A stretch of 56,719 nt of DNA from a virus, in IMG/VR virus record IMGVR_UViG_3300010885_071764, positions 1 to 56,719 of that record; one strand, given 5' to 3'. The notes under the pieces are model-generated. The model saw nothing but the letters and a program-made list of their open reading frames with translations, made no database searches and was not told the DNA's origin. Positions 1-56,719 of this stretch are shown here, piece by piece (the stretch's first letter is position 1; each line of letters starts with the position of its first letter). The position numbers and the translations under genes were made by a program.

Positions 1-867
1 CCAAACTACTTTTATCAATGGAATTTTGCTGCTCCTGACTTCAAGAAGCTATATGGTCCCTATTTCTCATTTAAACCCCCCAAATTTGAGTTTAATTCTG
101 AGGATGAGATGTTAGATTGGGTTTGGAACAAAGTTGAAGCAGCGACAAAGAATAGACTGTTAAGCTTGGACTATCCTATATCCATCCTGCTCTCAGGAGG
201 TCTGGATTCATCTATCATTGGTGGGCTTCTTCTTAAGCTAGGTGCGGATGTTAGTTGGTATACCATAAACAACGGACCGGACAATGATTATGTCAGAGAA
301 TGCGAGAATTATTGGGGTATTAAAGTAAACCAATTGGAATATACAATGAACGAAGATAGTATGAATCTGGATGAATTGTATTTTAAGTGGAATGAATCTC
401 CTATAGATTTAGGCAGTGTGGTACCACAGTACCTGCTATTTGATGCGATTAAAAAAGGAACAGACACTAGAATAGTCCTATCAGGGGACGGAGCAGATGA
501 AATGTTTGGAGGATATAGAAGAATAGATGAGTACGACTCACAAGGATCTGATGTTTTCCATGAATTAACATATTACCATTTACCAAGACTTGATAAAATG
601 AGCATGGCCCATACACTAGAGCTTAGAAATCCTTTTCTGAATTTAGAGCTTCTTCAAATGGCACTAAATCTTCCGATGGATTTAAGGAAACATAAGACTA
701 TTCTTAAGAAAGCATTCAAAGGATTGGTTCCCGATTCTGTTATAGAAAGAAAAAAGCATCCATTAAAGAATGAAAGAATAGTGAAAGATCCTATGGAATA
801 TAGAATAGAAGCTATTGAAAGCTTTAAAAAGGGATACAGCGATTTTTTAGAAAGAGGAGAATATTAA
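1..867 (+). CDS. asnB: Asparagine synthase (glutamine-hydrolysing)-like, C-terminal synthetase part, 5' end outside window
   Basis: The frame is already open at the first base, so the gene begins upstream and only its last 288 codons are visible. SGGLDSS at visible residues 65-71 is the PP-loop that binds ATP. SGDGADEMFGGY (about 161-172) and KMSMAHTLELRNPFL (about 199-213) are hallmark segments of the class B asparagine synthase domain, which adenylates a carboxylate and replaces AMP with ammonia. The glutaminase domain, if present, lies outside the window. In surface-glycan clusters such enzymes often amidate sugar acids rather than aspartate; the glycan operon a few kilobases away makes that possible here, but it is inference. 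An ATG at base 109 is internal and cuts off homologous sequence, so it is not the start. The stop overlaps the convergent minus-strand gene by four bases. Confidence 0.85.
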   Translation, partial: PNYFYQWNFAAPDFKKLYGPYFSFKPPKFEFNSEDEMLDWVWNKVEAATKNRLLSLDYPISILLSGGLDSSIIGGLLLKLGADVSWYTINNGPDNDYVRECENYWGIKVNQLEYTMNEDSMNLDELYFKWNESPIDLGSVVPQYLLFDAIKKGTDTRIVLSGDGADEMFGGYRRIDEYDSQGSDVFHELTYYHLPRLDKMSMAHTLELRNPFLNLELLQMALNLPMDLRKHKTILKKAFKGLVPDSVIERKKHPLKNERIVKDPMEYRIEAIESFKKGYSDFLERGEY

Positions 868-2351
868 TAAAGCTCAATTCCTGCTAGAGAATCACCTTTT
901 GCATTAAGTGGTGAATAATCTTCTGGTTCATCCGTCAAAAGAAAGGTCTTACTTGCATCGACAACTAAACCAGCTATTCCCATAAATCCCCTGTTAATTA
1001 GTATCGGAGTACTTTTGTTAGTTCTATCAACAATAGAAAATTTAACCTTCTTGTAAACCATTTCCCCGAATTCAATATCTAAAAGAATAACTGGCCTTTT
1101 ATCAGTTTGATCCCCAACTTCTGCATGGGAATATTCCATTATTCTGTTACTAAAGGATTTACCCCCAACTGTCCAATTTAAAAATCCATCAACCTCTTCT
1201 GAAAAATCTGCATGAAGAGAACACGCAATAGATCCGTTGCCAGTATCTAATTTACCTATAAATTTGCCAACCCCCTTGATATCAAAGCTCTCTCTAAATC
1301 CCACCATTTTTCGAGGATAATTCCAGTTCTTTTTATCAAGTATAAAATCTAAGATAATTCCTGTTACGTCAAGACCCGTTGCTTTTTCTATGCCGTCAGT
1401 TCCTGGTGATGCGTTTACTTCTAAAACATATGGTATACCAGTATTTTTTCCAATAATAATATCAACACCACACCACGAGCATTCAGTTGCTTTAGCAGCT
1501 CCTATTGCTATTTTTTCTATCTCTTTAGATATTTCTACTGCCTCTGCTACCCCACCTAAAGACACGTTTGTTCTAAAGTCATTCTCTATTCTGTGTCTTT
1601 TCATAGAGGCTATAATTGTATAATCATCCCCGTCGCCTGTAGAATTTCTAGATCCAACTACGTGTATTCTTAAATCAAAGTCAGCTTCTATTTTTTCTTG
1701 GACTATTAATTCAGTTTCTGGCGAAAGCTTCCATATTGTTTGTAAAGTTGAGAAAAGAGACGTTTTAGAATCTATCTGAAATACACCTATTCCTTTGGTG
1801 CCGCTTAATGTTTTTACTACAATAGGGTATTTTCCTCCAATTTTATTCATAGCATTTTCTATATCATCCTCTGATGATATTAAAGCAGTTTTTGGTGTCG
1901 GTATTCCTTTTTCTTGGAGTTTTTGAACAGTGTCTAACTTATCTTCACAAAGAAGTACAGATCTTGGGGAATTCACTGATACAAATCCGAGAGATTCAAG
2001 TTTTTCAAAAAATTTAACAGCTGCTGTTGAGTTTATTGATGATCTTCTAGCAAGTATTGCTGTATTTTTAATATCAATCTCATACTTGTTGTTGCTTCCT
2101 TTATTTCTAATAAAGAAGCTTCCTGTTTCACTTTTTTCGATTTCCCCCTGCGATGTGTTAATTATGATGCATTTAAATCCTAAAGAAGTGGATTTCTCCA
2201 TCATTTTTTTAACAGTTGGAGCAAGATAGTTTTTTCTTGATTCTAATTTGGTTGTAAGAATCACAAGGGAAATAGGCTTTTTTGAGCCTATCTTTAGATT
2301 CTCAGCTCCCTGAAAAACAAAATCATCTTCTTTGGTCAATAAATTATCCAT
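864..2351 (-). CDS. rimK: RimK-type ATP-grasp amino-acid ligase fused to a RimB-like retropepsin-fold protease domain
   Basis: A 495-residue two-domain protein. Residues about 10-340 match the RimK/ATP-grasp fold: a preATP-grasp N-terminus, a lysine/glycine-rich nucleotide loop (KTLSGTKGIGVFQ near 180), and the metal-binding end motif VLEVNASPGTDGIE near 310-323, where RimK has EVN.SPG..GIE. RimK adds glutamates to protein carboxyl ends using ATP. Residues about 350-480 match the RimB / 'ATP-dependent zinc protease' family: LDTGNGS with Asp369-Thr-Gly, a CSLHADF segment, RPVILLDI, and INRGFMG near 452. In bacteria RimB trims what RimK adds, usually as separate proteins. The gene is alone on its transcript: a promoter-like box lies 17-25 bases upstream and a terminator separates it from the acidic gene behind it. 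Substrate unknown; the neighbouring acidic protein is a candidate. Confidence 0.85.
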   Translation of the reverse strand: MDNLLTKEDDFVFQGAENLKIGSKKPISLVILTTKLESRKNYLAPTVKKMMEKSTSLGFKCIIINTSQGEIEKSETGSFFIRNKGSNNKYEIDIKNTAILARRSSINSTAAVKFFEKLESLGFVSVNSPRSVLLCEDKLDTVQKLQEKGIPTPKTALISSEDDIENAMNKIGGKYPIVVKTLSGTKGIGVFQIDSKTSLFSTLQTIWKLSPETELIVQEKIEADFDLRIHVVGSRNSTGDGDDYTIIASMKRHRIENDFRTNVSLGGVAEAVEISKEIEKIAIGAAKATECSWCGVDIIIGKNTGIPYVLEVNASPGTDGIEKATGLDVTGIILDFILDKKNWNYPRKMVGFRESFDIKGVGKFIGKLDTGNGSIACSLHADFSEEVDGFLNWTVGGKSFSNRIMEYSHAEVGDQTDKRPVILLDIEFGEMVYKKVKFSIVDRTNKSTPILINRGFMGIAGLVVDASKTFLLTDEPEDYSPLNAKGDSLAGIELY

Positions 2352-2367
2352 CTAAAACTTAATTGAT

Positions 2368-2376
2368 CTATATATC
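2368..2376 (-). promoter_or_regulatory. Candidate late promoter box for the RimK-RimB gene
   Basis: Reads GATATATAG on the minus strand, ending 17 bases before the start codon at 2351 and just downstream of the terminator hairpin. It is one of at least eleven near-identical boxes in the window at similar distances from start codons. Confidence 0.5.
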
Positions 2377-2386
2377 CTTGGCAAAT

Positions 2387-2416
2387 AAAAAAGGAGATCT
2401 TTGAGGATCTCCTTTT
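2387..2416 (-). terminator. Rho-independent terminator of the acidic-protein transcript
   Basis: An 11-base perfect inverted repeat (AAAAGGAGATC at 2389-2399 and its complement at 2406-2416) with a six-base loop. On the minus strand the stem is followed by a T-rich run, so it suits transcripts coming from the acidic gene (stop at 2440). The A/T flanks on both sides mean it might also work in the other direction. It splits the minus-strand cluster into two transcription units. Confidence 0.8.
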
Positions 2417-2439
2417 GTTTATTTTGTTTTAATTTATTG

Positions 2440-3009
2440 TTAATTGAAAAATCTATTAAAAGCAGGGTTTAAAATTTCTTCAGATTCTTCTTCTTCATGA
2501 TCCATTTCCTCGCCTTCTTCCATTTCTTCGTGGGTCATTTCTTCTCCTTCCTCCATTTCTTCATCTTCTTCTATTTCTTCCTCATTGACATCCGCTTCAT
2601 CTTCTAATTCTTCCTCCTCATTATACTCATCTAGGTCAATTTCTTCCTCTTCATCCTCATCTTCTTCGTTCATATTTTCTTCCATATCTTCCTCTTCTTC
2701 TCCTTCTTCCATATCTTCCTCTTCTTCCATACTTTCTTCTTCTTCCTCTTCTTCTTCCTCGTTATCTGTCATATCATCAGAAGTGGTATCATCGTCCATA
2801 TCAAATGAGGAATCTACTCCATCAGTTTCTTCATCTTCTTCTTCTGTTTCATCGTCAGTAGGAATTGAATCTGCACCACCATCGGTTTCAGTTTCTTCTT
2901 GATCTGCTGTATCTGCAGTGTCCATATCCATTTCTGTATTGTCTTGACCAAGTGTTCCTTCAGTGTATTGTTTAGAAAACTCCTCAAAACTTAATATCTT
3001 TTTTTCCAT
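2440..3009 (-). CDS. Extremely acidic (Asp/Glu-rich) protein with a capsid-targeting-like N-terminus
   Basis: 189 residues, of which I count about 101 as Asp or Glu (53%). It contains uninterrupted Glu runs (nine at about 74-82) and a repetitive MEEGEE / EEMEEGEEMDHEE pattern towards the C-terminus, and it ends in a short non-acidic tail (NPAFNRFFN). It has no fold I recognise. The N-terminus MEKKILSFEEFSKQYTEG resembles the MKTYQEFIAEA capsid-targeting leader of T4 internal head proteins, and YTE-G could be a prohead-protease site. T4 has a small acidic prohead core protein (gp67), so an internal scaffold/core role is a reasonable inference. Alternatives are a DNA mimic or a charge-neutralising internal protein. 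A promoter-like box sits 18 bases upstream and a strong terminator follows. The serine-rich frame on the other strand is only its shadow. Confidence 0.8.
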   Translation of the reverse strand: MEKKILSFEEFSKQYTEGTLGQDNTEMDMDTADTADQEETETDGGADSIPTDDETEEEDEETDGVDSSFDMDDDTTSDDMTDNEEEEEEEEESMEEEEDMEEGEEEEDMEENMNEEDEDEEEEIDLDEYNEEEELEDEADVNEEEIEEDEEMEEGEEMTHEEMEEGEEMDHEEEESEEILNPAFNRFFN

Positions 3010-3026
3010 TTTTGAATTATTTATAT

Positions 3027-3035
3027 CTATATATC
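3027..3035 (-). promoter_or_regulatory. Candidate late promoter box for the acidic-protein gene
   Basis: Minus strand GATATATAG, 18-26 bases before the start at 3009. It is followed at once by GATATAAATAAT, which contains the exact T4 late promoter octamer TATAAATA, so two boxes overlap the expected -10 position. Confidence 0.5.
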
Positions 3036-3054
3036 TTTTTGCGTGATCGCATTC

Positions 3055-3288
3055 TTATTCTGCACCCCCTGATTCTACTGCTCCGTTGCCTGGATAATCT
3101 ATCTTAGATTGATTTTTAAAAATAGCGTCCCCATAACCAACATACTCGTAAGGTTTTTCTAATTTAATTTCATGAAAAGGGGATCTATCCTCTTTACTCA
3201 TGTTCTTAGGATTCCATGGGTCTGCTATAACTTTTAAGAAGTCTTTAAACTCTAAGATCTCCCTCTTTTTTACGTTTTTCTGATGCAT
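3055..3288 (-). CDS. Small hypothetical protein with a capsid-targeting-like N-terminal motif
   Basis: 77 residues, not recognised. It starts MHQKNVKKREILEFKDFLKV, where REILEFKDF parallels KILSFEEF and KVIKYSEF in its two neighbours. The rest is polar, with Pro/Gly-rich stretches (ADPWNPKNM, YPGNGAVESGGAE). It starts 14 bases after the stop of the upstream minus-strand gene with no separate promoter box, so it is probably co-transcribed with it. A purine-rich AAAAAAAGAAAAG precedes the ATG. It may be another internal virion protein; that is inference from the motif only. Confidence 0.6.
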   Translation of the reverse strand: MHQKNVKKREILEFKDFLKVIADPWNPKNMSKEDRSPFHEIKLEKPYEYVGYGDAIFKNQSKIDYPGNGAVESGGAE

Positions 3289-3302
3289 CTTTTCTTTTTT
3301 TA

Positions 3303-4001
3303 TTATCCTAGTCCTAAAAGACTTAATATTCCAGTATTAGTACTACCTGTTCCGTCGGTCGATTTGGCTGATGTTTTAGCTGCAGTAGCTAAATCTTTTT
3401 CTGAGAATTTTCCGCCTCCAAATATACTTTTGAATGATGTTCCTTCCCCACAAACTATTCCCTCTAATTTAGTTTCTAGCATAGTTGCAAAAGCGGTAGA
3501 GTTTATATAGGTAGTTAATGCCTCTCTTGTTGAAGCTACAAAAGTACCTCCTAAACCAGATTCAAAATTAATGTTTATTCCTAATCCTCTAGAAAGTATA
3601 AGTGAGATAGCTTTTTCTTCTATTGTTTCTGTTAATCCTAATGTTATTGCTTTTGTCCAATATTTACAAGATCCTGCCCCGAAATAACTACCAATGTGCA
3701 TAAATGAGATATTTTCCACTATATTCTTTGCAAATTCACTCATAAACCCACCGTCGTTTGGTAATCCGAATTTGTCCAAAAGCCATCCAGCAGCATAGTT
3801 TTTTAGTCTATCTTCAAATCCACCCATTAATTTACCGCCTAGACCGCTAATTAAATCCCAAAGGCCTTCATTTATTTGATCTACTGATTCACCTTTGTGC
3901 AGCATATCATTATAATGAGCTTCTAAACCTTCCACTATTCTGAAATATTCTTCGTCTGTTACATTAACCTTTGTAAATTCTGAATATTTGATGACTTTCA
4001 T
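3303..4001 (-). CDS. Hypothetical protein, Gly-rich, with a T4 internal-protein-like leader
   Basis: 232 residues, function not recognised. The frame stays open to 4079, but I place the start at 4001. From there the protein begins MKVIKYSEFTKV, close to T4 MKTYQEFIAEA, and a promoter-like box lies 17 bases upstream; the longer version would add an isolated hydrophobic stretch lying across that box. RIVE-G near residues 21-25 fits the (L/I)xE-(A/G/S) prohead protease rule of T4. The middle is Gly-rich with amphipathic helices (DLISGLGGKLMGGFEDRL, SFMHIGSYFGAGSCKYW) and the C-terminus is low-complexity Ser/Thr/Gly. It may be an internal head protein or an ejected protein with membrane-active helices; that is inference. 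Confidence 0.65.
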   Translation of the reverse strand: MKVIKYSEFTKVNVTDEEYFRIVEGLEAHYNDMLHKGESVDQINEGLWDLISGLGGKLMGGFEDRLKNYAAGWLLDKFGLPNDGGFMSEFAKNIVENISFMHIGSYFGAGSCKYWTKAITLGLTETIEEKAISLILSRGLGININFESGLGGTFVASTREALTTYINSTAFATMLETKLEGIVCGEGTSFKSIFGGGKFSEKDLATAAKTSAKSTDGTGSTNTGILSLLGLG

Positions 4002-4017
4002 TTCTACTTTATTTTTA

Positions 4018-4026
4018 TTATATATC
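4018..4026 (-). promoter_or_regulatory. Candidate late promoter box (minus), divergent pair
   Basis: Minus strand GATATATAA, 17-25 bases before the start at 4001. Its partner on the plus strand (4050-4058) serves the divergent gene at 4079, making a compact back-to-back promoter region. Confidence 0.5.
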
Positions 4027-4049
4027 TCTTCTATAATAATAAAACCAAA

Positions 4050-4058
4050 GATATATAA
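4050..4058 (+). promoter_or_regulatory. Candidate late promoter box (plus), divergent pair
   Basis: GATATATAA, ending 20 bases before the TTG start at 4079. It supports the TTG as the real start of that gene. Confidence 0.5.
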
Positions 4059-4078
4059 CCATATAATCAAGTCACCCA

Positions 4079-4651
4079 TTGAAACACCTTCTAAGTTATA
4101 GAGATTTATTTGAAAGTACCTCTGCTGGATCCCAGGATAGGGGATCTTCAGATGTGCCTCCGTTCAAGTTTGCTATAAACTTCGACCCTAGACTAGGATA
4201 CACTAAAAACGATTTTGTGCAGGATTTGACTGAGATCTATTTGGGATATCCATTAAAGGATCGTAGAGATCTTATGGATGCTGTTTTTAAAAGCGCTGGT
4301 GTTTTTAAAATATCAGACATTCAGGATCTTCCGCAGGACAGGGTAGATAAATTAATCAAAAGCGTAGAAGAGTATATGGAAAGTAAATCCGAGTATAAAT
4401 TAGAAATACTTCCAGACGGGTTTATTCTTTGCTTTGAGGGGCTTAAACACCGAAAAAGAACTTGTGATGTTTATTACTCCCCAACGGAAAGAAAAGTAAA
4501 AATATCATATACCGACGCCTATCCAGAAAATGAAGAGATAATAATTGGGATAGATGGATTTTCTCCTATATCAGTAGGAGTTGATAATAACGATTTTATG
4601 GCGACGGTTGAAAAGTGCGATGGTTATGCTAAAAAGTCTAATCCCTTATAG
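4079..4651 (+). CDS. Hypothetical protein with a capsid-targeting-like leader, TTG start
   Basis: 190 residues, not recognised. The start codon is TTG, supported by a promoter-like box 20 bases upstream and by the N-terminus MKHLLSYRDLFESTSAGS, which has the same layout as T4 internal-protein leaders (MK + hydrophobic + aromatic-acidic). LFE-S at residues 10-13 matches the T4 gp21 prohead protease rule LxE-(S/A/G) very well. The body is mixed alpha/beta and ends in a compact beta-rich segment (KISYTDAYPENEEIIIGIDGF). It converges with the next gene, and the two stop codons abut at 4646-4651. It could be a processed internal virion protein. Confidence 0.6.
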   Translation: MKHLLSYRDLFESTSAGSQDRGSSDVPPFKFAINFDPRLGYTKNDFVQDLTEIYLGYPLKDRRDLMDAVFKSAGVFKISDIQDLPQDRVDKLIKSVEEYMESKSEYKLEILPDGFILCFEGLKHRKRTCDVYYSPTERKVKISYTDAYPENEEIIIGIDGFSPISVGVDNNDFMATVEKCDGYAKKSNPL

Positions 4652-5374
4652 CATAGAAAGATAATCCCTATAATTATTAACTATAAATTCTATTGACTTG
4701 TCTTTCATAAGCTCAAATGATATTTCATCTTCGCCCTTGGCCTTTTGCAAATCCACAATAATAAAACAATCGGTATACTTAGAAAAGTTTTTGATCTCCT
4801 TTTCAAAAAAGTTATAGATTTTTCTGTCAGACTTTGTATACTCGGGTAATGGGTCCATCAATTCGCTTAACAAAAGACCTACCTGCTCAACCTCATCAAC
4901 TTTAATAATAGAAAACAACCAAGAGTAAATTTTCATTTTCTTGTTCTTGTTATTTCTCATAACAACATATCCGCGGTCTTTAGAGAAAAAATCCTCATTG
5001 TGTATTCTGAACTCTAAAGATTTTTCTATTTCTTCGAGGTAGGGATTTAACTTCTCCATAAAATTGTCTAACACCTCTAATGTTCCGTCTAATATAAGTG
5101 GAACTTCTTCATTCTCGTCGACAAGTGTTATTAGTTCATGGGTTTTCTCTATTTCGTCCTGGGTCATATTTTTAACAGTCTTATCACTAAGTCTATTAAA
5201 CTTTTGAAAACTTTTTACATCATTGTAAACCCTGGTTATTTTTTGGATTTGCTCTGAGTATTTTTTCTTTCCAAGATCAGTTTCCACAGATTGCAGAAAA
5301 TCCATCAGAATATAATACTTATGCTCTGCATCTATAGGATCTTGTAAAAACCAATATGGTTGTAAATTTTTCAT
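4646..5374 (-). CDS. Conserved-looking hypothetical protein, helical
   Basis: 242 residues, not recognised with confidence. The N-terminus MKNLQPYWFLQDPIDAEHKYYILMDFLQ has a strongly amphipathic, aromatic character, and the centre is rich in charged helices (LDNFMEKLNPYLEEIEKSLEFRI). There is no signal peptide or membrane segment. The start is preceded by an AT-rich box (TTATATATT at about 5387-5395 on the minus strand) and by the 8-mer TGGGTTAT. It is transcribed away from the glycan operon and has no partner gene on its strand. No function is offered. Confidence 0.6.
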   Translation of the reverse strand: MKNLQPYWFLQDPIDAEHKYYILMDFLQSVETDLGKKKYSEQIQKITRVYNDVKSFQKFNRLSDKTVKNMTQDEIEKTHELITLVDENEEVPLILDGTLEVLDNFMEKLNPYLEEIEKSLEFRIHNEDFFSKDRGYVVMRNNKNKKMKIYSWLFSIIKVDEVEQVGLLLSELMDPLPEYTKSDRKIYNFFEKEIKNFSKYTDCFIIVDLQKAKGEDEISFELMKDKSIEFIVNNYRDYLSML

Positions 5375-5392
5375 TGCTTACTACTATAATAT

Positions 5393-5500
5393 ATAACCCA
5401 AAACGTGACGGATTCCTCTCATAAAAAAAATATTTCTCGTTTTTGGAAACTTTCCACTAAAACACAACTAAGATTGTTATCTATTAACATCCTGGGTTAT
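5393..5500. repeat. Divergent intergenic region with a paired TGGGTTAT element
   Basis: The 146-base gap 5375-5520 holds no gene. ATAACCCA at 5393-5400 and its complement TGGGTTAT at 5493-5500 form an inverted pair, each lying immediately upstream of an ATATAT box and 18-20 bases before the start codon of the divergent genes at 5374 and 5521. This looks like a pair of divergent promoters sharing an upstream element. An imperfect small palindrome (TGGAAACTTTCCA) lies between them. Confidence 0.4.
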
Positions 5501-5520
5501 GAATATATCTATAGTCTCTT

Positions 5521-6108
5521 ATGAGCCCCTTTCTAGTAATAGCTTATTATACCTTAGGAAACCCTTACCAGCAACTCTCGGAAAATCTTACAAAATCTTG
5601 TAAAGAATTTAATCTACCCCATTTTTTAAAACCAATAGAAGACTTAGGGTCTTGGGAAAAGAACACACACTATAAGGCAAACTTTATCAGTGACTGTTTA
5701 GAAAGATTCTCAGAAAATCTAGTTTATGTAGACGTTGATGCAGAGTTTAAAAGATATCCAGATCTATTTGAATCTTTAGATTGCGATATAGCATACAGGA
5801 CAGAGAATTTTAGATGGAGACAGAACGAAGCTTTAAGTGGAACAATCTTTATAAGAAATAATGATAATGCAAGATCCCTAGTTAATCTTTGGAAATCTAT
5901 CAATGAAAATAACGAAGCTTTTAGAAGCAAGCCGGATACATGGGAACAAGCTAATTTACAAAGGGCAACCAAACAAATCTCAGAAGTAACCTACAAAAAT
6001 TTGCCGCCGGAATACACCTACATATTTGACCACACTAAATCTATGTACCCAAACATATTACCTGTGATCGAGCACTTTCAGGCATCTAGAAAATCTGGAT
6101 CAAATTAA
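5521..6108 (+). CDS. Putative GT-A glycosyltransferase (nucleotide-diphospho-sugar transferase-like)
   Basis: 195 residues. VYVDVDAEFKRYPDLFE at about 68-84 has the DxD pattern that binds the metal and nucleotide sugar in GT-A enzymes, in the context typical of the nucleotide-diphospho-sugar transferase group (acidic motif, then 'P.LF..L..DIA'). The N-terminus (LVIAYYTLGNPYQ) starts directly with a beta strand, with no signal peptide. It is about two thirds of the usual domain length. It is clearly related to the next gene: the same order of motifs, with YVDVDAEF here and WMDCDTDF there. It is the first gene of the glycan operon and has its own promoter-like region upstream. Confidence 0.65.
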   Translation: MSPFLVIAYYTLGNPYQQLSENLTKSCKEFNLPHFLKPIEDLGSWEKNTHYKANFISDCLERFSENLVYVDVDAEFKRYPDLFESLDCDIAYRTENFRWRQNEALSGTIFIRNNDNARSLVNLWKSINENNEAFRSKPDTWEQANLQRATKQISEVTYKNLPPEYTYIFDHTKSMYPNILPVIEHFQASRKSGSN

Positions 6109-6141
6109 CAATAATGAGGATTTTGGATCATAAACATGAAT

Positions 6142-6150
6142 GATATATAA
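6142..6150 (+). promoter_or_regulatory. Candidate late promoter box inside the glycan region
   Basis: GATATATAA, ending 17 bases before the ATG at 6168, in the 59-base gap after the first glycosyltransferase gene. From here to 15211 the plus-strand genes have little or no spacing, so this may drive the whole glycan operon. Confidence 0.55.
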
Positions 6151-6167
6151 AAAGCGTAACCCATAGA

Positions 6168-7298
6168 ATGTTATCAGGAAAAATAAGTAAGATACGAAAA
6201 ATTTGGAATCCTATTAAGGATTTTATTAAACCCGAATTGGATATAAATGATACCCCGAAGAATCCGGGTGTTACCGGCAATACATCAAACGTTACTGTTA
6301 AACATAATATCATCAGCTATTATGCTGATTATGAAGAAAGAAAATATTATAAGGGATTTGCCAAAGCACTTATAGAGAGGTGTAAAGGATTTGGCTTGGA
6401 CTATGATATTGCAGAAATTGAATCCAGAGGAAACTATGGAGATAATTGTTTAATGAAGCCTGAGTTTATCCTTGAAAAATTAAAGCAGTATAAAAAACCT
6501 CTAATATGGATGGATTGCGACACCGACTTTAGAGAGCCATTTGATCATTTCAATGAGGTTACGGAGGATATAGGAATGGCAACTCATACCGGGAATATTG
6601 AGGGAATCAAAGCATCCCCCTTATATTTAAATTACACTAAAGGTGCTTTTAGAATAATAAGAGAGTGGGTGATTCATTGTAGAGAATGTTATGATAATGG
6701 TATAGTCGAATTAGATCATGACGCATTAAAGCACTACGTACTAGATACAATTAAAGGATCATATTCGATATACCTACTAAATAACAATTGGAACGACTTT
6801 GTACATGGGCGTTATATTTGGAATGGGAACTCAAAAGTCGAAGGCAAGGTACAGACCCATAGACAGGTAGGTGTTACAGATGATGTAAGAAGATCCTACT
6901 CACAAAATGCTAAGACATTTAAAATTATATTCAAATCAGAGACACCCAATGATTTTAAATCTGCATTGATTTTCTTAGACCAATTTTCAGATAGATCTAG
7001 AATTAATTTTATCTTTAAGAAAAAGCTTTTAGCCGAATCTATAGAAAATGATGATTTTGCTAGACTTAAAATAGAATCTGGCGGATTGGTATACTTTGAT
7101 CCCTCCGTTCTTGATTCTATTGAACCAGGAAAATCCGATATTATTATAGAAGCTACAAACGTCACAAACATAGAGCAAGATTGGGATCTTAAAATTATAT
7201 CGAGTATAGACACGGAACAAAATCCACTTGATGATTTATTTTTTGATTCAAAAGAAGGAGGAGTTAGAATAAAAACATATAAAAAACTATGGAGCTAA
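6168..7298 (+). CDS. Putative GT-A glycosyltransferase with a C-terminal extension
   Basis: 376 residues. After about 45 basic/helical N-terminal residues comes a GT-A-like domain (ISYYADYEERKYYKGFAKAL onward) with LIWMDCDTDFREPFDHF near 107-123, the presumed DxD metal site. It is a longer paralogue of the gene before it. The last 130 residues (about 245-376) have no match I can name and look mixed alpha/beta; they could hold a second small domain. The acceptor and sugar are unknown. It overlaps the fucosyltransferase gene by ten bases, implying coupled translation. Confidence 0.65.
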   Translation: MLSGKISKIRKIWNPIKDFIKPELDINDTPKNPGVTGNTSNVTVKHNIISYYADYEERKYYKGFAKALIERCKGFGLDYDIAEIESRGNYGDNCLMKPEFILEKLKQYKKPLIWMDCDTDFREPFDHFNEVTEDIGMATHTGNIEGIKASPLYLNYTKGAFRIIREWVIHCRECYDNGIVELDHDALKHYVLDTIKGSYSIYLLNNNWNDFVHGRYIWNGNSKVEGKVQTHRQVGVTDDVRRSYSQNAKTFKIIFKSETPNDFKSALIFLDQFSDRSRINFIFKKKLLAESIENDDFARLKIESGGLVYFDPSVLDSIEPGKSDIIIEATNVTNIEQDWDLKIISSIDTEQNPLDDLFFDSKEGGVRIKTYKKLWS

Positions 7299-8152
7299 TA
7301 AAAGGCATAGGAATGCCATTTCCTGAGAATTTTTCTTCGTGCTCTAATCTACCGCCAAAAGAATTTTGCTGGACTAGTAAGGAGGGTATAGCAGATATCT
7401 ATATTGATGATAAAATAATGGACGGGTTACAAACACCTAAGAATGATTCTAAATTTGGATGGCTTTGTGAATCTAGAGAGATCGCTATAGATATTTTTAA
7501 TACTATATTGCAAAATCCTAAAAAATTCAAAGAAAAATATGCAGGTATTTTTACGTGTGATGAGACTTTATTAGGGTGTGATTCTTTATTCATATATGCA
7601 CCACCAGGATCTAATCTTCCGTGGACTAGACCCGAAGAGATTGCAGTTTATCAAAAATCTAAATTATGCTCTATGATATGTTCACCTAAGACAAGAACAG
7701 ATGGACATAAATTGAGATTGGATGTTGCAAAATCATTGATGAATAGTATTGACTTATTTGGAGGCGCGCATAACTCTCCAAGGATCGGTGAGGGATTTGG
7801 ACCAAAACATGATTGGTGGAGATCAAAATTACCAGCTTTAAAAGACTACATGTTTTCGGTTGTATTCGAAAATGCGGTGTATGACAAATACTACACTGAA
7901 AAAATAACCGATTGCTTTGCAACAGGAACAATCCCAGTTTACTGGGGGACTAGGAAAGTGACGGAAGACTTTAATCAGGATGGAATAATATTCTTTGATG
8001 ATATAAAGGGTGACATTGGAATACTATCTGAGAATCTATACAAATCTAAAATGGATGCAATACTAGATAATTTAGAAAAAGTTAAATCATTAAAGTCTGG
8101 AGATGATCTTGTGTATTCTGCTATAAAAAAAATTCAAAATGCAGGAAAATAA
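7289..8152 (+). CDS. GT10-family fucosyltransferase-like glycosyltransferase
   Basis: 287 residues. Residues about 188-221 carry the signature of family GT10 alpha-1,3/4-fucosyltransferases: FSVVFENAVYDKYYTEKI followed by DCFATGTIPVYWGT, the part that binds GDP-fucose. Family members use GDP-L-fucose, and the genes that make it (fcl, gmd) are 5 kb downstream on the same strand, so donor supply and transfer are encoded together. The N-terminal half is the variable acceptor-binding part. There is no membrane anchor, so it is cytosolic. It overlaps both flanking genes (10 and 14 bases). The acceptor is unknown: phage fibre glycan, host glycan and other targets are all open. Confidence 0.8.
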   Translation: MELIKGIGMPFPENFSSCSNLPPKEFCWTSKEGIADIYIDDKIMDGLQTPKNDSKFGWLCESREIAIDIFNTILQNPKKFKEKYAGIFTCDETLLGCDSLFIYAPPGSNLPWTRPEEIAVYQKSKLCSMICSPKTRTDGHKLRLDVAKSLMNSIDLFGGAHNSPRIGEGFGPKHDWWRSKLPALKDYMFSVVFENAVYDKYYTEKITDCFATGTIPVYWGTRKVTEDFNQDGIIFFDDIKGDIGILSENLYKSKMDAILDNLEKVKSLKSGDDLVYSAIKKIQNAGK

Positions 8153-8777
8153 AAACATTTTAGTAACTCAATTTTACATTCCTGATGACGTTGAAAGATA
8201 TCAAGAATTAAAGTATTGTGTGAAAGAGAATATTTCCAATGAATTAATAGATCAAATTGTTCTGGTTATTGAAAGGGGAACCCTTAATAGACTAATTCCG
8301 TTCCACAAGAAAATAAAAATTAGTTGGATAGAAAATAGACCAACCTACCAAGATCTTTTTAATGTAGCAAAGGAAACGCTTGGAGACGAAAAAGGATTAA
8401 TGTTAATATCTAATAGTGATATTTTTTATGATGAAGATTGTATTTCTAAAATGTATGAAAAAATTTCCAATCAAGAACCCCTAGCCCTTTCAAGATGGGA
8501 ATTCAAAATAGGAAGCAACCCGGTTCATCATGATACCTGGGACAGTCAAGATACGTGGGTGTTTAAGGATTATATTCTTCCTGGAAAATATGCTATAAAT
8601 TTAGGAATACCTGGATGTGATAACAAAATAGCTTACGAGCTTCAAAAGGCTGGATATATGGTTAAGAATCCATCTAAGTCTATAAAATCCTATCATTATC
8701 ACACATCAGAGCATAGAACATATAATGAAGAAGATAGAATTTCTGGACCTTATCTTTTTATAAACACCGAAGAATGA
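8139..8777 (+). CDS. Putative glycosyltransferase (GT-A type, short)
   Basis: 212 residues. It begins with a beta-strand start (NILVTQFYIPDD). LMLISNSDIFYDEDCI near 88-103 is in the place of the GT-A acidic motif, with NSD instead of DxD. The C-terminal half has LGIPGCDNKIAYELQKAGY and a YHYHTSEHRTY stretch, a His-rich pattern I associate with glycosyltransferase-like proteins in capsule clusters. It overlaps the GT10 gene by 14 bases and the next gene by an ATGA. The call rests on the motif layout plus operon context; the sugar specificity cannot be read. Confidence 0.55.
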   Translation: MQENKNILVTQFYIPDDVERYQELKYCVKENISNELIDQIVLVIERGTLNRLIPFHKKIKISWIENRPTYQDLFNVAKETLGDEKGLMLISNSDIFYDEDCISKMYEKISNQEPLALSRWEFKIGSNPVHHDTWDSQDTWVFKDYILPGKYAINLGIPGCDNKIAYELQKAGYMVKNPSKSIKSYHYHTSEHRTYNEEDRISGPYLFINTEE

Positions 8778-9424
8778 GTAAAATAGATTTAAAAAAAATA
8801 ACTGCGGTTTGTATAGACGGAAGACCCTATGATAAAGAAAGGTATGAGAGGTATAGTGTTATTCTTAATTTCTTTCTAACAAACGTGGAATTTACATCTA
8901 TACAAATGATATCCACACACGATCCAGAAATAGAAGGTGTTTCTCATACAAGAATAAAAGAATTTGGAATATCTGATTATTCAAGATTCTGCTTGCATCA
9001 TTTATCAGATTGGGTTAATTCTGAGTTTTGCCTTATTTTTCAGGATGATGGATTTATACTCAATCCTAGTTTATGGAACGATTCTTTTTATGAGTATGAT
9101 TATATAGGATCTCCTTGGCCTCTTTATATAGGTTGGCCGGTAGAGGGACAACAAGTAGGAAATGGTGGATTTTCACTCAGAAGTAAAAGGCTTTTAGAAT
9201 TTACTAAAACATTTACCGGGCACACCACTGAGAATGAAGACACCTATATAATTTCTGCTAAAAGAAAAGATATAGAAGATGAAGGATTAAAAATTGCTCC
9301 TTTAGAAATTGCTCGACTTTTTTCGATTGAGAATAGTTTAGACCCCGAGCATCGTTTAGATACATGCTTTGGATTTCACGCCAAGCATTTATTAGATGAT
9401 GCAATAAAAATGATACAACAATGA
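8774..9424 (+). CDS. DUF5672-like putative glycosyltransferase
   Basis: 216 residues. FCLIFQDDGFILNPSLWND (near 92-110), YDYIGSPWPLYIGWP and VGNGGFSLRSKRLL are the pattern of the DUF5672 family as I remember it (an acidic 'Q.DG' motif, 'YDYIG.PW', 'GNGGFSLR'), found in surface-polysaccharide clusters and presumed to be GT-A glycosyltransferases. It is joined to its neighbours by ATGA overlaps at both ends, a sign of one polycistronic transcript. The biochemical role has not been shown for the family as far as I know. Confidence 0.65.
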   Translation: MSKIDLKKITAVCIDGRPYDKERYERYSVILNFFLTNVEFTSIQMISTHDPEIEGVSHTRIKEFGISDYSRFCLHHLSDWVNSEFCLIFQDDGFILNPSLWNDSFYEYDYIGSPWPLYIGWPVEGQQVGNGGFSLRSKRLLEFTKTFTGHTTENEDTYIISAKRKDIEDEGLKIAPLEIARLFSIENSLDPEHRLDTCFGFHAKHLLDDAIKMIQQ

Positions 9425-10149
9425 AAGTAATGGCATATTATCCAGTTCACTATGGAGCTGAGTATTTTAATGCATCTATTAAATCAATAGATGAACAGGT
9501 TGAGAAAATCCTAATTCTTTATACGCCTAAACCTAGTTATGGCCACGGAACAGAAAAGCAATGCCCGGAAACAGAAGATGAATTAAAAGAGATAGCATTT
9601 GGATCTTCCAACAAAATAGAATGGGTGACAGTAGATGCTGGTAATGAAGGAAATCACAGATCTTTGGCATTCACCAATGCATCTGAGTATGATATCATGC
9701 TAACTCTAGACACAGATGAAGTTTGGGAGTCTACTTCTTTAGAAAGATGTATTCAAGAAGCATATGACGGAGAAGCATGGAGAAGAAATATTTCCGGATT
9801 TATTCATTTTTGGAAATCTTTCAATTGGGCATGTCAAGATGGTTTTGAGCCTGCTAGAATTTTTAATCTAAAAAGAAAAAATAATTTAGAGGTTCCAATT
9901 GACGGTACAATCTATCATTTTGGGTATGCTCAATCTAAAAAAATAATGGATTACAAGTTTGATATTCATGGACACAAGAATGAACTTAAAGAAGGATGGT
10001 TAGAAAATACATACTATGGATGGGAACCTGGAAAACTAGATCTTCATCCAACATGTGGTGTTTGGCCAGAAGCTAAACACTTTGATAAAAACACACTCCC
10101 TGATATTCTAAAATCACATCCAAATTTTAATAAAGAAATAATTTCATGA
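9421..10149 (+). CDS. Putative GT2-like glycosyltransferase
   Basis: 242 residues. The order is strand-start MKVMAYYPVHYGAEYFNASIKS, a long loop, then IMLTLDTDEVWESTSLERC near 97-115 with the DTDE acidic motif of GT-A enzymes (as in glycan-building GT2-like proteins with 'LDADE'). The C-terminal 70 residues are rich in His, Trp and Tyr (IYHFGYAQSKK, HGHKN, WEPGKLDLHPTCGVWP), plausibly the acceptor site. No membrane segment. ATGA overlaps with both neighbours. Donor and acceptor unknown. Confidence 0.6.
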   Translation: MKVMAYYPVHYGAEYFNASIKSIDEQVEKILILYTPKPSYGHGTEKQCPETEDELKEIAFGSSNKIEWVTVDAGNEGNHRSLAFTNASEYDIMLTLDTDEVWESTSLERCIQEAYDGEAWRRNISGFIHFWKSFNWACQDGFEPARIFNLKRKNNLEVPIDGTIYHFGYAQSKKIMDYKFDIHGHKNELKEGWLENTYYGWEPGKLDLHPTCGVWPEAKHFDKNTLPDILKSHPNFNKEIIS

Positions 10150-11060
10150 GAAAAAAGCTTTTATACATTCCTTTAGATTATTGTAGACATGCTGAGAGTG
10201 ATTCAATATTTAACTCCATGTTATCTGGATTTAATACCCAATTTGAAGCTCGTGTTTTTAAAAATATGGAGGAATCTACTTTATTTAACCCGGATCTTGT
10301 TTATATGCACGGTAATGCCATTTCGATTGAAGAATGTCATTTGCTTAAAAAATCAACTAATGCTTTTTTTACCATATGGGTAGGTGACGTTAGATATGCA
10401 CCTTTACCCGAGGCAATGAGCATGATTGATGTTGCAAATCTCTATTTATTTCCATTTAAAGGAGAACAATTAAAATCTTTTTCTCGAATTCTTAATACAC
10501 CTTGTGAATATCTTTTTGAGGTATTTGATGATAGGCAGATTAGAGATGTAAAGGAGATATCTTCTGGAAGAATAGTATTTGTTGGCAATGTTTATGAGCA
10601 TTTTCCAGGGGGTGAAGAAAGAATATCTCTCGTAAAATTTATTGGGAAATATGCTCCTGAATTAGAGTATTATGGATCATTCCCATATGAGAGTAATTCA
10701 GCAAAAGGGGGAATAGATTTCTCAAATGTTCCAGACTTATATAATTCATCATATTTAACTATTGCACATAATAATAGAAATGATATAGATGGGTATTTTA
10801 CTCACCGTAACTTAATAGCGCTAGCATCAGGCTCATGTGTATTGATGAAATATTTTCCTGGTATAGAGGAATTCTTTATTAATTGGGAGCATTGCGTTTA
10901 TTATAAAACAAATTATGAATTATTGGATGTAATTGAATTTTTAAAAAGAAACCCAGACATAAGAAATAAAATTGCTAAAAGCGGAAATACATATGTTAGG
11001 GAAAATTATCTAAATGCTAATTTTGCCTATAAGTATAATGAAATTTTAAATAAAATATAA
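10146..11060 (+). CDS. Putative GT-B glycosyltransferase (CgeB / GT4-like)
   Basis: 304 residues. The C-terminal half carries a retaining GT-B pattern: VPDLYNSSYLTIAHNNR, then GYFTHRNLIALASGSCVLMK and a following acidic loop PGIEEFF, then HCVYYKTNYELLDVIEFLKRNP and an NTYVRENYL tail, as in CgeB-like and GT4-like enzymes. The N-terminal half is a second Rossmann-like part. The operon runs through with an ATGA overlap upstream and a ten-base gap downstream. It is the only GT-B-type enzyme I see in this cluster. Confidence 0.65.
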   Translation: MRKKLLYIPLDYCRHAESDSIFNSMLSGFNTQFEARVFKNMEESTLFNPDLVYMHGNAISIEECHLLKKSTNAFFTIWVGDVRYAPLPEAMSMIDVANLYLFPFKGEQLKSFSRILNTPCEYLFEVFDDRQIRDVKEISSGRIVFVGNVYEHFPGGEERISLVKFIGKYAPELEYYGSFPYESNSAKGGIDFSNVPDLYNSSYLTIAHNNRNDIDGYFTHRNLIALASGSCVLMKYFPGIEEFFINWEHCVYYKTNYELLDVIEFLKRNPDIRNKIAKSGNTYVRENYLNANFAYKYNEILNKI

Positions 11061-11070
11061 AAGCTAAATC

Positions 11071-11598
11071 ATGAAAGATAAAATAAAAAAATATTCTCTC
11101 CATTGGGCTTTAGGTGGAAATGATGCGAACGGAGGACTGGAACAAAATGCTTATGAACTTGAAAAGCTTTGTGAATTTATAAAGGAAAAAAATATTAAAA
11201 CCTACACAGAGATAGGGTGTGCTGCTGGACAGCTCCTAAGATTTATGAGGGATGAATTTGAACTTGATACAACGGGAATTACTTTAGAACCAAGGGATAC
11301 TCATAAAGATCTACCCATAATACACGGAAGTTCTAGAGATCCTGAAATAATAAAAACTGCAAAGCCGTGTGATCTTTATTTCATAGACGGAGATCATTCT
11401 TATTTAGGAGTTAAATCTGATTATTTGAATTATAAAGGTCTTTGTAAATACATGGCATTTCACGACATATTAGGACAAAGAGACTGTGAAGGGGTTTCCC
11501 AATTTTGGAATGAAATAAGAAATGAATATGAATTTATAGAATTTATAGATCCTAATAGGGATATAGCTAGTGGAATCGGAATTATTAAAATAATATAA
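11071..11598 (+). CDS. SAM-dependent class I methyltransferase
   Basis: 175 residues. TYTEIGCAAGQLLRFM near 41-56 is the glycine-containing SAM-binding motif I. CDLYFIDGDHSYLGVKSDY near 106-124 is the motif seen in the Methyltransf_24 / cephalosporin-hydroxylase-like group, where the Asp and His bind the substrate or a metal. FHDILGQRDCEGV follows. Such enzymes in glycan clusters usually O-methylate sugars. It sits between a GT-B gene and an epimerase gene in the operon, so sugar methylation is the likely role. DNA or protein methylation cannot be excluded from sequence alone. Confidence 0.7.
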   Translation: MKDKIKKYSLHWALGGNDANGGLEQNAYELEKLCEFIKEKNIKTYTEIGCAAGQLLRFMRDEFELDTTGITLEPRDTHKDLPIIHGSSRDPEIIKTAKPCDLYFIDGDHSYLGVKSDYLNYKGLCKYMAFHDILGQRDCEGVSQFWNEIRNEYEFIEFIDPNRDIASGIGIIKII

Positions 11599-11600
11599 AA

Positions 11601-12635
11601 ATGGAAACTGTAATTATAACCGGATCCTGTGGATTAATTGGAAGTGAAGCTGTTAAATTCTTTCATACACAAGGATTTAAAATAATTGGAATTGATGATG
11701 ATTCTCGAGCTAAATTTTTTGGAAAAGAAGCAAGTACAAATGGGATGCTTTCTCAATTAAAAGAACTTAAAAATTACCAGCATCTTTCAATTAATATTTC
11801 ATCTTATCAAGATCTACAGACTAGTTTATCCAGCATTAAAGATCTAAAGATGATTATTCATACAGCTGCTCAACCTTCTCATGATTGGGCAGCAACAAAT
11901 CCGTTTGCAGATTTTAATGCAAATGCACTTGGTACCTTAAACATGCTAGAAATAACAAGAAATTATTTTCCAGAGGTAGTTTTTATCTTTACTTCTACTA
12001 ATAAAGTTTATGGAGATTTACCTAATACTATAACAGAATACACAGAATCTAATACTAGATTTAATCCGGTTAATTCTGATTTTATACTAAAAGGAATTAA
12101 CGAAAACCTATCAATAGATCAATGTAAGCATTCTTTATTTGGTGTATCAAAAGCTTACGGGGATTTAATAACACAGGAATATGGAAAATACTTTGGATTA
12201 AAAACTGGCACATTCAGAGGTGGATGTTTAACTGGACAAAATCATTCAGGTGTTAAGGCTCATGGATTTTTATCTTATCTAGTAAAATGTGCAATGACAG
12301 GAGAAAAATATTACATTAACGGATACAAAGGAAAACAAGTTAGAGATAACATACACTCTAGTGATGTTGTCTCCGCCTTTTATGAATTTTATAAAAATCC
12401 TAATCCCGGTGAAGTCTATAATATAGGAGGAGGAAATCTTTCAAACTGCTCAATTCTAGAAGCTATTGAATTAATTTATGAAATATCAGGTAAAAGAGTA
12501 GACTATGAATTACTTGAAACACCAAGAGAAGGCGACCATATTTGGTATATTAGTGATATGACAAAATTTAGAAATAATTATCCAAATTGGATTCAAAAAT
12601 ATGATCTAAGAAAAATAATAAAAGAAATGATATGA
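11601..12635 (+). CDS. NAD-dependent sugar epimerase, CDP-tyvelose 2-epimerase-like
   Basis: 344 residues, normal length for a short-chain sugar epimerase/dehydratase. TGSCGLIGSEAV at residues 7-18 is the NAD-binding GxxGxxG. HTAAQPSHDWAA, TSTNKVYGD, CKHSLFGVSK, GGCLTGQNHSG and GKQVRDNIHSSDV are characteristic of the CDP-paratose/tyvelose 2-epimerase-like group. The position that is Tyr in the usual YxxxK catalytic pair reads Phe180 (with Lys184) if aligned on HSLFGVSK. The product would be a modified nucleotide sugar for one of the neighbouring transferases; the exact sugar cannot be deduced. The stop overlaps the next start (ATGA). Confidence 0.75.
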   Translation: METVIITGSCGLIGSEAVKFFHTQGFKIIGIDDDSRAKFFGKEASTNGMLSQLKELKNYQHLSINISSYQDLQTSLSSIKDLKMIIHTAAQPSHDWAATNPFADFNANALGTLNMLEITRNYFPEVVFIFTSTNKVYGDLPNTITEYTESNTRFNPVNSDFILKGINENLSIDQCKHSLFGVSKAYGDLITQEYGKYFGLKTGTFRGGCLTGQNHSGVKAHGFLSYLVKCAMTGEKYYINGYKGKQVRDNIHSSDVVSAFYEFYKNPNPGEVYNIGGGNLSNCSILEAIELIYEISGKRVDYELLETPREGDHIWYISDMTKFRNNYPNWIQKYDLRKIIKEMI

Positions 12636-13261
12636 TTAGTATAGTTTTTCCCCACGCTATGAACAAAGAGAATGATGCGGTTCTCCAATTGAAATTAAAA
12701 ATGTTAGAAGAGAATTCCACTTACCCCTATGAGGTTATGGTTTTATCCAACACAGGAAGACCTGATTTAGTTTATGAATCATGGGATTGGATGATGAGAA
12801 GAGCTAAATATGACCTGGTTCTATGGGATAATTCAGATATAACATATGCTCCAAAATTCATGGATAATATTATCAAACACAAAGATGATGCAGATTGGTT
12901 AGGACTCGAATTAATTGAATGTGGAGCCATAGGAGTGGCTGCAACCAACATCCATCAAGATTTTGGAAGAACCGCAAATTCTTTCAATAGATCAGAATTT
13001 GAAAAATGGGTGGAAGAATATTCTAAAGATCGCCCATCAATAAGAGAAGGATTTTGCTGGTACTCTCCTTCAGTTTGGAAGAAAGAATGGTACATTAAAA
13101 TGGGTGGTTTTGACTTCTCGAAGCCATTTCCTCACCCGAATGATTCTGAGTTTAGAGAGAAGTGTATAGCAGCAGGATCAACATTTGCTGTTGTTAATTC
13201 TTTTGCATATCATTTTCAAAGAGCAGGAGAAAATAGGGGAGAAAAACCAGAAAGAGAATAA
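12632..13261 (+). CDS. Putative GT2-like glycosyltransferase
   Basis: 209 residues. Layout: ISIVFPHAMNKENDAVL (first strand), YEVMVLSNTG, a two-Trp helix (ESWDWMMRRAKYD), then LVLWDNSDITYAPKFMDNI near 67-85 as the acidic donor-binding motif. GFCWYSPSVWKKEWYIKMGGFDFSKPFPHPNDSEF resembles the family's late catalytic segment, where 'GGFD..f.....D.ef..R' is common. The final ten residues are highly charged. ATGA overlap with the epimerase gene; ten-base gap before fcl. Confidence 0.65.
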   Translation: MISIVFPHAMNKENDAVLQLKLKMLEENSTYPYEVMVLSNTGRPDLVYESWDWMMRRAKYDLVLWDNSDITYAPKFMDNIIKHKDDADWLGLELIECGAIGVAATNIHQDFGRTANSFNRSEFEKWVEEYSKDRPSIREGFCWYSPSVWKKEWYIKMGGFDFSKPFPHPNDSEFREKCIAAGSTFAVVNSFAYHFQRAGENRGEKPERE

Positions 13262-13271
13262 TCAATGATAT

Positions 13272-14207
13272 ATGAAAAAAAATATTGCAATATTTGGATC
13301 AACAGGATTAGTTGGTTCTAACATCCTTAAAAAAATAGACACCGAAAAATATAGGGTTTACTCTCCTTCAAGAAAAGAATTAGATCTATTTAACCAAGAA
13401 AAGGTTCTTGATTGGTTTTTTGAAAACAGAGTAGAATATGTAATTCTTGCAGCTGCTAGAGTTGGCGGAATAGTTGCTAATTCAACATATCCTACAGAAT
13501 TTCTATACGAGAATCTAACAATGCAGAATAATATTATAATGTCTGCACTAAAAAGCGACGTTCAGAATCTTATATTCTTAGGATCATCTTGCATTTATCC
13601 AAGAGAATGTCCACAGCCTATTAAAGAAGAATATCTTTTAACCGGTCCTTTAGAGAAAACAAATAAATCCTACGCTCTTGCAAAAATTGCTGGTATTCAA
13701 TTATGTGATGCTATCAGAGAACAATATGGTAAGAATTATTATTCATTAATGCCTTGCAATCTTTACGGTCCCGGTGATAATTTTGATTTAGAAGCTTCAC
13801 ATGTTATTCCCGGAATGATTAGAAAAATTGAAAGTGCTAGAGATAACAATGAGCCAACCCTTAAGTTACTAGGAACAGGAAAACCCCTTAGAGAATTTCT
13901 TTATGTTGAAGATTTAGCAGATGGAATAATATTTATGCTGGAAAACTATAAAGGAAAAGACGGTTTAATTAATATAGGGAGTGGATCGGAAATCACAATA
14001 AGGGATTTAGCAAATATAGTTGCTCATGTCATAGACTATAAAGGTGAAATTCTTTTTGATACTGAAGGATTAGACGGAACGCCTAGAAAAGTAATGGATA
14101 ATTCTAAGATAGAATCTATAGGTTGGAAACCCCAAATGACACTAGAAACAGGAATAGCAGAAACTGTAAAATGGTATTGGGACAATAAAGATAAAGTTAG
14201 AAAATGA
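13272..14207 (+). CDS. fcl: GDP-L-fucose synthase (GDP-4-keto-6-deoxy-mannose epimerase/reductase)
   Basis: 311 residues, full family length. [10 protein letters not shown] at 9-18 binds [21 protein letters not shown] near 104-118 is a highly diagnostic segment of Fcl, Tyr134/Lys138 (YALAK) is the catalytic pair, and [11 protein letters not shown] is the conserved substrate loop. It converts GDP-4-keto-6-deoxy-D-mannose to GDP-L-fucose. It overlaps gmd by ATGA, so the two pathway enzymes are made together, and the GT10 fucosyltransferase of the same operon can use the product. The GATATATGA before its start overlaps the ATG itself and is not a usable promoter. Confidence 0.93.
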
Positions 14208-15211
14208 AAACAGCATTAATCACGGGGGTTAACGGGCAGGACGGATCTTATCTAGCAGAACTTCTTTTGGAAAAAGGATACAAAGTTCATGGAACAATCC
14301 GAAGATCATCGTCATTTAATTCGGGAAGAATAGAGCACTTTAGAGAACACCCTGATTTTAAAAGACACTATATGGATCTGACAGATTCGGGAAATGTGTC
14401 TCATATAATTTCAGAATTAAAACCAGATGAGATCTATAATCTAGGTGCTCAGAGCCATGTTAAAATTTCTTTTGATATTCCAAACTATACCGGGCAAGTT
14501 GATGCTATGGGAACATTAAATGTACTAGAAGCAATTAGAACGCATTCGCCTAAGTCTAAATTATATCAAGCATCTACCTCCGAACTTTATGGTAAGGTTC
14601 AAGAAACCCCTCAGAAAGAAACAACCCCATTCTATCCCAGATCTCCGTATGGTGTTGCTAAGCTGTATGGATATTGGATTGTTAAAAACTATAGAGAATC
14701 ATATAACATATTTGCATGTAACGGGATTCTTTTCAATCACACTTCTCCAAGAAGAGGCGAGAATTTTGTTGAAAAGAAAATTATAGATTCCCTCTGTCAG
14801 ATCAAAAAAGGAAAGATTGATATTTTAACCCTTGGTAATCTTTCTGCTAGAAGAGATATTGGACATGCGAAAGAATACGTTGAAGGCATGTGGAGAATGC
14901 TTCAACTGGAATCCCCTGAAGATTTTGTTCTGGCAACGGGTAAAACGTATTCTATTAAACAAATGGTTAATATGGTTTGTCAAAAATTAGAAATCGGCAT
15001 AGACTGGAAAGATGGAGGGGAAAGAGAAATTGCAATTGATAAATCTTCGGGAAAGATCATTATAGGGATAGATCCTAAATATTATAGACCTGCTGAGGTT
15101 GAACTCCTGCAAGGAGATGCTACTAAAGCTAAAGAAGTATTAGGATGGGAACCAAAACTATCTCTGTCAGAAATATTTGATGAGATGATAGCAGAATCAC
15201 TAAAGAATTAG
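14204..15211 (+). CDS. gmd: GDP-mannose 4,6-dehydratase
   Basis: 335 residues. [19 protein letters not shown] from residue 8 is the family's NADP-binding start, [17 protein letters not shown] the second diagnostic block, STSELYG near 124 and Tyr149/Lys153 (YGVAK) the catalytic part, and [13 protein letters not shown] the late conserved block. It makes GDP-4-keto-6-deoxy-D-mannose, the substrate of fcl. It is the last gene of the glycan operon. Its TAG stop overlaps the stop of the convergent minus-strand gene by four bases. With fcl it completes the GDP-mannose to GDP-L-fucose route. Confidence 0.95.
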
Positions 15212-15441
15212 TGATTAGTGTTTGATACGATTTCATTGGCTTTTAAAAGATCGTCTATGGTTTTAACCTCATACTTAGTCTGTCCAGGAACACCCCAATC
15301 TTTTTGCTCACCCCAATTAATAAATCCCTGATGAGTGATGTGGTTTCCTGAATTATAAGAGAAATCGTGGTGCCCTTCATTTTCTGATGATTTTTCAAAT
15401 TCGTTTCTTGAGCTGATGTTTTTATATCCGTATTTTTCCAT
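15208..15441 (-). CDS. Small hypothetical protein
   Basis: 77 residues, polar, not recognised. [20 protein letters not shown] could be a distant version of the capsid-targeting-like leader seen in other minus-strand genes, but the match is weak. The rest is rich in His, Asn and Gly ([17 protein letters not shown]). Its start abuts the stop of the larger gene upstream on the same strand (shared base 15441), so the two are almost certainly co-translated. It converges on gmd. Confidence 0.6.
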
Positions 15442-16022
15442 TATTTCTTTTTTTTCTTTCTTAAATGAGCTCTCCCCTGCTTATAAAGGGCTTTATCTCC
15501 CATCTTAGATGTCTTCCCCCCAGTAACAAATGAGTTAACTCTCGCCATTGCCCATTGTTGCGGACTAGTTCCTGGAATATGGCCAATTTTCCATGCTGCA
15601 TATCCTCTTTTCCACACCTTTTTTAAAATACCTAATGGAAATCTGGTTTTCTCTGATTTATTTTTAAGAGCTTTATTTACTGGGCTAGAGACTGAATCCA
15701 CACCCTCATTAAGATTGTCTAGATTATACTCATCTTTGAGTTCATTAAAAACCTCCCAGGTTGCAATCTCTACTGCTTCATTGAATCCTTCAAAACCTAA
15801 TATTTTGCTGTTTTTATTTTCTCCAAACATTTTCTTGTATTTATTTGTGTATTGGCTAGTTTTTGTGCCAACTTTTTTACCTTTGCCTGCCTTTCCTGAT
15901 TTATAATCTGCATCCCATTCAGTGTATGCTGAGGGATCATTATCAGCCTTATCCTTATTATCTTTAATCTCCCTTTTCATTATTCGGGGATTTTTGGTGA
16001 GATATTTCTTAGGTACTTTCAT
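15441..16022 (-). CDS. Two-domain viral protein (DUF5872-like and DUF5824-like segments) with an internal FEGF leader-like motif
   Basis: 193 residues from the chosen start. The frame is open back to 16136, but a promoter-like box lies only eight bases from the ATG at 16022 and the protein from there begins MKVPKKYLTKNPRIM, a typical domain start. Residues 1-65 (KKYLTKNP, DPSAYTEWDADYKSGKAGKG, TSQYTNKYKKMFG) and about 125-185 (KKVWKRGYAAWKIGHIPG, SPQQWAMARVNSFVTGGKT) resemble two domains that I remember as DUF5872 and DUF5824 from large DNA viruses and jumbo phages; these names are from memory and unchecked. Between them SKILGFEGFNEAVE repeats the KILSFEEF leader motif of neighbouring genes. 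Very basic C-terminus (LRKKKKK), consistent with nucleic-acid contact. Function unknown. Confidence 0.7.
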   Translation of the reverse strand: MKVPKKYLTKNPRIMKREIKDNKDKADNDPSAYTEWDADYKSGKAGKGKKVGTKTSQYTNKYKKMFGENKNSKILGFEGFNEAVEIATWEVFNELKDEYNLDNLNEGVDSVSSPVNKALKNKSEKTRFPLGILKKVWKRGYAAWKIGHIPGTSPQQWAMARVNSFVTGGKTSKMGDKALYKQGRAHLRKKKKK

Positions 16023-16030
16023 AATTGTTT

Positions 16031-16039
16031 TTATATATC
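16031..16039 (-). promoter_or_regulatory. Candidate late promoter box for the two-domain viral protein
   Basis: Minus strand GATATATAA, eight bases before the start codon at 16022. This is closer than for the other genes, so the leader would be very short. It decides against the longer reading frame to 16136. Confidence 0.45.
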
Positions 16040-16106
16040 CTGAAATAAATGCTTTTAATCTTCTATAATAAACTGGAAGAAAGAAAATAAAAGCCTTCAT
16101 GGCCGC

Positions 16107-16730
16107 ATGTTCAAAAAACTCAAGAAAATAATACAAATTATGACAGATAAGGATATTTCCGAATTGAGGGAAGAATATTCCGTTTTTTCGTATCAGTGGA
16201 TAAAGGGGGATAATATTTCACAAACTCAACATTTTGAAGATTTAATAGAGGAAGGTGGAAGAAAATACATCTTATTTTCGGATAAATCTAGAATAGCATT
16301 AGATCTATTAGATGAGTATATGATTAAGGTTGAAAGGGGGTTTGAAGAAATAATTCCAACATCCGATGTTAAGCTAGTATCCCAAACAGATCTTTCCCAA
16401 AACAAGGGGGTAAAAAAGAGGGATGCTCAGGAAATTAAAACCCAAGCCGTAGAAGGAAATCCTATTTTTGCTCTTTTATCAAAGCAAAAAGAAAACTGGG
16501 TAGATGTTGATCTAAAGCTCAGTATTAATCTGCCTCCTAGAAGTTTATGGGACGTTTTAATGGGTTCGTTTGATGAAGCGGAAAAGGATATTTTAGAGTA
16601 CGTTACTAAAGACCTTGATATAGAGGTAGTCCGCCAATCTCTGAGGGAATCTATAAAGGATATATATAAAAAGCAAAAAACAATTACATCTCAAAAAAAT
16701 GTCAGATCCCAAGATTCTATTCCAGAATAA
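16107..16730 (+). CDS. Hypothetical protein
   Basis: 207 residues from ATG 16107; a second ATG at 16140 would give a protein starting MTDKDISELREEY and may be the true start, since the first eleven residues are only basic/hydrophobic. Two segments are visible: a small beta-rich N-terminal part (YSVFSYQWIKGDNISQTQHFEDLI, KYILFSDKSRIALDLLDEYM) and a helical C-terminal part with a DVDLKLSINLPPRSLWDVL centre and a DEAEKDILEYVTKDLD helix. No family recognised. It overlaps the Nudix-like gene by 32 bases. No clear promoter box. Confidence 0.6.
   Translation: MFKKLKKIIQIMTDKDISELREEYSVFSYQWIKGDNISQTQHFEDLIEEGGRKYILFSDKSRIALDLLDEYMIKVERGFEEIIPTSDVKLVSQTDLSQNKGVKKRDAQEIKTQAVEGNPIFALLSKQKENWVDVDLKLSINLPPRSLWDVLMGSFDEAEKDILEYVTKDLDIEVVRQSLRESIKDIYKKQKTITSQKNVRSQDSIPE
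16659..16669 (+). promoter_or_regulatory. Candidate late promoter box inside the upstream coding sequence
   Basis: GATATATATAA within the last codons of the preceding gene, 29 bases before the ATG at 16699. It could give the Nudix-like gene and its followers their own transcript. Confidence 0.35.
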
Positions 16731-17217
16731 TTATATCCAGGTGATAGAAAACAAAGGAAGGGTTGGAATTAAACAAAAAAACCCATCAGTAATGATTCTT
16801 CCCTATACTATAGACGAGAACGGAAATCCTAAATCGATAGGGCTTATTTCTGAACCCTCTGATATAAAAGAGGAAAGAATGATTAAAACTGTTATAACAG
16901 GATCCCCTGAAAAATCTGATGTCGATATTCTAGCGACAGCAAAAAGGGAATTAACAGAGGAATCTGGATATGTCGTTGATGACACTGAAAAATGGGATTT
17001 CTTAGGTAATATCCAATCATCCAAACTGGTAGTAAACGGTAATCCCGCATTTGGTGTGGATGTTACGGGTTTAGAAAGAGAAGATAAATCTGGCGATGGA
17101 TCAGAAAGTGAAAAAAATAGTAAATTTTCACTTGTTTCTTTAAATGATGCTCTAAACATAGACGATGCCCTAATATCTTGCCTATTTTTAAAAATATTTC
17201 AAAACAAACTAATTTAA
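16699..17217 (+). CDS. Nudix-like hydrolase
   Basis: 172 residues. TAKRELTEESGYVV at about 80-93 contains Arg83-Glu84-Leu-x-Glu87-Glu88-x-Gly90, the catalytic half (REUXEEXGU) of the Nudix box, on the expected helix. The first half is imperfect: the glycine is one residue too far away and the first Glu is Val. Nudix enzymes hydrolyse nucleoside diphosphates linked to another group, and T4-like phages carry several. The surrounding strands (SVMILPYTIDENG before, KWDFLGNIQSSKL after) fit the alpha-beta-alpha fold. It overlaps the upstream gene by 32 bases. The substrate is open. Confidence 0.7.
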   Translation: MSDPKILFQNNYIQVIENKGRVGIKQKNPSVMILPYTIDENGNPKSIGLISEPSDIKEERMIKTVITGSPEKSDVDILATAKRELTEESGYVVDDTEKWDFLGNIQSSKLVVNGNPAFGVDVTGLEREDKSGDGSESEKNSKFSLVSLNDALNIDDALISCLFLKIFQNKLI

Positions 17218-17224
17218 ACATTAT

Positions 17225-17506
17225 ATGAATTTTCCTTCAAGAAGAGAAAGACGCTCCATGGTCAAGGCAATGGGTTTAATGAAGAAAAAAGAAACCCTAG
17301 CTCAAATGTCAGAAAGATTTAAAAGATCTAGCGAATTTGGAAAAATGATACACCTACAGCATTTACAGAATTTAGAAAACAATAGAATTAATTCAGAAAA
17401 AATCGAAGACTTAGAAGAAACCCAGCCATTGGCACCAACTAATTCTCCAGATTGGGGGTTAGAAGACTTCAAACAACAAATTATAAGTGGAGAAAATCCA
17501 GAATAA
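17225..17506 (+). CDS. Small basic helical protein
   Basis: 93 residues, not recognised. The N-terminal half is Arg/Lys-rich and helical (FPSRRERRSMVKAMGLMKKKETLAQMSERFKRSSEF); the C-terminal half is acidic with a Pro/Trp motif (PTNSPDWGLEDFKQQI). It lies seven bases after the Nudix-like gene and overlaps the next frame by 20 bases. Its position just ahead of the tail genes suggests an assembly protein or chaperone, but nothing in the sequence proves it. Confidence 0.55.
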   Translation: MNFPSRRERRSMVKAMGLMKKKETLAQMSERFKRSSEFGKMIHLQHLQNLENNRINSEKIEDLEETQPLAPTNSPDWGLEDFKQQIISGENPE

Positions 17507-17825
17507 AAAACCCCCAGTAAAAATACATCTTACTTCTCTTAGCTACCGTGAAATTAAAAAGTCACTGCCAGATAACGAGAAAGTGTCCTATATAGATGTA
17601 ACTAGGATTATCTCTGAAAGCTTCGGCGATAAAGATCTTAGTGATATTCAATATTGGATATTAAACCAAATGATAGTTAAGAAAATAGAGTCTTTTAAGA
17701 CCACTAATCCTTCAAAAATCTTTATAACTATCAAAGAACCCTCAAAAAATTCAATTAAATCCTTTAAGGATCTTCTCCTGGAGTTTAAACTAGGCCCTGC
17801 CCAAATAGAGATATACAGCATTTAA
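17487..17825 (+). CDS. Small hypothetical protein, GTG start
   Basis: 112 residues, compact alpha/beta (VKIHLTSLSYREIKKSL, SYIDVTRIISESFGD, KIFITIKEPSKNSIKSFKDLL), function unknown. The start is a GTG inside the end of the preceding gene, a 20-base overlap in the +1 frame, which points to translational coupling. A run of A then C (AAAAAACCCCC) follows the upstream stop. It ends 52 bases before the first large tail gene. Confidence 0.55.
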   Translation: MEKIQNKKPPVKIHLTSLSYREIKKSLPDNEKVSYIDVTRIISESFGDKDLSDIQYWILNQMIVKKIESFKTTNPSKIFITIKEPSKNSIKSFKDLLLEFKLGPAQIEIYSI

Positions 17826-17846
17826 TTTAAGAGTATCCCATTTTAG

Positions 17847-17856
17847 GAATATATAA
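17847..17856 (+). promoter_or_regulatory. Candidate late promoter box heading the tail/baseplate operon
   Basis: GAATATATAA, ending 21 bases before the GTG at 17878. It is in the only sizeable gap (52 bases) ahead of the tail genes, which then run with little spacing to 32777. Confidence 0.5.
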
Positions 17857-17877
17857 CTTAAATAACAATTATAAGCT

Positions 17878-19737
17878 GTGGACCAAGTATTAAGTGCTAG
17901 AGGCGAGGCACTCGTAAAAGCTACAACGATAACTAAGATTGTTTCAAGTACAGGTAGTTTTAAAGAGGACCTTGTGGATAGATCAGAAGCTACCAAGAAG
18001 AACGTTTATGGTTTTAACTCTGATAGGGAATATGGTGTTTTTGAAAATCAAAGCGATGCAGTTACTAGGTTACCGTCCTCTCTATTCTACGAGGCTCAAT
18101 CATCAGAGGATGGAAGATTAGGATTATTTAATTATCATGTTATAGGGGATTTAAAAGCTAGTGAAGGCGGGGGAGGAAAAATGAGCTATATTAAATCCGA
18201 AACGTATGCTAACAATCAGAGGGTAACCCCCGAAGTAAGTAGAAACCCAACTGCTCAAGCTATAATTGGAACAACTACCTCTAGTGGAGCGTATTTAAAG
18301 CCTAACAGTCCGTACGTCTCACAGCCATATAATGTGAAAGACTTCATTTTTTGTAAGTATTACGGTGTTATTCCTAATAATAGAATGATAACACTAAGAA
18401 GATTTCCAACACCAGTTATGGACAATCTAAGAGTGCCTACTACTGCACCTAGAATTGAAGCATCGCAAGAAGGTGATACTATAAAAGGAAATTTTGTCCC
18501 TAGAGATGGTCTTAATACTGCTCAGATGATCAAAGATGGTACAGCTCTTCCTATTGCTCAGGCTGTTACTTACTTTGGCGGAGATACAGGAAACACCCTA
18601 GATTCTATATTAAATGTTGAAACCGGATTAAAATGGGAGCCAAAGGGCCAAAAAACCAAATTAGGGGCAGAGGGTAATGACAAAGGGTTTTTATCCAGTA
18701 CTTATGGAAAATATATTGAATCAATAATAGGTGCTGAGGCTTTCAAAACAACTGAGAATATAAGTAATGGGATTGGTGTAGTAACGGATCCCGATAATGC
18801 AGAACTTAAAATAAGAAGAACACTTTTAGAAAAATTAACAACAGGGGATGGCCCTTTAAGCCAAAGAATATTTGTTGACGTTAACACTGTTAATAGCATG
18901 TATGTCAGAGGAGTCGGATTTACTGGGGGTGAACAAACCTTCAGTTTGAAATTTACGTATAGTTTAACCAGTGTTGGTGAGGTAAACAGTAGAATGATGT
19001 TCATTGATCTTTTTGCTAACTTATTAGCAATAGGTAGTGACTATGGTAAATTTTTAGCACCTCAGCTTTTAGTCAATTCAAATCGGCAAGGAATAGGATT
19101 TCCGGGAGGATCAAAAGGGTATGTTAAACACTTAACAAATCCAGTGGAGTTTTTAAATGATATGATGAAAATGAAATTTGGGGAGGAAGTGAAGAAGAAA
19201 ATAAAAGGATTAGAAGGTCAACTTTCAAAAGCTCAAACAGAACTTACAGGTTTAAGTAATGGTAAGCCTTTATCTAAGAATGGCCAATTATATAAAACAC
19301 TTACGGTTATGTTAACCAGTGATTTGCTTAATAATTTATATTATGAGCCTATTATGCTTTCCGGTTATCCAACGGGTGAATGGCACGTTGTTGTGGGGAA
19401 TCCGCTAAATCCTATAGCAATGATGGGAAATTTAATTTGTGAGAAGGTTAAGATAAATTTCAACAACACTTTAGGCCCTGATGATTTTCCAACGGAAATG
19501 ACAGCAGTATTTTCTATGAGAGCAGCAAGAACAAAACACAGGGGTGACTTTGAAAGCATGTTTAATAGAGGTAACGGGAGACTTTATCTTGGTAAGTTTC
19601 CAATCTCCGATGCATCTAAGAATGCTCAGGTTGGTGCATCAACAGGCATTGATATTCAGGGTAATTTACAAAGTAATAATGCTAGAAACGTTGCTTTTGG
19701 TTTTGCAGGGAATTATGGTCAGGAATTAGGATTATAA
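17878..19737 (+). CDS. Virion structural protein, probable tail/baseplate component
   Basis: 619 residues from a GTG start, which the promoter-like box 21 bases upstream supports; the next ATG in frame is far inside. Gly/Asn/Thr-rich, no signal peptide, mostly beta. The C-terminal 130 residues (GEWHVVVGNPLNPIAMMGNLIC, NNTLGPDDFPTEMTAVFSM, RGDFESMFNRGNGRLYLG) have the look of a beta-barrel domain like those of tail-tube and baseplate-hub proteins, where 'G.DD.PTE' strands are common. A short Lys/Leu coiled coil lies near 435-460. It heads the operon that continues with gp53-, gp27- and gp5-like genes. The exact T4 counterpart cannot be named from sequence alone. Confidence 0.6.
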   Translation: MDQVLSARGEALVKATTITKIVSSTGSFKEDLVDRSEATKKNVYGFNSDREYGVFENQSDAVTRLPSSLFYEAQSSEDGRLGLFNYHVIGDLKASEGGGGKMSYIKSETYANNQRVTPEVSRNPTAQAIIGTTTSSGAYLKPNSPYVSQPYNVKDFIFCKYYGVIPNNRMITLRRFPTPVMDNLRVPTTAPRIEASQEGDTIKGNFVPRDGLNTAQMIKDGTALPIAQAVTYFGGDTGNTLDSILNVETGLKWEPKGQKTKLGAEGNDKGFLSSTYGKYIESIIGAEAFKTTENISNGIGVVTDPDNAELKIRRTLLEKLTTGDGPLSQRIFVDVNTVNSMYVRGVGFTGGEQTFSLKFTYSLTSVGEVNSRMMFIDLFANLLAIGSDYGKFLAPQLLVNSNRQGIGFPGGSKGYVKHLTNPVEFLNDMMKMKFGEEVKKKIKGLEGQLSKAQTELTGLSNGKPLSKNGQLYKTLTVMLTSDLLNNLYYEPIMLSGYPTGEWHVVVGNPLNPIAMMGNLICEKVKINFNNTLGPDDFPTEMTAVFSMRAARTKHRGDFESMFNRGNGRLYLGKFPISDASKNAQVGASTGIDIQGNLQSNNARNVAFGFAGNYGQELGL

Positions 19738-19746
19738 AAATAGAAT

Positions 19747-20343
19747 ATGATTGATATAGACATCTTAGAAAATAAACCAGAAGTTATAATTAATGGCCAG
19801 ACTATTATGGACATAACTGCTAGATCTATAGACCCCGACGTTGTTCCTGGTTTTTCCAAATTTATTTTTACCAACGAAGAGATGGTAATGAGACCAGACC
19901 TTGCTGCACATATGCTTTGTGGAAGTCATAATAGAATGGGAACTTTATTAAAACTAAACTCAATAGGAAATCCATTCTCTTTAAATTCTAATGAATTCTT
20001 ATTTGTTCCAGATACTGAGACCATTAATAAATTAGGTAGAAGACCTCAGGCAGAAGAACCTCAAGACATTAGAAAATCTTTCAGAAAACAATTACAAGAT
20101 AGAATATCTAAAGTATCTGAAACAAGAAAAGAATATCTAAATGCAGTTAATATAAGTGAGGCTGCAACCCAATTTCCTCTTCCTCCTAATGTTACCCAAG
20201 ACGGAGCTGAGCAATTCAGAGTTGAAGATGGTAAATTGATATTTGGATCCGATATAGGTGTATGTAGAACCAGAATTCAACAGAATAAATCACTAGCAAC
20301 AATTAAATCAAGATTTGCTCAGAGACAAATTTTTGAATCATGA
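19747..20343 (+). CDS. Probable baseplate wedge protein, gp53-like with a LysM-like segment
   Basis: 198 residues. RPDLAAHMLCGSHNRMGTLLKLNSIGNPFSLNSNEFLFVPD (roughly 50-90) has the layout of the LysM-like motif found in T4 gp53 and related wedge proteins: a helix, a 'short-lived' loop, 'N.I.NPF.L..G..L.IP'. Here SIGNPFSL and LFVPD are the strongest parts. The C-terminal half is helical and charged (DIRKSFRKQLQDRISKVSETRKEY). It overlaps the hub gene by ATGA, consistent with a shared baseplate role. The gp53 link is tentative. Confidence 0.5.
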   Translation: MIDIDILENKPEVIINGQTIMDITARSIDPDVVPGFSKFIFTNEEMVMRPDLAAHMLCGSHNRMGTLLKLNSIGNPFSLNSNEFLFVPDTETINKLGRRPQAEEPQDIRKSFRKQLQDRISKVSETRKEYLNAVNISEAATQFPLPPNVTQDGAEQFRVEDGKLIFGSDIGVCRTRIQQNKSLATIKSRFAQRQIFES

Positions 20344-21863
20344 TAGACAGCAAAAAAACAATTCTTCAGCTAGATAAAGAGACAATAGTTCTTGACGAGC
20401 TTTCTATTATAGATGAGATTAATCATAAGGATAAGCAGAAGGTAGAAAGAGTAGGAAGTAAAACCGAAACCGAAACAGGATTTGGAATTCCTATGATTAT
20501 GATCAATAATTATCTTGTTAGGGATCTTAGTTTTTTTAGACTGGATTTAACAGACAAAATCCCCCAATTAATATTCAGATTTACGCCTCAGGATGAATCA
20601 TTCTTATATACTTCGTATCCAAAAGATGGTGATTTAGTTTCTTTGTATATCAGATCTACTTCAGAACTTTACAAGCCTATTAGAATTGATTTATTAGTCA
20701 CAGAGGTTTTAAGTCAATTCACAATGCTGGAAGAAAAATACATGGGTGAAGAGAACAGAGCTAATGGAAAAAATGCTTCCTTTACTATTAAATCCCAGAT
20801 GAGAATACCTGGAATATTTCAGCACGTATCAAAATCTTTCAAGGATAAGACAGCATTTGAAGTATTAAGACAGATTGCAAAGGACCTAGGTCTAGGGTTT
20901 GCTTCAAACGAAAAAAACACAGACGACAAGATGAATTGGCTTTGTCCTTCTAAAACACTTTATAAATTTATAAATGATGTCTGTGAATCATCATGGAAAG
21001 GTGAAGAAGATTTTTTTGATTGGTGGATTGATCAGTACTATGTTTTAAATTTCGTTAATTTAAAAAAACAATTACTTGAAAAAAGCAAGGATGATACGAG
21101 AGTCCTGCAGGCAATAGGAACAGAGAACGATCTATCAAGTGGTTTAGATGGAAATGTTAAACCTGCTGAAGTAAAACTTCCCCTATTTTTCACCAACGAT
21201 TTTTTTTATAAAAAATACCCATTTTTCATAAATGCATATTCTGTTAAAAATTCATCAGGATTTATAGCAAATAATTTTGGATATTCTAGAGATCTTCAAT
21301 TTTACGATACTAAATTAGTTAGTGATAAACCCCTTAATAAATTTGTAAAGTATAAGGTTGAATATGTGACTCAGAAAAACCTAGATTATAGTAGCATACT
21401 ATTTAAGGGCAGGGTAAACGAAGACGTTTACAAAAAAGAGACTAAAAAAACATGGGTTGGAACACAATATGGTGAAAATCAGCATAAAAATCTTCAACAA
21501 GCAATGATTCAGAACAAATTAAATAAGTATGAAAACTTTAAGGTTTATCTCGAAGCTCAGATGCATTCTTTTGTTCCCTGGGTCTATAGGGGTCAAACAG
21601 TTCCTACAAGAATAGTTCATGCAGGGTCAACCCAAGCTAGAGTAAATTCACAGGAGAGTAGTAAACAACCTCCTATAGATAGCGAACAGCACGAGATAGG
21701 CAAAAAAGTAGACAATAAGTTTTTAAGCGGAGTTTATATGATCATGGGATCCTATGTTGAGTATATAGATGGTAAAATCAAGCAATCATTCCTGCTTGGA
21801 AAAAGAGAATGGTTAATTAATGATGGTAGAGGATCGGATCCTGAACCAGCAGTAACTAAATAA
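20340..21863 (+). CDS. Baseplate hub protein, gp27 / gpD-like
   Basis: 507 residues. KDKTAFEVLRQIAKDLGLGFASNEK near 170-194 is the best marker: 'TA.EVL..IAK.LGL.F' is the helix found in phage late-control gene D proteins, VgrG N-termini and gp27-type hubs. The surrounding beta-rich sequence (PQLIFRFTPQDESFLYTSYPKDGDLVSLYI) would be the hub barrel, and residues about 350-470 include a WVGTQYGENQHKN segment and a VYMIMGSYVEYIDGKIKQSFLLGKREW closing strand set. The hub sits at the end of the tail tube and carries the spike. It is followed two genes later by the gp5-type OB protein, the usual partner. Confidence 0.65.
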   Translation: MIDSKKTILQLDKETIVLDELSIIDEINHKDKQKVERVGSKTETETGFGIPMIMINNYLVRDLSFFRLDLTDKIPQLIFRFTPQDESFLYTSYPKDGDLVSLYIRSTSELYKPIRIDLLVTEVLSQFTMLEEKYMGEENRANGKNASFTIKSQMRIPGIFQHVSKSFKDKTAFEVLRQIAKDLGLGFASNEKNTDDKMNWLCPSKTLYKFINDVCESSWKGEEDFFDWWIDQYYVLNFVNLKKQLLEKSKDDTRVLQAIGTENDLSSGLDGNVKPAEVKLPLFFTNDFFYKKYPFFINAYSVKNSSGFIANNFGYSRDLQFYDTKLVSDKPLNKFVKYKVEYVTQKNLDYSSILFKGRVNEDVYKKETKKTWVGTQYGENQHKNLQQAMIQNKLNKYENFKVYLEAQMHSFVPWVYRGQTVPTRIVHAGSTQARVNSQESSKQPPIDSEQHEIGKKVDNKFLSGVYMIMGSYVEYIDGKIKQSFLLGKREWLINDGRGSDPEPAVTK

Positions 21864-21866
21864 GAG

Positions 21867-24056
21867 ATGGCAAATTTTTTAAACGAGCTTAAAGACAATT
21901 TTAGCAGTATAACTGATCCAAATCAGATATTGAATAAAGGTGTGGATAAGCAAAGAACCGCTTTTTTAAAAGGATTAAAATCTACTTCATCCGGGCAAAA
22001 AGAAGATCCCACATACACCGGTTTTAGAATTATGTTTGATTTTGGATATGGCGGTCTAGTTGATCCTTCAACCTTCCTTCCTGTTAGCCCGTTACTTTCA
22101 AAAGGAAAATTTGGCGACGGAAAAACAATGAAGAGCGATGGTCCTACCGATTTCTTCCATCTTTCCAGACAGAAGATGATGATAGGGGAATATCCTAACT
22201 ACACGGAAGCTATGCATTATATGACTGCCGAAGGGTTTTTAAGAGAAAGAAGAAGTGCTAGTGAAAATGGTGAATATGGTGGTAGTGTAGACAATACAGG
22301 AAAGGTCATAACGGGAGGAGATTCTGACAGGTTTCAATCTGGTATTTCCCACAGAGCTGCTGCATTATCATCTTTTAGAAATTTACTTACTAGTATAAAT
22401 GAAAAAAGTCCTTGGTTTATTCAATCAATTTCTGGATTAGATAAAATACTTACTGTAGATCAGCAAAGACAAATAGACGGAGCTAAAGGAAGGGAACAAA
22501 GATCTGGTACATTAACTTTTGAATGTATGGATTCTATAGATCTTAGAATTAATGCCATGGCTGAGTTATACAGAAAAGCAACATATGATTATCAGTATCA
22601 TAGACAATTACTTCCTGATAACCTTCGTAAGTTTAGAATGTATATTATTGTTACAGAGATTAGGCAGATTGATCTTCAAAAAAATCTTGCTGATGTCTTA
22701 AATCCATTTAATCTTCCAGGAGTTAGGGGTGCATTTGATTCTATTAGAGATATTGCACAATCTGCTGGTATATTAAAAACTGCATCTCCAGAACAAACAA
22801 ACGCTAAAACAGATCTTGAATCTTTTGTAAAATCGTTTGAAAGAATGGAACCTTATATCTTAATTTATCAATTGGATTTATGTGAATTTAATTTTGATCA
22901 ATCATATCCTTTTACAACACTAAACAATTCGGTTGGATCAGGAGCAACAGCTGTTAAAAACACTTTTAAAGTACACGTCGGGGCAGCAAAAGAATATAAG
23001 CTTCAATATAACATTCTTTCGGATCTTATAAAAAACGAGTCTACATTTTCTCCTATATTGATTCAGGATAGCTGGAATTTAGTAGGATCACATATGTTAG
23101 AAGCTGGTAGAATAAACAATAATCTAAATGTATTTAAAAAGCTAGCAAGCAATTTTATAACAAACTCTGTTGCTTCCGTTGTCCAACAACAGGTATCACC
23201 GATAGTTACTAAACAGTTACTAGGAAATGCCTATGGGTTTAGATTAAGCGATGCCGTTAGATCCCTAAATTCTGTTCAGGATCTTGTTAGTGGTATTAAA
23301 GAAATGAAAGATCCACTTGGAGATTATAGGCCGCAATCAAGAGGACTAGGAGGTCCTAATGAAAGACAATATCCAACAGTAAAGGACGATGTTTACCCAA
23401 ATAATAATCCTAATAATTCTATAGGATCTGCACAAGGAAATGTTTTTCCGAAGCCGGTATCACCCGGAATTTCAGGATCAACAGCCTCTGATGATGTTTA
23501 TTTAAATAGTCCTGGAAAAGATCTTGGATTACCCTCTAGGGTTTATCCAAATGTAAAAGACGATGAATACAGACATGTTGGAGGGGATACTGATAATAAC
23601 GATCTTGGTGTTCCTGATAGGATATACCCTACCATAAAAGAAGATGTCTATTCTAAAACACCAGGCGAAGATTTAGGATTACCTAAAAGAATCTATAATA
23701 CGACTAAAGATGATCTATATTCTCAGTCACCAGGAAATGATCTTGGTGTTCCTGATAGAAAATACACATCCATTAAAGATGATGTATATCCAAATAACGA
23801 CATCAAATATACATCTATAGAAGAAAAAGTTTACGCGCCAGATCAAAAAATAGCTGAAGATCTAAAGGATGATGTTTATCCAAATACCGGAATAGAATAT
23901 GGTGCTATTAAAGAAACGGTATATTCTATTGGTCAAACAAATCCAGAAAATCTTTCCAATCAAGACATCTATAAAGAAAGCCCAGGGAAAGACCTTGGAT
24001 TACCAAAAAGATCATATCCTGCTATTAAAGATAATGCCTATAAAAAGGGATCTTAA
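21867..24056 (+). CDS. Virion structural protein with a C-terminal DLGxPxRxY repeat tail
   Basis: 729 residues. Residues 1-500 are a folded part without a name I can give (GFRIMFDFGYGGLVDPSTFLP, WFIQSISGLDKILTVDQQRQ, PYILIYQLDLCEFNFDQSYP), with a strand-rich late section typical of tail tube/baseplate proteins. Residues about 500-729 are low-complexity repeats of about 23 residues: DLG(L/V)PxRxYxxxK(D/E)DxY followed by xxxPG(K/E/N), in five clear and several partial copies. The gene lies between the hub and spike genes with three- and 33-base gaps, so the product is probably part of the hub or the tube end. The repeat tail is likely flexible and may bind partners. Confidence 0.6.
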   Translation: MANFLNELKDNFSSITDPNQILNKGVDKQRTAFLKGLKSTSSGQKEDPTYTGFRIMFDFGYGGLVDPSTFLPVSPLLSKGKFGDGKTMKSDGPTDFFHLSRQKMMIGEYPNYTEAMHYMTAEGFLRERRSASENGEYGGSVDNTGKVITGGDSDRFQSGISHRAAALSSFRNLLTSINEKSPWFIQSISGLDKILTVDQQRQIDGAKGREQRSGTLTFECMDSIDLRINAMAELYRKATYDYQYHRQLLPDNLRKFRMYIIVTEIRQIDLQKNLADVLNPFNLPGVRGAFDSIRDIAQSAGILKTASPEQTNAKTDLESFVKSFERMEPYILIYQLDLCEFNFDQSYPFTTLNNSVGSGATAVKNTFKVHVGAAKEYKLQYNILSDLIKNESTFSPILIQDSWNLVGSHMLEAGRINNNLNVFKKLASNFITNSVASVVQQQVSPIVTKQLLGNAYGFRLSDAVRSLNSVQDLVSGIKEMKDPLGDYRPQSRGLGGPNERQYPTVKDDVYPNNNPNNSIGSAQGNVFPKPVSPGISGSTASDDVYLNSPGKDLGLPSRVYPNVKDDEYRHVGGDTDNNDLGVPDRIYPTIKEDVYSKTPGEDLGLPKRIYNTTKDDLYSQSPGNDLGVPDRKYTSIKDDVYPNNDIKYTSIEEKVYAPDQKIAEDLKDDVYPNTGIEYGAIKETVYSIGQTNPENLSNQDIYKESPGKDLGLPKRSYPAIKDNAYKKGS
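23370..24053 (+). repeat. In-frame ~23-residue coding repeats (DLGxPxRxYxxxKDDxY)
   Basis: Five full copies begin near 23516, 23600, 23669, 23738 and 23987, with degenerate VKDDVYPN-type half repeats between and before them. The copies differ at many bases, so the repeat is old and kept at protein level. Conserved: Asp-Leu-Gly, Pro, Arg, two Tyr and a Lys-Asp-Asp core. Confidence 0.75.
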
Positions 24057-24089
24057 AAACAAGGATAGATAAGAGAAAATCCTGTTTGT

Positions 24090-24872
24090 ATGTCTTTACA
24101 AAATAATTTACAAGAATCTAATATAGAAAGGGCTCAGCACTTTCTGGGTGTTGTTGTGGATAACAAAGATCCAGAATTCAGAGCAAGATGTAAGGTTAGG
24201 GTTTTTGGTATTTTTGACGATGTTAAGGACGAGGATTTACCCTGGGCTTTTCAAAGATTTGATATTTCGTTTGGTGACGGCGGGGGATCGGGAAGAGTTA
24301 GTATACCAAAGCTTGGTTGTATAGTCCATGTTCAATTCAATAACGGGAATTATTATTCACCCGAATACAAAGCAGTACAGGAACTTTCTAAAGATTTAAT
24401 AACAGAAATAAGCGCATCCTATGAAGGTGCGCATTCTTTAATATACGACGGAATAGAAAAACTAAAAATCTATTACACTGTTGCGAAAGGATTGGTTATA
24501 GATTTAAAAGAATCAACAGTTGTCATATCCAATGACAATTCTATAACAATAACACACGCAGGACAAACATCAACCCTTGAATTTAGAGGAGGAAAAATAA
24601 CTGAATTTGCTAATTCTGAAATTGAAAGTACTGCTACAACTAGAATTAAACAAAGTAGCAACGAAGTATGGGTAGATGGAAAAACAACGAAACTAGGACA
24701 TGCTCCGGTATACTCTGCAATTCTTGCAGAACCCCTGTGGATGTTTTTAAAACAACTTGCAGCTGCAGTAGATGCTAAACTACCATCAACCCCAGGTACA
24801 ATGACAAGTCTAGCTGAAAGCTATGAACAACTTTCAACTTCTGATGTGGTTAAAGTAACAAAGTCTAATTAA
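24090..24872 (+). CDS. Baseplate spike protein, gp5/VgrG-type OB-fold domain, without lysozyme domain
   Basis: 260 residues. RAQHFLGVVVDNKDPEFRARCKVRVFGIFDDVKDEDLPWAFQRF at about 13-56 and PKLGCIVHVQFNNGNYYSPEY near 74-94 match the N-terminal OB-fold of T4 gp5 and VgrG ('G.V..N.DP....RVkVR....', then 'P..G..V.V.F..G....P'). The next part repeats short strands ending in KGLVIDLKESTVVISNDNSITITH, the kind of sequence that forms the triple-stranded spike. T4 gp5 has a lysozyme domain in the middle (575 residues in total); there is no room for one here. It is the tip of the membrane-piercing device. Confidence 0.8.
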   Translation: MSLQNNLQESNIERAQHFLGVVVDNKDPEFRARCKVRVFGIFDDVKDEDLPWAFQRFDISFGDGGGSGRVSIPKLGCIVHVQFNNGNYYSPEYKAVQELSKDLITEISASYEGAHSLIYDGIEKLKIYYTVAKGLVIDLKESTVVISNDNSITITHAGQTSTLEFRGGKITEFANSEIESTATTRIKQSSNEVWVDGKTTKLGHAPVYSAILAEPLWMFLKQLAAAVDAKLPSTPGTMTSLAESYEQLSTSDVVKVTKSN

Positions 24873-24877
24873 GATAA

Positions 24878-27800
24878 ATGGATTTTAATTTTAATAAACT
24901 TCAAGATATAAGTGATAGAATCTCCAGCGGGGAGCTTAAACCTGAGGATGTTCTGAATGAATTTGGTGGATTTACCGATGACCTTCCTAGTGATGAGGAA
25001 ATAATTAGCAATGCCGAGGAGCTTGAAAAATCAATAGATCCTGTTCCTATGATATTAACAGACGACGAGATTAATGATCTTATCTGTGCATATGAAGGAG
25101 AGGAGCTTGCTAATAGAATTTTTTGGGAGATATTAAGAAAGCAAAACTATTTAGACAGAATAACAGAAAGACCTGATTTTTTAAGAAATAGGCATTTTGA
25201 TAAATTCATGGATGATAACGATTTATCTGATAGACTATTAAGTGCTAAAGAAATGGTATCTGACAGTTTAGATCTTGATTTACTTGGAATAAAATTTACA
25301 GGATCTAATAAAAAAATTAGGAAATTTAAAATAGGTCCGTTTGTATTTGAAATACATGTTATAACACACAAGGGAGTTCCCCTGTTTTTTCACGTTGCTC
25401 CAAAAAAAATGTCTATTCAATTTATAAGGGATCAGCTAAAAAAGAAAGGTAAAAAAGGAAAAGCAAAGAAATGCTCTGATGATATTTATAACAAATATGG
25501 ATCTGGCGCAGGGCCAGCAACTTCTAACAATGGAGACTTTGGTGCAGGAACAGGATCGGAAGCTGGTTCAGATTCTGGATTTGGGGCTAATAATATAGAT
25601 CCTGAAAATCTTGCATCTCTTCTAGATAATATTTTAGAGAGGGAATCTTCAGAAAGAAATTTAAATAATGCTTTTGATGTATCTGATATAGTAGATCAGG
25701 TTTTTTGTGAGCCTGATTTTCCTATTAATCCTGAAACAGGAGAACCCCTATTTACAAAGGATGATTTAAAATCTTTCATAGAAGAAATTTGTCTTCCAGA
25801 GAACGAATCTGCAATACCGGAGGTCTTACCAGAAGGCGGAATTGAGGACGTCGGCGAAAAAATAAACAAATGTCTTAGCCAAGCTAAAGATATTTTTAAA
25901 GATATAAGAGAAAATAACGAGCTTAGATCTAGATACGAAAAGGCAGAAAAAGATCTGGAAGAAATTCTTTATCACTATAAAATAATTAAAAATTATTATA
26001 ACGGTCTTTCTAAAGCATTTGAGGCAAAAGCAAAATCTGGAAAGAAAGGAAATCCATTAAAGTTAATTCTTGGTTTAGTTCTAGCAACGGCTGATGCTAA
26101 TAAATTCCTAGACGAGGTTAAGAATTTTTCTGGTAGATTTAAAGATACTAAAAAACAATCAACACCTGGTAAAAAAGGATATGTTGGTATTAAATTTAAT
26201 CTGTCTTTTCCCCACGGACTTAAAAAAGAAATACCCTACGAAACAGTTAAACCTGAAGCTACTTCAGATCTTTTATCAACTAATTATGAAAGGGTAGATA
26301 TCACACAATTACAGTTAGGGATGGAATTTTCAAGTAAAGGTATCTTAGGATCAGGTAATTCGTCCTTTCTTAAATCATACGAGGACTTTATTATTTTTAA
26401 AGACGATAATCCTAAACTTGACGTTCCTTTTTATAACTTTATTCAGGATATAGAAGGATCTAATAAATCTAAAGATGCTATTATAAAAGATATAGAAAAA
26501 AATCATGGATTTCTTTATTCTACTCTTTTAGAGATATCTGCTAGTCCTTGGTTATTTTTTACCGAAGAAGAAAGAGGTGATAATAATGCAAGAAAATCTT
26601 CTGATATTAAACCTCAAAGTACAAACAGCGAAGGAGAGCCTAATCAATCTTTTTATGATTTTTGGGGAAATTTTAAAAAATCTTTTGATGTTAAGTATAC
26701 TGCTAGAAAGAAAATAGTTGAAGATAAAATAAAATCAATAAAAGTTTTATCCGACAAATTTGTTGATTCACTTGCTGATTATTATTTCACGGTAAACATG
26801 AGTTCAGCTTCGGATAACAGTAAGTTATTAAAAGATGTATCAGATAAAGCAGATAAAAATGTTGGGTATATTGAGGATCTTTTATTGATGATAGCTCAAA
26901 AAATTCAAGAATTGGACCAACAAAATTCTCCCGAAGTTTTACAAGCAAGAGCTGAATCAATAGATTGTTTTGGATCAGCGGACAATGGAAACGGAACAGG
27001 TGGATCAACATCCAGTGGTATTTCAGTAAATCTAGATGCAAACGGTGGTATAAAAAATTCTGGCGGAGATACAATAAAGGCAGCATGTCCTCCAGATTGC
27101 TGTGGATCCCCGGGTCAAGCATTCTCTGGAGGAAATATACTAGATGGATTAAACTCTCCAGATTGCCCTAATCTTTTTACTACATGCTATTGGAAAGAAT
27201 TTGCAAAGAAAGCTACCACTGTTGGAATTCTTCCTTTACCGAATGGATTACCCCCAATAGAAAATCCCGCAGGATTTCTACCTAATATTGGATTAAAGTA
27301 TTGGCCGGTGGGGTATCTTCCTCCATCTTTTATTCCATTGCCTCCTCCTTTAGTTAATCCTTTAGATGGAATGCCTTTTATAAGAATCCCAATGCCAATG
27401 ATATGGACAGTGATTCCTCCTATAGTTATACCCTTACCGATAGGGGTTATTGTAATATTCATTCCTTTCATTGGAGGATTTATGCCTAGCCCTTTAGTTT
27501 TCTTTCATGATTTTTTAACAGGAAATTCTATATTCCTTTTAGGAATTAGGGGTTTCAGATTTATTCCAAGAAAATCAGATCCCGTTATACCAGATCCTTT
27601 AGTTAGATTAAAACAATTTTTATCCCTGGGAGTTCCTAATTATCTTTTCCCTTTTCCAAATTTAGGAAAAGATAATGTAGATGATCCTAAAAGAATAAAG
27701 AAAGATATACTAGCAAATCTTAAAAAAAGATTAGCAAATGCTAAGGTTAATATAGATTTTTCTAAAATACAAAAAGTACAAGACGATCTAGCAAAAAAGA

Positions 27801-29410
27801 AAAAAGATCTAGAAGATCAAATCTTAGATCTGAAAAGAAAATCTCCTTTGGACGGATCTGATCCAAAGCAAAAGATAAAAGAACTTTCAGAGTTGGCCGC
27901 TTCTTTTGATTCGCAAAAGATAGAAGCAATTAAATCAGTAATGAAGGATTATTTAAAAACAGCAATTGTTGTTCCTGATATACAATTCCCTAAGCAATCA
28001 AAAAACCTAATTGCTGACATACCTTCTCCTATAAAAATTATAAGAGATATTAACGCTAAAATAAAAATAGGAGCAATACCACAAGTACCTTCTACTGGGA
28101 GAAAAGTTAATTTAAAATCTAGAATTTTAGATTCTGTTAAGAATATAGAATTCAAAACATCATCAAAATACGCAGATCTAAATAAAGATTTACCCAAGGG
28201 ATCGAGAATAGTTGCTGTTTTAAATTCTCCAATAGGAGAGATAGGAAAAAATCCGGAAGATCTAGAATCTTTAAAGGGATTAATCTCTGATGGTATAGGC
28301 CAGATCTTTAGTGGAGATAAGTCTCCTTTAAGCAATAAATCGCTCTTAACATTTAAACCTAAGTTAAAAAAAATTCCAAGGATTCCTGGAGCCAATTTAC
28401 CAGCACCCGGATCTATAATAGCTACACCAAATCCGATTGTTAATTCAGTTAAAGGGTTTATTACAAAAAATCTAAACGTAAACGTTCAGGATCTTACCAA
28501 GCTTGCTGAAAGAACATCAATAGGGGGTAACAAAGTATTAAGAGAAAAAGACATTCAATTGATGATTAAAAATTCTTTGGATAAAACATTGAGTAAATTT
28601 CCAATCGATCTAAAGAATGTTAATTTTCCTAATATTGCTAGTGCTGGTGATGTTGCCCAGGAGTATTCTAAATTCTCTTCGTCATTAGAACTACCAGCAT
28701 TCCCTCCAAAGAAAAGTGGAAACCCTGCAGTTCCTATAGGGATCGGGGGTATTCCTCCTATAATAATTCCTGGTTCTGTTATTGCAAGCTTTATAGTAGA
28801 CGGAGCTTCATCATCAATAGATTCAGTGGATGTTTCTAAAATTATGCCTGGGGGATTAGCTTCGTTTGATAATCTTTCTGCAGACGATATTAAAGTAATG
28901 GGAAATAATATAGCAGTTTCTTTTTTAAATAAGATTAGTATACCTGCATTAGATAATTTACCTCCTATACCATTAGAAGCAAGACCTCAAGATTATGTTG
29001 AACTTGTTATGAGTTTTCTTCCTGTTCACCCCTTTGCTGATATTGCGTTCACCTTACTGTGGACTAAATATAAAAGTCCACCCAGAATTCCAATACCTTC
29101 AGATATAATAGAACAGCTTCTAAATCTACAAAAAGCGATAGTTTACAAACTTCCTTGGCCGATAGTTGTTTTACTCGGGAGAAATGTTATTAACATTCTA
29201 AATCCTCTCTATACTAGGGAAGATATTCCAAGATGGGATAGGATGTCTTTAAAAAATCCATTTTTTGTTGTTTTTCTTGATGAATTCATAAGATCTGCAG
29301 CAGATATTTCCGGAGGATTTAAATTCTTTATAGGAGCGGGAAAATTATTTTATCCTCTCCCAACTCTCGAAATTAATTTGGGGTTTGGTACTAAAATTAA
29401 CATAAACTAA
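24878..29410 (+). CDS. Giant virion protein with Pro-rich hydrophobic segments (possible tape-measure or ejection/pore protein)
   Basis: 1510 residues, no family recognised. In order: acidic helical N-terminus (1-200); Gly/Ser linker about 210-245; coiled-coil-prone helices about 330-400 and 600-680; a Cys cluster (CPPDCCGSPG) near 738-747; a striking stretch about 782-895 of proline-punctuated hydrophobic residues (LPPSFIPLPPPLVNPL, PMIWTVIPPIVIPLPIGVIV, FIPFIGGFMPSP); a long Lys-rich coiled coil about 945-1005; and a second Pro/Ile-rich part about 1279-1312. Long helices plus a membrane-like section resemble tape-measure proteins, but the position (after the gp5-like gene) is not where T4 keeps gp29. 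Five-base gap from the spike gene. Confidence 0.55.
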   Translation: MDFNFNKLQDISDRISSGELKPEDVLNEFGGFTDDLPSDEEIISNAEELEKSIDPVPMILTDDEINDLICAYEGEELANRIFWEILRKQNYLDRITERPDFLRNRHFDKFMDDNDLSDRLLSAKEMVSDSLDLDLLGIKFTGSNKKIRKFKIGPFVFEIHVITHKGVPLFFHVAPKKMSIQFIRDQLKKKGKKGKAKKCSDDIYNKYGSGAGPATSNNGDFGAGTGSEAGSDSGFGANNIDPENLASLLDNILERESSERNLNNAFDVSDIVDQVFCEPDFPINPETGEPLFTKDDLKSFIEEICLPENESAIPEVLPEGGIEDVGEKINKCLSQAKDIFKDIRENNELRSRYEKAEKDLEEILYHYKIIKNYYNGLSKAFEAKAKSGKKGNPLKLILGLVLATADANKFLDEVKNFSGRFKDTKKQSTPGKKGYVGIKFNLSFPHGLKKEIPYETVKPEATSDLLSTNYERVDITQLQLGMEFSSKGILGSGNSSFLKSYEDFIIFKDDNPKLDVPFYNFIQDIEGSNKSKDAIIKDIEKNHGFLYSTLLEISASPWLFFTEEERGDNNARKSSDIKPQSTNSEGEPNQSFYDFWGNFKKSFDVKYTARKKIVEDKIKSIKVLSDKFVDSLADYYFTVNMSSASDNSKLLKDVSDKADKNVGYIEDLLLMIAQKIQELDQQNSPEVLQARAESIDCFGSADNGNGTGGSTSSGISVNLDANGGIKNSGGDTIKAACPPDCCGSPGQAFSGGNILDGLNSPDCPNLFTTCYWKEFAKKATTVGILPLPNGLPPIENPAGFLPNIGLKYWPVGYLPPSFIPLPPPLVNPLDGMPFIRIPMPMIWTVIPPIVIPLPIGVIVIFIPFIGGFMPSPLVFFHDFLTGNSIFLLGIRGFRFIPRKSDPVIPDPLVRLKQFLSLGVPNYLFPFPNLGKDNVDDPKRIKKDILANLKKRLANAKVNIDFSKIQKVQDDLAKKKKDLEDQILDLKRKSPLDGSDPKQKIKELSELAASFDSQKIEAIKSVMKDYLKTAIVVPDIQFPKQSKNLIADIPSPIKIIRDINAKIKIGAIPQVPSTGRKVNLKSRILDSVKNIEFKTSSKYADLNKDLPKGSRIVAVLNSPIGEIGKNPEDLESLKGLISDGIGQIFSGDKSPLSNKSLLTFKPKLKKIPRIPGANLPAPGSIIATPNPIVNSVKGFITKNLNVNVQDLTKLAERTSIGGNKVLREKDIQLMIKNSLDKTLSKFPIDLKNVNFPNIASAGDVAQEYSKFSSSLELPAFPPKKSGNPAVPIGIGGIPPIIIPGSVIASFIVDGASSSIDSVDVSKIMPGGLASFDNLSADDIKVMGNNIAVSFLNKISIPALDNLPPIPLEARPQDYVELVMSFLPVHPFADIAFTLLWTKYKSPPRIPIPSDIIEQLLNLQKAIVYKLPWPIVVLLGRNVINILNPLYTREDIPRWDRMSLKNPFFVVFLDEFIRSAADISGGFKFFIGAGKLFYPLPTLEINLGFGTKININ

Positions 29411-29432
29411 AAATCATTTAAAAACAAAAAAA

Positions 29433-30557
29433 ATGGCTAACAAAAGACAATACACAAGGGACGAGTATTCTCCGGAAGAAAGGGCTGTTATGGACGAACT
29501 TTACGAAGGTCACTTTAGAGTAACTTTTGCAGACAACCCATCTCAATCATATTCTAAAGAGCTGGAAGAAAACCAAGTTCTAAGTGTAAGAATTACACAA
29601 ATCAGAGGAACAAATGCAATAGGGGAAACCTCAGTGGGTCAATCCGTTGCAATAGATTTAATGAAGGAAGAAAAAGCAATCAAAAGATTGGGATTCCCTG
29701 CACTTGATGTACAGGAAGGATCACAATTGGATGTTGTTATATTCAAAGATAAATCTGGAATGTACAACGGATCTCTAGCAGCGGGATACGAAAATTCATT
29801 AAAGACTGATCTATTGAATTCCATTAAAGATGAGAAATCAGCATACACAGTAAGAATTGATTCAACATGCCCAGGTGGATTTATGGTGAACCTTTCTGGT
29901 ATTAAGTGTTTCTTGCCTGGATCTTTAGCAGCTGCTAATAGAATCATAGACTTCCAATCATTTGTTGGAAAAACAATCAATATTATGATTGAGACCTATG
30001 ACGAAAGAAGAGACATCTTCGTTGTTTCCTTTAAGAAATATCTTAAACACGTTATTAATGCTAAGGTTGAAGAACTTTCTCTCACCCAAAAATATACGGG
30101 AACGGTTACAGGAGCATCAAATGCTGGTGTATTTGTAGAGTGGGATCAGTATTACACTGGCTTAATCCCTGCTGAAGAATTTGATAATGCAGGTATTAAA
30201 ATGGATTTAAGTTCAGGAGGAAGCGTATCATTCTATGTTTCTGATTTTAGAAATCCGAACAGAATTGTACTAAGATTAAATCCACCGGAAGGGAAAGATA
30301 AGGATTTACAAGAGCTTAGAGACATTTCTTTATCAGAAGATAAAGAAAATAAAATATATAGAGGGACAGTGACAAAGGTGAAGAATTTCGGGGTTTTTGT
30401 AAAACTTGAAAATAACATCGTTGGCCTTGTTGAAAAGGACTATTTGGCTGGAAATCCAAAAGATTATGAGGTAGGATCTGAAATATCTTGCACCATTATG
30501 GACGTAGAGCTACAGAGTTCAAAACTCTATCTAAAGCAAAAAATTGAAAATACTTGA
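29433..30557 (+). CDS. Multi-S1-domain RNA-binding protein (ribosomal protein S1-like)
   Basis: 374 residues with three clear S1 (OB-fold RNA-binding) repeats: about 128-200 (YTVRIDSTCPGGFMVNLSGIKCFLPGS), 207-285 (YTGTVTGASNAGVFVEWDQYYTGLIPAEEF) and 302-372 (YRGTVTKVKNFGVFVKLENNIVGLVEKDYL). A degenerate fourth near 45-110 is possible. The 'G.V..V..FGVFV.L.....GL(I/V)' pattern is standard. Ribosomal S1 uses such domains to hold mRNA on the 30S subunit; a phage copy could help late mRNAs with weak ribosome sites, or act in RNA handling. It lies inside the baseplate operon and its end overlaps the amidoligase-like gene by 14 bases. Confidence 0.85.
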   Translation: MANKRQYTRDEYSPEERAVMDELYEGHFRVTFADNPSQSYSKELEENQVLSVRITQIRGTNAIGETSVGQSVAIDLMKEEKAIKRLGFPALDVQEGSQLDVVIFKDKSGMYNGSLAAGYENSLKTDLLNSIKDEKSAYTVRIDSTCPGGFMVNLSGIKCFLPGSLAAANRIIDFQSFVGKTINIMIETYDERRDIFVVSFKKYLKHVINAKVEELSLTQKYTGTVTGASNAGVFVEWDQYYTGLIPAEEFDNAGIKMDLSSGGSVSFYVSDFRNPNRIVLRLNPPEGKDKDLQELRDISLSEDKENKIYRGTVTKVKNFGVFVKLENNIVGLVEKDYLAGNPKDYEVGSEISCTIMDVELQSSKLYLKQKIENT

Positions 30558-32004
30558 TCAAAATTTTTATTACGCAGCTAAAATTGGATTCGAATTTGAA
30601 TTCATGTCTTCTTTTTCAAGAAAAGAAATAGCTGAAAAAATTGGGGAAGATTTAGGGAAACAGGTAAAGGTCTTTAGAAAATACCACTCTAAATTTTCCC
30701 CAACTCGTGATATTTTTAAACTAGAGCCTGATTTTTCGGGTGGTCTTAAAATGGTTGAATTAATAACTGGGCCGATGGATTACTTTGAGGCAATACCGGT
30801 TTTAATTAGAATCTTAAAATGGATAGACGAAAATGGGTATACCAGCGAAAGATGCGCATTACAATTCGGTCTAAGTTTTGATAGAGTAAAATACCCAACC
30901 CTTATAGATTTTACACAATTAAACCCTTTGAAATTTGTTCTTGGGTTTGATGAAGAATTTATATGGAATAAATTTCCAGAAAGAAGAGGATCATTATATG
31001 CCAAATCTATTAAAAGAATATCCCCATCTAATAGATTTATAAGAGGACACAAGGATATTTTAGGAGACAGAAATTCTTACACTGTTTATACTGAAAAAAA
31101 CATGGGTGTCAATCTAACTAAATTACAAGATGGTTACATGGAAGTTAGATATCTGGGGGGTACAGATTATCAAAAAAAGTATACGGACATTAAAGAAATT
31201 ATGGATTATATAATAACCCATACATTTAATTGCCTTTTACACAATGATACTCTGACTCAAAAAGAGACTTCAACACTCAGTGAATTAATATCTAAGGTTT
31301 ATAAAGAAACTGAAAGTTTTATAGATCCTGAGTCATTTATGAAGAACTATCCCAATCTTCATGTTACTGTTGACTTAAGAGAAGATTTACAAATAATTAA
31401 AACATATTTCAATGAAGTTAAAAACTTCCTTTATAGTTTAATTGTTGATAATGGGATTACAGAGGGATTTTTAAACTACGACACGCAAATTGCTAAGTAT
31501 CAATTAAAAGACGGAAGGACAAAAAGAGCTAATTTATTAAAAGATTTAGATCTAATAGAATGCGATATTGAAGGAAACATAGCAGGGTGTAGAATATTTG
31601 GGTGTAAATTAAATAGCTGTCAAATAGAAGATTCACAATTTGTTATGAATAATGACATAAAAGATTCTAAAATTCTTGACTGCGATTTAAGCTTCAGCAA
31701 TAATGTTATTAATTCTTATATAGATTCTAAAGAAAGAGAGATTAGCTGTGAGATTGAAGGTGGAGTTATTAGATCTGGTTATATAACAAAATTGGCAGTT
31801 ATCTCAGATTCGACTGAGATTATTAGTAATAGCGCAGATGCTAAAGGTAAGGACAAGGGTAAGGGTAAAGGTGGAAAAATGATAAAGTCTACTGTCTTCC
31901 CAGATAGAAACTACGAAGATATTACAAAACCGCAGCCATTTGAAGATCTGAATAAGAGAAGACCTGCTTTTTCAGTGAACAAACTATACAAAAATAACAA
32001 CTAA
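30544..32004 (+). CDS. Amidoligase-like (glutamine-synthetase-fold COOH-NH2 ligase) with a beta-helical C-terminus
   Basis: 486 residues from a TTG start that overlaps the S1 gene by 14 bases. Residues 14-20 IGFEFEF (Glu17, Glu19), LEPDFSGG with Glu61/Asp63 near 60-67, VELITGP with Glu72, LQFGLSFD near 102, and YMEVRYLGG with Glu200/Arg202 follow the order of acidic and Arg residues described for the Amidoligase_2 family (glutamine-synthetase-fold enzymes that form amide bonds with ATP). The His of the usual 'HvH' appears to be replaced in LQFGLSFD. Residues about 345-420 are a pentapeptide-like beta-helix (LIECDIEGNIAGCRIFGC), then a KGKDKGKGKGGK linker at 439-450. It lies among baseplate genes, so a virion protein is a possible target. 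Confidence 0.6.
   Translation: MKILDQNFYYAAKIGFEFEFMSSFSRKEIAEKIGEDLGKQVKVFRKYHSKFSPTRDIFKLEPDFSGGLKMVELITGPMDYFEAIPVLIRILKWIDENGYTSERCALQFGLSFDRVKYPTLIDFTQLNPLKFVLGFDEEFIWNKFPERRGSLYAKSIKRISPSNRFIRGHKDILGDRNSYTVYTEKNMGVNLTKLQDGYMEVRYLGGTDYQKKYTDIKEIMDYIITHTFNCLLHNDTLTQKETSTLSELISKVYKETESFIDPESFMKNYPNLHVTVDLREDLQIIKTYFNEVKNFLYSLIVDNGITEGFLNYDTQIAKYQLKDGRTKRANLLKDLDLIECDIEGNIAGCRIFGCKLNSCQIEDSQFVMNNDIKDSKILDCDLSFSNNVINSYIDSKEREISCEIEGGVIRSGYITKLAVISDSTEIISNSADAKGKDKGKGKGGKMIKSTVFPDRNYEDITKPQPFEDLNKRRPAFSVNKLYKNNN
31846..31882 (+). repeat. Low-complexity Lys-Gly linker codons
   Basis: A short run of GGTAAG/GGTAAA-type codons encoding KGKDKGKGKGGK near residues 436-450 of the amidoligase-like protein. 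It probably marks a flexible hinge before the last 35 residues. Confidence 0.6.
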
Positions 32005-32006
32005 GA

Positions 32007-32777
32007 ATGACTACATCAGAAGAGGCATTAATACAGGAGGTAAAGGACGACATATCTCATTCTTGCGCATTACCATATGCATTAAACGACCAAGAGATAA
32101 AAAGAATCATTAAAAGGGCTAAGGCTTATTTTTATGATAATTATCAATATGCAGTAGAAGATAAAATATTAGTATTGCCATCCCAGGTATTTTCAAATGC
32201 TCAGTTTAAAGCGACAAGGCAAGTTCAATTGCCTGACTGCGTTATAAGTGTTTGGGATGTAAGAGAAGTGGGGGGTGCAGGAATGATAGGTACTCCTGAT
32301 AGAGATTTTGGAGACTCTAAACTTTTAGGATCTGAGCTTATGCTAAGCCCATTTATAGGGGACAATTTAGTCTATAGAACTGTATTATATTCATTCTTCG
32401 ATCTTGCTAAAGCTTTTCTTTTAGAGACTTTTGCATTCGGATACAATAAAAATACTAAAAGGCTAACTATAAATGGACGTGATCCTAGTAGAACAACATC
32501 ATCGGGTCTTACTATTGGGGGTAAAGATGTGGGGGTAAGAGCATTTATAGCCATCCCTGATGAAAACCTTTATTCTGATGAGCTTTTTGTTAGATATGTT
32601 CTAGCAGAAGCAAAAATTAACATAGGCAGGCTTTTAGGCACTTTTGGCTATCAATTGCCGGGCGGAGTGACCATAAATGCAGCTGCTATTCAAGGAATTG
32701 GACAGGCAGAAAAAACTGAAGTTATGGAAATGATTAAATCAGAAAATACCCCAAGTTACTTCCTACAGTGGAATTAA
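32007..32777 (+). CDS. Virion structural protein, neck/baseplate-associated (unassigned)
   Basis: 256 residues. YFYDNYQYAVEDKILVLPSQVF and VISVWDVREVG are strand-rich. The C-terminal part (LFVRYVLAEAKINIGRLLGTFGYQLPGGVTINAAAIQGIGQAE) has a helix then 'LPGG.TIN...I...G..E' pattern that I associate with conserved T4-like phage structural proteins, but I cannot name the protein. There is a two-base gap after the amidoligase-like gene, then a 48-base gap with a new promoter box before the gp25-like gene. It is thus the last gene of the first baseplate transcript. Confidence 0.5.
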   Translation: MTTSEEALIQEVKDDISHSCALPYALNDQEIKRIIKRAKAYFYDNYQYAVEDKILVLPSQVFSNAQFKATRQVQLPDCVISVWDVREVGGAGMIGTPDRDFGDSKLLGSELMLSPFIGDNLVYRTVLYSFFDLAKAFLLETFAFGYNKNTKRLTINGRDPSRTTSSGLTIGGKDVGVRAFIAIPDENLYSDELFVRYVLAEAKINIGRLLGTFGYQLPGGVTINAAAIQGIGQAEKTEVMEMIKSENTPSYFLQWN

Positions 32778-32809
32778 TATCCGTAATTATCTTCTGTCTA
32801 TATTTTCTA

Positions 32810-32818
32810 AATATATAA
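32810..32818 (+). promoter_or_regulatory. Candidate late promoter box plus ribosome site for the gp25-like gene
   Basis: AATATATAA at 32810-32818, directly followed by GGGAGAT just before the ATG at 32826. This is one of the few purine-rich sites in the window that looks like a real Shine-Dalgarno sequence; a very similar AAGGGAGAT precedes the box at 56385. Confidence 0.5.
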
Positions 32819-32825
32819 GGGAGAT

Positions 32826-33197
32826 ATGATCAAAATCTCGGACATATACCCAAGAAATCCTGACGACCCTCATTATGAGGCAGACAAGCTGGAAACGGAT
32901 GATGTTGTTGAATCAACCATAGGTATGATAAAACAAATCATGCTTACCAAGCCTGGGACTGTTTTGGGTGATCCTTATTTTGGCATCGATCTAGAATCAA
33001 TGATATTTGATTTTGAGGTTTCTCAAAGTGAATTGGAGGAGGCTATTTCTTTACAGCTTTACACCTATTGTACTTTTGCTAGAGGAATCTTAAATATCGA
33101 TTTTCAGTTAGGGTTTTTTGAAGGCGAAACAAGAGATACGTGTGTAATAGAGTTTGCAATCAAGGGTAACCCAGTTCTAGGAATAAAGGTAATTTAA
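32826..33197 (+). CDS. Baseplate wedge protein, gp25-like
   Basis: 123 residues, normal for the gp25/W family (about 130). MLTKPGTVLGDPYFGIDLESMIFD at about 39-62 is the family core ('LLT..GER...P.FG..L..LLFE'), and the rest is helix plus strands (LEEAISLQLYTYCTFARGILNIDF). Gp25 is also homologous to the sheath-initiating proteins of contractile injection systems, where it joins sheath to wedge. It stands directly before the gp6/J-like gene (three-base gap), exactly the T4-like and T6SS-like order. Confidence 0.8.
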   Translation: MIKISDIYPRNPDDPHYEADKLETDDVVESTIGMIKQIMLTKPGTVLGDPYFGIDLESMIFDFEVSQSELEEAISLQLYTYCTFARGILNIDFQLGFFEGETRDTCVIEFAIKGNPVLGIKVI

Positions 33198-33200
33198 AAG

Positions 33201-34925
33201 ATGGATTTATTTAAAAAAAATCGTGCCAAGATACAAGACCTACTACAGGATACTCTTGAGCTAATACAAAAAAGGTATAACCAAGCAAATCAGTTATTTA
33301 CTGTTGCTTCTGCATGGGGACAAATTCTATTTGTTTTACAGAACCTGTCTCAGCTTATATTATTCTTTATAGAAGATTCTATAACTGAACTTGATATCAA
33401 AAAAGCAAGTAGAGAAAGCTCTGTGTATGGATTAGCAGCGTTAACTGGGCATAATGCTACAAGAAGTGGTTGTGCAAGAGGCCAAATAGATATTACATGG
33501 AATGGACAGGATTCTACCAGTGTTGGTGGTAGTGCTATTTTAATTCCAAAATATTCAACTATAAAATTCCAAAATGGTGGTGTTGGTTATCTTTTAAATC
33601 TTCCGCAGGATTATGCTAGATTAAATCTAACCCCTTCCAGTAAAATATCATGCGAGATAATGGAAGGAAGTATAAAGGCATCTACGTTTACTGGTAGCGG
33701 AACTGTATTACAAAGTTATAACGTATCCGACAGGGTAACTTCAACTGTTGATAATTTTGAGGTTAAAGTATTTGTTGATAGCGAAGAATGGAAAATTTAT
33801 GAATCATTATATGATATACCTTTTAATTATAAAGGATGTCTAATTAAAACTGGAATTAATAACGGTATAGACGTTATCTTTGGTAATATCAATTTTGGAA
33901 AAATACCTCCTCTTGGATCAACTATTCAGGTTCAATATGTAGAAACCATAGGAATTGCGGGAAATATAAATTCTTTAGAACCTGGAAAAATTGTATTTGA
34001 ATTTGATGATGATGGTACAGATGCATTTGGCAATCCTGTTTCATTGAAGGATTATTTAAAAATAAATTGTGTTACCGCTCCCCAACTTGGTACCGACAAA
34101 GAATCAATACAGCTTACTAGAATTTTAGCTCCTAAAACATCAAGATCTTTCGTATTAGCAAATGCTGAAACGTATATTACATATTTTGAAAAATTTGGTA
34201 CCTTTTCTATAATTGAAGCATTTTCAACATTTGATGATCAATATTTAGACGATGATAACATTATTTATGTTTTATTAGTACCTGACATAACACAAAAGCT
34301 TAAAACAAATGAAACATATTTTGATATAAAAGAAACTGAATTTATATTAACAGATTATCAGAAGAAAAGATTATTAAAGGTAATAGATGATAGTGGACAA
34401 AAAATAGTAACCACTGAGGTTAAAATATTAGATCCTAAAATTTCAAGATATGTGATTAATGTTTTAATTAGCATTTTTGAGGGATATGATCCTGATACGG
34501 TTCGAGGTCAAATTGTTGATTCAATAAGTTCATATTTTATAGGAATAAGAAGAAGAGATAAAATTCCAAGATCTGATTTAATCGCTATATTAGAATCTAT
34601 AGCAGGAGTTGATTCTGTTACCTTGTTTTTTGTTAGTGAGAAAAATGAAAAATATGCTATGAGTGTTGAAGGACTTCCTGATAATGATCCTAAGAAAAAT
34701 ATTGTTTTAGGATTAGATGAATTTGGCGATATAGTATTTGGTAAAGATGAGATAGCAATTATAACTGGTGGATGGGGTGATAGAGCAGGTCTTTATTATG
34801 ATAAAGGTGCAGATTACAATAAAATATCTTCTATTAATATTGATATTAGAGCTACTGTTCCCGTAACATATAACACAGAGATCAATAATAAGAATAAGGC
34901 ATTCTTAAAAAATAACAATCAATAA
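33201..34925 (+). CDS. Baseplate wedge protein, gp6 / baseplate J-like
   Basis: 574 residues. The C-terminal half has the J-like layout: RYVINVLISIFEGYDPDTVRGQIVDSISSYFIG, then RRDKIPRSDLIAILESIAGVDSVTLFFVSEKN near 455-487, which matches the family pattern in which a strand-helix unit is followed by 'G..v..s.i...i..v.GV..v'. The N-terminal half is helical (LFKKNRAKIQDLLQDTLELIQ) then beta-rich. Gp6 forms the inner ring of the baseplate wedge around the tube. Its stop shares a base with the next start (TAATG). Confidence 0.7.
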   Translation: MDLFKKNRAKIQDLLQDTLELIQKRYNQANQLFTVASAWGQILFVLQNLSQLILFFIEDSITELDIKKASRESSVYGLAALTGHNATRSGCARGQIDITWNGQDSTSVGGSAILIPKYSTIKFQNGGVGYLLNLPQDYARLNLTPSSKISCEIMEGSIKASTFTGSGTVLQSYNVSDRVTSTVDNFEVKVFVDSEEWKIYESLYDIPFNYKGCLIKTGINNGIDVIFGNINFGKIPPLGSTIQVQYVETIGIAGNINSLEPGKIVFEFDDDGTDAFGNPVSLKDYLKINCVTAPQLGTDKESIQLTRILAPKTSRSFVLANAETYITYFEKFGTFSIIEAFSTFDDQYLDDDNIIYVLLVPDITQKLKTNETYFDIKETEFILTDYQKKRLLKVIDDSGQKIVTTEVKILDPKISRYVINVLISIFEGYDPDTVRGQIVDSISSYFIGIRRRDKIPRSDLIAILESIAGVDSVTLFFVSEKNEKYAMSVEGLPDNDPKKNIVLGLDEFGDIVFGKDEIAIITGGWGDRAGLYYDKGADYNKISSINIDIRATVPVTYNTEINNKNKAFLKNNNQ

Positions 34926-35179
34926 TGTTTAACACAGAAAGAAAGAGCTATTACGAATATATTGAAACAACGGAAGACAGAAGAACAAATGTAGGTTTTG
35001 AGTACGAGGGAAGAATATTTGAAAAAACACTTTCTTCTATAACTCTTGGGGGAGACAATAACAGAAAAAGTATATTGAATTCTATCGAAAAAGTTGTTTT
35101 TAGATTAATTGAAACAACAAAGAATATTAGAAATTTTGTTAACTATAGAGTTCCTAAAAATAATAAGTATGTTCGATAA
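34925..35179 (+). CDS. Small protein between gp6-like and gp7-position genes
   Basis: 84 residues, basic, with no recognised domain (FNTERKSYYEYIETTEDRRTNVGFEYEGR, FRLIETTKNIRNFVNYRV). It overlaps both neighbours by one base (TAATG at each junction), so its synthesis is tied to the two wedge proteins. That argues for a structural or assembly part in a fixed ratio with them, but no function can be read from the sequence. Confidence 0.65.
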   Translation: MFNTERKSYYEYIETTEDRRTNVGFEYEGRIFEKTLSSITLGGDNNRKSILNSIEKVVFRLIETTKNIRNFVNYRVPKNNKYVR

Positions 35180-38100
35180 TGAGTTATAAAAATCTTATAT
35201 TTTTTAATAAATCTGGGCATCAGACAAATCTAATCTGGAATGGGGATTTTTGGGAAGCAAGATTAATGCTACCCAGGGTCTCTGTTGACCTATTTGAAAT
35301 AGAGCATTTCTTTATTGTAGAAAAATTTTTAGACCTTAACGGTAAAACAGTTTATGGATATCCGCATATAACACCAGATATAACAGCAACCACAACAGCT
35401 TCTGGAATATATGGAAATTTTACAGCTGGATCTAATGTAATAAAAACAGATAATGCTCCTCTAGCTGATTATATAGGAGCGAAAGTTTTTACTGATCAAT
35501 TTCCTCAAGGAAATGAAGTAGTTTCAGTTGACCTATTGCTAAATAGAATAACATTAAAAGATTCTGCAACCATAACAGAAAAGGATGTTCCATTAATATT
35601 TAATCTTTGGAAGTCATCTTTCGAAACTACAAGAAACGTTTTAGATTTTGATACCTTTGATTCTTTTAAGGGTGATATAATTAAGGGAACTGATTATATC
35701 ACAACATCTTCTGATTTGTCTAAAATTAAAAGCAGCGGAGATTATTTAACTTTATTAGGTAATGGCGTTCCAAAAAATGCTAGAATAACAAGTATAGTTG
35801 GAAATAAGATTTATCTAAATAAAATATGTAATGTTAATATTACAAATACATCAATATTTGTATATCCCGTTGAAGAAAAAAATGATGTATCTGATTATAT
35901 CTTTCAGTATGAAGTTTTTGAAGATAAAACTTTAGATGCTCCAGTATTAAACAAACTACAGAATTCTTATATTAAGGTTGGATACGACGGATCAGAATCT
36001 TTTCAAAACGACATAAGAACCAGCGATTATATTGATTCATCAAGTATTACTATTAATATAGCTTTGAATTCGCCGGATGAAGGAATATTTGGAAGAACCC
36101 TTGTTATAGAGGATTATTCTTTGGGATATCCTAAGATCATAGCAAGAATTGAAATACACGGGGAGACAATAGGGGAAGACGAAAGATATAAAACTTTATT
36201 AAGTAACTTCGGAAGAAAATTAAACTCTGAAGATGCTTACATTTTAAGACCAAGTGATCCTAAAGAACCGTATACTGATTATGAAATAATAAATGCCAAA
36301 AGAAAAGAACTTTTATTGGAAGGCCATGAAATATTTTCATATCTTGGATCATACAAGGGATTAATAAATGCAATAAGATTTTTTGGATATCAGGATTTAA
36401 GGGTTAAAGAATATTGGTTAAATGTAAAAAAATCAGATACCGCAGTAGGTGCTCTTAAGGAGAATTCTGATTTTATGAACAAATTAAAAGCAAAGCCCCA
36501 GAGTCAGAGCACCCTAATAGGAAATCTTTTAGATGATGAGAATGCTGGTAGTTATAAACAAGTAGAAATATATGGTAAGAAAAATGACGGAACATACGGA
36601 TTAAAATCATCAATGGAGGAATTATTTCCATCCTCTAGTTATAAAAAAACTGCACTGTTTGGACTTTTCTATGATATTAATGTTGTAGTTGATGAAGCTT
36701 ACGATGAATTTGGATATCCTATTACAAAAAATGCAGATGTATTTTCACCTGATGAGGTTTTAATTAAACTATTTGGATTAAAGGAAAAACTTAAGAAAGA
36801 TTATCTTCCATTAAATGCTAGGATTATAGATATTACTGGTGAAGGTGTTTATTTTGGAATTTATAAAAACAGATTGTGGATAGACAATTTAAAAATAGAC
36901 GAGTTACATCAAGGAATAGATCTAGATCTTGCTTTTACTCCAGATTATGGATACGTTGAAGATTTAAGACCTTTCTATCTTAGACCTAATAAATACATTC
37001 CGTTTGTTCCTTTTGTTGGAGAAAACTTTTCTTCATACAAATACACAACCTACGGCAATCATGTAGAACCTAAAGCAACAAATCCGATATTCACTGGGAC
37101 TGAATCTAAAAAATTAGCAGATTCTATTAAGCTGTTTTATGAAAGAAGAAACAAAGGAGAAATAAAGTATAGATTAGGAGACGGAGATAGTAAGAATAAT
37201 GGTTACTTTAAATTGTTTGATGGACAAAAATATGAAGTACCTGCAGGATTTCCTACAGTTTTAGAAGTCACAACATTCAATATAAGTTGGGATGAAGTAG
37301 GTAATCATTGGGATGCATTAGAAAATAATTTTGCAACATACTCAACGTCATTATCTTCTTGGAATGATACTGGTTATACGGGAGATGGATTAATAAATTC
37401 TTCTTTAAGCTACACTTTTGATACTGCAACAGGATTTGGTACGCTATTTAGTATAACGTTACCTACTGGATTAAATTTCCTACATCCTAGTATGGGATCA
37501 GTCCAATTGAAATTCACTTCAACGGATGATAGTTCTTTTCAGTTTCTTTGTGAGGTAGAGAATGGCACAACACCCGGAACGTATTACGACGCAACATCCG
37601 GTGTAACCCCCTTAAAACTTTTATGGTCAAAGGGGGATGGAATAATGGACACCTGGAAGGTTGAGCTGGTTAATACATTCAAAGATCTTTTAAGCGTTGA
37701 GTATTATGATTATTCATTTAATCCTGGGGGATTCTATTCGTGGGACAATCTTAGATTTGCTGGATTCTATGAAATAGAATGGACAGTAATTAAAAGAGGT
37801 GAAGTACCTTTCTATTATGAATTTAGAGGCGCTATAAGCGACTATTATAAATTACCAATTGTACTACCGTATGACGGAATATACTCCGTTAAATGCAGAG
37901 TATGGGATGGATTCAATGATATTTGCACCGTTAACTATGAAAATTGTATAGAGGTTAAGAAAAGGGACATAGAATTAACCAATATCGCCAGATTTAGAGA
38001 GACCGAAGTTTATACATGGGAGAATACCAAACAAAACTGGGACGATTATATTTCTATGTGGTTATTCCCGGTAGAGAAAGGAAGAGATCCTGGTATTATT

Positions 38101-41100
38101 TCAAATCAGATACTAAATCCAGCAGAATACGGCAATCAATTTAATGAAGGTCAAGAATGTAAGGTTTTAAAAAAATACGAAGAAACAATAGGATCTGGGA
38201 CATGTCAATTTGGATTACAAACTATTCAGGTTAATACTATAAGTAGTGATTATCCGGGAGGAGGTAAAGGACCTGCTATTGTCACGATAGATCCCGCATA
38301 CTTACCCCATAATTTTTCAGCAGGTGATGATGTACTTTTAATAGATAATTATAATCAGCATATACAATCATCTTCAACTAGCACATTTACTTTAGGTCAG
38401 GGAGGAACATTAACAGTTAATACTGGATTGGATTTTATAGCAGGAAAAGAAGTTAGAATATCACACAATTACGGGAAGTACCAGATCAGTGAAATAATAT
38501 CATATAATCCAGTAACCGGAATTCTTGTTTTTAATACTCCAACAAAAGTATCAGGAAGAGGAGCAAAAACGTTTACTGCGGTAGCTGGGTTTAACTTTTT
38601 CGTATTCCCGTATAGAATTGGATATGTTGAGGTTTTGATCAACAATGTTGTAACATCACCTTCAAACTACACTGCAACCGATGGTGCAGTTGTATTCTTA
38701 AATTCTGGATATTCTGCGGGGGATTCTGTTAAAATAAGAGAAATAATAGGTCCGTATAATCAATGGGAGGTATCTTCTCAAAATTATTCTGGAAATTATA
38801 CAATATCGTCTGTAACAAATGATGGATTTTACATTCCGTTAATAATGGATGGAGCTGTTAATCCTGCCAATTTTAGTCTAGTTGAAATAGGATCTATTAC
38901 TATTAACTATGAAGGTAAAAGATTTACAAAGGTTGATTTTAACGGAAGACTAGATACCACTTTAGGTAATCTAATGAGTAAATTTAATAATTCAAAAAAA
39001 GATCCAGCATTTGCAATTGATACCATATTTAATGATTCGGATATCGTTAATGTATTGGTTCAAGAATGGAAAGATGTCGCATTTAAAGCACCAATAGGAT
39101 CGGGAAATTCATTCAATGGAAAATATCTAGATATTATTACTACCGGTGGATTATTTTTATATGACGGGCAAAGTCCTGTACAATCTCTAAGTGTTGAAAT
39201 AAACGGAGGAGTTAATCAATATAGCGATTATGTTGATTATTCTTTTAATGGCGATCTACCTGTTGAAAACATTAGATACTATGGAACAAAAAAATTGGAC
39301 TGGGATGCATTTGATATTTTAGAATGGGATAATCTATATGCTCAAACCTGGCAGTTTTATGACTATCATAATGATTGGTTAGGAGGATTTTCTTTATACA
39401 ATCTTCAAGCGGGGGATAAGATTAAAGTTGGATCCAGCACAAAAGGAATAGTTTTAGGAAATGATACTGATGATAATAGTCCTGGATATTTAGATTTAAG
39501 GGAAGCTTGCAATCAATTAAATGCTTCTAAGGATAAAGGAATATCTAAATTCTACTATGAGGTTAGAGGATTTTCTAAACTTCCTGGAAAGTTTGATATT
39601 CAAGGTAATCCCGAAAATTCTCCTTTAACTTGTTTAGCAATCCCTTACAACGAAGAGACCGAATCTTATGATCTTCAAGAAAATCCTAATGTTATAGAAG
39701 GGCCAACATCTATAATTCAGGATAAAAATGGTGATATTATAATGGGGGGTGAATCATCAGTTAAGTTATTTAGATCTCCAAACGACATAGACGTTTTTGA
39801 TATTGCATCAAGATTTCCAGGATCAACCCCAAGAAAGGTTATAACAGACGAGTATAATAACTGGTGGTGTTATGGGGATTATGCTGATATACCTTTATTA
39901 ATATTTGATAGAGAGAATCCTGAAAATACTAAAATATTTACTTCTCAACCAATTGCTGATTTTGCTAGGCCAGATTTAAATTTTATAGTACCAGTTCCCG
40001 ATGATCAATTTCAAGTCATATCTTTAGCAGTTGATAATTTAACAGAAAACTTTGTAATGTATATTAAATACTTCCAAAGTTATAGTGTATCATTACCAGA
40101 TTCAGTTTTCAGACTAATAGAATATAATGCAGGATCTCAAGAATTTAATACGATATCAACAGTAGGACCAGTTTGGAATGTTAATAAAATATACGATCAG
40201 GGAAGTATAGTAAGTTATCTTGGTGATTCATATCTTTCTTTATTAAGCTCGAATCAACAAAGAAATCCTACAGCATATTCAAACTATTGGGAAAAAATAT
40301 ATCAACCTAATCCAGGTGTTGTTGATTTAACTCTTTATTACATCAGACAGATGAAGTACAATTATGTTGGAAAAAAATCTGAGTTATGGATAGCAACTAA
40401 TGATGGAATTAAAATCTATGATGGAATTAAGATCAAGACTATCAATACGGATAATTCAGGACTTCATTCTAAAGATGTATATTCTATAACATTTGATGAG
40501 GTGGGCGGGAAATGGATAGGAACAAGTAATGGAATAGCATATTATGATAATGGAAGATGGGGATGCTGGACGCCTTCGTCAAATCCAGAATTACCAATAG
40601 GTAGATCTAGAAATATAGTTAATTTAGGAAACGGAAGAATATTCTTCATGCTTCAGTATGGGTCCGGACTTTATAAGTTAATCTATTTTAATGGAATTAA
40701 CTTTATTGTTTATGATAATAATCCAGGAACATCACAAGGATTTTCCCCAGGGTCTGGTGCAGATAATGATTATGAAGATCTATATTTAGTATTAAACAAA
40801 ACTAAATTCATTGATGGTAAATTTACCAGATATGTGAATGATCTATTTTACCTAGGTGATTCCTATAGAGGTGGTGACCCTTATGTCGATCCTTCTTATT
40901 GGGATATAACATATGTCGGATATTTCTCAAACGGGAATAATGTATTTCTAAATAAGATAAATTATCTTGTTCCTTATGTTCACGCTTCTTCAAAATCACC
41001 AGGAATGCTAGGATGGGAGTTTATTTACCACCTTTCCTTTAGACCTTTTGCAGATCCTATTTATGTGAAGAATAGAGGACTAGGTGATGTTGAAATTAAC

Positions 41101-43155
41101 TTTAACCTAATTGTAGGTCCGTTATATACTTCTTCTATAAATATAGGTAAAGATCCTCAACTTCCTTATGTTGATAGAACAAGTTGGAAGTTACCGGAAT
41201 GGATTAAGTATGATTTTAATGATATTATAGATTCTCACCCCGGGATTGATAAGGATGATTTATTCTTAGATGCTCCTTTGAGAGATATTATTTCAGGAAA
41301 AGCTAAAACTGAAACCTATTGGAGAAATTCAAATGTTATAAGAAGTGCAGCAAGGGATACCGGAAATTTAATTGATAGTTTTGAATGGGTAATTAAAATA
41401 GGTGATTCTTCTGATGACAGAGGAACTAAAATATTTATAGATACAGAAGGGTATGTTTATGCAACTGGATATTTTAATCAAAATGCATACTTTGGTGCTA
41501 AAAATAATTTACCAACTGGAGCAAATACAACTCTTTCATCACCGAACAATCAATCTATATTTGTTGTTAAGTATAATCAATACGGGGTTGTCCAATGGGC
41601 CAGAAAACATGGTGGAACAGATTCGGTAACATCTTCTTCTGATTCTATCAATGATTATTCATATACACCAACCGGTATAAAAGTAGATCACCTAGGAAAT
41701 GTAATAGTTATTGGATATAAGACAAAGACTAGAAATAATACCACTAACGAAAAACCTACAAATATATTTTTAAAGTGGGATTTTAATGCTCAATCTTTAA
41801 CTTCGTCTACCCTTTTTGAGCCTTCTAGTAATACTGCCGATGATACTATTAAGGATCTTGCTATTGATAGAGTAGGTAACACTTATATAACAGGTGTTTA
41901 TAAAGGAACCTTAACTTCTGGATTAAATTCCATAACATCTTCAAATGATAATTATGAAGTATTCATTGCTAGAGTAGAAAATGATGGTTATATAAAATGG
42001 CTTTATAAAGCAGGAACAGGAGGCAACGAAACAAATCCTTCTATCCAAATTGGAAATGCATTCGAAGACCTTTATTTAGCATTCAATACTACAGACGGAT
42101 CATCACAAAAAATAGTTCTAAATAGATATTCTAGTTATGACTTTAATATACAATGGAGTAAAGATTTGATTAATACTAACTATAGTGGAAATCCTACATC
42201 TCCTAGAATTAAAGTATCATCAAATGGTGAAATAGCATTGGGTGCTACATTCTCAGGATCCTTATCATCAAACGGGAATAGTGTTGATTCAAACGGGGAT
42301 TCTGATATTGCTATATTTAAATTTAATGGATACAGAACAATGTGGGCTAAGAATGTAGGATCATCTTCTGCAGATTACTGTCAGGATGTTGATATAGATT
42401 CGGAAGGAAGTATATTCATATTAGGATCTTATGGAGCTAAATTAATAGCATCTCCTGAAATATCATCTCCTAACTACTACCCTTCTCCAAAGGGAAATCT
42501 TGATTTAATAATGTTTAAGTATTCTAATGGAGGAACACTTCTTGATGTAGTAGATGCTGGGGGAATAGCTAAAGACGAAGGAATTTCTCTTTCAATAGAT
42601 AAAGACGATAATATTTATTTAACAGGTTATATTTCAGGCCAATCCCAATTCTCTAATTGGATAACATCGCCTAGCGGAGGAGAAGATGCTTTTGTTGGAA
42701 AAATATCTAATTTAAGATACCAAAAAGGAAATAAGAACGGGAATATATTTTCTTGGTTTGGATCAGGATCTTGGCAAGCAGGTGAATCTAAAATATTCAA
42801 AGAAGAATTTGAAATTCCAATAGGAACAACAGTGGTATTCAATCCGATAGATTCTTTAATACCCGGCAAGAAAAATCACGTATGGAAATTAATATATGAC
42901 GGGGATGGATCAGAAATTATAAATATAAGAGATGCTCAATCTTTTATATGGACATTCAATCAGCCAGGATTTTATACCATTTATTCTTCAGTTGAAGATA
43001 GTAACGGAAACGTTTCGATTCACAATAAAAACGGATACATTAGGGTTATAGATCATAAAAACCCTCCTCCCGGAGAATCAGTCATATCAGTTACTAGCGA
43101 TACTTTTAGAAAAAGATCAATTTATGAATTAGATTCTAATCCTCAGTTAATCTAA
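35179..43155 (+). CDS. Giant baseplate/tail protein in gp7 position with beta-propeller and PKD-like domains
   Basis: 2658 residues, more than twice T4 gp7. The first 600 residues are beta-rich wedge-like sequence with helical parts (SDFMNKLKAKPQSQSTLIG). Ig/PKD-like segments occur near 880-930 (FYEIEWTVIKRGEVPFYYEF, GIYSVKCRVWDGFNDICTV). Around 1735-1790 there are Reg_prop-type propeller blades (ELWIATNDGIKIYDG, VYSITFDEVGGKWIGTSNGIAYYDNGRW). From about 2070 to 2510 there are SBBP-type propeller repeats of the form 'D..GN.Y.TG.F.G....G', and near 2541-2628 a PKD-like domain (HVWKLIYDGDGSEIINI ... GFYTIYSSVEDSNGNVS). It follows the gp25-gp6 pair, as gp7 does in T4 maps. The propellers probably sit at the periphery and bind ligands, perhaps sugars on the host. 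Confidence 0.7.
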   Translation: MSYKNLIFFNKSGHQTNLIWNGDFWEARLMLPRVSVDLFEIEHFFIVEKFLDLNGKTVYGYPHITPDITATTTASGIYGNFTAGSNVIKTDNAPLADYIGAKVFTDQFPQGNEVVSVDLLLNRITLKDSATITEKDVPLIFNLWKSSFETTRNVLDFDTFDSFKGDIIKGTDYITTSSDLSKIKSSGDYLTLLGNGVPKNARITSIVGNKIYLNKICNVNITNTSIFVYPVEEKNDVSDYIFQYEVFEDKTLDAPVLNKLQNSYIKVGYDGSESFQNDIRTSDYIDSSSITINIALNSPDEGIFGRTLVIEDYSLGYPKIIARIEIHGETIGEDERYKTLLSNFGRKLNSEDAYILRPSDPKEPYTDYEIINAKRKELLLEGHEIFSYLGSYKGLINAIRFFGYQDLRVKEYWLNVKKSDTAVGALKENSDFMNKLKAKPQSQSTLIGNLLDDENAGSYKQVEIYGKKNDGTYGLKSSMEELFPSSSYKKTALFGLFYDINVVVDEAYDEFGYPITKNADVFSPDEVLIKLFGLKEKLKKDYLPLNARIIDITGEGVYFGIYKNRLWIDNLKIDELHQGIDLDLAFTPDYGYVEDLRPFYLRPNKYIPFVPFVGENFSSYKYTTYGNHVEPKATNPIFTGTESKKLADSIKLFYERRNKGEIKYRLGDGDSKNNGYFKLFDGQKYEVPAGFPTVLEVTTFNISWDEVGNHWDALENNFATYSTSLSSWNDTGYTGDGLINSSLSYTFDTATGFGTLFSITLPTGLNFLHPSMGSVQLKFTSTDDSSFQFLCEVENGTTPGTYYDATSGVTPLKLLWSKGDGIMDTWKVELVNTFKDLLSVEYYDYSFNPGGFYSWDNLRFAGFYEIEWTVIKRGEVPFYYEFRGAISDYYKLPIVLPYDGIYSVKCRVWDGFNDICTVNYENCIEVKKRDIELTNIARFRETEVYTWENTKQNWDDYISMWLFPVEKGRDPGIISNQILNPAEYGNQFNEGQECKVLKKYEETIGSGTCQFGLQTIQVNTISSDYPGGGKGPAIVTIDPAYLPHNFSAGDDVLLIDNYNQHIQSSSTSTFTLGQGGTLTVNTGLDFIAGKEVRISHNYGKYQISEIISYNPVTGILVFNTPTKVSGRGAKTFTAVAGFNFFVFPYRIGYVEVLINNVVTSPSNYTATDGAVVFLNSGYSAGDSVKIREIIGPYNQWEVSSQNYSGNYTISSVTNDGFYIPLIMDGAVNPANFSLVEIGSITINYEGKRFTKVDFNGRLDTTLGNLMSKFNNSKKDPAFAIDTIFNDSDIVNVLVQEWKDVAFKAPIGSGNSFNGKYLDIITTGGLFLYDGQSPVQSLSVEINGGVNQYSDYVDYSFNGDLPVENIRYYGTKKLDWDAFDILEWDNLYAQTWQFYDYHNDWLGGFSLYNLQAGDKIKVGSSTKGIVLGNDTDDNSPGYLDLREACNQLNASKDKGISKFYYEVRGFSKLPGKFDIQGNPENSPLTCLAIPYNEETESYDLQENPNVIEGPTSIIQDKNGDIIMGGESSVKLFRSPNDIDVFDIASRFPGSTPRKVITDEYNNWWCYGDYADIPLLIFDRENPENTKIFTSQPIADFARPDLNFIVPVPDDQFQVISLAVDNLTENFVMYIKYFQSYSVSLPDSVFRLIEYNAGSQEFNTISTVGPVWNVNKIYDQGSIVSYLGDSYLSLLSSNQQRNPTAYSNYWEKIYQPNPGVVDLTLYYIRQMKYNYVGKKSELWIATNDGIKIYDGIKIKTINTDNSGLHSKDVYSITFDEVGGKWIGTSNGIAYYDNGRWGCWTPSSNPELPIGRSRNIVNLGNGRIFFMLQYGSGLYKLIYFNGINFIVYDNNPGTSQGFSPGSGADNDYEDLYLVLNKTKFIDGKFTRYVNDLFYLGDSYRGGDPYVDPSYWDITYVGYFSNGNNVFLNKINYLVPYVHASSKSPGMLGWEFIYHLSFRPFADPIYVKNRGLGDVEINFNLIVGPLYTSSINIGKDPQLPYVDRTSWKLPEWIKYDFNDIIDSHPGIDKDDLFLDAPLRDIISGKAKTETYWRNSNVIRSAARDTGNLIDSFEWVIKIGDSSDDRGTKIFIDTEGYVYATGYFNQNAYFGAKNNLPTGANTTLSSPNNQSIFVVKYNQYGVVQWARKHGGTDSVTSSSDSINDYSYTPTGIKVDHLGNVIVIGYKTKTRNNTTNEKPTNIFLKWDFNAQSLTSSTLFEPSSNTADDTIKDLAIDRVGNTYITGVYKGTLTSGLNSITSSNDNYEVFIARVENDGYIKWLYKAGTGGNETNPSIQIGNAFEDLYLAFNTTDGSSQKIVLNRYSSYDFNIQWSKDLINTNYSGNPTSPRIKVSSNGEIALGATFSGSLSSNGNSVDSNGDSDIAIFKFNGYRTMWAKNVGSSSADYCQDVDIDSEGSIFILGSYGAKLIASPEISSPNYYPSPKGNLDLIMFKYSNGGTLLDVVDAGGIAKDEGISLSIDKDDNIYLTGYISGQSQFSNWITSPSGGEDAFVGKISNLRYQKGNKNGNIFSWFGSGSWQAGESKIFKEEFEIPIGTTVVFNPIDSLIPGKKNHVWKLIYDGDGSEIINIRDAQSFIWTFNQPGFYTIYSSVEDSNGNVSIHNKNGYIRVIDHKNPPPGESVISVTSDTFRKRSIYELDSNPQLI

Positions 43156-43836
43156 TTATCTGTCGTTGTATTCGGTGTAAATTGAAAGTATTTCAGGAAC
43201 GATAGGATGTCTATGATTTTTCTTAAGAGAAATAATTTGAACACCGGGTACTCTAGCAGCAACTGTATTTAGAAAATCAAGCCCTGAATCTTTTTTAGCT
43301 TTAAGATCAATCTGCGAAATATCACCGCATATCATAATCTTTGATGCTACCCCAAGTCTACCTAAAACCATCTCCATTTGATTATTGGTCACATTTTGTG
43401 CCTCGTCCAAAATAACGCATGAATTAAGAAAGGTTCTACCCCTCATAAAAGGAAAGGGAAGTATTTCTATGACATTATTTTCTACTAATTTGTCTATCTT
43501 TTCTTTGTCATAAAGCATATAAAGATTGGAATAAATTGGGGCTAGCCAAGGGTCCATTTTTTCTTTAAGATCCCCAGGTAAAAACCCAATGTCTTCTTTT
43601 GCTACTGTTGGTCTAGTAATTATTATTTTTTCAGCTTCCCTATTAAAAAGTAGGTCTAAAGCAATTTGACAAGCCAATAGGGTCTTTCCTGAACCTGCCA
43701 TTCCCCTTATTACTGTGACTGGATTCTCTAAAATAAGCGATTTTGCTTCTTTTTGTTCTTCGTTTAATTGAATTTGGAACTTAATAGGGCCTTTAACTTT
43801 CCCTTTCATAGGTTGCTCTTTGGATTCTCTTTCCAT
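43156..43836 (-). CDS. phoH: PhoH-like ATPase
   Basis: 226 residues. GMAGSGKT at 45-52 is the Walker A motif and VILDEAQN at 141-148 the Walker B. TRPT (74-77), GFLPGDL (84-90), the MRGRTFLNS block and GDISQIDL near 176 are typical of the PhoH family, whose members are predicted RNA/DNA helicase-like ATPases and are very common in phages. Role in phage biology unclear. It is on the minus strand between two plus-strand structural genes: it converges on the giant baseplate gene and is divergent from the fibre gene at 43957. No GATATATAA box is visible for it, only a weak AT-rich stretch, so it is perhaps expressed at a different time from the late genes. Confidence 0.93.
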   Translation of the reverse strand: MERESKEQPMKGKVKGPIKFQIQLNEEQKEAKSLILENPVTVIRGMAGSGKTLLACQIALDLLFNREAEKIIITRPTVAKEDIGFLPGDLKEKMDPWLAPIYSNLYMLYDKEKIDKLVENNVIEILPFPFMRGRTFLNSCVILDEAQNVTNNQMEMVLGRLGVASKIMICGDISQIDLKAKKDSGLDFLNTVAARVPGVQIISLKKNHRHPIVPEILSIYTEYNDR

Positions 43837-43926
43837 AAATGTTTTGGGTTTTTTTGACAGAAACTAATATATGTTTTAGTGTATGATCTATGCATGAAGG
43901 ATTTATTTCTTCGTTCAAGCTTATTT

Positions 43927-43939
43927 GATATATATATTC
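43927..43939 (+). promoter_or_regulatory. Candidate late promoter box for the fibre-like gene cluster
   Basis: GATATATATATTC ending 17 bases before the ATG at 43957, in a 120-base gap behind phoH. It heads the run of plus-strand genes 43957-56380. Confidence 0.45.
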
Positions 43940-43956
43940 AGAATAAAAAATAGCAA

Positions 43957-44922
43957 ATGATTACTATACAGGAGATCTTAGGAACAGATTCGATTGCAGC
44001 TTCGAGACTGACCATTAATTCAAATTTTCTATTAGTTGAGAATGAAATCAACGATATAGAGAACATTTTTAATATTAATGTGGTTACGGGAGCCATGGAT
44101 ATTTCCCAGGCAACTAGCGGACAGTTTAAAGCTAAGACAGTTTATGCAAACCAGGCAGCCTTTCCAGCATCAGGAACACCTACCGTAAATATTTATGGAA
44201 CAGGTGCAAGTGCAGGTAATGCTTCATTTTCTGGAACTGTTTCAGCAACACAATTAATCCTGTCTGCAACAGGTTCATTCAATCAAATAAATGCATCAGG
44301 TCCAGCTGTTTTTGGCTCTACGGCTAGATATGATGGAGCAGTTACCTTTAACTCATCAGTTACTAACGGCCCAACTGGTTCTTATATTGAAAAGAATGCT
44401 ACAGGAGCATCAGGTTCAACCAATGCATTCATTTCACCTCTTAGCGGAGGCGGAGGGGGTATTACTGGTACTTTTAGCAATCCCTATGCTTTAGCTTTCA
44501 ACGAGAGTGTAGTTTATGTTGATGCTGGTTACGTTAGCTCAGCTGGAGGAGATTCTGGCTTTAATACCGGATTTTTCTTCTATGTTGCTACAGGAACTGC
44601 ACCATCAGGAACCCCGCCTTCTATTCCACAAGGATTTAGATTAACGTTAATCAATACTAGCGGAGCAGGTGGAAGAATCGCTACCGGTGTTACTGGACCA
44701 ACAGGGAGCACATATTACACAGGATTTAATACATCAGCAAACGGCGGAGCATGGGCTTCTAAAGCAGTATTGGTTCCTTCATCACTTCCTTATAAAACAT
44801 CTGTTACTCTTCAATGGGAAAACAGAATAGGAAAAGGTGGTACATCACAAAACGGATCCTGGGTTGTTATATCTTCTGCAGGATACGTTGGAACAGATTT
44901 TAGCGCAGGAACTGGAGCATAA
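43957..44922 (+). CDS. Tail-fibre-like or baseplate-attached structural protein
   Basis: 321 residues. The N-terminal 45 residues (ITIQEILGTDSIAASRLTINSNFLLVENEIND) have a pattern I have seen at the start of T4-like phage fibre-type proteins, and the last gene of the window has a related start (ILAGD ... N.NF.QIL). After it come Ala/Thr/Gly/Ser-rich beta strands (GTASAGNASFSGTVSATQLIL-type) suggesting a trimeric beta-helix shaft, then a C-terminal domain with VVYVDAGYVSSAGG, GTAPSGTPPSIPQGFRLTLINTS and WENRIGKGG. A likely virion surface fibre. Promoter-like box 17 bases upstream. Confidence 0.6.
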   Translation: MITIQEILGTDSIAASRLTINSNFLLVENEINDIENIFNINVVTGAMDISQATSGQFKAKTVYANQAAFPASGTPTVNIYGTGASAGNASFSGTVSATQLILSATGSFNQINASGPAVFGSTARYDGAVTFNSSVTNGPTGSYIEKNATGASGSTNAFISPLSGGGGGITGTFSNPYALAFNESVVYVDAGYVSSAGGDSGFNTGFFFYVATGTAPSGTPPSIPQGFRLTLINTSGAGGRIATGVTGPTGSTYYTGFNTSANGGAWASKAVLVPSSLPYKTSVTLQWENRIGKGGTSQNGSWVVISSAGYVGTDFSAGTGA

Positions 44923-44943
44923 TATTTAATAAAATAAAATCGA

Positions 44944-47127
44944 ATGGCGAAAACCCCATTTATTAGGCCCTTACAAGTACAGGGTGGAACTTTTTACACA
45001 TTTAGTTCTGCTGCAGAGGATCTTGCGTTAACATTTAATAATACAGTAAATAAATTTAGATTTTCGAAATACGTTCTTTTGAACATTCCTGAATTTAGAG
45101 AGCCTCTGTATGGGGAAAATACTATTTTATTTAATACCACTGATTCTTCATTTTTAGACGTTGCAGAGGAATCTTTTACTATAGTAGATCCTAATAATCT
45201 TAGTCCTAATTTAGAAATATCATTTCAGAATTACTGTTTAAATTTAGAAGCATCTTTAGCTTCCAGCGAAAATTATAATCCCACACTAAAAAGAAATGTG
45301 TCGGAAAGAGTTTTTTGGAAGTGGATGAAAGAAATGGGTGCTATTAGATTTAGACCTGCAAATTCAAATGAGGTTATTCCAACACTAGATCAAAACTACA
45401 CAGGTCTTTCTGGGGGATTTCCGTATTCAGATAAAAGATGGACTGAAGAGGATGATTATTTTACAGGAAACGGAAGTTCAATTCCGAGATACTCTAGAAT
45501 GGTTAAATATATTGGAGAGTGCGATATTGTTAACTCTGTACAGCATAAAAACAATTCTTACTCAGAAGTTTATATACACGTTCCGACAAGTGATGGACAT
45601 ACGCCATTGGTTATGTTTAAAACCAAAGCTGATGAAAACTATTATCCTGGACAAATATTAACTCATACCCCTAACGATCCTTTGGATACAGAATATCTAC
45701 AGGGGAGAAGTCATAGTATTGGAACATATGGTCCTAATGGATTTCCTACACTTGCAATTTTTGACCAGGATGTTATAGGTCAACCGGGTGTAACAGGAAC
45801 CGATGCATCAGGAAATCAATTTGTTCATCAATGGTATTATCCTAGAAATGTAGCTAATTCATATTATACAGATTCTTCTTTTTTCAGTTCAGATACCGAT
45901 ACAATAACCAAGTATTTAAAAAATGGAACATATGAGGTAGGATATAAAAGAAATAGATTAGATGGTATTCAATTAGATTTTAATGCGGATAATTATAAAC
46001 CTATAGTTGATAATCCTTCTATTAGCACAATAGACGAATTCAACGGGACAATGGATTCTGCTTCTTTTGAATTTAATTCAATACTTCTTTATTATGATGT
46101 TTACGATCCTAATAATCCAGAAGATGCAGAAACAAATCTTTACGGTATTTTATTCCTTGAAGATATTGAACCAATTTCAAATTCTGCAGGAAGAATTCCC
46201 TCTTTCAAAAAATACAAACCAGATCCGATAACTAAGCTTAATGGTAATTCATACGGCTTAAAAATAAATCTTAAATTTGATACTGATGTAGATAGCACAG
46301 GTGTTGAACTAGCAGTTAATGATTATTCATCATTCTCTCTTTCAATGTTTATGGATGCAGCTAATGTGCTTCAGGAGGCTTCTAGAACACTTAATGATCA
46401 ATCGCTTGAAATGATAGGCGTTGCTAATAGAGTGACTGTTTTGGAGGATCTAGTTGTCACTATGGATGATAATACCTCTATAGGAGCAAGATTAACATCG
46501 TTGGAAAATGCAATGGTTGCTAATCAGGCATTATTTAAAAATACCCAGGATATTTTAGGATTGATAGAAAGAAATTATTCATTAACTAATGATCTTTTAA
46601 ACGGAAGAACTAATATTAAGCTTTCCTATGATCTTGATCTTATTAAAAGCGGGGAAGGCATTAATGTTGATAGATCAGTACAAAATAGATTGATACTTAA
46701 TAACACCGTACAGCATTATAATATTACAGAAGATACTAATTATAATTTTACAATAAACGAAACTAGTGGTAACACATTAGTATTAAATCCTTTTAACAAT
46801 TATTACAAGCATAGCAATTTTGGATTAACCATCACATTGACCAATGATGTTATCATAAGAATCGATGACACAAACAGTCAATGGAAAAAAGGCCAAACTA
46901 TTAGATTGGTTTTTGATGACAAAATAGTACTTGCTGGTAATAATATTCTTATGTATACAGATACAAAAGGAGTATATCCGTTGAGCTCACCATCAGGGGT
47001 TGCTTATAGCAAGCTAGTTGGGGGTTTCACACAAAGCATATTTGATTCTGCAGGCAATAAACCTATCTTTGATATAGTTTGTGTCGACGAAAAGAATTTA
47101 GCTTTCGAAATAGATCAAATAAGATAA
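44944..47127 (+). CDS. Virion structural protein (beta-rich with coiled coil)
   Basis: 727 residues, family not named. N-terminal two thirds: beta-rich with many Asn, Tyr, Ser (PFIRPLQVQGGTFYTFSSAAEDLAL, FPYSDKRWTEEDDYF). A heptad region near 470-560 (VLQEASRTLNDQSLEMIGVANRVTVLEDLVV, IGARLTSLENAMVANQALFKN) should trimerise, followed by a C-terminal beta domain (YNITEDTNYNFTINETSGNTLVLNP, GQTIRLVFDDKIVLAGNN). The layout of globular head, coiled coil and beta tip is that of a baseplate-periphery or fibre protein. One-base gap to the next gene, 21 to the one before. Confidence 0.5.
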   Translation: MAKTPFIRPLQVQGGTFYTFSSAAEDLALTFNNTVNKFRFSKYVLLNIPEFREPLYGENTILFNTTDSSFLDVAEESFTIVDPNNLSPNLEISFQNYCLNLEASLASSENYNPTLKRNVSERVFWKWMKEMGAIRFRPANSNEVIPTLDQNYTGLSGGFPYSDKRWTEEDDYFTGNGSSIPRYSRMVKYIGECDIVNSVQHKNNSYSEVYIHVPTSDGHTPLVMFKTKADENYYPGQILTHTPNDPLDTEYLQGRSHSIGTYGPNGFPTLAIFDQDVIGQPGVTGTDASGNQFVHQWYYPRNVANSYYTDSSFFSSDTDTITKYLKNGTYEVGYKRNRLDGIQLDFNADNYKPIVDNPSISTIDEFNGTMDSASFEFNSILLYYDVYDPNNPEDAETNLYGILFLEDIEPISNSAGRIPSFKKYKPDPITKLNGNSYGLKINLKFDTDVDSTGVELAVNDYSSFSLSMFMDAANVLQEASRTLNDQSLEMIGVANRVTVLEDLVVTMDDNTSIGARLTSLENAMVANQALFKNTQDILGLIERNYSLTNDLLNGRTNIKLSYDLDLIKSGEGINVDRSVQNRLILNNTVQHYNITEDTNYNFTINETSGNTLVLNPFNNYYKHSNFGLTITLTNDVIIRIDDTNSQWKKGQTIRLVFDDKIVLAGNNILMYTDTKGVYPLSSPSGVAYSKLVGGFTQSIFDSAGNKPIFDIVCVDEKNLAFEIDQIR

Positions 47128-47128
47128 A

Positions 47129-50100
47129 ATGGCAGGTACCAAAAATTCAATAAGTTCTTTATTAGCTCAGTTTTTGAGACTTCAGAAAAATTCTCTGGAG
47201 ATTATTAATAAGCTAAGCAATGCTACTACTTCTAAGCAAGACACAGTTAATGTGGAATTTCTTGATGATAATAATGTTACAAGCATTATTCCAATTCCTT
47301 CTTGGGGTTACATTACAAACGAGATTAAGAGATTAGATTCTAATATTAAGACTTTAAGTGGACTAGATGATGGAAATGCAAATGTTAGAAATGCAGATGG
47401 TACAGTTTCCAGAATTTACCAAACAAAGCCTTTATTAGATCCTGTAGCTCCTAGTAATTTACAGGTTCCTTCTAATTTTAAATTTAGAAGTAATCACTTT
47501 TTTGAAAGTTTTTTAAATCCACTTCTTTTTGTATCATTCAGTTTAGATGGTCAAGTTGATGCTGGTACTAAAAGAGTTTTTATAAAAAGAATAATTGCTA
47601 ATACAACAACAGATTCCCAAAAGAATTATTTTGATACCAACCTAAAGGGAAGAAACGATATTTCAGATTCTGATTTTATGAATGCCCTTTACAATCAGGG
47701 GATAACGTATACAATAGATGAAAATCCAGAGGATCTTCCTTTACAGGTTATAAGATATAGCGGAACATTTTCAGTACTTAGAGTTTTTGATACAACACTT
47801 CCAGTAACTGTTAGTGGTCAAATTATTAGTCAAACTGTTAGAAAATATAAATTAGATATAATTACATACAAAGATCTAATTTCGAGCTCATTAAATGCAG
47901 ACCGTCAGCTTAAAACAGGAGACGTATTAATGACAACAGGAGGAAGTAAATTTGAAATTACAAATGTTGATCTTTCTGAGTCTACTGTAGTTTTAAAAAG
48001 ACTTAATGGATATGAGCCAGTTCCAATTGGAAACAATGCTCTTGTTTTAGCATCCGAAATGCTTTCGCCATTGCAGGTTAATGTTAATATAGGTCATGAT
48101 GAGAGACAAGCTATTTTTATTAAATCAATAAATGATGAAAAGCATGTAACAGGATCATCATATAGTAGAGGTGTTGTTTTTCATTCTAATGAAATGATGA
48201 TTAACACATCAGAAGGAACAATGACCCTTGATGAATTTTATAAAAATCAAGTAGCAGATTTTGGATCTCAATTCTTAGCTAACACTAAAGAAAAAACAAT
48301 ACCTTCTGTTTACGGATTAACCCCAAATTCGCCAACTGTAGATTCTGCTAATTTCAAGGTTGTACAGATCAATAAACAAATAACCCAGACGAATACATCC
48401 GATAAATTTTCAAGTACAGTACAAACAAAGGTTAAACTACAGAATGAAATAGATGCACTTAATAAATCAATAGATCAAGCTAGAAATGAGGTTGCTCAGC
48501 TAGTTACAACGTCTGTTACATCTTCTAATACTTCTAGTAGAGAAAGCTTAATAACAAAGATCGATAGTTTAACAAGAGAAAAATCAACAAAGACCTCATT
48601 ACTACAAACAGTAATTCAGGATTTAAATAATATATCTTCTACATCTCCGGAAATCTCAGAAACACCAAAATACAGAGTTAGAGGATTTTGGCCTATACCT
48701 TCACCAATAACTGATGGTAAAACCGGAAACCAAGATGTTATTCAATTTAGGGTTAGATATAGATATTTAACTAAGCAAGGAAATTCTACAGCATCCGATG
48801 AAATTAAGTTTAAGGACAACGACGGAACGGAAAGAAGAGCAACGTATAGTAACTGGGTAGAATTTAAAACCGATATTAGAAAGAAAGGTTATAATACAAC
48901 AACTAAGAAATACTACTGGTTAGATGAGGATGTTCAGAATGCTGATGTTCCTAATATTAACCAATTAGATATTCCTATAACAGCGGGTGAAAAAGTCGAA
49001 ATTAAAGTTGCTTCTGTCTCAGAAGCTGGGTGGCCTACCAATCCGTTAGAATCTGATTTTTCAACCCCAATCACTGTTGGATTTCCTGAAGAATTAACTA
49101 CAGCAAGTGGAAACGAGCAATATGTCAAGCAAAATGCTAATGATCAGATATTAGTTTCTTTACAACAAGATTTATCTGCTAAAGGCTTAGATTCTCACTT
49201 ATCTACTGCTTTTAATAGTGGAGACAAATATTATGCACACGTTTCTGATACAATATCTTCAGGATTTTTTGATGGAACAACAGGTAAAGCTTTAGATCTT
49301 TATCAAAAGATACTTTCAATGGATCAAGAAATTGCATCACTTAAAGCTTTAATTGCTGTTGCTAAGGGTGTACTTTCAGTTTATGTTACATACGGTACAG
49401 GAGCTAATTCTACATCAATCAGTGTTAAAAGAGGATCTTTGGTAGAATTATTCGCTGGATATTATAGTGAATTATTAGATCTTACTACTGATAATAGTAA
49501 ATGGGGAAAAATAATTTCTACTTTATACACAATAGAATTGAGAAACGATACGGCTTCTCCCTTAGAATTATCTTCCACTATACCAGGAGGTCAAAGTATT
49601 ATAGCTCTTTCAAGCGGAGCAACGGGAGATGGAAGTGCAGATTATAAAAACTTTAGAAAATATGATTTGACTCCAATATCTTTAACTGGCGTTAAATCGT
49701 CTGATGTAACTGTCGGATTAAGTGGAATTTCATCTTTCATTCATGCAGCTCCCCACCAATCTGCTAATTCAAATTCTCAATTTGTTTATACAAGATACAA
49801 ATCGGTTGGATATGATGAAGATTTATTTTTCCAACCAGTAACTGGGGTATCGTGGAATGAAGATTCAGGTATTGCTGGACAGCCTGTACATTTCGGAACT
49901 ATACTTCCATTTAATCCTACTGGTGCTACTACACCAGGATCTAGTAATGCAAGCATTTGGGCTGGTACGTATAGTGCTGGTGTACCAATTGGCAGTGGAA
50001 AATTAAATGAATTATGTATTCATATAAGCCATCCTACTATTATTTATGAAGCAACACAGGGATCTCCAAAAACATTTAAACAACTAGTTAAACCTACCCA

Positions 50101-50689
50101 GCCTTCTCCTGGATCTAAAGGATTTGTATATCCGGAATTTAGACATGCAGCTGGATTTGAAACAGCAATAACGGATGTTAACTATCTGTATCCTTCAAAT
50201 CAGTCAAAACCGTATCAACAATTAGGATACACACAGATTACAAATAATATTTATGGAACAGGCGGTGATAATCACTCTTATCCAGAAAAATTAGGATTTT
50301 CAACTAATGATGAGTATCTAGTAGGAAAATATTCATGTGGTTCTTATTTATTTATGGCACCATCAAGTCACGCTCCTATTCAAGTTGAAGGATCAACTTC
50401 TCTAGCAACCAAAGTACTTTCACCAGGATCACAAAATGCAATAGTTATACCAGTTTTATTCCAAATGAGATGTCAGGACAAACTAGGATATATTGGAGGA
50501 TTTAGAAATACCGGAACGATTAGAAATATTACCTACACTAAAAAGATAGGGATAGATATAAAGGTAAGTAACGAAGAGATATTCTCTTTTGACCTATCAG
50601 TTTCAGGAAGCTATACTAAATCTGCTTTAGCTTCTCCTACTTATTCAAGTTTCAAGGATACGTTAGGAGTTAAGAGATTTAACAACTAA
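47129..50689 (+). CDS. Giant virion structural protein with coiled coil and FN3-like segment
   Basis: 1186 residues. The N-terminus (SLLAQFLRLQKNSLEIINKLSNATTSKQDTVNVEFLDD, then SWGYITNEIKRLDSNIKTLSGLDDGNANVRNADGTVSRIYQTKP) is a block that I recall at the start of large virion proteins in big T4-like phages. A coiled coil near 430-510 (VKLQNEIDALNKSIDQARNEVAQLV, SLITKIDSLTREKSTKTSLLQT) precedes a fibronectin-III-like part near 510-650 (FRVRYRYLTKQGNST, YSNWVEFKTDIR, GEKVEIKVASVSEAGW). The C-terminal 400 residues are beta-rich. A peripheral baseplate or tail-decoration role is inferred. Confidence 0.5.
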   Translation: MAGTKNSISSLLAQFLRLQKNSLEIINKLSNATTSKQDTVNVEFLDDNNVTSIIPIPSWGYITNEIKRLDSNIKTLSGLDDGNANVRNADGTVSRIYQTKPLLDPVAPSNLQVPSNFKFRSNHFFESFLNPLLFVSFSLDGQVDAGTKRVFIKRIIANTTTDSQKNYFDTNLKGRNDISDSDFMNALYNQGITYTIDENPEDLPLQVIRYSGTFSVLRVFDTTLPVTVSGQIISQTVRKYKLDIITYKDLISSSLNADRQLKTGDVLMTTGGSKFEITNVDLSESTVVLKRLNGYEPVPIGNNALVLASEMLSPLQVNVNIGHDERQAIFIKSINDEKHVTGSSYSRGVVFHSNEMMINTSEGTMTLDEFYKNQVADFGSQFLANTKEKTIPSVYGLTPNSPTVDSANFKVVQINKQITQTNTSDKFSSTVQTKVKLQNEIDALNKSIDQARNEVAQLVTTSVTSSNTSSRESLITKIDSLTREKSTKTSLLQTVIQDLNNISSTSPEISETPKYRVRGFWPIPSPITDGKTGNQDVIQFRVRYRYLTKQGNSTASDEIKFKDNDGTERRATYSNWVEFKTDIRKKGYNTTTKKYYWLDEDVQNADVPNINQLDIPITAGEKVEIKVASVSEAGWPTNPLESDFSTPITVGFPEELTTASGNEQYVKQNANDQILVSLQQDLSAKGLDSHLSTAFNSGDKYYAHVSDTISSGFFDGTTGKALDLYQKILSMDQEIASLKALIAVAKGVLSVYVTYGTGANSTSISVKRGSLVELFAGYYSELLDLTTDNSKWGKIISTLYTIELRNDTASPLELSSTIPGGQSIIALSSGATGDGSADYKNFRKYDLTPISLTGVKSSDVTVGLSGISSFIHAAPHQSANSNSQFVYTRYKSVGYDEDLFFQPVTGVSWNEDSGIAGQPVHFGTILPFNPTGATTPGSSNASIWAGTYSAGVPIGSGKLNELCIHISHPTIIYEATQGSPKTFKQLVKPTQPSPGSKGFVYPEFRHAAGFETAITDVNYLYPSNQSKPYQQLGYTQITNNIYGTGGDNHSYPEKLGFSTNDEYLVGKYSCGSYLFMAPSSHAPIQVEGSTSLATKVLSPGSQNAIVIPVLFQMRCQDKLGYIGGFRNTGTIRNITYTKKIGIDIKVSNEEIFSFDLSVSGSYTKSALASPTYSSFKDTLGVKRFNN

Positions 50690-50704
50690 AAAGGATAACT
50701 AAGA

Positions 50705-53700
50705 ATGGCAGAGAAAAAAGACAAGTATAAATCTTCCTTCGGTATTATAAGGGCTAACCCTAGAATATCAGGTAATCTTAAGCTTAGCGTAGATTCGTCA
50801 GAAAATATATGGCTGAATTCGATTGATTCAAATGATGAAATGTCTAAGAATCAATACAAAGGGTATAGATTATCTTCTGATGGTGATTTTGCGCATGACG
50901 TATACTCTTTTTTCAATAACGGAAAAACCCCAACTAATTTTATATTCGGTGTAAGGGGGGAAGAAACTATTAAGGAAAATTTTGTTTCAACATTAGTTGA
51001 CCAATATGATGGATTTTATCATACAGGTGTAACCCCTTTAGTTTCTGATGTATATAGTGAAAATTTTTCATATTTAGCTCCCTTGTGGCTTGGTAAAGAT
51101 ATACCAAAATATTTTGTTATTTTCAGAATAGATGACCCTATAGATTTTTCATATGTTATAAAAGTAACAGCACTGGAGGTTGGAAAAAATTATAAGGTCC
51201 TTGAAGATTACGGGATTGATACAACGACAGCAGCATATCAAAAATATAAAATAAAAACTGATGGCAATGAATATTTATCAGGAAGTATATTTACTGCAAC
51301 ATCAACAGATTTTACGACAATAGCTGGATTAGGAAGTGTTGTATTATTAGATGCTAACTATAACGTTCCTAATATAGGAAATATACAAACACATTTTATA
51401 GAAAATATACTTCCTAAGTCTTCTATCGTTTCTACTTTTTCTTTACAGAAAGATAGTAAGATAGGAAAATATATTAGAAATATACAAAACAATTCCGGAT
51501 ATAGCCAATCATTAATTGATGTTAGATTTGAAAAAAACTCTTTAAGCACATACAATGGTGTTTCTGTATCTGATGGGGTATATTGTAAGAAGGGTGAATA
51601 TTTAAATTCTCTTTTTACTAGTGATTCTACTATGATAGAATTTGATCAGATTATCACTGACGGATTTAAAAGAAATGATGTTATATCATACAACCTCCTA
51701 AATCTAGAATTTTTATTTGATGATAATGATGCAGATCTTTATACCATTAATAGGTATTACGGATTATATGTAGATGATATTCCGACCGGGAAATTCCAAT
51801 TATCTGGGGATCTTTTTTATAATAAATCTACAGAGAAAGGAAATTTTCCTGAGCCTAAGTCTTCTTTACAGATTTCTAAACAAATGCTTAATTCTTTTTA
51901 TCAGAGCAATAATAACGGGATTAGACTTTTTGTAGACAGCGATTCTAAATGGGGGCACATACCATCTTCTAAAAATATACAGGTTGACGATAGACTTAAA
52001 TATTTTTATATAAAAGACAAGAACAATAAATTCTATTCATACAAGCAGTCAAAGAATTATATAAGTGATACGACAACCTCTAATAAATGGGGGGAAAACA
52101 CAGATCAGAATGATTTAATAATTTTGAAGAACAGGATTTTAGATATTTCAGATTTTGCTGGTATAGACAAAACTAAAACTAAAGAGTACAAAGGGATATT
52201 AGCAAAAACTGGTGGCAGATCTTATATGGTTATTAAGATAACTAACGAATTACTTCCTAATGATGCTATCGTATTATATCATCCTTTTGGTGAAAATAAA
52301 ATAGGTAACAAAAGATATGATTATTTTGTTGCGTCAGAATTAACATATGCTATAAGCGGATGGGGTCCAGGCAGTTATATTGATGATAGTGGAGCATATT
52401 ATTTCCATCCATTCGGTACTAATGAAGAAATAGCTAAAGCATTAGCTGGAGCTATTAATAGCGTTAATTATAAATCATATAAGGCTTTTAATATAGGGGA
52501 TGAAGTTATTATAAGATCCGAAGGAAGTGATCATAGAAATGATGATGTTTTTTCAATTTTTGTTTATAAAGACTTTTACGCTAAAGAAAAATTTAATAGA
52601 AGAGAAAAAATATATCTTAATGGAGTTGATGGTGTAGATCTTACTAATTATTTAAATTTTACAGGCGGATCAGAGCATAAGAATACAAGGGTCAAAATAA
52701 AAGCAGAAGATGCAAACAAGCTATCTACTGAAACAAGTTACATCAGAACAAATTTTGGATTATCTAAGGTTAAATTCGTAGGAAAATTTATAGACGAGAC
52801 AGAAGATGAATTATCATATCATACTATTAAAGACTATACAAGTCATGCAATAGTAGAAATTGAAGACAATACACACACTATATTATTAGGAACAAGTAAC
52901 ACTATTATAGTTGAAGAGCTTGTTCAGATAGAAACTGGTGTATTTTCTATGTACAGTGTTAAGGATCTTGATATAGATTTTTGGTCAAGTACGTATGGCA
53001 AAACCCCAACAGAAGAATATTATAGATATATTGATATACAGCCGGATGGAATATCTACAATTTATCCCGGAATAGATTATGCAGTAGCTGCAGGAACAAG
53101 CATTGAATATAACGGTACGACATACGGACCTAATTCTGATTTTATTTTTAGAGGGGTAGCAGGATCAACAAGTTATAAACTTCTTGGGCAATCAAATAAT
53201 GCAAGATTTAATGTTGTTCCTACCGTGTATGTAAATTCCCCTTTGGGAATATCCGCGGGTAATAATGATCCGCATATAGATCTTGATAAATTTCCGGGAT
53301 TTCTAGGTATTCAGGATATTAAATTTCTTGATGATGCTTCTTCTATTTATACTAAGAAAGATCAAATGAATTTTGGTAAGGTGGATAATGAATATGAGGT
53401 CTTAAAAGAGAACTATTTAAGAAATCTTGTTACCGTATCTAGAATAACCCCATATATTACTAAATGGGTTTATAATGGCGGCATAGATGTAAGAGGTAAT
53501 GATTATAGACTTAACTCTAGTCCTGCATTTACCCCTTTAAATTTTTCTCCTAGTTTCTTTGGACAAAATAGGGATCCTTTATATTTTACTAACGAATGGT
53601 ATTTATTAGAAAACCCTCCAATAGATTCACCTGCTAATCTTTTAAAGAATAGTTCGAGCTATTGTGCTGGAAGTATTAATATAGAATCTATTAAAAACGC

Positions 53701-56380
53701 GGATCCTTCTTTAGAAGACTATTTTGTAAATTATTTTACTATAGACGGTGAAGATTTTTACAATTTGGATAATGTTAAGTTTAGTGATGTAAGAAATAGA
53801 AATTCCGATCAATTATACACATATTTTTCTTATGATTCAGCTTCGGGATTTTCAGATACTCTTTTTAGGGGGATTAAAGTTAGGATCAAAGAAAGAACCG
53901 ATGCTTCTCTTGAAACGAAAGAAAAAAATCTTTTTAAATTAAATGATTCAAAATTTAATGGATATAAATTTTCTTGCGTATTAAAATCAGTGGATGATCC
54001 TGATCCGTATCATGTAACATCTCCATTAACTTTTAATATTCATCATAATGATCAATTCAAGACTGTTACACTTATAATAACTATTGTTAACAACGATCTT
54101 AGATTTGTAGATCCTGTAAAATTCAGAGGTATTATTCATAATTCAAACAGTGATGCAAATAAAGTTTTTGAAACTGCTACGGGTTCTTGGTTTTACAACC
54201 CTACAGGAATATACGGAGGTGTTGATTATTTTGGTTTATATTCAGTAAGCAATAAGTACAGACATAGTGTTACTCTAGGATCAGGAAGTACGGAATATGC
54301 TAAATTGAATAATGGGGGATATACCTCATCTATTATAGGAAATGTAAAATTAACTTCTGCATTAAACGTAACAAGAAAAGCAACTATAGGGTTTTCTTCT
54401 TTAGTTGATGAAACAACAACATTAGGATCAGGAATTGTTGCAATTGCAGTTAATCCTGATTATAATACAGATTTACGCGAGGAAGTTAAATTCTATGATC
54501 CAACAACTCCGGTTGTTGGAACAGGTTCAAGAGCTAGCACGTTTAAATCCCCATATACATTATTCTCGCCAAGATCAGATGTTAATGGGGGATACTGGTT
54601 TAGAACACCATGGATTACCGGAGTTGGGAAGAATTATGTTAATTATAACGAAGTTAATTATACAAGCGGTGTTGGATATTTCTTCGATTTTACTAGCTTA
54701 GGATATCCATATGCTAATGGATACACAAAAGTTCCTATTGGTGCTTCATATAATTCAATGAAAGACAGAGCTGTTTATCAATTTGCATCAGGGGAGAATT
54801 ATTGGGAAGCTTTATTAAATAAAATAACATTCTCGGAAATTTATAGAACATTTATTGAAGACAATAACTATATAAACTATACCAAATCTACGTGGGATGA
54901 AGCAAACCAAACAACTATAGTAACTGATAGCACGTTTATTCTTGAATTCATAAAGCCATCATCATTTGTACAAGATGCTAGAAAAATCCCTATAGAAGAA
55001 GATTATAAACCAGAATCATATTCAAATACTAACGTAGGCTATAAATTAGTAGAGCAAAGTGCTATCACCGAATTCTTTAGGTATGGCGGGGGATACGTTC
55101 CTAAGTTTAAAGATGTTTTAATGTTTGATAATATAAAGAACGATAGACTTTCTACTGATAAAAATCCATCAACTTCCCAAAATCCAAATGTATTAGACGT
55201 TTCAGTAAGTCTACAATTAAAAACTCTAACTTCAAAATATTATGGAATAGGATCGGAATATGAGATATTAATAGACGGTTTTACAAGAAAGAAATTAAGA
55301 TTAGTTAAAGGAAATTCTTATAATTTTATATTTGAAAATTTTTCAAGACTTTCTTCTTCTAATTCAGGTCTTAAGAAAAACTTTGTTATATCTTATGTTG
55401 TAGATTCTGGAGAATCATACAACCTTTATACTGACGGGTTTTCTTACACTAGTGATACAACAGCTTTATTTGTTGTACCTCAAGATTCACCCGGTAAAAT
55501 ATATTATGAAATAGAGAGCGAAAATTTTGCTGGTGATGCGGTGTTAGTTGTTGAGACTATCGAATATAAAAATACAACACTTGGAGTAAATAAGGATTCA
55601 TTTGCTAAAGTAAAGAATCTTAATTTTTATAAGTATGCGAAGAATAATCCATTTGGAATAGATCCCCAATCCGGATATAAACCACAATATCCGTTAATAG
55701 GAGAAACCCCTATTGATAGAAGAGACATGTTTATTTTTGAAAGTACATGGGATGCTGGAAGATACAGAGAATACTATGCACCTACGACATATCAATATGT
55801 TCCTGGAGTGAAGAACATGCTAGAGCAAAAATCTTTCTTTGGTAGTAAGGTTATGAAGACCCCAAATCTTATAAAGCAACCAATACAATTAAAGTATCCT
55901 TCTACATTAAGTGATGTTTTTAATATTAATACAGATCTTTATCCTAAATATGAAATTCTATGGGAAGAAACTGATACAGAGATAAAAGCATTATTGTTAG
56001 TAGATAGGACAGCAGTTAAACATTTTCAGGATGGAGGAATAGATAAGAAATTCTCGGAACTTCTAATTTCTGAATTTGGTGTGGGAAATGAAACGATTTT
56101 AACCGACGATGCTGATGAGTACATTAAAAATAACATATTGCCACAGTACGAAGCCAAAGAAATATTGGTTTTTGTAAAGAAGATTAAGGTAACATCAGGG
56201 GTAGATCTTCAGCCGATAATAACGGATTTGACTGATTATCAGAAGATATCTACAGGGTTTATCAAATCTGCTAATAATGATATTAAAAAGAGAGGTTCTC
56301 TTGCATACGAATATAAATTACAAAAAGACCCTTCCTTTGACTACTCGGTAGCGTTCTCTTTTGTAGTCGGAAAAATATAA
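50705..56380 (+). CDS. Giant virion structural protein with cupredoxin-like segment
   Basis: 1891 residues, no catalytic motif. The N-terminal 120 residues (GIIRANPRISGNLKLSVDSSENIWLNSIDSNDEMSKNQYKGYRL, FAHDVYSFFNNGKTPTNFIFGV) form a block I recall from other large phage virion proteins. The central 1200 residues are beta-rich and full of Asn, Tyr and Asp. Near 1529-1620 (FTRKKLRLVKGNSYNFIFENFSRL, FVISYVVDSGESYNLYTDGFSY, ALFVVPQDSPGKIYYEIES) is a strand order like the cupredoxin-type segment of cyanophage virion proteins, but without Cys/His metal ligands. The last 200 residues are alpha/beta (LLVDRTAVKHFQDGGIDKKFSELLISEFG). Fifteen bases after the previous gene. Confidence 0.5.
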   Translation: MAEKKDKYKSSFGIIRANPRISGNLKLSVDSSENIWLNSIDSNDEMSKNQYKGYRLSSDGDFAHDVYSFFNNGKTPTNFIFGVRGEETIKENFVSTLVDQYDGFYHTGVTPLVSDVYSENFSYLAPLWLGKDIPKYFVIFRIDDPIDFSYVIKVTALEVGKNYKVLEDYGIDTTTAAYQKYKIKTDGNEYLSGSIFTATSTDFTTIAGLGSVVLLDANYNVPNIGNIQTHFIENILPKSSIVSTFSLQKDSKIGKYIRNIQNNSGYSQSLIDVRFEKNSLSTYNGVSVSDGVYCKKGEYLNSLFTSDSTMIEFDQIITDGFKRNDVISYNLLNLEFLFDDNDADLYTINRYYGLYVDDIPTGKFQLSGDLFYNKSTEKGNFPEPKSSLQISKQMLNSFYQSNNNGIRLFVDSDSKWGHIPSSKNIQVDDRLKYFYIKDKNNKFYSYKQSKNYISDTTTSNKWGENTDQNDLIILKNRILDISDFAGIDKTKTKEYKGILAKTGGRSYMVIKITNELLPNDAIVLYHPFGENKIGNKRYDYFVASELTYAISGWGPGSYIDDSGAYYFHPFGTNEEIAKALAGAINSVNYKSYKAFNIGDEVIIRSEGSDHRNDDVFSIFVYKDFYAKEKFNRREKIYLNGVDGVDLTNYLNFTGGSEHKNTRVKIKAEDANKLSTETSYIRTNFGLSKVKFVGKFIDETEDELSYHTIKDYTSHAIVEIEDNTHTILLGTSNTIIVEELVQIETGVFSMYSVKDLDIDFWSSTYGKTPTEEYYRYIDIQPDGISTIYPGIDYAVAAGTSIEYNGTTYGPNSDFIFRGVAGSTSYKLLGQSNNARFNVVPTVYVNSPLGISAGNNDPHIDLDKFPGFLGIQDIKFLDDASSIYTKKDQMNFGKVDNEYEVLKENYLRNLVTVSRITPYITKWVYNGGIDVRGNDYRLNSSPAFTPLNFSPSFFGQNRDPLYFTNEWYLLENPPIDSPANLLKNSSSYCAGSINIESIKNADPSLEDYFVNYFTIDGEDFYNLDNVKFSDVRNRNSDQLYTYFSYDSASGFSDTLFRGIKVRIKERTDASLETKEKNLFKLNDSKFNGYKFSCVLKSVDDPDPYHVTSPLTFNIHHNDQFKTVTLIITIVNNDLRFVDPVKFRGIIHNSNSDANKVFETATGSWFYNPTGIYGGVDYFGLYSVSNKYRHSVTLGSGSTEYAKLNNGGYTSSIIGNVKLTSALNVTRKATIGFSSLVDETTTLGSGIVAIAVNPDYNTDLREEVKFYDPTTPVVGTGSRASTFKSPYTLFSPRSDVNGGYWFRTPWITGVGKNYVNYNEVNYTSGVGYFFDFTSLGYPYANGYTKVPIGASYNSMKDRAVYQFASGENYWEALLNKITFSEIYRTFIEDNNYINYTKSTWDEANQTTIVTDSTFILEFIKPSSFVQDARKIPIEEDYKPESYSNTNVGYKLVEQSAITEFFRYGGGYVPKFKDVLMFDNIKNDRLSTDKNPSTSQNPNVLDVSVSLQLKTLTSKYYGIGSEYEILIDGFTRKKLRLVKGNSYNFIFENFSRLSSSNSGLKKNFVISYVVDSGESYNLYTDGFSYTSDTTALFVVPQDSPGKIYYEIESENFAGDAVLVVETIEYKNTTLGVNKDSFAKVKNLNFYKYAKNNPFGIDPQSGYKPQYPLIGETPIDRRDMFIFESTWDAGRYREYYAPTTYQYVPGVKNMLEQKSFFGSKVMKTPNLIKQPIQLKYPSTLSDVFNINTDLYPKYEILWEETDTEIKALLLVDRTAVKHFQDGGIDKKFSELLISEFGVGNETILTDDADEYIKNNILPQYEAKEILVFVKKIKVTSGVDLQPIITDLTDYQKISTGFIKSANNDIKKRGSLAYEYKLQKDPSFDYSVAFSFVVGKI

Positions 56381-56384
56381 GGGA

Positions 56385-56395
56385 GATATATATAA
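56385..56395 (+). promoter_or_regulatory. Candidate late promoter box for the collagen-like gene
   Basis: GATATATATAA, ending 16 bases before the ATG at 56412, with AAGGGA just in front of it. It is the same arrangement as at 32810 and confirms that the box continues to the window edge. Confidence 0.5.
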
Positions 56396-56411
56396 AAAGT
56401 AATACTTAGAG

Positions 56412-56719
56412 ATGCCGAAAATAAACATATTAAATATTCTTGCTGGGGATCAACAAGCAATACTTGTAGACAAAGTAAACTACAATTTTGACCAGATTTT
56501 AACAGCAGGCGGCGGACCACAGGGACCTCAGGGCATTAGAGGTGCTACCGGACCTATAGGGCCGCAAGGAATACAAGGTCCAACCGGACCACAGGGATTA
56601 AAAGGATCAAGATGGTATGTTCAGGTAACCGCTCCAACATCTGAAAATATTTTTCATACACCCTGGGGAGAGCCTGAACTTGGAGATTATTGGTTAGCAG
56701 GAGCAGATGATGCTAATCC
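56412..56719 (+). CDS. Collagen-like tail fibre protein, 3' end outside window
   Basis: Open to the last base (about 102 codons visible). MPKINILNILAGDQQAILVDKVNYNFDQILTAGG is the N-terminal anchor. It is followed by ten Gly-X-Y triplets from about residue 36 (GPQ GPQ GIR GAT GPI GPQ GIQ GPT GPQ GLK), a short collagen triple helix as found in phage fibre shafts, then SRWYVQVTAPTSENIFH and HTPWGEPELGDYWL, the start of a globular part. The anchor shares the pattern ILxGDxx...N.NF with the fibre-like gene at 43957. A trimeric fibre is likely. Confidence 0.75.
   Translation, partial: MPKINILNILAGDQQAILVDKVNYNFDQILTAGGGPQGPQGIRGATGPIGPQGIQGPTGPQGLKGSRWYVQVTAPTSENIFHTPWGEPELGDYWLAGADDAN

Follow-up and report, generated by a model that had tools for sequence, protein, structure and literature searches.

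The Synechococcus cyanophages S-SRM01, S-SKS1 and S-SCSM1 carry gmd, fcl and fucosyltransferase genes (for S-SCSM1, see PMC9602691); gmd and fcl lie side by side in a dense cluster with several transferases, and the annotated fucosyltransferases of the S-SRM01 island are of NodZ and alpha-1,2 types, plus one GT10-like protein. The chlorovirus PBCV-1 encodes GMD and GMER, mostly soluble transferases and methyltransferases, and draws from its host the GDP-mannose that GMD and GMER convert to GDP-fucose (PMC9614988). Mycobacteriophages Che8 and Rita are reported to encode glycosyltransferases themselves and to bear glycans on their capsid proteins (PMC11256854). In Bacteroidetes, fucosylated protein O-glycans have been described along with loci for general O-glycosylation that include the fucosyltransferases BF4306 and Tanf_01305 (PMC8698959).

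We analysed a stretch of 56,719 nt from an IMG/VR virus record (IMGVR_UViG_3300010885_071764; hereafter the window), in which a large phage with T4-like baseplate genes carries a gmd-fcl pair, a fucosyltransferase gene and a glycosyltransferase cluster, the features of a cyanophage-type glycan island. The likeness to the cyanophage islands extends to the adjacency of gmd and fcl, the several transferases and the dense clustering; the surroundings differ, since in the 32 kb of S-SRM01 sequence compared the island is flanked by porin genes, photosystem genes and further auxiliary genes instead of tail genes. With PBCV-1 (A118R GMD, A295L GMER, A064R, A061L) the operon shares a virus-encoded GMD and GMER, and its product o6168 has the fold of a capsid-glycan enzyme. 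However, PBCV-1 infects a eukaryotic alga, and its capsid protein has been proven to carry an N-linked glycan; also, the glycosylation genes of PBCV-1 are scattered, whereas those of the phage form an operon. Che8 and Rita, which have Gram-positive-type hosts, are likewise tailed phages with their own glycosyltransferases. Unlike this operon, the available portion of their description mentions no gmd or fcl (PMC11256854). The Bacteroidetes loci also combine GDP-fucose with a fucosyltransferase, the acceptor there being a protein O-glycan, but they are host-encoded, and in the phage operon no gene for membrane export is apparent.

The first-pass annotation regarded such a gene set as unusual for a phage. 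This view does not hold: besides the three cyanophages, an Fcl homologue was present in 73 of the nearest 80 Gmd loci kept from IMG/VR, and a GT10 gene lay in the fetched stretch of 39 of these 80. As far as titles and abstract openings of the open-access literature tell, no gmd-fcl-fucosyltransferase operon has been recognised in a Bacteroidota jumbo phage. What is new is the setting: a fixed site by virion genes, with the ends of the operon kept and its middle swapped.

Operon layout and carrier

Positions 5521–15211 of the window hold 12 plus-strand ORFs in an unbroken run, which confirms the dense glycan operon proposed earlier. The tight joining of its genes was confirmed as well: 7 of 11 junctions are overlaps (4 nt in five cases, 10 nt and 14 nt in one each), and the remaining four are gaps of 59, 10, 2 and 10 nt. 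Matches to baseplate hub and wedge proteins identify the T4-like baseplate genes of the phage. The carrier is probably a large or jumbo myophage with a host among the Bacteroidota; 23 of 31 records matched by lineage marker proteins bear Bacteroidota host names. Bacterial GT10 loci, considered as a clue to the host, came from mixed phyla, the nearest being a 12-kb Chitinophagaceae MAG contig.

Annotation by family databases was sparse: PHROGs were uninformative for eight of the ten operon proteins searched, and NCBIfam gave nothing for six operon transferases. We rejected o17878 as a candidate tail sheath gene; the sheath is a different gene (120455–123787 in the related record G001), and the o17878 homologue in phage PTm1 is ORF-011, whereas the annotated PTm1 sheath is ORF-016. 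PTm1 has no annotated glycan gene in its first 75 kb, where most genes are hypothetical.

The GDP-fucose route

Gmd, a GDP-mannose 4,6-dehydratase (14204–15211), passes the TIGR01472 equivalog cut-off (497 bits versus 415) and has intact-looking GVNGQDG, TSELYGK and YGVAK motifs, which we take to hold the nucleotide-binding glycines and the TxE and YxxxK residues. The preceding gene (13272–14207) encodes a full-length homologue of the solved GDP-fucose synthetase 1bws (2.3e-89 over residues 2–310), with the motifs SSCIYP, YALAK and SHVIP, presumably supplying the catalytic S, C, YxxxK and H. Its NF047922 score of 413.8 bits is under the NCBIfam naming cut-off of 500, which was passed by none of 10 related phages and by 4 of 14 control genomes; we therefore label this GDP-L-fucose synthase Fcl-type rather than a member of NF047922. 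With this qualification the gmd and fcl assignments stand. A GDP-mannose supply of the phage's own (NTP_transferase) was matched in one of 10 related records, weakly, and therefore supply by the host is assumed.

The third component, encoded at 7289–8152, is a GT10 fucosyltransferase-like protein, an assignment borne out by Pfam (PF00852, 2e-8; 34.6 bits against a gathering cut-off of 23.9), by a profile match to the Helicobacter pylori enzyme HpFucT (6e-17) and by the predicted fold. Among the structural matches listed for the AF2 model (pLDDT 92) were the solved GT10 enzymes FUT9 (Z 15.5), FUT13 (14.2) and HpFucT (13.4), scores that lie near those of other GT-B folds; T4 AGT, like many GT-B enzymes, was also matched (Z 13.2). 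Residues E194, N195, T203, E204 and K205, a stretch that we take to be the GT10 donor-site block, are the same in all 25 sequences aligned, and so is E61, presumably the catalytic base by analogy. The protein is described as a putative fucosyltransferase, predicted to transfer fucose from GDP-fucose. Together the three assignments support the proposed Gmd-Fcl route to GDP-L-fucose, with a GT10 enzyme to use it.

Other transferases and modifying enzymes

The operon opens with o5521 (5521–6108), a GT-A-like glycosyltransferase with a DVDAE motif and no match in Pfam or PHROG; phmmer connects it to its paralogue o6168 (6168–7298). For o6168, a GT-A glycosyltransferase with a fold like that of the PBCV-1 capsid-glycan enzyme and GT6 (AF2 model, pLDDT 83.6), the top structural neighbour among the matches listed was 2p6w (Z 13.3, 169 aligned residues, rmsd 3.3), whose PDB title names a PBCV-1 enzyme that glycosylates the major capsid protein, and which we take to be domain 1 of A064R. 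GT6 enzymes scored almost level (Z 12.2), and the modelled likeness to the PBCV-1 enzyme shows no function by itself. Among 50,697 phage records o6168 had one weak match, in a Cronobacter phage (JK004), where all neighbouring genes are hypothetical. A Foldseek search against viral models returned mostly transferases of giant viruses and phages and made the function no sharper.

Downstream of GT10 lie o8139 (8139–8777), a putative glycosyltransferase showing an SNSD motif, without a match in Pfam or in a PDB profile search and found again in L051, L041, L039 and L066; a DUF5672 protein (8774–9424; PF18922, 6.1e-20), without a PDB relative in the profile search; the GT2-like o9421 (9421–10149), with an LDTDE motif, a PF00535 match of E 0.15 only and no PDB relative in the profile search; and o10146 (10146–11060), a GT-B-type transferase (Glyco_trans_1_2, PF13524, 1.9e-14). 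The last transferase candidate, o12632 (12632–13261), has a DNSD motif; its Glyco_transf_21 match (E 0.15; 0.048 for a relative) is below the cut-off in both proteins. The earlier count of about eight glycosyltransferases is accordingly firm for four of them (GT10, o10146, o6168 and o5521). DUF5672 is a Pfam family of unknown function that lends weak support to a transferase role, and o8139, o9421 and o12632 are candidates by D-x-D-like motifs only.

Two modifying enzymes complete the set. The NAD-dependent nucleotide-sugar epimerase/dehydratase (11601–12635) was recovered as annotated (PF01370, 3.4e-32; phrog_540). The methyltransferase, and with it a methylated glycan, is less certain: the protein at 11071–11598 is a possible SAM methyltransferase with one match to Methyltransf_24 (PF13578, 5.5e-4), at 21.2 bits under the cut-off of 26.3. 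Several transferases, an epimerase and a possible methyltransferase support the idea of an oligosaccharide rather than the tweaking of one sugar.

Promoter-like motifs

One promoter-like box had been proposed for the operon; we found two, of unequal strength. The weak box, GAATATAT (5501–5508, plus strand), lies 20 nt before the first gene, o5521. The stronger, GATATATA (6142–6149, plus strand), lies 26 nt before o6168; within the operon the exact motif occurs only there, the box before the first gene being a weak variant. Both surroundings are conserved: TATGAATAT does not vary among the six sequences aligned, the window included, and GATATATAA precedes o6168 in all six near-clade records inspected (window, L050, L036, L037, L053 and L051).

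We counted such motifs upstream of 257 genes of G001, which is possibly not a complete genome. GATATATA was observed 9–60 nt ahead of 22 genes; shuffling of the same upstream stretches gave a mean of 1.4 genes and a maximum of 7 in 500 shuffles, and seven other AT-rich words preceded 1–9 genes each. GAATATAT was upstream of 6 genes (shuffled mean 1.3, maximum 6). The enrichment of GATATATA against the whole genome was set aside as overstated, other AT-rich words being 8–10-fold over-represented upstream as well (AATATATA, 8 versus 0.8; TATAAATA, 9 versus 1.1; CATATATA, 2 versus 0.2); shuffles of the upstream stretches themselves correct for this AT-rich bias.

A control of eight DNA-metabolism genes without the motif was rejected, as it had been drawn from ORFs lacking the motif, and was replaced by a scan of all 28 genes with an exact GATATATA copy within 60 nt upstream. 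PHROG matches of these genes are to proteins of the sheath, portal, head closure, tail and tail fibre, to the head maturation protease and to virion structural proteins; a further match is named DNA polymerase and another is of RimK type. Several bearers of the motif, RimK and o6168 among them, have no virion annotation. The distribution suggests that GATATATA may be a late promoter. Late expression alone does not separate the readings discussed below, as enzymes acting on the host surface could be late too.

Kept ends and exchanged middle

The window is 95.2–99.5% identical to a 245-kb relative across four aligned stretches, and the operon ends turn up again in more distant phages; the arrangement is therefore not a product of chance. 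The kept ends are o5521-o6168-GT10 on one side and Fcl-Gmd on the other, while the genes between them are swapped among relatives. Both ends were seen in the window and G001, in L051 and in L053–55; one end is in view in L010, L036 and L037, and the pattern extends to the distant L059. Across the jumbo-phage lineage Gmd stays at one fixed place next to virion genes. At four sister loci a DegT aminotransferase gene adjoins Gmd in place of Fcl; in L039/G005 a related cassette lies between head protease/major head protein genes and the baseplate hub gene, and in G004 Gmd-Fcl occupies the fixed place of the lineage, with a GT11 gene.

Possible acceptors of the glycan

The reading that we favour, to which we give a little less than an even chance, is that of a late, soluble glycan-assembly operon of a jumbo myophage with one or more virion proteins as the most likely acceptor. 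Gmd and Fcl would convert host GDP-mannose to GDP-L-fucose, and GT10 or a neighbouring transferase would transfer the fucose; o5521, o6168, the exchangeable middle transferases, the epimerase and the possible methyltransferase would assemble the remaining oligosaccharide in the cytoplasm. The conserved ends may specify the glycan core and the swapped middle its variable outer part, in a manner similar to the self-directed capsid glycosylation of chloroviruses. A glycosylated virion had been one option in the first-pass annotation; it is backed by the motif common to virion genes, by the location next to such genes and by the predicted o6168 fold, and it remains putative. A more specific form is put forward tentatively, as somewhat less probable: a bacterial virus lineage would make a fucosylated capsid or tail glycan of its own from a late operon, a prokaryotic parallel to what chloroviruses do with their capsids, the core (o5521-o6168-GT10, Gmd) being conserved and the outer cassette exchangeable.

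The main rival, rather unlikely in our judgement, is modification of the host surface (LPS, capsule or O-glycans), blocking superinfection or the adsorption of progeny to debris. Similar jumbo-phage and cyanophage clusters are read in this way in the literature (PMC7824862, section 22; PMC9602691), fucose would be host-like given the fucosylated protein O-glycans of Bacteroidetes (PMC8698959), and transferase exchange among relatives fits surface diversification too. Set against this, besides the promoter-like motif shared with virion genes, are searches for two families of the lipid-linked pathway in related phage records, possibly incomplete: the initiating enzyme PF02397 was found in 0 of 10 (control 9 of 14) and the flippase PF01943 in 0 of 10 (control 13 of 14), the two record sets having nine records in common. 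Also, no G001 ORF has more than four hydrophobic windows. The absence of a flippase is not decisive, because soluble transferases could act by adding to sugars that the host has linked to lipid.

Glycosylation of phage DNA, with the transferases decorating a hydroxymethylated base, appears improbable. By eye, the thymidylate-synthase-family proteins of G001 and G005 have Asp at the canonical Asn position, a replacement that marks hydroxymethylases, and the best PDB match of the G001 protein is a CMP 5-hydroxymethylase, albeit a weak one (4.3e-4); the match of the GT10 model to T4 AGT points the same way, although many GT-B enzymes share it. Extensive modification of its DNA is reported for jumbo phage PAU (PMC7824862). 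Yet the PHROG name of this G001 protein is thymidylate synthase (5e-27), the canonical Asn is present in a thymidylate synthase fragment of G004, the phage with Gmd-Fcl at the fixed site and a GT11 gene, and a fucose route with many transferases would far exceed the need of known base sugars. That the product is no glycoconjugate but a small glycoside or secondary metabolite that diffuses or is secreted is very improbable: G001 does encode a tryptophan-halogenase-like protein, a carbamoyltransferase, a radical-SAM protein and two GT7-type proteins, a set resembling a cyanophage cluster read, in part of PMC7824862, as a possible secondary-metabolite system, but these genes lie >95 kb off, and the operon itself has no halogenase-like, carbamoyltransferase or radical-SAM enzyme.

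Implications

With its kept ends, its exchanged middle and either Fcl or an aminotransferase as the neighbour of Gmd, the lineage is a natural experiment. If the glycan is carried by the virion, a jumbo-phage lineage would join the mycobacteriophages considered here in making elaborate glycans for its own particles; the swappable outer cassette would alter the particle surface, there would be consequences for adsorption, immune recognition and the stability of the particle, and the purpose of phage glycan islands would become directly testable.

Operon content and the Gmd/Fcl pair

The first-pass annotation had placed a glycan operon at window positions 5521-15211 and was right in this observation: 12 uninterrupted ORFs, all on the + strand and overlapping at 7 of 11 junctions, include Gmd, Fcl and a GT10 fucosyltransferase-like gene. 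The order (ORFs are named by start position) is o5521, o6168, GT10, o8139, DUF5672, o9421, o10146, methyltransferase, epimerase, o12632, Fcl and Gmd.

Gmd scored above its curated cut-off. Fcl is similar to E. coli GDP-fucose synthetase over full length (2.3e-89) and stays below the NCBIfam naming cut-off (414 versus 500 bits). Both carry catalytic-type motifs, which we take to have catalytic roles. Regular expression searches of distinct related ORFs scoring >300 bits found the Gmd motifs again in 66 of 69 ORFs; for Fcl, 29 of 41 ORFs had its motifs and 12 did not.

Transferases of the operon

The GT10 product has a Pfam score of 34.6 bits (cut-off 23.9), and an alignment of 25 GT10 sequences had 25 invariant columns, including E61 and an E-N...T-E-K block. 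Its profile matched five distinct PDB sequences at E ≤0.01, all fucosyltransferases by name (best 6e-17). The top structural match of the AlphaFold2 model (pLDDT 92) was human FUT9 (Z 15.5, 244 residues, rmsd 3.9), with generic GT-B enzymes only about 1-2 Z behind; the family assignment is decided by sequence, not by fold.

For o6168, of which o5521 is a paralogue, no match was found in Pfam, PHROG or NCBIfam, its profile gave no PDB match (one chance-level row), and a single weak match appeared among 50,697 phage records. In its model (pLDDT 83.6, residues 1-40 unreliable) the top structural matches were three PDB entries titled as glycosyltransferase for PBCV-1 major capsid glycosylation (2p6w: Z 13.3, 169 residues, rmsd 3.3), followed by GT6-kind galactosyltransferases and blood-group enzymes from Z 12.2. 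We take the PBCV-1 entry to be A064R domain 1. This domain is an assayed rhamnosyltransferase, according to a review (PMC9614988). The predicted fold of o6168 is similar to that of the PBCV-1 capsid enzyme, which is a resemblance, not membership.

Longer forms of o6168, with an extended N-terminal part, were seen in two loci of a distant lineage, L039 (7900-10005; 701 aa) and L041 (8304-10013; 569 aa), where the cassette is located between head and baseplate genes.

We looked at the fetched stretches of 79 bacterial loci encoding a GT10 relative, drawn from the 80 best of 153. At E 1e-4 none contained a relative of o5521, o6168, o8139, o9421 or o12632; DUF5672 was present in one locus, Gmd and Fcl in several. 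Judged against these loci, the operon core is apparently phage-specific.

Distribution of the fucose genes in phages

Among 50,697 phage records, 264 matched Gmd, 151 Fcl and 21 GT10; many of the matches to Gmd and Fcl were epimerases of a generic kind. Of 60 records spread across the 151 that match Fcl, those with >40% identity over ≥90% came from cyanophages, from phages of marine single-cell or metagenomic origin and from faecal ‘Bacteriophage sp.’ entries; the Maribacter phages among the 60 had 24.8%. Among the nearest 80 of 258 IMG/VR Gmd loci, 73 had an Fcl homologue scoring >120 bits within the stretch retrieved, at a distance of ≤200 nt in 65, and 39 had GT10 there, as detected by a profile partly built from those same loci. 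In a survey of 224 jumbo phages, large clusters belonged primarily to cyanophages, with smaller sets elsewhere (PMC7824862). Given these counts and this survey, the fucose kit was already known, and the suggestion that it is unusual for a phage was wrong; what is new here is the lineage and its architecture.

Fixed position and exchanged parts

We compared 28 IMG/VR loci with a relative of o17878, a marker protein of the phage lineage. Gmd was upstream of o16107 in 20 of them; the remaining eight end <2.9 kb upstream, short of Gmd. The neighbour of Gmd was Fcl in 11 of the 20 loci and a DegT aminotransferase in four (L013 by PF01041, three by similarity to L013); by these searches it was neither in L011 and L020, where Gmd has only 46-47% identity, and it was cut off or unresolved in L023, L027 and L030.

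In the near clade, every record of sufficient length, six in all, had o5521-o6168-GT10 at the 5′ end and Fcl-Gmd at the 3′ end: the window, its relative G001, L051, and L053, L054 and L055, the last three having a common gene order. The middle varies: in L053 the places of o8139, o10146, methyltransferase, epimerase and o12632 are taken by a pyruvyltransferase gene, an ORF of 192 aa, a hexapeptide transferase gene and one for an FkbM methyltransferase. Contigs L036 and L037 stop after the 5′ end, the only part visible. L010 (o17878 87%) keeps Fcl (90%) and Gmd (84%) with different visible genes upstream of them; L059 (o17878 43%) still has o5521, two o6168-like genes, GT10, Fcl and Gmd. In L025 a GT11 gene adjoins Fcl-Gmd (PF01531, 1.8e-29), and a relative of it occurs in L033, a hint that the Gmd-Fcl product may go to fucosylation there too.

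In the sister clade (L013 4902-8081 and equivalents) Gmd is followed by an SIS isomerase, a DAHP/KDO-8-P-synthase-like gene and more ORFs, sometimes also a cytidylyltransferase. DUF5672 is relocated to after Gmd in L051, within a 461-aa ORF (11006-12391). The o4646 homologue in L037 (7385-8112) is broken into ORFs of 104 and 137 aa, by a frame break or a sequencing error.

Phage lineage and other enzyme genes

The window, a linear IMG/VR fragment, aligned to part of G001 (IMGVR_UViG_3300032331_003609, 244,850 bases) in four stretches of 95.2-99.5% identity. The o17878 protein matched 31 phage records, every one at <60% identity, named for Prevotella (15), uncultured (6), Tenacibaculum (5), Sphingomonas (2), Chryseobacterium (2) and Flavobacterium (1). 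As 23 of the 31 are named for Bacteroidota, we infer a probable Bacteroidota host. A label of o17878 as sheath was dropped, since it is not the sheath; baseplate hub, wedge and neck matches were located further along the window.

An asparagine-synthetase-like protein (window 109-867) has its N-terminal part cut by the window start; in G001 (170744-172177) it has 477 aa and a glutaminase domain. Thymidylate-synthase family proteins in L130 1090-1869 (G001 103166-103945) and L129 1468-2361 have Asp in place of the usual Asn and are possible pyrimidine hydroxymethylases; the fragment in G004, another related genome, is canonical. Carbamoyltransferase, tryptophan-halogenase-like, epimerase, radical-SAM and two GT7-type genes of G001 (17228-18907, 57499-58722, 66262-77145) make up a second sugar or natural-product-like region.

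Site of synthesis and expression timing

PF02397 and PF01943 were each detected in 0 of 10 phage records (nine common to both sets), versus 9 and 13 of 14 controls, and G001 had no ORF with >4 hydrophobic windows. With all three absent, the glycan would most simply be made in the cytoplasm, the site of virion assembly; host carriers could serve instead. Decoration of the phage particle, with one or more virion proteins as the putative acceptor, is the best among the readings weighed, and we propose it tentatively.

The promoter-like motif GATATATA had 46 copies in G001 (20 shuffles: mean 23.8, maximum 35) and stood 9-60 nt upstream of 22 of 257 genes, versus an average of 1.4 genes, and at most 7, over 500 shuffles of the same upstream stretches; seven other AT-rich words preceded 1 to 9 genes (shuffle means 1.0-3.4). 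A first PHROGs test covered 9 of 42 genes with GATATATA or a variant (gene 159315 was sent in part only): five encoded virion proteins (head closure, sheath, tube, portal, head protease) and four were unnamed. A second scan took every G001 gene that has an exact copy at most 60 nt away, 28 in all. Among the 25 families in its listing were sheath, portal, head maturation protease, head closure, tail, tail fibre, minor tail and virion structural protein, as well as one DNA polymerase-named family (1 member, 2.2e-7) and one RimK-type. The major head gene, starting 15 nt behind the protease, has no copy of its own. Genes for UvsX, DnaB, SbcD, SbcC, ligase, clamp loader, exonuclease and primase are without the motif; as a control they were dropped as circular, having been picked among motif-less ORFs. 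In the operon, GATATATA was upstream of o6168 in 6 of 6 near-clade records looked at (window, L036, L037, L050, L051 and L053), and the box upstream of o5521 is a weak variant.

A RimK-type ATP-grasp gene (window 864-2351, - strand; weak zinc-protease-like C-terminus, 21.6 bits versus cut-off 27) lies beside a gene (2440-3009, - strand) whose product is very acidic, rich in Glu and equipped with a capsid-targeting-like leader. Both have GATATATA upstream in G001, and the pair could possibly serve glutamylation of a virion protein.

From the classes of genes behind it, we infer that GATATATA would be a late promoter. With 28 such places in G001, the motif is a promoter candidate that could sort the genes of this phage by expression time.
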